A stretch of DNA of 34,287 nucleotides from Candidatus Poseidonia sp. Lineage in GTDB: Archaea > Thermoplasmatota > Poseidoniia > Poseidoniales > Poseidoniaceae. A program made the position numbers and the translations under genes. Positions 1 through 34,287 of the stretch are shown one piece after another. The notes beneath the pieces were generated by a model that was not told the origin of the DNA, did not search any database, and saw only the letters and a program-made list of their open reading frames with translations. Location: contig JAKMEE010000014.1 in NCBI GenBank assembly GCA_022426155.1, forward strand, positions 70,207-104,493. The letters run 5' to 3'. The stretch's first letter is position 1. Each line of letters begins with the position of its first letter.

Positions 1-494
1 AATTGCCCTCGTTGAAGGGCGACCATACCTGCCTGACTCCATGCAAGGGGTAAACGCCCAATGAGGAGACCTCGGAACACCATCCACGTTTGGCCTCCAC
101 CGAGCACCACCAATGCAAAGAAACCCATCCATTGCTCCAAGGTGTTCAAATCAGGCCAAGTGAGAATCATAATGCCTCCTGCTCCTGAACAAAACAAAAA
201 ACCCGCCATCGGTGCAATGAAAACGTCTCGACGAGTTCGTACCATGTGGTGAACACCTGCAAGAACACCAAAGGTTCCTAGAGCCAAGACGACCATCAGC
301 AGGGCCATTAATGACATTGGGCGAGGGGCCTGTTCTCCCAAGAAAAGAAGGAACGTCAAAGACGCTGTGATCAGCCCAAACCGCCGTGATATTTCCGGAA
401 ACGGTTGATGCCTACTACCCGTCATCAGTGCCAAAGACACAACGGCGAGAAGGCCCACAATGAGCCACTTACCCGTGCTTTCATCGATGAACAT
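1..494 (-). CDS. Multi-pass membrane protein, partial (C-terminus beyond window)
   Basis: A minus-strand frame opens with ATG at 494 and stays open to the window edge (164 codons, no stop), so the C-terminus is missing. An in-frame TGA lies a few codons upstream of the ATG, which fixes the N-terminus. The product is strongly hydrophobic, with about five membrane segments near residues 9-25, 39-54, 60-82, 93-111 and 119-140. These are joined by short basic loops, for example one containing HHMVRTRRD. I recognise no family motif. It starts 36 bases after the rlmH stop on the same strand, so the two are probably co-transcribed, but the context gives no function. That it is a real membrane protein is well supported by the uninterrupted frame and the helix periodicity; its role is unknown. 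Confidence 0.7.
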   Translation of the reverse strand, partial: MFIDESTGKWLIVGLLAVVSLALMTGSRHQPFPEISRRFGLITASLTFLLFLGEQAPRPMSLMALLMVVLALGTFGVLAGVHHMVRTRRDVFIAPMAGFLFCSGAGGIMILTWPDLNTLEQWMGFFALVVLGGGQTWMVFRGLLIGRLPLAWSQAGMVALQRGQ

Positions 495-530
495 TGACTC
501 GCCTCATTCCGATGAAACTGCACCCTGCTT

Positions 531-965
531 TCATGCTTTGTGATAGCCCGAGCCCCGCAATAATTCCGTAGCCCTATACACTTGTTCAACCAGCATCACA
601 CTCGCTAATTCATGGGGGAATGTCATGTTTGAGAGGGAAAGTCTTGGAAGGTTGTTCAAACCCATCATATCTGGCCACCCTTCAGCTGGTCCGACGGCCA
701 GATGCATGTCTGAGGTGGCCAGAGTCCAAGCCTCAATCTGGCGAGAGAAAGCAACGGAATCCATTGATTCGCCACCTTCATCAAGCAACATCAGCGACCC
801 TTTGAGTTGGAGCAATCGTTCTCCATAAGCGGTTGGATTCATTTTGTCTGGATGGATTTCCAAACGAATGCCGCGCGGTTGGATTCGTTGCATGTACATG
901 TCCACGAGATTTCGCATCGCTTTTTCACGAGGTGCTCCATGCAAGTGCACCACGATGCGGCCCAT
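531..965 (-). CDS. rlmH: RlmH-type 23S rRNA pseudouridine-1915 N3-methyltransferase (SPOUT family)
   Basis: The 144-residue protein is close to the usual RlmH length of about 155. RlmH methylates pseudouridine 1915 in helix 69 of 23S rRNA on assembled ribosomes, using S-adenosylmethionine bound in a trefoil knot. The diagnostic C-terminal half is present: a hydrophobic strand ending in a GP turn (LAVGPAEGW), then LSLSNMTFPHELA, then LVEQVYRA, and the terminal GSGYHK, which matches the family ending xxYHK/R. The start is ATG at 965. No strong Shine-Dalgarno is visible and an inverted repeat lies 22-35 bases upstream, so the message may be leaderless or nearly so. The downstream same-strand membrane protein begins 36 bases after the stop. 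RlmH is best known from bacteria, but archaeal members of the family exist. Family assignment is firm; the exact target base in this organism is inferred. Confidence 0.88.
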   Translation of the reverse strand: MGRIVVHLHGAPREKAMRNLVDMYMQRIQPRGIRLEIHPDKMNPTAYGERLLQLKGSLMLLDEGGESMDSVAFSRQIEAWTLATSDMHLAVGPAEGWPDMMGLNNLPRLSLSNMTFPHELASVMLVEQVYRATELLRGSGYHKA

Positions 966-1060
966 GCCATGAGGGTGGGGTGTTGATTGATAGTATCAAC
1001 GCCACCTCTGCTGATTAAAACAAAAGGAAGTGTTTTAGATTACTGATAATTGTACTGACT
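966..1060. promoter_or_regulatory. Divergent intergenic region (rlmH / cyclophilin) with an inverted repeat
   Basis: This 95-base spacer separates two divergent genes. It holds a perfect inverted repeat TTGATA-G-TATCAA at 987-999, overlapped by a second pairing GTTGAT/ATCAAC (982-987 with 995-1000). An AT-rich stretch follows (1013-1045). GTTTTAGATT near 1031-1040 lies at a distance fitting a TATA element for a leaderless or short-leader cyclophilin message starting at 1061. The palindrome could be an operator or part of the rlmH promoter. Promoter assignment rests only on position and base composition. Confidence 0.4.
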
Positions 1061-2638
1061 ATGCGCAATATTGTTTTTGTACTGCTTTCAACCGTTTTTT
1101 TGCTTTCATTCATTCCTCCAGCCTCAAGCCAAGTTTCAGGTGCCTCGGTCTCTATGGCATGTGAAGAAGGGAACTATTCAATCGCAGATTCACTCACCAA
1201 TGCTTCAGTCACCGTCACCTGTACGGTGAGTAATCCTACGTCCTATGTTGAACTGATCAGATTTGACTCGGCCAACACCGATTTCTCCATTGAAGCAATT
1301 CCAGACCTGTCCCTTGATGCAGGACAAGAGATGGATGTTAATTTCACCATCATCTCAGAGCATCGAATTGGTGAGCACCAAATCAGCATCGCAAGCATTG
1401 AGGCGAGCGTCATGGAATTGAACAATGTGCCCCCCCAAAACTCGGCCACTGCTGTAGTGAATATCCTCATTGAAGAAGGGGGCTATGTCAACAATGGTTG
1501 CTATACTGCAGCCACAACAACAGCAGATTATGTTGAATTCGAGATTGGTCAGCGTTCTTCAAACGGCACCATGGTCGAGCACGGGAGTATCGTCTTCCAA
1601 TTGAATTACAGTGCTGCACCCATCCATGCTGCAAATTTCGCTCTGCTTGCCGAGATGGGATGTTATGACAATGTCACCTTCCACCGTGTCATCAGTGACT
1701 TCGTGGTCCAAGGTGGTGACTTTACCGCAGGAAACGGGTCTGGGGGCCATGCAGCCTCATGGCAAGGCTATTGCAGTGGCCAAGCACAAACCAATTCGTC
1801 GGCTTGCCCTCCTACTCAGTGGACCATTCCCGATGAAGCAACCAATGGTTTGACCCATGTTTCATACGCTCTCTCCATGGCTGGCACCCCAGCCCAAAAC
1901 AACTCCGGTAGTCAATTCTTTGTTGTGACCAACAATTCACAAACCGAACATCTTGATGGAGCCCATACTGTGTTTGGCCATGTTTTTTCTGGAACGTCGG
2001 TGATTGATTTTATTGAAGGTGTGGCAACAGATTCAAGTGACCGCCCAATAGAGGATGTCGTCATCATCAATGCCAGGTTGGTTTCTGAGGGACAATCTGA
2101 CATCGACGGCGATGGAGTTCTCAACAGTGCTGATAACTGCCCCGACACTGCCAATACCGATCAATCTGACATGGACAATGACGGACTTGGTGATGAGTGC
2201 GATACCGACATTGACGGAGACGGTGTTGACAATGGCAACGATATCTTTCCCCAAGATCCAACTGAAACCGAGGACTCTGACCTTGACGGCATCGGTAATA
2301 ACGCAGATGCTGATGATGATGGCGATGGTGTAAACGACGCTGATGACGCATTTCCACTTGATGCTAACGAGACACTTGACACCGACCAGGATGGTATTGG
2401 CAATAATGCTGATGCTGATGATGATGGCGATGGTGTAGATGATTCCATTGACAATTGCCCATTAGATGTCAACCCAGATCAAGCAGATCAAGACGATGAT
2501 GGCATCGGTACTGCTTGCGACGGTAATGAGGTGAGCGGTGATGAATCCGCCCCCCTCCCGGCTGTTGGGCTTTTAGGAACGCTAACTGTCCTCATGAGTG
2601 CCATGATGTGGTCCCGAAAGCTTGACGCTGAATCTTGA
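1061..2638 (+). CDS. Secreted cyclophilin-type peptidyl-prolyl isomerase with thrombospondin type 3 repeats
   Basis: This 525-residue exported protein should catalyse cis-trans isomerisation of prolyl bonds outside the cell. Residues 1-23 form a signal peptide (hydrophobic core, then PPASSQ). Residues 30-140 look like a beta-sandwich. Residues about 150-340 are a cyclophilin domain with FHRVISDFVVQGGD (catalytic Arg and Gln), NNSGSQFFVV and HLDGAHTVFG. The tryptophan often found before LDG is His here. Residues 347-490 are Asp-rich type 3 thrombospondin repeats (DxDxDGxxD units), expected to bind calcium. The tail LPAVGLLGTL plus a hydrophobic stretch and a short basic end (SRK) resembles an archaeal C-terminal anchoring or sorting signal. 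ATG 1061 is chosen because the signal peptide begins there. No catalytic core residue seems lost. Fold assignment is firm; surface anchoring is inferred. Confidence 0.92.
   Translation: MRNIVFVLLSTVFLLSFIPPASSQVSGASVSMACEEGNYSIADSLTNASVTVTCTVSNPTSYVELIRFDSANTDFSIEAIPDLSLDAGQEMDVNFTIISEHRIGEHQISIASIEASVMELNNVPPQNSATAVVNILIEEGGYVNNGCYTAATTTADYVEFEIGQRSSNGTMVEHGSIVFQLNYSAAPIHAANFALLAEMGCYDNVTFHRVISDFVVQGGDFTAGNGSGGHAASWQGYCSGQAQTNSSACPPTQWTIPDEATNGLTHVSYALSMAGTPAQNNSGSQFFVVTNNSQTEHLDGAHTVFGHVFSGTSVIDFIEGVATDSSDRPIEDVVIINARLVSEGQSDIDGDGVLNSADNCPDTANTDQSDMDNDGLGDECDTDIDGDGVDNGNDIFPQDPTETEDSDLDGIGNNADADDDGDGVNDADDAFPLDANETLDTDQDGIGNNADADDDGDGVDDSIDNCPLDVNPDQADQDDDGIGTACDGNEVSGDESAPLPAVGLLGTLTVLMSAMMWSRKLDAES
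2099..2523 (+). repeat. Thrombospondin type 3 repeat tract in the cyclophilin gene
   Basis: The DNA encoding the Asp-rich calcium-binding repeats is internally repetitive. A 27-base block beginning GATGCTGATGATGATGG occurs identically near 2308 and again near 2410, roughly 100 bases apart, with diverged copies before and after. Encoded units alternate DIDGDGV-type and NCPD-type elements. Tracts like this can change copy number by slippage or recombination, so strain-to-strain length differences would not be surprising. Confidence 0.85.
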
Positions 2639-2679
2639 AACCTGCATAAGGTAAAGTGGCGGCAACCGGTGTGGTTAGC

Positions 2680-3021
2680 ATGGGATGGTGGCCATTTGGG
2701 AAGAAAGATCCCTCCAAGCGCCCCATCATCAACGACCCATTGCTCAAGGATACTCGTACTTGGATTGGGGAATTGCGTGACCTCTGTGAAATGAATTTTG
2801 ACCAGCCTGAGGAAGCTCGTCGTCAAATACGACAGATGCAGGTTGAGTGGAAGCAAGCGGTAGATGAAGGCATGCTAAATGCTGTCAATCGAGAAGCCTT
2901 GGAAAGTCGTGCGTTCCGCTTACTGACCTGCACCGATGAGGAATGGTTGGGCTGGCTGGACAATTTGGAATTCTGGAAACCTGGCTGGAAACCCGAGAAT
3001 GTTGGGGCAGACGAGGCTTGA
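2680..3021 (+). CDS. Small soluble hypothetical protein
   Basis: I do not recognise this 113-residue protein. It begins MGWWPFGKKDPSKRP, an amphipathic Trp/Lys-rich start. A mostly helical, charged middle follows (EEARRQIRQMQVEWKQ), and the C-terminus is Trp-rich (EEWLGWLDNLEFWKPGWKP). No transmembrane helix, cysteine cluster or nucleotide-binding motif is visible. ATG 2680 is preferred over an in-frame GTG at 2656 because the ATG gives a plausible N-terminus without an odd leader. It sits 41 bases after the cyclophilin stop and 25 bases before the GST-like gene, so co-transcription is likely. The sequence suggests no function. Conserved codon-like spacing and gene context support that it is real. 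Confidence 0.65.
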   Translation: MGWWPFGKKDPSKRPIINDPLLKDTRTWIGELRDLCEMNFDQPEEARRQIRQMQVEWKQAVDEGMLNAVNREALESRAFRLLTCTDEEWLGWLDNLEFWKPGWKPENVGADEA

Positions 3022-3046
3022 AGAAGGGGCGACGGGCCCCCGTATT

Positions 3047-3739
3047 ATGGGACAAACCCCCACCCTGCACATGCTTTACACATGCCCTTTCTGTTGGAAG
3101 GTGCGTGGGCTGATTGAGCACCTTGACATGAACGTGGATTACGTGAGCGTTAACGGTATGAAAATTGGTAAAGAAGTTCGCTTTGCTGGTGATTGGGGGA
3201 AGGTCCCGGTGTACACTGACGAAAACGGTGAAGTCCACGTAGATTCCACTCCTCTACTCAAGCACATCGATGCCGCATATAACGATGGGAAAATGGCAGC
3301 CATGGGCGATGCTGCCCGACAAGAGGCATGGCTGGAATGGGCTGATGCCAAGATGTCAAAGGCAACCGTTCCTATCCTCTACGGAAGCATCGGCGCCGCC
3401 TTGAAGACAACCGTCCGAATCTCTAAGCTGGAAAAATTTGGATTTTTTGCTAAGCGATTGTATGCCTGGGCTGGCTTCCCCATCATGTGGGGATTCATTG
3501 CCCGAAAGCGAGTCAAACGCGATGGTCGTACACCCAAGAAACTCTGGCACGACCTCTTGACCGAATTCACCCTAGAGCACGGTGAACATCCGTTCTTTGG
3601 CGGAGAAGCACCCGACCTCGTTGACTTTGCAGCTTTTGGCTACATGCGTTCCATTTCTCCGTTTTCTCAATTCGCTTTACTCGAGGATCACACGGCTGGC
3701 ATGGCATGGTATCGCCGAATGGAAGGTTCACTTGCTTGA
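3047..3739 (+). CDS. Glutaredoxin/GST-like protein resembling prostaglandin E synthase 2
   Basis: This 230-residue protein has an N-terminal thioredoxin-fold domain with a glutaredoxin-type CPFC motif at about residues 13-16 (LYTCPFCWKVRG). GKVPVYTDENGEVHVDST follows, the cis-Pro strand and the SxxL region that binds glutathione-like thiols in GST N-domains. The rest (about 85-230) is an all-helical GST-like C-domain containing PFFGGEAPDLVDFAAFGY, the usual GST helix-6 capping region. The closest family I know is membrane-associated prostaglandin E synthase-2-like proteins, which share the CPFC plus GST-C layout. A thiol redox or haem-binding role is possible, but the substrate cannot be told. 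ATG 3047 is chosen because the thioredoxin strand begins just after it. The frame is open further upstream, overlapping the previous gene. Confidence 0.78.
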   Translation: MGQTPTLHMLYTCPFCWKVRGLIEHLDMNVDYVSVNGMKIGKEVRFAGDWGKVPVYTDENGEVHVDSTPLLKHIDAAYNDGKMAAMGDAARQEAWLEWADAKMSKATVPILYGSIGAALKTTVRISKLEKFGFFAKRLYAWAGFPIMWGFIARKRVKRDGRTPKKLWHDLLTEFTLEHGEHPFFGGEAPDLVDFAAFGYMRSISPFSQFALLEDHTAGMAWYRRMEGSLA

Positions 3740-3748
3740 GGTGATTGG

Positions 3749-4597
3749 GTGAGTGAAAGCCTCGGCTCGATCATCTTCCAGAAAGTGGAAGGAGGACGGG
3801 TGGTACTAGGGACCACCAAAGGAGGTTGGATTTACGCTGGACAACGTCCGTGTTACGAAGCCGTCCTTCCTACATTTTTCATCACCGAGCACCCACTCAC
3901 CAAAGATCAAGTTTCATCAGCCATGGGAGCTCCAATGCCCGATGATGAAGCTTGGATGGAGACATTGAGTTCTCTGGACGTCAATGAGTTGGCGACAAAC
4001 CTCATGGCCTCAAAGGCGTTCCAATCCTTTTCAAATTCACATGAAGGGAAATGGGAAATCCGTTGCCCGACCGTCGCTGAATGGCACCGCGCCAAGGAAG
4101 AGAAAAGAATTCACTGCGTCGCTGGATTAACCGAACGATTGGGCGACGGACCAGTGAATAATCATAGAGGGGCAATGATGGATGGGCGGCCTCGTCCAAA
4201 CGAATTGTTGGGCCCTGCAGCCAATCAAGCTGCAGCAATGGCCATCCATCCAAAAAACACTGATATTTCGGCTGTTGGCACCGTCCCATTTGACCGTCCT
4301 TTGCCCAATGTAGTCGTTCGTCTCGTTATGAGCCCGATTCGTGAAGCTCCTGCTCCTCGAGTCCCCCACAAAGCTGACTTCTGGGCCAATCTTCGGTCTG
4401 AAGCCGTGTGGATTACATTGCTTGGTATCGTTCCTTCCTTCCTCATTCCCATCGCCCGAGGCATGAGCGACTATGCTACTGAAGGATGGTTCAATCTCTT
4501 CTTTGGTGGCTTATGCGCAGGATTCTTCACAGGGGCTTTTTGGCGCCCGAATCGGCCCATCATTCAGTTCGAAGACGCCGAGATTGACAGGGATTAA
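3749..4597 (+). CDS. Degenerate formylglycine-generating-enzyme-like domain with C-terminal membrane helices
   Basis: The start is GTG 3749, ten bases after the GST-like stop. Of 282 residues, about 8-205 resemble a shrunken FGE-sulfatase (SUMF1) fold. RPCYEAVLPTFFITEHPLTKDQ matches the family strand pattern where substrates meet 'F.I...PVTN.Q'. IRCPTVAEWHRAKEE matches the 'RLPTEAEWEYA' signature, and VVVRLVMSP matches the usual C-terminal FRLV strand. The GNVWEW segment of true FGE is not evident, so catalysis is doubtful. Residues about 222-270 hold two hydrophobic helices (ITLLGIVPSFLIPIA and FNLFFGGLCAGFFTGAFW), then a short charged tail. It may be a membrane-tethered binding domain. The stop codon TAA shares the palindrome TTAA with the convergent malic-enzyme stop. 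The real-gene call is strong; family membership is moderate. Confidence 0.6.
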   Translation: MSESLGSIIFQKVEGGRVVLGTTKGGWIYAGQRPCYEAVLPTFFITEHPLTKDQVSSAMGAPMPDDEAWMETLSSLDVNELATNLMASKAFQSFSNSHEGKWEIRCPTVAEWHRAKEEKRIHCVAGLTERLGDGPVNNHRGAMMDGRPRPNELLGPAANQAAAMAIHPKNTDISAVGTVPFDRPLPNVVVRLVMSPIREAPAPRVPHKADFWANLRSEAVWITLLGIVPSFLIPIARGMSDYATEGWFNLFFGGLCAGFFTGAFWRPNRPIIQFEDAEIDRD

Positions 4598-6900
4598 GAC
4601 CCGAGGGTTTCCCAGTAAGATTCAGTACGAATCGCATCGGCTGCGCAAATGGTTGCCATGTTGACAATGTGCCGAACTCCATCTTGTTGAGCCACCAGTT
4701 GGACCGGATGAGCCATTCCTTCGAGAATGGGTCCTGTCATCTCAGCATCACCCAATTCTTCAAGCAATTTGTAGGCGATATTCGCTGCGGCGAGGTTTGG
4801 CAATACCAAGACATTGGCAGGCCCAATCAAATCCATGAAGGGGTATTTGTCCTGGACCGTACCGTTCAAGGCCGTATCGCCCTGCATGGGCCCGTCGATC
4901 ATCAATGATGGATCGAGTTCTCTGGCAAGTTCCACAGCGTCTTCGATACGTTCACTTCGTTGGGCCCTGGTTGAGCCAAAGTTGGAGAATGAGAGCATGG
5001 CTACTCGCGGAATCACACCAAAACGGCGTGCAACCTTGGCGGTTTGAACAGCGATTTCAGCCAAGGTTCGACTATCAGGATAGACATTGACGGTTGCATC
5101 AGCAAGGAAAATCGTTCGCCCCTTGATGTTCATCATGTAACACCCAATGACGCAGTGGCTGTTCTGTGCAGGGCCGATCAACTGCAATGTTGGCCGAAGC
5201 ACGTCAGCATAATTTCGACTCACACCACCAACAAAGCCGTCAGCATGCCCCATCTTAACCATCTGACTGGCGAAATACGGCCGGGATTTGAGCAAGCGTG
5301 CGGCATCGGACCATGTGGTGCCTTTTCGCTGACGCAATTCGAAGAAGGCGTCGGCGTACACGGTTTTTCGACGTTCATCATACTTGGGATCAAAGGATTC
5401 ATACTCGAAATGCAAACCAAGTTCCTCCACCATGCGATCAATTCGGTCGATGGGACCCAGCAAGATTGGGTGGCAAATTCGCTGTTCTGATAATTGAGCA
5501 GCGGCCCGCAGCACCATCTCATTATCACCTTCTGGGAACACGATGCGTTTTCCTCGGCCCTTGACTTGATTGATGACTTGTCGCATCACGGAATAGGATT
5601 CACCCAATCGCGCTTCAAGGGTCTCTTTGTACTTGCTAACATCAAATTCTTCGGAAGTCGCGCCCGCAATTCCTTCATCGACAGCTGCTTGAGCCACCGC
5701 TGCCGCCTCCCAAATCAAGACGCGACGATCGAAGGGTTTGGGAATGATGTAATCCGGCCCGTATTGCATCACAACTCCGTCATAGGCTGCAGAGATGTAA
5801 TCTGGAACTGGTTCCTTTGCCAGAGCGGCGAGGGCACGGGTGGCTGCCATTTTCATGTTCTGTGTGATGTCACGTGCTCGGACATCAAGCGCTCCTCGGA
5901 AAATGTATGGGAATCCTAGAACGTTGTTGACTTGGTTGGAATAATCCGAGCGGCCGGTTGCAATGATAGCATCCTGGCGCACTTCGAGAATTTCTTCAGG
6001 CAAAATCTCGGGCGTAGGATTAGCCAAGGCGAAAATGATTGGATTATCAGCCATGCTCTCCACCATGGATTTTGAAACCAAACCACCGCGGGACAGCCCA
6101 AGCATCACGTCTGCATCTCTCATTGCATCAGACAATTCGCCGGGTTCACGGTCATGGGCAAAGGGGGCTTTGTATTCGTTTAACTCTCCGGCATCAAGGC
6201 GTTGTTTTGTAACAATTCCTTGACTGTCAACAAGCGTGATATTGGCCATGTTCACGCCGACTGCAACGTAGTGGTTCGCGCAAGCGATCGCTGATGCACC
6301 TGCACCAATGACAACCACCTTGACTGAGTCCAACTCTTTGCCTTGAAGTTCCACTGCATTCAGAAGGGCTGCGGCGGATATGATGGCTGTCCCGTGCTGA
6401 TCGTCATGCATGACTGGAATGTCGGTTGCTTCAGCAATGCGACGCTCTATTTCAAAACATTCGGGGGCCTTGATATCCTCGAGGTTAATTCCTCCAAATG
6501 TTTTGGAAATGTTGACAACGGTGCTGATGAATTCCTCTGGGTCTTCCGTGTCAACTTCAATGTCGAACACATCAATACCGGCGAAGGTCTTGAGCAACAA
6601 TCCCTTGCCCTCCATCACGGGTTTACTGGCCAGAGCACCAATGTTGCCCAAACCAAGCACAGCGGTTCCGTTGGAAATCACGGCAACGAGATTTCCTTTG
6701 GACGTGTAACGGTAGGCATCGTCAGGACGAGCCTCAATTTCAAGACAGGGGTAGGCAACTCCTGGAGAATACGCAAGGCTCAGTTCATGGGCTGTTGCAT
6801 GGGGTTTGGTCGGCACGACCTTGATTTTTCCTTGAGGCTCAGCCTCGTGATACTCAAGTGCTTCCTTCTTGAGCATGCGTTCTTTCGCTTCGCGTTCCAT
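4594..6900 (-). CDS. maeB: NADP-dependent malic enzyme, MaeB type, with phosphotransacetylase-like C-domain
   Basis: This protein decarboxylates malate oxidatively to pyruvate and CO2 with NAD(P)+, linking the TCA cycle to pyruvate and acetyl-CoA. The 768 residues match MaeB length (about 760). The malic domain (about 1-430) shows LAYSPGVAYPCLEIE, NGTAVLGLGNIGALA, GGINLEDIKAPECFEIE, MHDDQHGTAIISAA (metal-binding Asp) and the nucleotide motif VVIGAGASAIACANH. Residues about 448-768 are the phosphate-acetyltransferase-like domain (RIVFPEGDNE, SFSNFGSTRA, MIDGPMQGDTAL). In the MaeB family this part is regulatory rather than catalytic. ATG 6900 is chosen because the MaeB N-terminus aligns there and AAAAGGTG precedes it. 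The frame continues upstream to a TTG at 7068, but the extra residues are unlike the family. The gene converges on the FGE-like gene with a 4-base overlap. Confidence 0.93.
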   Translation of the reverse strand: MEREAKERMLKKEALEYHEAEPQGKIKVVPTKPHATAHELSLAYSPGVAYPCLEIEARPDDAYRYTSKGNLVAVISNGTAVLGLGNIGALASKPVMEGKGLLLKTFAGIDVFDIEVDTEDPEEFISTVVNISKTFGGINLEDIKAPECFEIERRIAEATDIPVMHDDQHGTAIISAAALLNAVELQGKELDSVKVVVIGAGASAIACANHYVAVGVNMANITLVDSQGIVTKQRLDAGELNEYKAPFAHDREPGELSDAMRDADVMLGLSRGGLVSKSMVESMADNPIIFALANPTPEILPEEILEVRQDAIIATGRSDYSNQVNNVLGFPYIFRGALDVRARDITQNMKMAATRALAALAKEPVPDYISAAYDGVVMQYGPDYIIPKPFDRRVLIWEAAAVAQAAVDEGIAGATSEEFDVSKYKETLEARLGESYSVMRQVINQVKGRGKRIVFPEGDNEMVLRAAAQLSEQRICHPILLGPIDRIDRMVEELGLHFEYESFDPKYDERRKTVYADAFFELRQRKGTTWSDAARLLKSRPYFASQMVKMGHADGFVGGVSRNYADVLRPTLQLIGPAQNSHCVIGCYMMNIKGRTIFLADATVNVYPDSRTLAEIAVQTAKVARRFGVIPRVAMLSFSNFGSTRAQRSERIEDAVELARELDPSLMIDGPMQGDTALNGTVQDKYPFMDLIGPANVLVLPNLAAANIAYKLLEELGDAEMTGPILEGMAHPVQLVAQQDGVRHIVNMATICAADAIRTESYWETLGS

Positions 6901-7085
6901 TTGGACACCTTTTCTAAACGGGGTGGACTTAGGGTTTGAGTCTTGTGTGACTTCCTCGTTCAACGGGGGAGGTTGTTCCACCTTCTTTACCGCGCCATTG
7001 CCTCCAAAGTTATGGAAAACATCTGATGTTTTGTTTAAACGAGGAAGGGCCGCTTTCAAATACCCCAAAAGCGCGGTACCATACT
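6901..7085. promoter_or_regulatory. Divergent promoter region between maeB and the giant surface-protein gene
   Basis: This is the longest gene-free stretch in the window (185 bases). It contains the palindrome GTTTAAAC at 7033-7040, a plausible TATA-like element usable in both directions. TTTCAAATA near 7054-7062 lies about 25-30 bases before the ATG at 7086, fitting a short-leader message. On the minus strand a purine-rich AAAAGGTG lies just upstream of the maeB ATG. No RNA gene is evident. Both frames across it remain partly open, so a longer maeB N-terminus cannot be fully excluded. Confidence 0.4.
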
Positions 7086-10000
7086 ATGTTCGCCAAGGCC
7101 AACGCCCGCCGCCCCGCTCGCAGCACCGCCCGAGCCGTGCTTCTTGCTTTTTTGATGGTCGCCTCTACGACCCTTTCATTGCTGGCTACACCTCTCGCTT
7201 CGGCTCACGCAGAGCCAAGTGATGTGACTTGGCCGCTCCAAGGAAGCAACGATACAGGATGGGTACAATTGGATGCCTTGGGAGCAAACCCTGCACTCGG
7301 GACTCAAGCCACAGCCGATTGGAATCTGAATTTCGCCCCAGGGGCGGAATTGTCGAATGTCACCATGGAAATTCGAATCAGTGGCCAAGACGGATTGGTG
7401 ATTGAAGAGCCTCTTCTCGCTGTGAACGGAATGGGCACTTCACTGTTCGATTGGAGAGGCCTTGGAGTGTTGGGTGAGGCCAACGAATTAGCAGGATCAA
7501 ACCCCTACACTGGTCGCCTCAATCCAAACAGCAACTCTGCTGCGGGTTGGGATCTTCCTTCAGATGCTGAAATCACTGAATTGATTTTCCAAGCATTGGC
7601 TCCAATAGACCCTGCAGTGTCCTTGCAACCTGTTGATTTGTCAATTCAAAGCAGCGCCATCCACCCGACCACCGGCCGTATGTATCTGGCCATGAATGAC
7701 GACGTGATGGTGCTCGATGCGACCACGTCTCCTTCGGCCATCGATATGTTGGATTTCTCAACCACTGGTGGCATTGCTGACATGGTAGTGGACGTCAACA
7801 ACAACCTACTTCACCTCCTTACCAAAAACGGGAGTTTTCATGCAATTTCGCTGAGCGATAGCACCTTCCAGACTCCTCTTGCTGACATCGATGCCGATCA
7901 CTTCCTCATGACCAGCGGAGGCGATGTGTTTGCGGCTGGCGGACCCGGCTTGTCGGTTTGGACTGGGTCGGCTTGGAACTCCGTTGTGACCGGTTCATCT
8001 TCTGGAGCGGGTGAGGCTCTATCGATGATAGAAGTCAACGGCGTGGTCTACGCTGCCCTCGATGGATTGGGCGTGTTGCGATACGATACAGCCAGTTCGA
8101 GTGCACTTTCAACGTGGAGTTCTGCCAACACTCTGCATTCCGACAGCATCACACACATGCTCGTCTCAGGCAATCAACTCCTGTTGGGCTCCTCCAATAA
8201 CGGCCTGGCTCGATATGACTATGCTGCTGGCTTTTGGCTCTCCACATGGAATTCAGCAAATTGGCTGGATGACAATTTCATCGGTGGTTTGGCCTTGGTC
8301 GACGACCAGCTCATGATACTCAACGGAGCTTCGCTTCACGCTTACAACACTTCGAACGCCAACTTTGGGGCAACCTATGACCTTGCTGATATGGGATTGG
8401 CGAGTGACGGAGAAGGTCTGATGATGTGGCCATCTAACGGCCCGGGATCTCCTGATGCAGATGTGGTTTTGGTGAACGATGGAAGCGGCTCGCTCGCTCG
8501 TGTGACTCCAACCGAAACCCCGGTGCTCAATGGAAGCATCCTCCTGTCGAGTGGCCCCCTCACCGATGACATGACCACGATTTCTGAAATGGGGGGCATC
8601 CTCTACATTGGAAGCGGAGACGGGACTGGTATCATGAGGTACGATACTTCCAATGCTGTTTGGATGACGCCGTTGGCCCTGAACGAAGAAACACTCATCA
8701 TCACAAACGACGGCACCGACCTCTTTGTCGCTACTGGTGGCACTCCTCAAAACACTCCAACACTTTACCAAATGGCGTCCGATGGAACACAATTGAATGC
8801 ATGGAACAGTAATTGTCTGATTCAAGGAGATGACCCCCTCGGCATGGATGTTGATTCATCTCATATTGCCATAAGCATGGAGGATGGCGGATTCACCATT
8901 ATCGAACGCAGTACAAGCACTTGTACCACTTATACAAGAAACACTGGCATTCCTTCTTCCTTCCTTGGTGATGTTGCCCTACACAGCGCTAAGGCCTACG
9001 TTGCAACCGAAGACAAAGGCGTGTTGCGTTATGACATCACCAACGACACGTGGTTAGAACCATGGGGTTCAACGGGCATCAACGGTGTTGATTATGCAGC
9101 CATCGCAGTTGTCGGCGATATTCTCCATCTTGGCCTCCAAGGCTACGGCGTGGTTCGTAAAGATCTGTCAACGGGTGAAATCTTGGCCCCGCTTACTGCG
9201 AATAATGGGCCAAACTCTCAACTTCCAAGTAGCAATATTTTTGCCCTTGAAACCGACGGTGTCAATCTTTACATCGGTACTTCACAGGGGGCTCGAAAAT
9301 GGGATGGCAGTCAAATGACAACGTTTGGCCAGGGGTCATCTTGGGACACCCGTCCAAATTCATTCTTTGATTTCGTTGCGGAAGCAAGCACCGGTGGAGG
9401 AGATTTGTATGCCGCTACAAACATCGGCGTTTGCAAGTACAACATCGCAACTTTAGGGATCATCGACTGTCAAAACGTGCAGGACGGGATGCCGGATTGG
9501 GCCGTTTACTCGGTAGGTGTCGACACCAACAACGTCTACGGTGGAACCAATCAAGGAGTCGGTATCATCACAAAATCAAATTTCCAACATAGCACAAACT
9601 GGGGAGAAGGAACACAGACCGGAAACGCTGCTCTCGAAATTATTGGAGACATCGCCTACGTCGGCTTAGACGGCATGGGTGTGCTGCGTTACAACCTCAC
9701 TTCTGAAGAGTGGTTGACGCCTTGGACCGAGGACAACGGTGTTCTCGACGGTGGCAATGATGGTGTTACTGGTTTGGTAGCGGACATTCGTAACAACTAC
9801 ATTTGGGTGGGAGGCGGTGATGGATTTCAATTAATCAACATCACCACTGGAGCTGAAGTCTACGACATTGAGAAAACAAGCAGCCTGTACAATGGTAACG
9901 GCGACCCTTACCAAATGATGATTCATAACAACATTATGTATTACCACTCAAAGACGGCCAATGATGAAGTCGGCCGAATTGATGTAGCCAACCTCACCAA

Positions 10001-13000
10001 CCCTGGTGATTTGGATATCGGGGCCCAAGTTGGAGAAAACGGCGGCGATATTTACGGCATGGGAATGGTAGGAAATACCCTCATGGTAAGCGTTGCATCA
10101 GGTCAGTGGTGGAATGCTGATGGGTCTGGAGGCATTGCAATGTTCAATACGAGTAACGGCTCGTATGGAACCAATATCCTACCAACTGGACAGATCGACC
10201 GCGTGACATCTCATCAAACCTCAACAGGAAATATGTGGGTTTCTTGGGGGGAATTACGACTCGACCTCTACAACAATACAGGGGCTTTGATCAATTCCTG
10301 GGAGAACCTTGGCCTCCCCATCCGTGGCATCGTGGAGTTCGATGGAAAGGTACTCTTTGCTTCCGAAGACGGCGTTTTACGCTACGACGAAAGTACGAAT
10401 CTGTGGTTGACTCCATGGACAGCGGGTAACGGACTCCCCAACAATGCCGGCGACCGATTCTATGAATTGTGGACCGATGGCAACGATCTCGTTGTCGGTG
10501 GTGCTGATTTCACTGGCTGGGGGGGTTTCTCCGAAGGCATCATTTCGCATCTTGATTCAAGTGGAAGTTGGCAATCCTATGCAGCCGATTCCTACACAAG
10601 CATTCCTGACGGATACCCCATTTCCATGGATATGTGCGGTGGTTATCTTCACGTAGCCATGTACAATAACAACGGTGGTGTGGCAAGAATCGACCTCCAA
10701 AATCAAACTGTCGTGACCGGCTTTACATCGAGTTCGTTGGATGGAACGGCCCCTGCATCCCTCGTTTGTGACACGTCCGACACACTCTACATCGGCTATT
10801 ATAACGATAATCAACCCATTACAAAATACAGTTATGCTTCCAATTCATACCTTACCAGCCTCACAACACGCAGTCACAACGTGCCAAGTGACCGAATCTG
10901 GTACGACGGTTTAGCCTACGCAAATGGGCAACTCATTGCAGGGCATGGTCAAGGAGGCTCTGGAAGCAATGTGATCGGTGGAGGATACAGCACTTACACC
11001 TCAAGTGGAGCGACTACAACGCAGGCCAACATTCAGGGAAGCGGTTCTTCCGTCACCTCATTCCAATGGCTTGGGAGTAGCGTTGGATGGATGATCGGCC
11101 AAGCGGGTGGCTCGTCGGGTTACAGCCATGTCTCGACCATTTCATCTCTTGGACGGCAAACCGTTGTTGACCTCCCTGGCATCGTCAGTGGACAAGTCAC
11201 TTCAATGACTGGAAACAGCACCCATCTTTGGGTTGCTACCGAAGGCGTTCCAACAGGCACAGGCTTTGGATTAAGCACAGGAGCTGGATTACTCCAAGGA
11301 GAATTCCTCCCTAATGGCGAAGTTGATTGGCAATTTGGATGGACACTCACTGCCGGTTCATCGGTGCGTTCCATGTCACTTCAAGGAACGACACTCTACA
11401 TGGCTACCAACCCAACTGGATTATACCAACTCAATACCGTCTCCGCTACGCTATCGAGCCAAAGTGGAGCACTGCACGACAACTTCGATGAAATGATGGT
11501 GTACAATAACGACCTCGTAATCGGTCTGGCCGGAGATGGTGGATCATCTCCTGGAATCCAAACCTTCGACATGAACACACAACAATTCACGAATGGACGA
11601 TTGGTGGCAGGGCTGCCCTCAAACAACGTCAACGGTTTTGCCGCGACATCCACCGTGATGTACATCGCTACCAACGGAGGCCTTGGACGATGGAACTACA
11701 CCAGCAATGATTGGATGGATTCTATCACCACCAACGACGGATTACCCAGCAACATTGTCGAAGACATCGCCATCGTTGGCTCAACATTGATGCTTGCAAC
11801 ACCCGTTGGATTGGTAGCATGGGATGTTGCCACTAGCACGATCACAACCCTGGACACCTCTGACGGTATGATGGGAACTTCTGTTTGGGGATTGACCACC
11901 GTTGTGGACGCGAACGGAAACACCGCACTTTACGCAAGTCACGATGGTGCAGGAGCAGACCGGCCCGGCGTATCGGTCATCGATGCCTCTACGTTATCGG
12001 TGACATCCACGCATCGATTCGACCAACTTCCATCCAACACTGTTACGGCCCTTACCAGCGACTGGTGGGGAGTGCACATGGCTACCGACCTTGGCCCATT
12101 GACTCACTGGAATGCATCAAACGGTGAATTCGAAGACGGTGTGAGGTTCCAAGCCTCACAATACCCGATCATTGGAATGATGAGCGATGGGGATGAGGTC
12201 TTGGCCCTGGCCCCAAATACTGCCTTGCTCGTTGAGGCTCGAAGCGCTGGACATACATGGCTGACATATCAACAAAACAGGGACATCATTGGTGGGGTGT
12301 TATCTGACGACCACATGTGGACGATTTCCGATCACGGCCTTCAGGGTTGGTGGCGAAACGGGCAATTCACGCCCGTGGATGACTTTTCGATGCGAAGAGC
12401 CAGTCCACTGAGCGTTCGTGGCCTAGGAACAAGTGGACCACTTGACATCACCGACATGACCCATCCAAACGTCAACATTCAGTTAGTAGACCCAACGTTC
12501 CCATACGCTTTGGACAGCGAGATTGGTGCAATCGGGGTTCACGGTCTACGATTCCAAAACGTCCCCTTGGTCTTCACTTCCAGCGTTGCTGGTGCTGCTA
12601 TTTGGGCGCAAGGCGTCTCATTGAAGTACGATGCAACCCTTGACATCAGCAACGATACAGCATTAATGTCAACTCTTCAACTCGCCGTTGATAATGGACA
12701 ACTCTACAACAATACACGCCATGTGCAACTTCGCTTGTATTCGCCCTCAAACGGCTCGATGGAAGTCCGTTTGACCTACGATTATATTCGAAATGATACG
12801 CCGGTCGTTCTCGAAGAATTGATCGATCGTCCCGATGACGGCGGTAGCGCACTCACCGCTTCATGGTCCCTTGTTCACGACGAAGATTTTGCACGCTATC
12901 TCATCTTTGCGAACGAAGGAGCCTGGGATGGTATGCCCACCGAACTTGATTTGATGACACGTTCACCTGACAAGACGATTTCATTGCACAGTCGTTTATC

Positions 13001-15392
13001 CAGTGAAATTGAATCCGCTAACGGGCAACCGCTCGTCGACGGAACGGATTACTACGCTGTCGTCGTTGTTGAATACAACGATGGAAGATGGGGGGAAATT
13101 TCCATGCCTGTAGGTCCAGCAAGTCCTTCAGATGAAGTACCAATGGCCCCACTTTGGGCAACAGCGAGTGCGATGGGAAGTAACGGTGATGACGGTGATA
13201 TTGAGCTCGAATGGGCACGATGCACGGCGCTTGACCTCGCCCACACCAATCTCTATGTGTCCAACACACCGTTCACGGATGTCTTTGGAATGGAATTGGA
13301 AACATCAGTTTTACCCAATGAAGGTAATTTGTCAACACTCTCTTTGACCCCTGGAGTCCCAGTTTGGATCGGTTTCACATGTGTGGACGATGCAGGACAG
13401 GAAAACCTGAGCGATGTTACCGTAGTAGGACCTGTTGTCCCCACTGGAGAACTCAATGACAATGAGGCCCCAGACCCGATTGAAGGAACTCAGGCTGCTG
13501 ACATACCCGATGATGAAGGCGGACGTATCAGTGTTTCATGGAATGCAAGTTCCGCAGAAGATTGTGCGTTTTACACCGTATTCATGGAGCAAGGAGGCGA
13601 TTCAAATGACGATGGTATAATTGGCAGCGTCGATGGATTCTCGCAAGCCGTTATCGTTAATTCGTGTGATGATAACCAAACCATCATTTCATCATTGGAC
13701 GGCGTGCCTCTCATTGACGGACAGACCTACACCATCGGCGTCGTCGCCTACGATGTTTGGTTGAACGGGAATACAGACGAAGTTCTGCTCGTTTCGGCAA
13801 CGCCATTCCAGAACATCATCGGTTCTGGAACAGCCCCAGAACGCATCACGAACCTCTTGGCCTTCGACCATCCCGACGACGATGGAACCGCTATTGATGT
13901 GGTCTGGGCCCCGTCCGGGGCAGTTGACTTTGCATCCTACACTGTGTGGGTGGCGGATCAACCTGTGAGCGACCTCTCTGTGGCCTACGCAAGTTTCGGA
14001 ACGAATCCTGACAAGTGCGGGTGTTTCACCTTTGACAAACAATGGATTGATGAAGAAACAAATCCGATAGAATTGACAATCTCAACCGCACTATACACCC
14101 CTTCGGATGGAACTTCACTTCTCGATGCACTCCCTGGATTAATTCAGCCTGATATTGAACTCTTCGTGACCGTTACAGTTCACGACATCAAAGGTAATGT
14201 TCACCTAACTGAACTCACTCAAGCCACGGTTTTACCCATTGACAATCTTAACGATGTGACACCTCCAAATCGACTTGATGACCTCTCCTTGGTTGACCGC
14301 CCTCTAGATGATGGCTCAGCACTGTTGCTAAATTTCAGCCTATCAGATGCACCCGATGTGAAGACGTACGAAGTCTATGCTGCCACTTACGAATTTACCG
14401 ATGTGACGACCGCTGGTAATGGCCCACCCGCCCCGATTGCGATTCTTTCAAGAAACCCAGAATTACCTTTGATGATCGACCTCGTTTCTGGCGACACACC
14501 GGTCATTGCAGGACAGGATATATGGGCGGCTGTTGTGGTTCGTGACTCCTCTGGAAATGCCATTGAATTTGACCTCGTTTCCGTCAAGGGCCAATCCGAA
14601 GATAACGGAGTCACCGACCCAGGTAGTTATTTGCCTGATATTCGAAACATCAGAACAGCTTGGAGCGATGAAACCAGCATCTTCGTGGAGTGGGATCACT
14701 CTCTTGATGCTCAAGTGAAAGGATATCAGATTTATATTTCCAACGAGGATTTCTCAGACACCGATGATGCAACCATGGTTGGTGAAGTAAAGGCATCGAA
14801 TTCCTTCCTCATCACGACAACCCTCTTCGGGGACCTGTCCAATGAATCCAACTGGTACATCGCTGTCAGTCCATTTGACAATTTTGTCAACAAGAAGACC
14901 GTTGAACCAGTAGAACTTCCGGCATTGACCGGTCAAATTACCGCCGAACCTGATGCAGGAGATGACGGCGGGATTTCCTTGGAATCCTTCCTCACGACCC
15001 CTAATATGCTGGTTGCTGGCCTATTTATTGTGGCCATGCTTCTAGTGATTTTGATTGTTCGAACCCGAGGCACGAATTCACGGAAAAACAAGTCATGGGA
15101 ATTGCAAGAAGCAACGTGGGGCATCCAGGACCAAAATTGGGGAGATGCTCCACCCGCCCCTCCTGCTGCGCCACCTCCCGCTCCTGCAACTGGTATTACA
15201 CAGCAACAATCCAACGATATTTACGCGGCTGCCAATCAAATCCAATCTTCAGATTATGCTCGTCCAGCTTACCAACCCTCTCAACCTGTTTTACAACCTC
15301 AGGTTCAAACCAATGTGTTGGGAGACTTGTTGGATGAAGCACCACCAAAATCACCTCAAATCGATACATCGTTCCTTGACGACCTCTTGTGA
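7086..15392 (+). CDS. Giant secreted/anchored surface protein: beta-propeller repeats, FN3-like repeats, C-terminal TM and cytoplasmic tail
   Basis: The gene encodes 2768 residues. An Arg-rich N-terminus and hydrophobic core ending LATPLASAHA form a signal peptide (about 1-42). Residues about 130-1750 carry many propeller-blade repeats of the two-component-regulator-propeller style. Examples are GVLRYDITNDTWLEPW, GVLRYNLTSEEWLTPW, GVLRYDESTNLWLTPW and GLGRWNYTSNDWMDS, each followed by GLPSN-like turns. About six fibronectin-III-like modules follow (1890-2620), several opening with a PDDxG signature (RPDDGGSALTASW, HPDDDGTAIDVVW, RPLDDGSALLLNF). One transmembrane helix lies at about 2640-2661, then basic RTRGTNSRKNK, a Pro/Ala-rich linker and the acidic ending DTSFLDDLL. 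The topology implies a large extracellular adhesin or receptor with a cytosolic tail. ATG 7086 places the signal peptide correctly. The stop overlaps the next gene by four bases (GTGA). The ligand is unknown. Confidence 0.88.
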   Translation: MFAKANARRPARSTARAVLLAFLMVASTTLSLLATPLASAHAEPSDVTWPLQGSNDTGWVQLDALGANPALGTQATADWNLNFAPGAELSNVTMEIRISGQDGLVIEEPLLAVNGMGTSLFDWRGLGVLGEANELAGSNPYTGRLNPNSNSAAGWDLPSDAEITELIFQALAPIDPAVSLQPVDLSIQSSAIHPTTGRMYLAMNDDVMVLDATTSPSAIDMLDFSTTGGIADMVVDVNNNLLHLLTKNGSFHAISLSDSTFQTPLADIDADHFLMTSGGDVFAAGGPGLSVWTGSAWNSVVTGSSSGAGEALSMIEVNGVVYAALDGLGVLRYDTASSSALSTWSSANTLHSDSITHMLVSGNQLLLGSSNNGLARYDYAAGFWLSTWNSANWLDDNFIGGLALVDDQLMILNGASLHAYNTSNANFGATYDLADMGLASDGEGLMMWPSNGPGSPDADVVLVNDGSGSLARVTPTETPVLNGSILLSSGPLTDDMTTISEMGGILYIGSGDGTGIMRYDTSNAVWMTPLALNEETLIITNDGTDLFVATGGTPQNTPTLYQMASDGTQLNAWNSNCLIQGDDPLGMDVDSSHIAISMEDGGFTIIERSTSTCTTYTRNTGIPSSFLGDVALHSAKAYVATEDKGVLRYDITNDTWLEPWGSTGINGVDYAAIAVVGDILHLGLQGYGVVRKDLSTGEILAPLTANNGPNSQLPSSNIFALETDGVNLYIGTSQGARKWDGSQMTTFGQGSSWDTRPNSFFDFVAEASTGGGDLYAATNIGVCKYNIATLGIIDCQNVQDGMPDWAVYSVGVDTNNVYGGTNQGVGIITKSNFQHSTNWGEGTQTGNAALEIIGDIAYVGLDGMGVLRYNLTSEEWLTPWTEDNGVLDGGNDGVTGLVADIRNNYIWVGGGDGFQLINITTGAEVYDIEKTSSLYNGNGDPYQMMIHNNIMYYHSKTANDEVGRIDVANLTNPGDLDIGAQVGENGGDIYGMGMVGNTLMVSVASGQWWNADGSGGIAMFNTSNGSYGTNILPTGQIDRVTSHQTSTGNMWVSWGELRLDLYNNTGALINSWENLGLPIRGIVEFDGKVLFASEDGVLRYDESTNLWLTPWTAGNGLPNNAGDRFYELWTDGNDLVVGGADFTGWGGFSEGIISHLDSSGSWQSYAADSYTSIPDGYPISMDMCGGYLHVAMYNNNGGVARIDLQNQTVVTGFTSSSLDGTAPASLVCDTSDTLYIGYYNDNQPITKYSYASNSYLTSLTTRSHNVPSDRIWYDGLAYANGQLIAGHGQGGSGSNVIGGGYSTYTSSGATTTQANIQGSGSSVTSFQWLGSSVGWMIGQAGGSSGYSHVSTISSLGRQTVVDLPGIVSGQVTSMTGNSTHLWVATEGVPTGTGFGLSTGAGLLQGEFLPNGEVDWQFGWTLTAGSSVRSMSLQGTTLYMATNPTGLYQLNTVSATLSSQSGALHDNFDEMMVYNNDLVIGLAGDGGSSPGIQTFDMNTQQFTNGRLVAGLPSNNVNGFAATSTVMYIATNGGLGRWNYTSNDWMDSITTNDGLPSNIVEDIAIVGSTLMLATPVGLVAWDVATSTITTLDTSDGMMGTSVWGLTTVVDANGNTALYASHDGAGADRPGVSVIDASTLSVTSTHRFDQLPSNTVTALTSDWWGVHMATDLGPLTHWNASNGEFEDGVRFQASQYPIIGMMSDGDEVLALAPNTALLVEARSAGHTWLTYQQNRDIIGGVLSDDHMWTISDHGLQGWWRNGQFTPVDDFSMRRASPLSVRGLGTSGPLDITDMTHPNVNIQLVDPTFPYALDSEIGAIGVHGLRFQNVPLVFTSSVAGAAIWAQGVSLKYDATLDISNDTALMSTLQLAVDNGQLYNNTRHVQLRLYSPSNGSMEVRLTYDYIRNDTPVVLEELIDRPDDGGSALTASWSLVHDEDFARYLIFANEGAWDGMPTELDLMTRSPDKTISLHSRLSSEIESANGQPLVDGTDYYAVVVVEYNDGRWGEISMPVGPASPSDEVPMAPLWATASAMGSNGDDGDIELEWARCTALDLAHTNLYVSNTPFTDVFGMELETSVLPNEGNLSTLSLTPGVPVWIGFTCVDDAGQENLSDVTVVGPVVPTGELNDNEAPDPIEGTQAADIPDDEGGRISVSWNASSAEDCAFYTVFMEQGGDSNDDGIIGSVDGFSQAVIVNSCDDNQTIISSLDGVPLIDGQTYTIGVVAYDVWLNGNTDEVLLVSATPFQNIIGSGTAPERITNLLAFDHPDDDGTAIDVVWAPSGAVDFASYTVWVADQPVSDLSVAYASFGTNPDKCGCFTFDKQWIDEETNPIELTISTALYTPSDGTSLLDALPGLIQPDIELFVTVTVHDIKGNVHLTELTQATVLPIDNLNDVTPPNRLDDLSLVDRPLDDGSALLLNFSLSDAPDVKTYEVYAATYEFTDVTTAGNGPPAPIAILSRNPELPLMIDLVSGDTPVIAGQDIWAAVVVRDSSGNAIEFDLVSVKGQSEDNGVTDPGSYLPDIRNIRTAWSDETSIFVEWDHSLDAQVKGYQIYISNEDFSDTDDATMVGEVKASNSFLITTTLFGDLSNESNWYIAVSPFDNFVNKKTVEPVELPALTGQITAEPDAGDDGGISLESFLTTPNMLVAGLFIVAMLLVILIVRTRGTNSRKNKSWELQEATWGIQDQNWGDAPPAPPAAPPPAPATGITQQQSNDIYAAANQIQSSDYARPAYQPSQPVLQPQVQTNVLGDLLDEAPPKSPQIDTSFLDDLL

Positions 15393-16147
15393 GCGTGAGA
15401 AACATGGGTGAAGATGGCCCTCGCAGTGAAGTGTTTACCACCATGTTGGTCAATGCTGCGGGCCAGGTAGCAGACTGGTCAGCCCACCATGAACGATTAC
15501 GTCAACATGGAGAACGGTTGCGCATGAAAGTGCCAGATGAGAGCCCCCAGATACCTGATCTTGAACCGGACGAACACCCTTGGAGGCTCCTTCGACTGGC
15601 CTATACCCCTTCAACATCTGAGTGGACATGGTCCCTCCGTTCTTGCTCCATCCGAAATGAACGTCTTGACGCCATCAGCGTTCTTGCCCCTCGTTGGAAC
15701 CAACGAACCACTGGGTGCAAGCATGGCGATTGGAATCCGTATCTCGAAGCACATGATGATGCCATCAAGGTTGGAGCCGATGTTGCTCTCCTCGTCCATG
15801 AGCACAGCATCATCGATGCTGACCGTGGGACGCCGATTCTTTTGGATGAAGATGGAACGGTTTGGATGGCTGCACATTCCCAAGGGGGAGTTGATGGCAT
15901 CACTGCTATGATGCTCGAATCGGCGCTCCCAGGCCGGGGTTTTCCAGTTTTACGAGGAAAGTTGAACGAACGTCTTGTCGCAAGGTGCCATGAATTGGTA
16001 GTGGTTGGATCTGGATTGGGGGTGTGTCGAATTGAATCACTCGATGATGAACCGCTTGGAGAATCGGAACTTCTCTCCAGCGCCTGTCAATCAATCCTTG
16101 ACCAACACTTTACAGATGACGGCGTCTGGACGGCGTTGAGGCCATAG
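15389..16147 (+). CDS. pabC: Class IV PLP-dependent enzyme, probable 4-amino-4-deoxychorismate lyase
   Basis: This protein should split aminodeoxychorismate into p-aminobenzoate and pyruvate using pyridoxal phosphate. The fold-type-IV pattern is visible in its 252 residues. An early AHHERLRQHGERL matches the helix after the first strand. The Schiff-base lysine is probably K111 in CKHGDWNPYLEAHDDA. GADVALLVHEHSIIDADRGT matches the family's GADEALLLD..G.V.E strand, and GGVDGITAMM matches the GI..G.TR region, though the usual Arg is missing. The match is more diverged than the neighbouring PabBA. The job is inferred largely from the gene directly downstream, which encodes aminodeoxychorismate synthase, with one base between stop and start. 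GTG 15389 overlaps the previous stop (GTGA). ATG 15404 is an alternative start. A related branched-chain or D-amino-acid aminotransferase is less likely in this context. Confidence 0.72.
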   Translation: MSVRNMGEDGPRSEVFTTMLVNAAGQVADWSAHHERLRQHGERLRMKVPDESPQIPDLEPDEHPWRLLRLAYTPSTSEWTWSLRSCSIRNERLDAISVLAPRWNQRTTGCKHGDWNPYLEAHDDAIKVGADVALLVHEHSIIDADRGTPILLDEDGTVWMAAHSQGGVDGITAMMLESALPGRGFPVLRGKLNERLVARCHELVVVGSGLGVCRIESLDDEPLGESELLSSACQSILDQHFTDDGVWTALRP

Positions 16148-16148
16148 G

Positions 16149-18389
16149 ATGACGGTGACTCTGGCTGATATTCAAGCCTCGCTTCTCTCACGAGATTTGC
16201 TTGGCTCTGCTGCGTTCCGACATGGGTCATCCGATGCGGTCATCCTCCATTCAGGAGGGCCCGCATCGCACTTGGCACGCTGGTCGCTCATCGCAGCCCC
16301 TCCACGTTTGAGAGTCACTGTGCGTCAACCTTCTCGAGATGAAATGCCTGCTGCTCAGCAACATTCACCGCTCAATGGCGAGCTCTATCTCAACGAATCA
16401 AACAGCATCCTGCGGGGGGAGGTGGAAGAATGGAAACATGGCTGTTGGTATCACAAAGTCACACTTCTGGCAAAGAATTTGACTGATTTGATGTCTAAAC
16501 TCCAGCCGTTGAGTGGAACGGATGAATTCTCAAATCCCGTCATGGATGAAATGCCAAAGCGGCCGTTTTGGTCGGGGGCACTTGCGTATGATCTGGTTCA
16601 GTGGACCCAACCCCTTCGATTACAACACCCTCCAGAAGAAGGAGCGCTCTTGGCTGTTCTTTGGTACGTTGAACGGGGAGTGATTCAGGAAACAAGCAAC
16701 GGCAACTGGTCAGTTTTTGGTACCGACGAATGGACCAAGCAGGCTACATTGGCCATGACTGAACCTTCCGTAGCACAACCAATCAAACATCCCAATACAT
16801 ACGAAGAACATACAGATCATACCAAAGAAACTCACATGAAGAACATTGAACGAGTTCGGGAAGGTATCATTCAAGGGCAAGTTTATCAGGTTAATATTGG
16901 GAATCATTGGAGTGGGAACATTGACCACCCTTACGAGATATTTACTCGTCTATGCGTGGACAACCCCGCCCCCTACTCCGCGTATATTGAAGCGCAGGAC
17001 ATCGGGTTTGCATTGGTCTGCAGTTCCCCAGAATCTCTGCTTCAATGCAACCAAAAAACACTACGAACATCACCCATCAAAGGAACCTGCACCCAAGGAA
17101 TGACTGAGACTGAAGCTGCTGAACATCGGCAAAACATGCTCGGTGATGAGAAGGAGCGGGCTGAACATCGGATGCTTGTCGACCTCATGCGTAATGATAT
17201 CTCAGCGGTTTCGGAAGTCGGAAGTGTCTCTGTAGACCGATTTGATGTTGAAAGTTATGCCAATGTACAACATCTTGTGAGTCATATCACCGGTGTCTTT
17301 CAAGAAGGCAAAGACGGAATTCAAGCCCTGAACGCCCTCTTCCCGGGCGGTTCAATCACAGGATGTCCACGAACCATGGTCTGTGCAGTGATTGACGAAT
17401 TAGAACAACGACCTCGTTCATTCTGGACGGGGTCGTTGGGCTGGGTGGATGTTCATACGGGCGAGGGCTCTTGGAACATCCTCATCCGGACGCTTGAAGC
17501 ACATCGATCTGGTTCGGTATGGACTGGAAGTATTGGTGCTGGCGGGGGCATTACCATCGCCTCAAATGCAGAACGGGAGGTCGCTGAGGCGACCTGGAAG
17601 GGAGCGGCACTCAGGGTCGCATCGGGTTGGATGCAACCAGAGACTTTGCCTCTTGCGAAAGGACCACTGGGGATTCATCCGATTGAACATCGAACAAGCA
17701 CGAAAATGTCAACCTCATCGGGCAATATCCTCAGTTTGGCTGAGCGACAAAAACAAGGCAGCGACTGTGGTGTTCTCTTCATTGACAATTTAGATTCCTT
17801 CTCATACAACATCGCGAACGTCGTAGCAGAATCTGGGTATCATGTCACAATGGTTCAGGGCCGAACACAAGAGGCAGACCGGTTGGCCGACCCTGTTGCG
17901 TTGTTTGATTTCCTTGATGCTCTCCAACCATCTCATTTGATACTCGGCCCTGGACCTGGAACGCCTTCTGATGCTCCGTTAACAATGGCATGTGCACATC
18001 ATGCGATAGCTGGGCAACTCAAAATACCCGTCTTGGGCATTTGTTTGGGGCATCAAGCCCTTGCCTTAGCCGACGGCATGGAGGTCTTGCCGTCACCGCA
18101 GGGCCCTGTTCACGGCGTCCCGTGCCAGATTGAACACAATGGAAGAGGATTGTACAACGGCATGGAAAATCCTTTGTCACTGACACGGTATAATTCATTG
18201 GTAGCAATGAATCCCAGCATAAACAAAACGATGGAGATAACGGCAACAGAATGTCACTCTGGGTTGATTATGGGGCTTGCACATCCAACTTTCCCTATTC
18301 ATGGATTCCAATACCACCCAGAGTCCGTTGGCTCCTCAAGTGGAGAAGCCCTCATCCACCAATTTCTGAAGATTCCATCGGATGGTTGA
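16149..18389 (+). CDS. pabBA: Aminodeoxychorismate synthase, fused PabB-PabA (chorismate domain then glutamine amidotransferase)
   Basis: The enzyme amidates chorismate to 4-amino-4-deoxychorismate with ammonia from glutamine, the first committed step to p-aminobenzoate. In 746 residues the chorismate-binding domain comes first (about 1-515) and the class I amidotransferase last (about 535-746). This is the order found in TrpE-TrpG and PhzE fusions. PIKGT with K311 is the PabB-type signature; anthranilate synthases have Ala at this lysine position (PIAGT). Also visible are MLVDLMRNDIS, GGSITGCPRTM and TGSIGAGGGITIASNAE. The amidotransferase has DNLDSFSYNIANV, LGPGPGTPSD, nucleophile C632 in GICLGHQA, and H723/E725 in YHPES. 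It begins one base after the pabC-like stop. PabB rather than TrpE function rests on the lysine and the neighbour. Confidence 0.88.
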   Translation: MTVTLADIQASLLSRDLLGSAAFRHGSSDAVILHSGGPASHLARWSLIAAPPRLRVTVRQPSRDEMPAAQQHSPLNGELYLNESNSILRGEVEEWKHGCWYHKVTLLAKNLTDLMSKLQPLSGTDEFSNPVMDEMPKRPFWSGALAYDLVQWTQPLRLQHPPEEGALLAVLWYVERGVIQETSNGNWSVFGTDEWTKQATLAMTEPSVAQPIKHPNTYEEHTDHTKETHMKNIERVREGIIQGQVYQVNIGNHWSGNIDHPYEIFTRLCVDNPAPYSAYIEAQDIGFALVCSSPESLLQCNQKTLRTSPIKGTCTQGMTETEAAEHRQNMLGDEKERAEHRMLVDLMRNDISAVSEVGSVSVDRFDVESYANVQHLVSHITGVFQEGKDGIQALNALFPGGSITGCPRTMVCAVIDELEQRPRSFWTGSLGWVDVHTGEGSWNILIRTLEAHRSGSVWTGSIGAGGGITIASNAEREVAEATWKGAALRVASGWMQPETLPLAKGPLGIHPIEHRTSTKMSTSSGNILSLAERQKQGSDCGVLFIDNLDSFSYNIANVVAESGYHVTMVQGRTQEADRLADPVALFDFLDALQPSHLILGPGPGTPSDAPLTMACAHHAIAGQLKIPVLGICLGHQALALADGMEVLPSPQGPVHGVPCQIEHNGRGLYNGMENPLSLTRYNSLVAMNPSINKTMEITATECHSGLIMGLAHPTFPIHGFQYHPESVGSSSGEALIHQFLKIPSDG

Positions 18390-18425
18390 AGAATCACGCT
18401 CATGTCGCAGAGTTGAGGGACCCCT

Positions 18426-18812
18426 ATGCCGACCTGCCGACACTGTGGAAGCACCTACCCCCGTGAACATTTTATCCACGGCAATGGACCCAAAACCCAA
18501 GTCTGTGTTCGATGCGGTGTTGAACAAGGTTTGGTGTCGAAAGAAGACGTTCCCGTTCATTTCACCAAAGAACTCGCTAACGCTCGGTTCTCAGCTGTGG
18601 CTCGCCGATACAGCATCTTCCTTTACATTCCATTCTTGTGGGGTTTGTGGCTGTTCACACTTTCCGATGTGGAGCCATGGGGCCTGTTTTTCCTCGGCCT
18701 TCTCGTTCTCCTCACCCTCCTCGCACCAGTGGTTTTCATTTACCGTGGCGGACGGTTTTCAGGAGACATGGCACGTCTCAGCCCTGCATACGACCGCCCC
18801 AAAGGACATTGA
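18426..18812 (+). CDS. Zinc-ribbon plus two-helix membrane protein, hypothetical
   Basis: In this 128-residue protein the N-terminus is a four-cysteine zinc ribbon: CRHC at residues 4-7 and CVRC at 27-30, about 20 residues apart. A charged linker (31-60) follows. Two membrane helices lie at about 63-80 (IFLYIPFLWGLWLFTL) and 86-108 (LFFLGLLVLLTLLAPVVFIY). The tail is basic and polar. The ribbon probably faces the cytosol. I recognise no specific family, and small zinc-ribbon membrane proteins of this layout are common and mostly uncharacterised. It begins 36 bases after pabBA and may be co-transcribed with it. Its stop lies two bases from the convergent stop of the YchF-like gene, leaving no room for a classical terminator between them. 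Confidence 0.72.
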   Translation: MPTCRHCGSTYPREHFIHGNGPKTQVCVRCGVEQGLVSKEDVPVHFTKELANARFSAVARRYSIFLYIPFLWGLWLFTLSDVEPWGLFFLGLLVLLTLLAPVVFIYRGGRFSGDMARLSPAYDRPKGH

Positions 18813-18814
18813 AC

Positions 18815-20110
18815 TCACGATTTAGCGTGAATTTTGAGGACGTCTCCGTCGCTTAACTCGTGTTCAGCCCCGACAACTCGGCGTGTTTTTCCATCCACGC
18901 CTCGGATGAATCCATCACCCAAATCGGTGTGAACATGGTAGGCTAATGCTTTGGCTTGTATGGAAGATGGAACGACAAATGCATCTGGAAGGACCTTCCC
19001 CTCTCCATCGACCCAGTGAGTCTCATCTTGCACGGGGTAAACAACGATACGTTCCAATTGATCAAACAATACGCGGTCAAGCAAACGGGCCACCCCTGTA
19101 CCGCCAGCATCCATGATTTTCTTCATCATGTGATTGAGAGCTTTCTCCTGAGGCTCGCTCAATGATGCATCGTTGAGCAGTGCGAAACTTGTATCGCCTG
19201 GTTGATAATCGATCATACCTGCAGAGGTGGCGCGTCGAAGCGCTAATTCCATGTCCGCCATGCATGGCTCCAATGCAATATCTTGGAACGAAGAGAGGAC
19301 ACCTGGGGGCGCTATATCGAACTTATTGGCTGCGTAAGCGATGGGGAACAAAGATTGGCGGAGAACTTGAGCGAGGTGGCGAAGAACTGAGGCATCCCAT
19401 TCCCAAGGTTGGACTGAGACTGTCGTACTTTGTTGGAATTCATGCAGGGCTTGATTGACGGATGAGGCCGTAGCACCCAGTCCACTCAATCGTTCATGAA
19501 TAAACGAGGCAAGACCTTTGTCGCCTTCAGCCTGGACACGCCGAACACCACGAGACCATCCCTCGTTGAGAATACCAGCAATCCAAGCGTCCAATTCCTC
19601 ATGGAGAAATGTAATCTCTTCATGCAATGAGGCAATGGCTTGTTCTGAATTTGAAGCCCCACCAAGGAATTGACCTTCCAGATCAGTGGAGCCCGCGGCA
19701 TCGACCACTTGGATCAGTGCGTCGCTGTTGGCCAAATCAGAAAGAAAGGCATTACCCCGACCTCTTCCTTCACTTGCTCCAGGAACCAGTCCAGCTACAT
19801 CGACCAAGGCCACAGGAACAAAGCGGCGATGAGCAATGCAAGACCCCGTACGGGGCTGGCAAAGACTTCCCTTTCTGGGATCCTCAACTTGTGTTTCTTC
19901 CAATCGACCATCTTGCTCCAATCGTTCGCGTAACTGTTTGCAAGGGCAAGAGAGCCTTGCTTCAACGAAGGCAACACCGACATTGGGGTCAATGGTGCAA
20001 AACGGATAATTGGCAATGTCGACTTGGGCTTGAGTTGCTGCACTGAAAAATGTGGATTTCCCCACGTTTGGTTTTCCAACCAACCCAATTCGCAATTCAT
20101 TCACGACCAA
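18815..20110 (-). CDS. YchF/OBG-family GTPase with TGS domain
   Basis: This translation-factor-class P-loop protein probably acts at the ribosome. In 431 residues: G1 GKPNVGKST; switch I region ANYPFCTIDPNVG, characteristic of OBG-like proteins; G3 DVAGLVPGASEGRGRGNAF; a helical insert (about 150-260) rich in charged residues; and G4 NKFD. Canonical bacterial YchF has NxxE and prefers ATP, so NKFD suggests GTP here, as in archaeal relatives. The C-terminal TGS domain begins near 345 and ends in ELSDGDVLKIHAK. A Cys-containing insert after the switch region (RLSCPCKQ and SLCQPRTGSC) is unusual and might bind metal or sense redox. The listed start is TTG 20110; GTG 20104 is an alternative, with GAGGAG upstream. 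It follows the EF-hand membrane protein by nine bases. Confidence 0.88.
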   Translation of the reverse strand: MVVNELRIGLVGKPNVGKSTFFSAATQAQVDIANYPFCTIDPNVGVAFVEARLSCPCKQLRERLEQDGRLEETQVEDPRKGSLCQPRTGSCIAHRRFVPVALVDVAGLVPGASEGRGRGNAFLSDLANSDALIQVVDAAGSTDLEGQFLGGASNSEQAIASLHEEITFLHEELDAWIAGILNEGWSRGVRRVQAEGDKGLASFIHERLSGLGATASSVNQALHEFQQSTTVSVQPWEWDASVLRHLAQVLRQSLFPIAYAANKFDIAPPGVLSSFQDIALEPCMADMELALRRATSAGMIDYQPGDTSFALLNDASLSEPQEKALNHMMKKIMDAGGTGVARLLDRVLFDQLERIVVYPVQDETHWVDGEGKVLPDAFVVPSSIQAKALAYHVHTDLGDGFIRGVDGKTRRVVGAEHELSDGDVLKIHAKS

Positions 20111-20119
20111 GACGAAATG

Positions 20120-22060
20120 TCACTCCTCTTCGGATGAAGAGGGTGTGATGCCATGGCTGCGACGAATCTGTGCAATAGCGATGTCAATTTCTGGGAGGTT
20201 CAATTCTCCATCTCCATCAAGATCCATGCTTGCCAACAAATCAGAGGCGTTTTCGATGGTCAAGAACGGGACGTTGGAGGCCTTCATGGCAGCCAAGAAT
20301 TCTTTTGCGTCCACCTTACCTGAGGCGTCAAGGTCCATTGAGGCAAAGACTTGGAAGACACTTTGACCACTATCGGTCAAGTATTGAACAAATTGAATCA
20401 TGGCTTCGGTGGGGGTCATCAGAACCGTGTGGCCCCCCTTTGCTTCTTCACCAGAACCTACAACAAGGGTTGTGTCGACTCCAACACCCCTACCCAGGAG
20501 TTGCCGAATGGTTGTTGAAGAGCCCTCGACCATGGTGTAGGTTGCCACGTCGGATACTTGGTCTGCTTCGACACGAGTACCCACAGAAATTCCTGTTCGA
20601 ATGATGACAAGCGTGGCGAAGATTGCACCGATACCGAGCAAGTAGAACATAGCGGCTCCAGTCAGGAAGAAGCCGCCGGATTGTGCAACAGCGTCTTCAA
20701 CACCTGAGGCAGCAACAGCATTGTTTGTGAAATCCCCTGTCACAAAAGTGAGAGTTGAGGAAACACCACCAACAAGCACCAACCACATAGCCATATTAGC
20801 GGTTGATGGGGTAGCGAGCTTCTTGTTCACTGCCAAAGGATAGTTTGTGAAGGATGCTGCGAGAATCAATAAGCCACCAACGGTGAATTGCATGCCCATG
20901 TCGATTGAATGAGCCATAGCGCCAAGTTCTCCAGTTCCAACGAAGGCGTCCATTGAAGTGAAGTAACCACCAATGGCAAAGAAAGGAAGTAAGACAAAGG
21001 CGAACAAAGCAGCGGTTGCACCCGGGTTCTTCACCACTGAACTGAGTCCTGAACTGGCTGTCATGATGATGTTAACAGAGGCTGCGAAGAGAGGTATGAG
21101 GGCCAGCGTCAACAAGATTGCTCCAACGTTGGTCAGGAAGTTACTGGCCGATGCATCGGTCATGAAGAATGGAGGGATGGTCATGAACAACAGGACCATG
21201 CTCGCCGTTCGCATTGATCCAGACCAAATGGGTTGGTTGGAAACCATTGGAATCACGTAATAGCCCACGGCAAACATCAGTGCGAGTGGAACCCATCCAG
21301 TTGAAACTCGCTCGCCCAACCACACCGTTTGAGTTGATGAGGACAATTCGCCAAAGAACAGGAAAAACATCGCAATGATGTTCGATGTTAATGCCATCAC
21401 CAAGAACCAGGAACTGGTTGAAAGTTCCTCATCGCCTCGACCAGCGATGGTAATCAAGACGTTGATGAGCACTGGAATCAAGATGAAGCCAATGGCAAGA
21501 GTTTCCAAGCTGAGTAGGAAGCGGGATATGCCGGTTGCTTCGGTATCAATACCAAGGAATCCAAGGATGACAGGGAGCACATAGCTTGTTACAACCATAA
21601 CAGAAAGTAAGAGAGCCATCATGGAAGCGTTCGCTTCACTAGCCAATCGTCCGTTACCATTTCGAGCTGCAGCAAGCATGGCGCCTCCCACCAATCCATA
21701 GAGCAAGGCAACACCGAGAAGGTGCTGAGTGGCATCACGGAGGGATGAGCCATCATCGTACGACCAACCAATGCTGGCTAAAGAGTCCAATGCAGTAGGG
21801 TCGTAAGAATGCCAAGCTGCAAGGAACCCGAGCACGCTTGCAAAGACAAACCAAAGCATACCGAAGTTCATCCATGTGCGAGAGCCACTTCCATTTTTGT
21901 CATCAAAGAGATCGACAAGGCCGGGTGGGTTTTTTCGCAATATGAACAAACCGATTTGCTTCAGGGCCGCTCCCATTTCACCGACACCTCGTGCGAGTGA
22001 TTGGGATAGGAAAAAGAGGGTTGCTACCAAAATAGTTGTTGAAATGAAGACTGTTTCCAT
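20120..22060 (-). CDS. Heme-copper-oxidase subunit I-like 12-helix membrane protein lacking CuB histidines, fused to a C-terminal EF-hand pair
   Basis: The 646 residues have an extra N-terminal helix (5-22), then about 12 helices (64-487), then a soluble tail. Local motifs resemble cbb3 oxidase subunit CcoN in the same order. LRDATQHLLGVALLYG corresponds to helix 2 (H113). VWLGE with VGYYVIPMVSNQPIWS corresponds to helix 6, where CcoN has YGH and YYFIP...RPIYS. SVNIIMTASSG corresponds to CcoN INGxMTLSG. AMAHSIDMG in helix 10 corresponds to GHVHSGALG (H384). The CuB histidine is E250, and the HH pair of helix 7 is absent. Only H113 and H384 lie in matching helices, so O2 reduction is very unlikely, while binding one b-type heme is possible. 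Residues 576-587 and 613-624 are canonical EF-hand loops (DLDASGKVDAKE, DLDGDGELNLPE). Strong Shine-Dalgarno GGAGGTG precedes ATG 22060. Homology is inferred by eye. Confidence 0.72.
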   Translation of the reverse strand: METVFISTTILVATLFFLSQSLARGVGEMGAALKQIGLFILRKNPPGLVDLFDDKNGSGSRTWMNFGMLWFVFASVLGFLAAWHSYDPTALDSLASIGWSYDDGSSLRDATQHLLGVALLYGLVGGAMLAAARNGNGRLASEANASMMALLLSVMVVTSYVLPVILGFLGIDTEATGISRFLLSLETLAIGFILIPVLINVLITIAGRGDEELSTSSWFLVMALTSNIIAMFFLFFGELSSSTQTVWLGERVSTGWVPLALMFAVGYYVIPMVSNQPIWSGSMRTASMVLLFMTIPPFFMTDASASNFLTNVGAILLTLALIPLFAASVNIIMTASSGLSSVVKNPGATAALFAFVLLPFFAIGGYFTSMDAFVGTGELGAMAHSIDMGMQFTVGGLLILAASFTNYPLAVNKKLATPSTANMAMWLVLVGGVSSTLTFVTGDFTNNAVAASGVEDAVAQSGGFFLTGAAMFYLLGIGAIFATLVIIRTGISVGTRVEADQVSDVATYTMVEGSSTTIRQLLGRGVGVDTTLVVGSGEEAKGGHTVLMTPTEAMIQFVQYLTDSGQSVFQVFASMDLDASGKVDAKEFLAAMKASNVPFLTIENASDLLASMDLDGDGELNLPEIDIAIAQIRRSHGITPSSSEEE

Positions 22061-22074
22061 GCATCACACCTCCA

Positions 22075-22356
22075 TTATTCTGCGAGCACCTCGCCCACAA
22101 GTGTGGCCACGATGGCCCCGACTCCAACAAGGAATCCAATCAAGTAATACCAAATGCCGCTCCCACCGAGATTTCCAATGAGAGGCACGACTTCACCCAA
22201 GAGCGGAAGGTTGTCCCAGCCGAAGACATTTGAAAAGAGTGAATAAAGGCCCATGAGACCCACAAAAATGAGAGTGAGGACAATGCGGCTTGAGGTTGGT
22301 TCACCTGTTCCAACCGTGGTATCTGGCAGCGATGTGGAGTTTGACACGGGTCTCAC
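22075..22356 (-). CDS. Small two-helix membrane protein, possible partner of the oxidase-like protein
   Basis: In this 93-residue protein a polar Ser/Thr-rich N-terminus (1-22) precedes one membrane helix at about 24-44 (IVLTLIFVGLMGLYSLFSNVF). A loop with several Gly and Pro follows (NLPLLGEVVPLIGNLGGSG), then a second helix at about 68-90 (IWYYLIGFLVGVGAIVATLV). There are no cysteines, histidines or recognised motifs. The start is GTG 22356, or GTG 22347 with AAAGGTGA just upstream; the downstream start has the better ribosome-site spacing. It ends 14 bases before the EF-hand membrane protein, so the two are almost certainly co-transcribed and may form a complex, like the small accessory subunits of oxidases. 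That partnership is inference from position only. Confidence 0.65.
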   Translation of the reverse strand: MRPVSNSTSLPDTTVGTGEPTSSRIVLTLIFVGLMGLYSLFSNVFGWDNLPLLGEVVPLIGNLGGSGIWYYLIGFLVGVGAIVATLVGEVLAE

Positions 22357-22453
22357 CTTTACATGACCCCATAGGGGTCATTCCGCCCACTTGACGGGCG
22401 GTGATAAACATTCACCATCCCGTTTGACGAAAATATGCGGCTATAGGCCCAAT
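22357..22453 (-). promoter_or_regulatory. Leader/promoter of the small-membrane-protein and oxidase-like operon, with two inverted repeats
   Basis: The 97-base gap has a TATA-like GTTTATCA (minus strand, about 22402-22409). Two perfect inverted repeats follow toward the gene: CCGCCC/GGGCGG (22383-22388 with 22396-22401) and ATGACCCC/GGGGTCAT (22363-22370 with 22374-22381, three-base spacer). If transcription starts about 25 bases after the TATA-like element, the second repeat lies at the 5' end of the message. Alternatively both are operators. This gives the two-gene unit its own regulated start within the co-directional run. Confidence 0.45.
22363..22381. repeat. Perfect 8-bp inverted repeat
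   Basis: ATGACCCC-ATA-GGGGTCAT reads the same on both strands apart from the three-base centre. It ends seven bases before the GTG 22356 start of the small membrane protein. A dyad of this kind suits a dimeric regulator or a short hairpin covering the ribosome-binding region. Confidence 0.75.
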
Positions 22454-23620
22454 TTATGGAGAGCGAAGTGCGTTAAGCACGGGTCCGCGTCGGGGCTTTG
22501 AAATTCCCAATGGCAGGGGGAGTTGACGTTCAAGAGTCAGTTCGGTTTCCCAAGTTCGCTGGCAAGAACATGAAAGTCCATCAAATTCATTCAAACTTCC
22601 AGAAACTGCATAACGTTCGATGGCTGCAACAACTTCTCCGTCGCATTGACCGCAATTATGAGAACCACGGACTTTCCCTCCTGCTGTTGGATGAACTATC
22701 AAACGTGACACCTGGTCAGCCTCACCGTTGAGACCTCCTTCAGGATGGATTGAAGGGTGAGCGAGTCGAATCATTTCAACGAGTGACCAGAGCCAGGGGG
22801 GGCGATATTCGTTATGACGATGCAATCGGTCGATCACCGTGCCTCTTTGGATGTTCATCGGATTGACCGATATTTCATCGGAGCGTTCCGCAACAGCTGC
22901 AATCCAGCGTACACTATGAGTCAAGGCATCGGATTCACTCATGAACGGTGGTTTGAACATGAGGTAGGTTTTCACGCGAAGATTGAATTTCTGCAAATTG
23001 GTGACTGCACGATCCCAAGAGGATGTGGTGAAACCTTTGTTGACGTGAAAGCGAAGAACTTCATCGTCGTAGGCTTCCAATCCAATGGCTACTGAAAACG
23101 ATGGGTTGATGGTCACAGCCCAACTCAACTTTTCTTCAGTTAATTGTTCACATCGGCTTTCCACAATCAATTCTTTGCCCAATTCATGGCAGTCACGAAG
23201 AACTGTTTCTTGGAATTCAACGGGGATTTCACGGTCTTCTAGCAAACTACCTGAGGTGTAAACTTTGATCATGTCGTGGCCTTCGAATCCATCAAATTTC
23301 GTCTTAGCTGCCTCCCATTGAGCGTGCAGATCGTCGTTGGTGACATCATCACGTGTATCGTTGAAATAGCCACAGAAGGTACAACCGGACGACCACCACC
23401 AATGGCATCCCTTGGTTCGTAGGATTACCGTAACTGCGCTACAGGGCGTTCCATCGGGCAACACTTCTGGCGTTGCATAAACCGTAGCGGGTTCAGACGC
23501 ATCCCAAGATTGCTGCCGTGCTTTAGCCCATGGTGTATTTGCTGGTGCTTTGACCAAATCATGAATCCGGAGACCTTTGCCACCTTTGCCCAACAAATTG
23601 ACAGGGGGTGGTCCATTCAT
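22454..23620 (-). CDS. Archaeosine-biosynthesis radical SAM enzyme (RaSEA type)
   Basis: The 388-residue protein fits the archaeosine RaSEA family. These enzymes work with archaeosine synthase ArcS to convert lysine-modified preQ0 at tRNA position 15 into archaeosine. The 4Fe-4S cysteines are C72, C80 and C83 in GCHWWWSSGCTFCGYFNDT, spaced C-x7-C-x2-C instead of the classic C-x3-C-x2-C. Next come IKVYTSGSLLEDREIP, the family-typical strand after the cluster, then ELIVESRCEQLTEEKL and VAIGLEAYDDEVLRFHVNKG, typical of Elp3/YhcC-like radical SAM barrels. The C-terminus has additional cysteines (HNCGQCDG and LSCSCQRTW) that could hold a second metal site. ATG 23620 is used. It lies 35 bases after the hydrolase gene on the same strand. 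Family assignment is good. A generic YhcC-like enzyme is the alternative. Confidence 0.82.
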   Translation of the reverse strand: MNGPPPVNLLGKGGKGLRIHDLVKAPANTPWAKARQQSWDASEPATVYATPEVLPDGTPCSAVTVILRTKGCHWWWSSGCTFCGYFNDTRDDVTNDDLHAQWEAAKTKFDGFEGHDMIKVYTSGSLLEDREIPVEFQETVLRDCHELGKELIVESRCEQLTEEKLSWAVTINPSFSVAIGLEAYDDEVLRFHVNKGFTTSSWDRAVTNLQKFNLRVKTYLMFKPPFMSESDALTHSVRWIAAVAERSDEISVNPMNIQRGTVIDRLHRHNEYRPPWLWSLVEMIRLAHPSIHPEGGLNGEADQVSRLIVHPTAGGKVRGSHNCGQCDGEVVAAIERYAVSGSLNEFDGLSCSCQRTWETELTLERQLPLPLGISKPRRGPVLNALRSP

Positions 23621-23655
23621 GGGGCTGCCTCATGTTGCGGTCATCGCGTGGGGTT

Positions 23656-24738
23656 TCAATCCACCGATGAAGAGTTGGACAAAGATTGTTCGAAGAAACC
23701 AACTAATTTTTCCTCGTACAAATCGGGTTGGGTCAGCATCAAAGTGATGTGCGAAAGAACACCTGCTTGACCGCTATCATCATGTGCAATGGAGGAGTTT
23801 TCGAACCAGCACTCGACATAACCGTCGTTTTCAACATTAGAAGTTGCCGCACCACAAAGGCTTTTGCCATGGTGAATTTTTATCCGTACATCATCGTTTG
23901 ACTGGGTGATAAACATCGAACGGTTGCCAATGTTAACCCCTGCCGAAAGTGGTTCGTGTTTGACGAGATTATCTCCTGATTGTAATTTCCCAGCGAAGAT
24001 GCTCGCGTCTTTGAGAAAGAGAGGGAATCCTCCGAATTCAAGTTCTTCCTGAATGATGAGGTCCATGGAAGAAAATGATGAATCTAGGAATATTGCCTGG
24101 AGGTCTGGCTCCTGATCAAAAGCGATGGCAACGGCTCCAGCGCCAAGTGAAATTCCCACTGCACCGATGGATTGGGGGGGTACGTCATGCGATGTTTGAA
24201 TCCATTGCCAAACGGCGAGAACGTCTCGGTATTCTCGTTGCCCTGCAGAGACTAATCCATCTTCAACAGAACTTTCTCCATGATCACGCATGTCAAACAG
24301 CACGACATTGAAGTCCGCTTGATGGAGCATAGCGGCTGGTAAGAGAACTTCATGATTGGCCTTGCACGAACGTATGCCATGAGCAAAAATGACCCATGGG
24401 CGTGATTCATTCGCCTCCATCACCCATGCTGACAGAGTAATCGGCTCATCGGGTACGTCAATAGTCACATTCTTCCATTCATTGAACCAATAGTGAGACA
24501 TTGATGTTTCATCTTTTGCAATTGTGTCGTTTTCATGGTACAACCCCTCTTCCAGTTTTTCATCCCAGAGGTGGGATGAAAATTTGTCGGGGGTGTTGTA
24601 TTTTGAATGACCTGAGCAATCGGGATTGGTTGCAGCGGCTTGTTCGTACACCAAACTTCCAAGTTGGTAATACACCAAAGGTGCGCTGGAGATCAGAATG
24701 ATCAAAATGGCTGGAATGCTTCGTTTCATCAGACTCAT
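23656..24738 (-). CDS. Membrane-anchored alpha/beta hydrolase, extracytoplasmic
   Basis: In this 360-residue protein residues 4-25 (MKRSIPAILIILISSAPLVYY) form a signal anchor; the rest should lie outside the cytoplasm. The alpha/beta-hydrolase core is clear: WVIFAHGIRSCK (oxyanion strand), VVLFDMRDHGES, and nucleophile elbow GISLGAG (G-x-S-x-G). IFLDSSFSSMD follows, then FITQSNDDVRI with the probable acid, and a candidate catalytic His in VLSHITLML near residue 335. Several cysteines (CSGH, CGAATS, ECWF) could make disulfides. The substrate is unknown; peptidase, esterase and acyl-hydrolase roles are all possible. ATG 24738 overlaps the decarboxylase stop by four bases (ATGA) and has GGAGGAAG eight bases upstream, which decides against the longer open frame that reaches 24999 inside the previous gene. 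Confidence 0.82.
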   Translation of the reverse strand: MSLMKRSIPAILIILISSAPLVYYQLGSLVYEQAAATNPDCSGHSKYNTPDKFSSHLWDEKLEEGLYHENDTIAKDETSMSHYWFNEWKNVTIDVPDEPITLSAWVMEANESRPWVIFAHGIRSCKANHEVLLPAAMLHQADFNVVLFDMRDHGESSVEDGLVSAGQREYRDVLAVWQWIQTSHDVPPQSIGAVGISLGAGAVAIAFDQEPDLQAIFLDSSFSSMDLIIQEELEFGGFPLFLKDASIFAGKLQSGDNLVKHEPLSAGVNIGNRSMFITQSNDDVRIKIHHGKSLCGAATSNVENDGYVECWFENSSIAHDDSGQAGVLSHITLMLTQPDLYEEKLVGFFEQSLSNSSSVD

Positions 24739-25598
24739 GCTTCTTCCTCCGAACTCAAAGGGTGGAACAACACCGTTGTACCTGCTTGAACAAACATTCC
24801 TTTTGGATACGACGGATGGTTTTCCTCTGCAGAGACCAATTGTGTGCTGTATTGTTGCGCGGGGGCGCGGACATCGACCCGTGAACCAAGTCGAATCATC
24901 CCAACCCTTTGACCTCGACGTACTTGGGCACCTTCTGGCAAGTAAGGTACCACAGTGCGAGCCAGGAATCCAGCGATTTGCATCATCTCGATTCGGCACC
25001 CATCATCAAGTTGGAACACGGTTCGCACCCGTTCATTGTACTGGCTCTCTTTCTTGAATGCAAACCGATGGGGGCCTCTGCGTAGCCCTTTACCAGTTCT
25101 CAACTCCATTCGTTCAATCACCCCTGCAGCTGGCGCCCGGTTAACGTGAACATCGAGAGGCGACATGAAGATCGCCACTCGAATAACATCCGTTGATTGT
25201 TCATCGCCTACTGGAACTGGTTCAAAGCGCTGTTCGGTCTCAAATGAAAGGGGGTCTTCAAGGGGGGCGGGGTGCCAATCACCTGAAGATGGTTCAGCTT
25301 GAAGTTCTGTCTTCTCAAACTCAATTCGAGATGGGCGCCGAGCGATGGCTCGTTCCCTTTGGACGAACATCACATGGCCGTCTGCTGGTGAAACAAGAAG
25401 GCCTAGGCTGGAAGGGATCGGACGATCTGGGTCCCGCCAAAAATTCGCCAGAAAGGCTGCACTCATCAGACAGAGGATACCAAACATGGGCACCAAACCA
25501 GCAACAGGACTGACAAGAGACCCCACAATCAGGGCACTGACACCCATCACGCTCATGGTAAGAACTGGGCCGTGGCCACCGTGGGCCAACCCGGACAT
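24735..25598 (-). CDS. Archaetidylserine/phosphatidylserine decarboxylase proenzyme
   Basis: The enzyme removes CO2 from the serine headgroup of a phospholipid (archaetidylserine in archaea) to give the ethanolamine form, using a pyruvoyl group made by self-cleavage. In 287 residues there are N-terminal membrane segments (about 11-55), LVSPADGHV (family SPADG) at 69-75, FMSPLDVHVNRAPAAG at 145-159 with a catalytic His, NERVRT, and the cleavage site G238-S239 in MIRLGSRVDV. Archaeal and short bacterial forms use this GS motif instead of LGST. The segment of about 50 residues between SPADG and the FMSPLDVH strand is longer than I expect for the family and rich in Glu and Pro. ATG 25598 follows GGTGAT. 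It is coupled to the hydrolase by ATGA, and the coiled-coil gene ends eight bases upstream. Confidence 0.88.
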   Translation of the reverse strand: MSGLAHGGHGPVLTMSVMGVSALIVGSLVSPVAGLVPMFGILCLMSAAFLANFWRDPDRPIPSSLGLLVSPADGHVMFVQRERAIARRPSRIEFEKTELQAEPSSGDWHPAPLEDPLSFETEQRFEPVPVGDEQSTDVIRVAIFMSPLDVHVNRAPAAGVIERMELRTGKGLRRGPHRFAFKKESQYNERVRTVFQLDDGCRIEMMQIAGFLARTVVPYLPEGAQVRRGQRVGMIRLGSRVDVRAPAQQYSTQLVSAEENHPSYPKGMFVQAGTTVLFHPLSSEEEA

Positions 25599-25606
25599 TG
25601 AATCAC

Positions 25607-26389
25607 CTACTGGTCAGACCATGGGTCTGATTCGTCGCCCCAATCTTCTGCTGGGGCTTCTTCGGATTCGGATTCTTCAGCGGCTTCCTCAGCAACTTCC
25701 TCGGCTGCTTCCTCGGCAACCTCCTCGGCGGCTTCCTCGGCAACTTCTTCAGCTTCAACAACCTCAACGGATGCCGTAGCTTCGTCAAGCTTGGTTGCCT
25801 CTTCTTCCTCTTCACTCGCTTCTTGTGTGCGTGCTTCAACGAGTTCGTCCATTCGGTCAGTGAAAGCGCGAGACATGTGTTGAGATTTACGCTCGGTCTC
25901 AACAGCACGCTCAATCATCTCATAACGTTCCTTGATGGCTTTGTTCAGGTCTTCGAAGATTTGCATATGAGCCACATACCAATCATCTCTAGCCTTCATT
26001 TCTGTAACGGCCAAACGAAGATCGTTGTCCAATTCTTCTGCGATGCCGAACACCTTTCCAAGGCGATCTTTCTCACGAGAGTATTTTTCTTCCATCTTGT
26101 CCAATTCAGGTTCAAGATGTTCGACTCTCTTGCCAGCCTTGGTGGCTTTCATTTCCAATTCACGGACGCGTACGTCCTTCTCGGCGATGATGGATTCCAA
26201 TGACTCTTTTTCGATTTCTCGGTCGATGATTTCCTTCTCAAGGACTTCAATTTCTGCACGTGCATCCACCAAATCCTTCTCTTGCGTTTCATACGCAGCG
26301 AACAATTTTTGCAAACGGTCTGTTTCGGTTGAAAGGGCTTCTTGCAACTCTTTGATTTGAACTTCTGGCGTGATGGTTCCTTCAGTCAT
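25607..26389 (-). CDS. Acidic coiled-coil protein with AEE repeat tail
   Basis: This 260-residue protein is nearly all helix. Residues about 10-180 show heptad-like coiled coil (LQKLFAAYETQEKDLVDA, IEVLEKEIIDREIEKESLE), then ERYEMIERAVETERKS. The C-terminal 75 residues are extremely acidic, with three copies of EEVAEEAA and the ending DWGDESDPWSDQ. No enzyme motif is present. ATG 26389 is chosen because GGGTGAG lies five bases upstream. The frame extends to 26497, but those residues are low-complexity and overlap the preceding gene. It is the second gene in the run after proline iminopeptidase and precedes the lipid decarboxylase by eight bases. A structural or scaffolding role, perhaps in chromosome or envelope organisation, is only a guess. 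Confidence 0.75.
   Translation of the reverse strand: MTEGTITPEVQIKELQEALSTETDRLQKLFAAYETQEKDLVDARAEIEVLEKEIIDREIEKESLESIIAEKDVRVRELEMKATKAGKRVEHLEPELDKMEEKYSREKDRLGKVFGIAEELDNDLRLAVTEMKARDDWYVAHMQIFEDLNKAIKERYEMIERAVETERKSQHMSRAFTDRMDELVEARTQEASEEEEEATKLDEATASVEVVEAEEVAEEAAEEVAEEAAEEVAEEAAEESESEEAPAEDWGDESDPWSDQ
25675..25752 (-). repeat. Three tandem 24-base units encoding EEVAEEAA
   Basis: Within the coiled-coil gene, about 78 bases are built from GAGG/GCTGAGGAA-type units. They encode EEVAEEAA three times, with small synonymous differences between copies (for example gtt versus gct contexts). The copies are close enough for slippage, so length may vary between strains. Confidence 0.8.
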
Positions 26390-26399
26390 CTTCTCACCC

Positions 26400-26438
26400 G
26401 GAGGGAAGCCTCCATACTCCCCGAGTCCCCTCCTCCCT
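26400..26438 (-). promoter_or_regulatory. G-rich leader with short hairpin before the coiled-coil gene
   Basis: On the minus strand, GGAGG-CTTC-CCTCC (26400-26413) can fold as a tight hairpin. Just upstream lies a G-rich stretch (GGGAGGAGGGGACTCGGGG, about 26420-26438). Both lie between the proline iminopeptidase gene and the GGGTGAG ribosome site of the coiled-coil gene. They may affect its translation. There is no TATA-like element in this gap. Confidence 0.35.
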
Positions 26439-26467
26439 ATCAAGCCGACGCTTGAAAGCGCTCTGTC

Positions 26468-26504
26468 ATGCCGCTTCAGAGAATGCTTCATTGACAAGCG
26501 GCAT
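26468..26504 (-). repeat. 9-bp inverted repeat spanning the proline iminopeptidase stop codon
   Basis: ATGCCGCTT at 26468-26476 pairs perfectly with AAGCGGCAT at 26496-26504 across a 19-base loop. The iminopeptidase stop (26488-26490) lies inside the loop. No T-run follows on the minus strand, so it is not a standard terminator. It may be an RNA stability or processing hairpin. Confidence 0.55.
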
Positions 26505-27453
26505 CGGTGATGCCAACCAATTCTCGAGCGATGCTCACTTCGCCCATGGAGTGGCCAGCGTCAGGAACAATGATCAGGCGGCTTGATGGCATAGCCTGGT
26601 GGAGTTCCCAAGCACTGCGCGCAGGGCAAACTACATCATAGCGCCCTTGAACGATGGCGGTTGGAATTGATTGGATGCGGTCGGTATTGTTCAAGATATG
26701 AGCCTCTTCCAAGAAAATAGCATTGATGAAATAATGGCATTCGATTCGTGCAAATGCCACCGCGAAATCAAGGTCTTCTGCCTTTTCAAGATAGGATGGA
26801 TCTGGGAATAATCGGCTGGTTGCCATTTCCCATCGAGTCCACTCCTTGGCGGCAGCCCGTCGGACATCCGCATCATCACTGGTGAGTCGACGGTAATACG
26901 CACCGATCAGGTCTTCTTGTTCTGCAACAGGGATGTGTTCGCGGTAGGGTTCGAAAGCATCTGGGAAAATGTGGCTAGCTCCGTCTTGGTAAAACCATCG
27001 AAGTTCGCTTTTTCTACACATGAAAATGCCTCGGAGCATCAAACTGAGAACTCGCTCAGGATACTCTTGGGCGTACACCAAAGAAAGAGTCGACCCCCAC
27101 GAGCCGCCAAAAACATGCCATTGCTCAACATTGAAATGCGTACGGAGTGCCTCGATATCGCCAACAAGGGCTTGAGTTGTGTTCTCTCGGAGTTCGGCGT
27201 GGGGTGTGGATGAGCCACAGCCACGTTGATCGAATTGAATGATGTTATACACTTCAGGATTGAAGTATTGACGATAGGATGGTTGCCCGCCACCTCCCGG
27301 GCCACCATGTATAACAATCACAGGTACGCCTTCAGAATTTCCAGATTTCTCCCATGCGATAGTGTGGATTTCAGAGACCTCAAGTCGTCCACTATCATAG
27401 GGTTCAATCAAGGGATAGAGGACATCTTGGAGCGTGGTTGTGGCATCCAGCAT
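26488..27453 (-). CDS. pip: Proline iminopeptidase (S33 family)
   Basis: The enzyme releases N-terminal proline from peptides in the cytosol. At 321 residues it has the usual length. The S33 hallmarks are clear: IVIHGGPGGGGQPS (oxyanion loop), IIQFDQRGCGSSTPH, and nucleophile elbow GGSWGSTLSL. LMLRGIFMCRKSELRWFYQDGASHIFPDAF is typical of the cap, and the C-terminus has GRYDVVCP (catalytic Asp) and PDAGHSM (catalytic His). The triad is complete. No signal peptide is present. ATG 27453 is the only in-frame ATG after an upstream TGA, and no clear Shine-Dalgarno precedes it. It is the first gene of the eight-gene minus-strand run and faces the methyltransferase gene divergently, with a short GC-rich gap (27454-27530) lacking an obvious TATA box. 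Confidence 0.93.
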   Translation of the reverse strand: MLDATTTLQDVLYPLIEPYDSGRLEVSEIHTIAWEKSGNSEGVPVIVIHGGPGGGGQPSYRQYFNPEVYNIIQFDQRGCGSSTPHAELRENTTQALVGDIEALRTHFNVEQWHVFGGSWGSTLSLVYAQEYPERVLSLMLRGIFMCRKSELRWFYQDGASHIFPDAFEPYREHIPVAEQEDLIGAYYRRLTSDDADVRRAAAKEWTRWEMATSRLFPDPSYLEKAEDLDFAVAFARIECHYFINAIFLEEAHILNNTDRIQSIPTAIVQGRYDVVCPARSAWELHQAMPSSRLIIVPDAGHSMGEVSIARELVGITDAACQ

Positions 27454-27530
27454 GCATCGTCCAAGCGGCGGAGAAACATCTTCCTTTCGTCAGGGTCATC
27501 TTCATGGACGGGGTAGGAATCCACAGCATC

Positions 27531-28160
27531 ATGAATCAACGGGCAGCGGTCGATGTTTTTGGCGAATGGGCTGAAAGTGGAAGGGATGAAGGGATGGAGC
27601 GTGGACATTCACAAAGCGTCGAAGCCATGTTGGAACTCGTTTTACAGAAGGTCGAACACTCGTTCACCGCTATTGACATCGGATGTGGGAATGGGTGGGT
27701 TGTTCGTCGACTTCAAGCAATGGAAAGGTGCATATCGGCCAGCGGTATTGATGGGGCGGCACCGATGATTGCAAAAGCAAAATCTCTTGACCCTGATGGA
27801 GAATACAGCCTGGGACAACTACCTGATTGGAGTCCACAAAACGCCGTCGACCTCATCCATAGCATGGAATGTCTCTACTACTTACATGAACCAATGGCTT
27901 TCCTCCAAACCATGTATTCCGAGTGGCTCAACCCCGGTGGTTGGGCTGTTCTTGGAATGGATCACTACCTTGAAAACCCATCAAGTCACGATTGGCCCGA
28001 ATCCCTCAATGTGCACATGAGTACACAGTCCATCGAGGAATGGAAGCAGGGATTGGCCCATGCTGGCTTCACTAAAATACAACACTTTCAAGTCGGGGAA
28101 AAGGAAGACTGGGAGGGAACTCTGGTCCTTCTCGCTCACAAACCCTTCACTCAGGAATAA
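27531..28160 (+). CDS. Class I SAM-dependent methyltransferase, substrate unknown
   Basis: In this 209-residue protein the Rossmann-fold methyltransferase motifs are present: AIDIGCGNGWVVRRL (motif I, SAM-binding glycines), SGIDGAAPMIAKAKSL (motif II acidic residue), YSLGQLPDW, DLIHSMECLYYLHEP (motif IV region), and LNPGGWAVLGMDHY (motif VI-like). It resembles small-molecule methyltransferases rather than RNA or DNA types, and no base-specific catalytic motif is visible. ATG 27531 is preferred, with GGTAGGA upstream. ATG 27504 is possible, and a frame open to 27438 would overlap the divergent pip gene. Its last 14 bases overlap the convergent 3' end of the helicase gene. The function in context is unclear. 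Confidence 0.8.
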   Translation: MNQRAAVDVFGEWAESGRDEGMERGHSQSVEAMLELVLQKVEHSFTAIDIGCGNGWVVRRLQAMERCISASGIDGAAPMIAKAKSLDPDGEYSLGQLPDWSPQNAVDLIHSMECLYYLHEPMAFLQTMYSEWLNPGGWAVLGMDHYLENPSSHDWPESLNVHMSTQSIEEWKQGLAHAGFTKIQHFQVGEKEDWEGTLVLLAHKPFTQE

Positions 28161-31100
28161 ATCCGAGAGGTTCACCTGCTGGAGCGCACCGTCGTACGTC
28201 GCCCATGTAAAAGGGACATGTTTGACACAATGCCGAAGCCGCAGGAAGCCGTGGAGGTTCGTCGGCCCCTTCCTGTGCAACATGCAACAAAGCTCGCCAC
28301 TCAAGGTCAGCGTTCAAGTCATCCTTAGCATCCTTGAAATCGTCGCTTCCAAGGTTCAACATTCTTCCATTTGCTCCAAGAAGAAGAGCAGGCGGGAGAA
28401 CAATTCGTTGCTCATGGTCAGGTTTGTTAGCCTCAATCGCCTCCAACACCATTGAATACAGCGTCAATTGGAGTCGATGGGCGTGAAGAATGGCTTGTTC
28501 TTCGTCACTTTGGTGAGAGGGGTCCGTGAGTTCTGGTGGATTCTTTTGGAGGGTATGCCCATGGTCGGGAGAGGTTGAGTTGAACGGGTGGAGGCACCCT
28601 CGTGTCTTTAGATCAACAACTTGCAAGTATCCTTGCCCATCGTCATCAGCAAGGGCCAAAACCAAATCAGCCCTTCCATTAAACTTCATGAAAACACGTT
28701 CAATGATGGCTTTTGGCAGAGGGCCTCGGGGCGTGAACCCGTGACGTACGTGGTCAACGAGGTCAATCGCGTGAGTGTAAGAGAAGGGTAATTCGGTACG
28801 AACTGCCTCAACTGAGTATCCGTGACGGTGCTCCCCTGCCACCCATTGACCCAGCAATCCACGATCGATTAATTCGCTTAACTGATGAAGTCGTTCAGCC
28901 CAAGCATCATACATTGGATGCTCACCTTCTTCAACGCCAAATTCACTCAAGACCTGAGTAACTGTACCAGACTGAGCCAATATCCCTTCATTTTCATGTT
29001 GCCAATCTCGAGAGAGTGGGGGGGTTGAATCTTGTTGATTGCGAGGGTTTCTCAATCCAATCTCAAGGACGCGATGCATCATCAATCCGAACGTCGTTGG
29101 AGTTGGCCAGGTCTTCATTGATTCATCATCGGGAGTTGATGGTACAAGGTTGAATGGTTCAGTTGGCCAACCTTTTGCATGTTCGAGCCAATATTTTCTC
29201 TTGCATTCATGGGTTGCGTCGAGGTGATGTGCTGCACCTGAAAGATTCTCTGAAAGACGAAGCGGATTATGTGGTGCCTCGGGTTGACCCGATGGTTCTG
29301 CCAAAAGGTCCTGCTGCATCATTCGCAACCGCTGTTGAGGCGAGGGGGGAGTCTCCTGGTGGAAACAATCAGGGTGGTGATACAATCGAAGTCCGGAAAG
29401 TCCTTCCTCCCCGAGTTGACCGTTTTCCAAGAGCTGATGTGGATTCAGAGGCTGCTCTGTTTTTGCTGGAACAAAGGGTGGCAATTCTTCCATTGTCAAA
29501 TCGTCTTGGCTGAGCCATGGAGAGGTGACGTCTCCAGCACGCCAAGAGGCGCGACGAATTCCTTCGACAAGCATACGTCCCATACTCCGGGGATCGGGTT
29601 GAAGTTTGACTGAAAGCGCCCCACTTTCTGCGTCAAAGGTTGACGTGTTTCCAGGGCTACCTGTTACGATCAACCGGTCTTTGACCCGAGTGAGGGCCAC
29701 GTAGAATTTGCGGCGTAATTCGGCTTTATCCTGGGCTTTGTTCATCTGACTTGCGAAGGACCACAAACCATCCATTGGCCGGTCTTGACCCAACCAAGGT
29801 TGGATACGACCTGCGACGACTTGAGGTGTGACCAACACGTTATCTTTTACTGAATTTGAAGCATCAGATTTTCCAGCGTTGAACAGCCCTGCTGCAATGA
29901 CAACGGGCGCCTGGAGGCCTTTGGCGCCGTGAATGGTCATGATTTGAACTGCTTCACTCCCAATCTTTGTGATGGCTTTCGGACCATCTTTCTCCAAACT
30001 GCGTAATTCCATCATTCGATGATGAATTGCCGCGACATCATGTCCAACTTCAACGCCAATGGATTGAACCATAGCGCACCAAGATTCTGCATGTTGGCGA
30101 TGAGAATCCTCGGGATAAGCAATCAACAGGTCCGAGTGGTCGAGCATCGCATCGAACACATCGTAAATCGCCCCCCAAGATGCCAGTTGCTCAAGATGGC
30201 CTAACAGTGCTGCTACACCCTCACTTGGAGCATGATTGCGCAAGAGAGTCAGCATTGATTGGCCGCCATCTGTATCATGGAAGGTAGCATGAACCTGAGT
30301 TTCCGTCATTCCAACCACAGGAGAACGAGCCAATTCAATGCCAGCGGTTGAATTGGTTGATTGAGCCAAGACCCCCAGCATGGCCATGAGTGGTTGAACG
30401 GTGGGCTGCATCAACAGCAATCCCTGTCGGTCTGCCATTACAGGGATGTTCCGAGCCCGTAAACGGGTGAGCAAGTCGGGAAGATGTGTTCGCGAATTGA
30501 TGAGAATCATGACATCTTCTGGACGTACAGGTGAACCCGTCTCTTCCACCGAATGCCACTGTCCTTCTTCCGAGTTCCATACTTGCGTAGCGCTGTGCTG
30601 GAACAGCGCATCTAGTCTTGCAGCAATCAGTTCATGTTCGAGATGCACAGGTGATGTGTTTGGGTCTTGAAAAGGATTGATCGGGACGTCCAAATCGAGT
30701 GAAACGGGTTCCAACTCGCCTTGAATGGGCAGCAACCATTCCAACAAACCACCTTGATCGGTTTGTCGAGCGGGACGTAATCGTTGAGGTTCAGCGTGCC
30801 AATCGCCCGGTAATTCATGATAACGTTCATCGAAAACTTCATCAAAAATATCGTTCATTGTTTCCATCAAATCATGACGTGTACGATGGTTGGATGTGAG
30901 GTCAATATGACCCTCACGTCTTCGCTGCAATCGCTCACCTGTGATGGTAATTGTTTCCTCGCCGTCTTCTGCTCCAAGCGGTACAAAGGTGTGAGGTGCT
31001 GAAATTTCGCCATCGTGTTCGTTGGAGTATGAACCATGTTCCCCGCCCGCCCCAACTGGGCGAGGGTCGCGACCATGGTCATCTTCACGGAGATGGTTGA

Positions 31101-33072
31101 GGCGAGTATCGCCCACCTCAATCTGATTGATCTCTCGAATAGAAGCCACTGCCCTTCGCATCACAGAAACTTCGGCCTGGCGGAACCGGTAGATGCTCTG
31201 CTTCATGTCACCCACGATGCAAACGGTTGGGTCCCAATCGCCCAAAGGTCGCTGTGGGTCGTCACTTCGATGTGCTCGGCGACCCCAAAGGCGAGCAAGC
31301 AATCGGAAATGTGCAGGGTTTGTATCCTGGTATTCATCAATGATGAAGGCTCGGAATTGTCTTCGTAATTCACTCAATACGCTGATGCGGCGATGAAGGT
31401 CTTGTTGCAATGCTGGCTCATCGTTAAGCATTGTTAGTGCCCGAGAAATGTGAGCATCACTCCAAGGTTCATCACCAAGTCCGTCAAGCGCATCGATCAC
31501 ATCTGAAGGATAGCGGTGACGGCAGACATCAGGACAACGTGCCAGAAGTAGGTCTGCAGCAAATCGTTGTAAATCGTCAAAGTCATGCATCCCTTCCAAG
31601 GATTTTCTTCGTGCGAGAATTTGCTGGGCTCCTTGATGAACAACGATGAGGTCACTGAGGACTTGCATTTGCAAATCGGCGGTGATGTAATACTGGCCAC
31701 CATCAACATGTTGGGGAATTGGTTCAATCAGCCCTTGGCGACGCATGCTTGAATCGAGTGGCATGCCGTCATAGCCATCACCTGGCTGTAGCGTAAACAT
31801 GGCCTTAGCCAGCAAGGCAATGAGACGACCGTCATCCGTTTTGAGGGAATCGGAAATAGAATCCCGATGCACACTTGCGAGAGCGAAATGGGCTGCGACA
31901 TCAAACCCTGAAGGGCCTTTGACCTTGGATTTGACCAGCAACCCTGCTGGCCACCCGTCTGAATTTGGAAGGTTGCCTCTCGGGAAATAGGATTCTGTTC
32001 CTCCCTTGAGAGATGACCAGCTGCTTATACCCATCATCAATTTCCAAATCCACCGCAATTGTTCAATGGGGTGGGTTGGGCAAGGTTCGCGAGAAAGACG
32101 TATGAGGTGATGAAAACGGGTGAGTTGTTCTGTGGCCCATGTAGGGTCAATGAACAGCCCTGGGTGCAGCAAAAAGGTGTCAACCCATTGGGTGAGTGAA
32201 TCATGAAGGTTTGAAACGAAGAGGGGTAAACGGTCCTGCACCGGTTCAACGATCATATCGAGAATAAGTTGGACTGGTGCTGGCCCTCGACCGTTCCAAT
32301 CCAACCCTGCATCTTGAGCACGTTGAATCATGGATCGGTGAGATTGTTCGACGAATAACGAGGCGTCCATCAATCCCCCCACAACCGTTTCTGCAAGTTC
32401 TTGTCCGCCGAGGCGAACAGTCAGCCGGTTTCGTGCTTGGATGAAGGTCGTGTGATGATTTAACACGCCCGCTTCATGAGCATCATCGGTGGTCCGTATG
32501 CGCCAAATGGCATGCATGGTATCGCGGAGCATCAATGGTTTCTTGTCTTCTGGTAATTGTTCATTGGAAGGATATAGAGCGACTGAATCAATGTAGGGCT
32601 GAACCAGACGGTGAAGGAAGGCATCAATGGTTGAGATTGGGGCTTCATCAAGTCCAGAGAGAAGCATTTCAACATCAGCATCGCTCCGTAATCGTGGGTC
32701 ATACATTCCTTCGCGATCGGTGTGTGTGTGAGGAGTGGCCCTGCACAATGCCAAGCGTTGCCTGATGCGGGCTTTGAGTTCAGCAGCCGCTTTACGCGTG
32801 AAAGATATCGCAACCACTTCAGAAGGGAGAAGCCCTTGCCATGCTTCAACATCGGTTCGTTCTCGTTTCGGGGCTCGAAGGGAACCATAGCCCGTGAGGG
32901 GTACTCTCGGCCCTGGTGGCGTCACATGCGTGGCTCGCTGTTCAATGGCCAACAAATGCTGAACGTAACGTTCTGCCATGACCGTCGTTTTTCCAGTCCC
33001 TGCACCAGCATCGAGGGCGATGTGTTTGTCAAGATCAAGACCCAAGCACTGACTGTTGTTGAAATCAATCAT
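28147..33072 (-). CDS. AddA/RecB-like UvrD-family helicase-nuclease
   Basis: An ATP-dependent 3'-5' helicase with a C-terminal PD-(D/E)XK nuclease, expected to unwind and degrade double-strand ends for recombination. At 1641 residues it is longer than AddA or RecB (about 1200). SF1A motifs: Walker A GAGTGKTT (23-30), AISFTRKAAAELKAR (88-102), STIDAFLHRLV, Walker B IIDEYQDTNPAHF (D579/E580), VGDMKQSIYRFRQ, LTSNHRTR, MTIHGAKGLQAPVVIA and FYVALTRVKDRLIV (near 1115). Nuclease: LMMHRVLEIG, GRADLVLA, VVDLKTRG (near 1486) and QLTLYSMVLEA. C in THECKRKYW (near 1289) and CQTCPFYMGDVRRC at the C-terminus should bind a 4Fe-4S cluster. It starts at 33072, overlapping the AddB-like stop (TGATG). The insertion around 650-740, rich in Asp, His and Gly, is unusual. 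Bacterial ancestry is likely. Confidence 0.9.
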   Translation of the reverse strand: MIDFNNSQCLGLDLDKHIALDAGAGTGKTTVMAERYVQHLLAIEQRATHVTPPGPRVPLTGYGSLRAPKRERTDVEAWQGLLPSEVVAISFTRKAAAELKARIRQRLALCRATPHTHTDREGMYDPRLRSDADVEMLLSGLDEAPISTIDAFLHRLVQPYIDSVALYPSNEQLPEDKKPLMLRDTMHAIWRIRTTDDAHEAGVLNHHTTFIQARNRLTVRLGGQELAETVVGGLMDASLFVEQSHRSMIQRAQDAGLDWNGRGPAPVQLILDMIVEPVQDRLPLFVSNLHDSLTQWVDTFLLHPGLFIDPTWATEQLTRFHHLIRLSREPCPTHPIEQLRWIWKLMMGISSWSSLKGGTESYFPRGNLPNSDGWPAGLLVKSKVKGPSGFDVAAHFALASVHRDSISDSLKTDDGRLIALLAKAMFTLQPGDGYDGMPLDSSMRRQGLIEPIPQHVDGGQYYITADLQMQVLSDLIVVHQGAQQILARRKSLEGMHDFDDLQRFAADLLLARCPDVCRHRYPSDVIDALDGLGDEPWSDAHISRALTMLNDEPALQQDLHRRISVLSELRRQFRAFIIDEYQDTNPAHFRLLARLWGRRAHRSDDPQRPLGDWDPTVCIVGDMKQSIYRFRQAEVSVMRRAVASIREINQIEVGDTRLNHLREDDHGRDPRPVGAGGEHGSYSNEHDGEISAPHTFVPLGAEDGEETITITGERLQRRREGHIDLTSNHRTRHDLMETMNDIFDEVFDERYHELPGDWHAEPQRLRPARQTDQGGLLEWLLPIQGELEPVSLDLDVPINPFQDPNTSPVHLEHELIAARLDALFQHSATQVWNSEEGQWHSVEETGSPVRPEDVMILINSRTHLPDLLTRLRARNIPVMADRQGLLLMQPTVQPLMAMLGVLAQSTNSTAGIELARSPVVGMTETQVHATFHDTDGGQSMLTLLRNHAPSEGVAALLGHLEQLASWGAIYDVFDAMLDHSDLLIAYPEDSHRQHAESWCAMVQSIGVEVGHDVAAIHHRMMELRSLEKDGPKAITKIGSEAVQIMTIHGAKGLQAPVVIAAGLFNAGKSDASNSVKDNVLVTPQVVAGRIQPWLGQDRPMDGLWSFASQMNKAQDKAELRRKFYVALTRVKDRLIVTGSPGNTSTFDAESGALSVKLQPDPRSMGRMLVEGIRRASWRAGDVTSPWLSQDDLTMEELPPFVPAKTEQPLNPHQLLENGQLGEEGLSGLRLYHHPDCFHQETPPSPQQRLRMMQQDLLAEPSGQPEAPHNPLRLSENLSGAAHHLDATHECKRKYWLEHAKGWPTEPFNLVPSTPDDESMKTWPTPTTFGLMMHRVLEIGLRNPRNQQDSTPPLSRDWQHENEGILAQSGTVTQVLSEFGVEEGEHPMYDAWAERLHQLSELIDRGLLGQWVAGEHRHGYSVEAVRTELPFSYTHAIDLVDHVRHGFTPRGPLPKAIIERVFMKFNGRADLVLALADDDGQGYLQVVDLKTRGCLHPFNSTSPDHGHTLQKNPPELTDPSHQSDEEQAILHAHRLQLTLYSMVLEAIEANKPDHEQRIVLPPALLLGANGRMLNLGSDDFKDAKDDLNADLEWRALLHVAQEGADEPPRLPAASALCQTCPFYMGDVRRCAPAGEPLGFIPE

Positions 33073-34287
33073 CAGAATCCCCTCCCATCATAAGAAGATA
33101 CTGAACATGATGTTCGTATTGGACAATAGCCGCATGCAGAACTGGGGGTTGGGTTGACATGTCCGCTCTGGGCGGCGGTAATGGCTCGTCGAGCAACCTT
33201 CAGCCGCTCTTGCATCCATGTTCGGAATGAACTGCGTGAAAGTGCCTCATCCTCGATGGAAGGGAAATGATGGATGAGATGGTGGGTTTGTGTTCCAAAT
33301 TCAAGGTCCTTTAGTGGCTCAGATACATCTGTGTCAAGTTCCACATAATGTTGGGTAAATTCACCGATCTCCGTCGCCCCAACACCAACCACACGGTCGT
33401 TAGGATGAGTTAATTCCCAGGCTCTCGCATACAAGGCAAGTTGAAGGTCCTGAAACAAACATCCCATGTGCCGAAGTCCTGCTGTCTGGGCGGTGGGGCC
33501 GCGTACTGATTTCAGGTCACGAATGATGACAAATCGTTGAGCTGCCCGGGAACTCCCATCCATTGGATACGGGGTTGTATGAGTTGTATTTCCATCAATC
33601 AATCCTCGTTCTTCAAGGTGCTTCTGAACAGTTTCTGGAAGAATAACCACGTCCACTCGATCTGCCCAACCCGACAACGAAAATGGAGCTGATTCCCCCT
33701 CTTCATTCGTTGCATCAATGGTAACTGCTCGTTCACCAGATGCGACTGATCGCCATTCACAAGCAATTGGAGCAGCATGATGCAATTCTAAATCGGCAAG
33801 AAGAAGACGACCCAATCGACCTGCAATTTCCGGTTCAACATCTTCTTCTTGGAACGCCCGCCAATCCTCGGAGGTCATATTCAACAAATCTCGGGTTCGG
33901 TGGACTGAGACGGCGTGGTGTTTGCCCAACCAGGGTGCATGTTCAACCAAATGGGCCAAGATGGCGTGCCAACCTGCCTCTGGAGAACCGACGGGGCCAG
34001 CATGCAATGCCTCACCGTGTTGGAGTTCTTCGCCCCCCACGGAGAGCCCATGGGCTGCGAGCAGGGCGCCTTCCACTTCATGCAACAAGATGCCTCGCAT
34101 TCTCAAATCAATGTCTTCAGGCGTATCTCCCTGTTCAGCATCCGCTCCAAGATACTGCTTCGCCCATGCCATTCGTGGGCATTTCAACCAAGCCTCCAAA
34201 CGACTTGGGGACCAAATAGGGCGCGTGAGTTCCTCGCCGAGATGTCCGAGGCGATGTTGAATTTCAAGTCCTAAGGGTGCATAGGGC
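33072..34287 (-). CDS. AddB-like PD-(D/E)XK Fe-S nuclease, C-terminal part (runs off right edge)
   Basis: The frame is open to the window edge, so only about 404 C-terminal residues are visible. SPSRLEAWLKCPRMAWAKQYL is the entry motif of the AddB/Cas4-type nuclease, with the first cluster cysteine. Downstream are LLHEVEGALL (motif-I His), FSLSGWADRVDVVILP (catalytic Asp), FVIIRDLKSVRG (D-x-K catalytic pair) and LQLALYARAW (QxxxY). CGYCPIRTSC supplies the last three cysteines. All five nuclease elements are intact. It ends inside the start of the AddA-like gene (TGATG overlap), so the two are translated together, as AddB-AddA are in bacteria. A TTG at 34199 would give a shorter product but cuts off the SPSR motif, so the true start is outside. 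Whether an AddB-type inactive helicase half precedes it cannot be seen. Confidence 0.85.
   Translation of the reverse strand, partial: PYAPLGLEIQHRLGHLGEELTRPIWSPSRLEAWLKCPRMAWAKQYLGADAEQGDTPEDIDLRMRGILLHEVEGALLAAHGLSVGGEELQHGEALHAGPVGSPEAGWHAILAHLVEHAPWLGKHHAVSVHRTRDLLNMTSEDWRAFQEEDVEPEIAGRLGRLLLADLELHHAAPIACEWRSVASGERAVTIDATNEEGESAPFSLSGWADRVDVVILPETVQKHLEERGLIDGNTTHTTPYPMDGSSRAAQRFVIIRDLKSVRGPTAQTAGLRHMGCLFQDLQLALYARAWELTHPNDRVVGVGATEIGEFTQHYVELDTDVSEPLKDLEFGTQTHHLIHHFPSIEDEALSRSSFRTWMQERLKVARRAITAAQSGHVNPTPSSACGYCPIRTSCSVSSYDGRGF

Follow-up and report, generated by a model that had tools for sequence, protein, structure and literature searches.

A haem-copper oxidase fold that seems to have lost its haem and copper histidines and become something else in marine group II archaea

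Haem and copper sites are the defining feature of haem-copper oxidases (HCOs). To our knowledge, no order-wide family has been described in which selection maintains the HCO fold after these sites are lost, and a search of the open-licence PMC literature yielded no order-wide cofactor-less family with this fold. The closest known system to the membrane protein analysed here, hereafter the pseudo-oxidase, is CcoN/FixN of the cbb3 oxidase, including the divergent subunits I of Cupriavidus, Paraburkholderia and Sinorhizobium. CcoN keeps its haem and CuB histidines (checked for the Cupriavidus motifs), whereas the pseudo-oxidase has lost them; further differences are that no CcoO was found in 60 genomes, that the gene next to it encodes a 93-aa two-helix protein and that some family members carry an EF-hand or SAP tail. 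NorB gives a lower fold score than CcoN and no sequence match at E ≤ 10; the pseudo-oxidase is without its haem/metal ligands, and those pseudo-oxidase neighbours that could be identified are not NorC. Excerpts of PMC9258230 describe halobacterial fam02696, which is without Pfam or KEGG annotation and distantly homologous to HCO subunit I. By description only, it resembles the pseudo-oxidase as an uncharacterised archaeal relative of that subunit, but it often adjoins genes for a genuine cbb3 subunit I or for NorB. For the tail, the nearest EF-hand relative in the genome is NuoL with an EF-hand insert, found in the genus of the window (the whole 34,287-nt stretch of Candidatus Poseidonia sp. 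DNA analysed here), although its antiporter-like membrane domain is unrelated.

Homology to CcoN and the mapped ligand positions

The pseudo-oxidase is homologous to subunit I of the C-family (cbb3, CcoN-like), and its nearest relatives are bacterial forms, some with the same extra N-terminal helix. Its gene in the window (20120..22060, minus strand, ATG start; on C22, one of the 48 contigs that make up a 1.99 Mb genome) encodes a 646-aa membrane protein, P0001, with an EF-hand tail. Its AlphaFold2 model has an extra N-terminal transmembrane helix (residues 2–24; 21989..22057, minus strand), a helix at 30–43 in the loop that follows, and twelve long helices between residues 58 and 491 (20588..21889, minus strand) in the HCO arrangement, just as the original prediction had described twelve helices after one additional N-terminal helix. 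Beyond the core lies a post-membrane stretch (residues 514–530; 20471..20521, minus strand), modelled at low confidence, with residues conserved in both families discussed below (e.g., R519, G525, D529 and T530).

The CcoN-like fold proposed from sequence agrees with the model and with profile searches: a family profile matches CcoN chains at E = 1.4e-10 (hmmsearch), and profile–profile comparison gives E = 1e-9 (hhalign; controls: 0.47 for the reversed profile, 0.14 for NuoL). In further hhalign comparisons the family matches divergent bacterial cbb3 subunit I forms at E 8.6e-18 and a Komagataeibacter CcoN-like protein at E 6e-6, while a match to an amino-acid permease (E 4.3e-4) runs via the EF-hands alone. 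We divide the family into f1, taken as Poseidoniaceae, and f2, presumably Thalassarchaeaceae, the other Poseidoniales subgroup in the excerpts of PMC9258230. The f1 profile matches CcoN at E 2.3e-8, and f2 alone does so weakly (E 5.5e-4) vs. 1.4e-11 against the Cupriavidus type (both hhalign). The alignment with a Cupriavidus CcoN-like protein starts at the first residue and takes in the extra helix. Of the segments first singled out as CcoN-like, YYVIPMVSNQPIWS and SVNIIMTASSG line up with their CcoN counterparts in hhalign; AMAHSIDMG lies opposite the helix-10 ligand stretch in HMMER and bacterial alignments, but the CcoN hhalign leaves that ligand pair in a gap. HCO fold and descent are, in our judgement, virtually certain.

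The Pfam COX1 model did not detect the gene in its own genome. An A-type origin was rejected: in hhalign, the A-type-like oxidases of the order itself matched only at E 0.05. An ancestral, genuine CcoN in the order was likewise set aside: TIGR00780 reached its cut-off in 0/96 genomes, and its weak matches in 36/96 are mostly 768–826-aa frames like those of the true oxidase, with one in a family member. The own-genome COX1 scores 638.1 bits with the CtaD model, just below the cut-off of 670.75, and adjoins COX2, with COX3 next by eye. This true COX1 (L063:1249-3576, minus strand) has a long N-terminal extension matching a choice-of-anchor V domain (NF041895, 72.3 bits). A second COX1 in the bin (G000:C6, L062:1266-2945) reaches 694.4 bits with NCBIfam CtaD and looks mitochondrial by eye; its contig may have entered the bin as contamination.

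No family-wide haem or CuB ligand is kept, although the fold and its scaffold residues are. Ligand counts refer to 81 unique sequences (58 f1 and 23 f2) out of 94 rows, with profile A1 built from 26 chosen rows. Bacterial alignments map four of the six ligand positions to A110, R251, I386 and M388. The CcoN hhalign agrees on R251 and places the helix-7 pair at F298/F299, with the helix-10 pair falling in a gap, and in the bacterial hhalign one member of the helix-7 pair meets T301 and the other a gap. With either helix-7 mapping, 66/81 sequences have no His at a mapped position and 15/81 have one. Both low-spin positions are His in 0/81, and so is the high-spin column 386; column 388 is His in three f1 sequences. 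At column 251, the helix-6 CuB position (R251 in the alignments, not E250 as originally proposed), His occurs in 12/81 (10/23 f2, 2/58 f1). The helix-7 HH is indeed absent from P0001, and columns 290–307 hold His in 0/81, with L047 and L056 of f2 having a His in an insertion there. Tyr occurs in at most 3/81 at each of columns 285–303; a helix-7 active-site Tyr is what we take to be an HCO C-family feature.

Among the aligned homologues of the order, 0/81 have intact CuB ligands, bearing out the proposed loss of the CuB site. P0001 itself is as poor in histidine as first described, with only five (84, 113, 384, 544, 636) and no Cys, and no column holds His in at least a quarter of both f1 and f2. 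What the two families have in common is scaffold: W63, W70, W83, N200, T204, W218, W247, W279, S280, P323, A326, N330, T334, P408 and Y473. Because the HCO scaffold is kept but the enzyme-defining features are absent, we file the pseudo-oxidase as an HCO relative and not a member. It very probably carries no HCO-type cofactor, and, as far as sequence can predict, no oxidase activity is expected, in line with the non-oxidising character first proposed. In these archaea, a machine for reducing oxygen appears to have been put to some other use.

Distribution, selection and gene neighbourhood

The gene is widespread in its order, being carried by the majority of the genomes sampled in f1 and f2, the two main marine group II families. 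All 59 of 59 genomes, the window's own included, have a match, although G016 has the EF-hand part only and G005 the EF-hand part and an N-terminal fragment only. Within the class, 166/194 genomes have a match and 28 do not; among the misses listed, at least 7 fall in f1 or f2 and at least 13 in a third family. Across the phylum, 64/243 genomes match, all in f1 or f2 except one weak match (G358; 65 positions, E 8.5e-4). No viral copies were found in 120 candidate stretches. In G013:C39, an extra piece (15449-15643, residues 1–65) sits directly upstream of the principal match (15781-17745, residues 7–645) and represents a partial duplication, a frameshift or an assembly error.

For the closest pair of genes (L104, L084) dN is 0.05 and dS 1.11 over residues 1–500, and most other pairs are near synonymous saturation, so that the call of purifying selection rests on one unsaturated pair among the 14 listed. 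We reject a decaying gene copy in view of the wide spread, the open reading frames and the low dN/dS in this pair. We therefore consider the pseudo-oxidase, which is widespread, syntenic and under purifying selection in the unsaturated pair, to be conserved rather than decaying, and the idea that this copy is simply degenerate, which homologues with intact CuB ligands would have suggested, is not supported, as none of the 81 has them. As to sampling, the NuoL locus L002, duplicates L060 and L061 and partial L029 and L055 were removed before the 56-row alignment; ten of 77 named loci (with X or <600 aa) and then near-copies at 92% identity were dropped, giving 38.

The gene order is kept on one strand: RaSEA, the 93-aa protein, the pseudo-oxidase and a YchF-related GTPase. 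In the window these neighbours, all on the minus strand, are the archaeosine radical SAM protein RaSEA (22454..23620; TIGR01210, 283.5 bits), which is probably functionally unrelated to the pseudo-oxidase, the 93-aa protein directly upstream (22075..22356) and, after a 9-nt gap downstream, the GTPase (18815..20110; PRK09602, 429.7 bits). The 93-aa gene occurs on the same strand in 31/32 f1 and 23/24 f2 loci, the contig ending there in both misses, and in 38/54 it lies 9 to 15 nt upstream of the pseudo-oxidase. Conservation within the genus is higher for this gene (77–91%) than for the pseudo-oxidase (57–72%). By eye, its product has a pair of hydrophobic segments; Pfam gives nothing better than E 1.8 and NCBIfam no match at all. 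The FixO model for the usual partner, CcoO, matched in 0/60 genomes and in 2/14 controls, and we saw no linkage of the pseudo-oxidase to complex I or true oxidase genes. The constancy of the small neighbour suggests a complex, with the 93-aa protein as candidate partner subunit, and we lean towards such a pairing, although a conserved neighbour alone is no proof of a complex.

EF-hand tails and the NuoL module

The tails vary by clade. In P0001 the two EF-hand loops claimed from sequence are recovered by Pfam (EF-hand_1, 27.3 bits; cut-off 25.4) and alignment as canonical 12-residue loops at residues 576–587 (20300..20335, minus strand) and 613–624 (20189..20224, minus strand), with positions 576, 587, 613, 617 and 624 identical in 58/58 f1 sequences and the loop residues in general near-invariant there. 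The two leading Asp residues occur in 0/23 f2 sequences; such tails are thus confined to f1 among the 81 aligned, where their loops are predicted to bind calcium. Most aligned f2 members have neither an EF-hand nor a SAP tail. SAP matches, odd for a membrane protein, were seen at the C-termini of the pseudo-oxidases L032, L033, L053 and L054, with EF-hands and SAP together in L053 and L054; the SAP domain is a nucleic-acid binding motif.

The only other place in the window's own genome that P0001 matches is NuoL of complex I, where the EF-hand module is a loop insert (G000:C38, L198:9939-12485, within the complex I cluster). We take the insert-bearing loop to be cytoplasmic from the NuoL topology as we know it. 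Other EF-hand proteins in the genome (18 matches at E ≤ 0.1) do not come near this module (43 bits vs. 104). Inserts are present in 11/49 NuoL examined (9/9 of the window's genus and 2/2 of the f2 genus g14) and absent from 38, and those of the window's genus are 58–66% identical to the nearest pseudo-oxidase tails. The inserts of L198 and L200–L209 combine a His-rich stretch and an EF-hand pair in one loop. A tree from 84 EF-hand columns, with many forks open, unites inserts and most tails at a fork with support 94/84 that is itself drawn open; two insert origins are favoured because the genus inserts group with tails of the pseudo-oxidase whereas those of g14 stand separately, and one origin is compatible with the strongly supported branches. 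Among the 49 NuoL, EF-hands were not found to co-occur strictly with those of the pseudo-oxidase: the aligned g14 pseudo-oxidase, L049, has no EF-hand though g14 NuoL carries the insert, and thus the two do not track each other. Excerpts of PMC9258230 report 199 families associated with Poseidoniales, as well as families that bind calcium and are specific to its two subgroups; the pseudo-oxidase family may be listed there unnamed.

Candidate functions

In the original prediction, a non-oxidising HCO would bind low-spin haem b only, through H113 and H384, with calcium sensing attached. The HCO fold and the ligand-like placing of the two histidines speak for it: H113 lies three residues past low-spin A110, and H384 lies two residues before high-spin I386 and four before low-spin M388. 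Both are thus within four residues of the low-spin positions, but neither is at an exact one; the alignments covering the sites put the ligands at A110 and M388, the helix-10 pair is gapped in the CcoN hhalign, and no sequence has His at both exact positions. P0001 is, moreover, the sole one of the 81 with His this close to both. H113 recurs in 1/58 f1 and 0/23 f2 sequences and H384 in 18/58 and 0/23, and because the two are not conserved among homologues we reject this reading as extremely improbable. Haem may still be bound via unusual residues, and histidines specific to each family, which sit away from the oxidase ligand places, could form new metal sites. A novel metal or haem site unlike that of HCOs would draw on columns 86, 92 and 164 (predicted outer side) and 129 and 482 (inner) in f2, which are His in 74–91% of 23 sequences, and on columns 84 (55/58) and 268 (44/58) in f1. 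The f2 set is, however, found in 0 to 2% of f1 and the f1 pair in 0 and 2 of 23 f2, and the window protein has Tyr at 268. Each set being missing or nearly so from the other family, such a site would be no shared function, and we think it very unlikely.

The conserved residues bear on an H+ or Na+ channel or transporter, in which ions would pass through the emptied oxidase core, gated by the Ca2+-loaded tail. The polar and nearly invariant N200, T204, N330 and T334 lie close to where helices 5 and 9 are predicted to end on the cytoplasmic side, with N330 and T334 aligned to N and T in the INGMMT segment of CcoN, and a similar EF-hand module occurs in NuoL, an antiporter-like subunit. An intact K-pathway was considered and rejected: the cbb3 residues, which we take to be a helix-6 Tyr and Tyr317, Ser240 and His243 of P. 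stutzeri, correspond by our count to residues that differ or are not conserved, and only the helix VIII N and T seem kept. The conserved residues may also be structural. Mean conservation differs little between the inner and outer halves of the helices, whose ends were set by eye (0.549 vs. 0.517; 14 vs. 8 positions at ≥0.9), and E142, a near-invariant acidic residue touching a core helix, sits at that helix's very end. Conduction is unlikely in our view, even though marine group II archaea have been proposed to use both H+ and Na+ (excerpts of PMC6336850). A membrane sensor, its HCO-fold domain binding a ligand or quinone and signalling via the post-membrane stretch and variable tails, would fit the clade-specific tails (EF-hands in f1; SAP in the four loci above) and the residues kept at 514–530, but we found no known output domain, and most aligned f2 members have neither tail, leaving this idea doubtful too.

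The identity of the protein as a pseudo-oxidase is well supported, and its role is something we infer. The loss of cofactor ligands across the family, the absence of partner subunits and the retention of the gene argue for a non-redox role. The pseudo-oxidase and the 93-aa protein would form a membrane complex that works in the respiratory membrane as a scaffold or regulator with no redox role; the similar EF-hand module in NuoL is what points to that membrane and to calcium. From CcoN topology and basic residues in predicted inner loops, the C-terminus would be inside and the tail cytoplasmic, so that in Poseidoniaceae the EF-hands could read cytosolic Ca2+ and alter the interaction. Taken whole, a cofactor-free HCO-fold scaffold or regulator has in our estimate about an even chance of being right, and its tie to respiration is a more tentative suggestion. 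It is improbable that the redox-dead subunit is a Ca2+-responsive controller (in one family) or ion conduit and that, with a similar module grafted into complex I in one genus, one calcium signal reads both parts of the chain. If the scaffold or regulator reading holds, the oxidase fold can serve without cofactors, archaea that are abundant in the ocean gain an unannotated and nearly order-wide membrane gene pair, and the control of respiration by calcium in archaea can be tested directly.

Elsewhere in the window, a 2788-aa protein (7026-15392, plus strand) contains propeller-like stretches that recur along it and a membrane helix at its C-terminus, and a cyclophilin-like protein (1061-2638, plus strand) continues into thrombospondin-type-3-like calcium repeats, both judged by eye.
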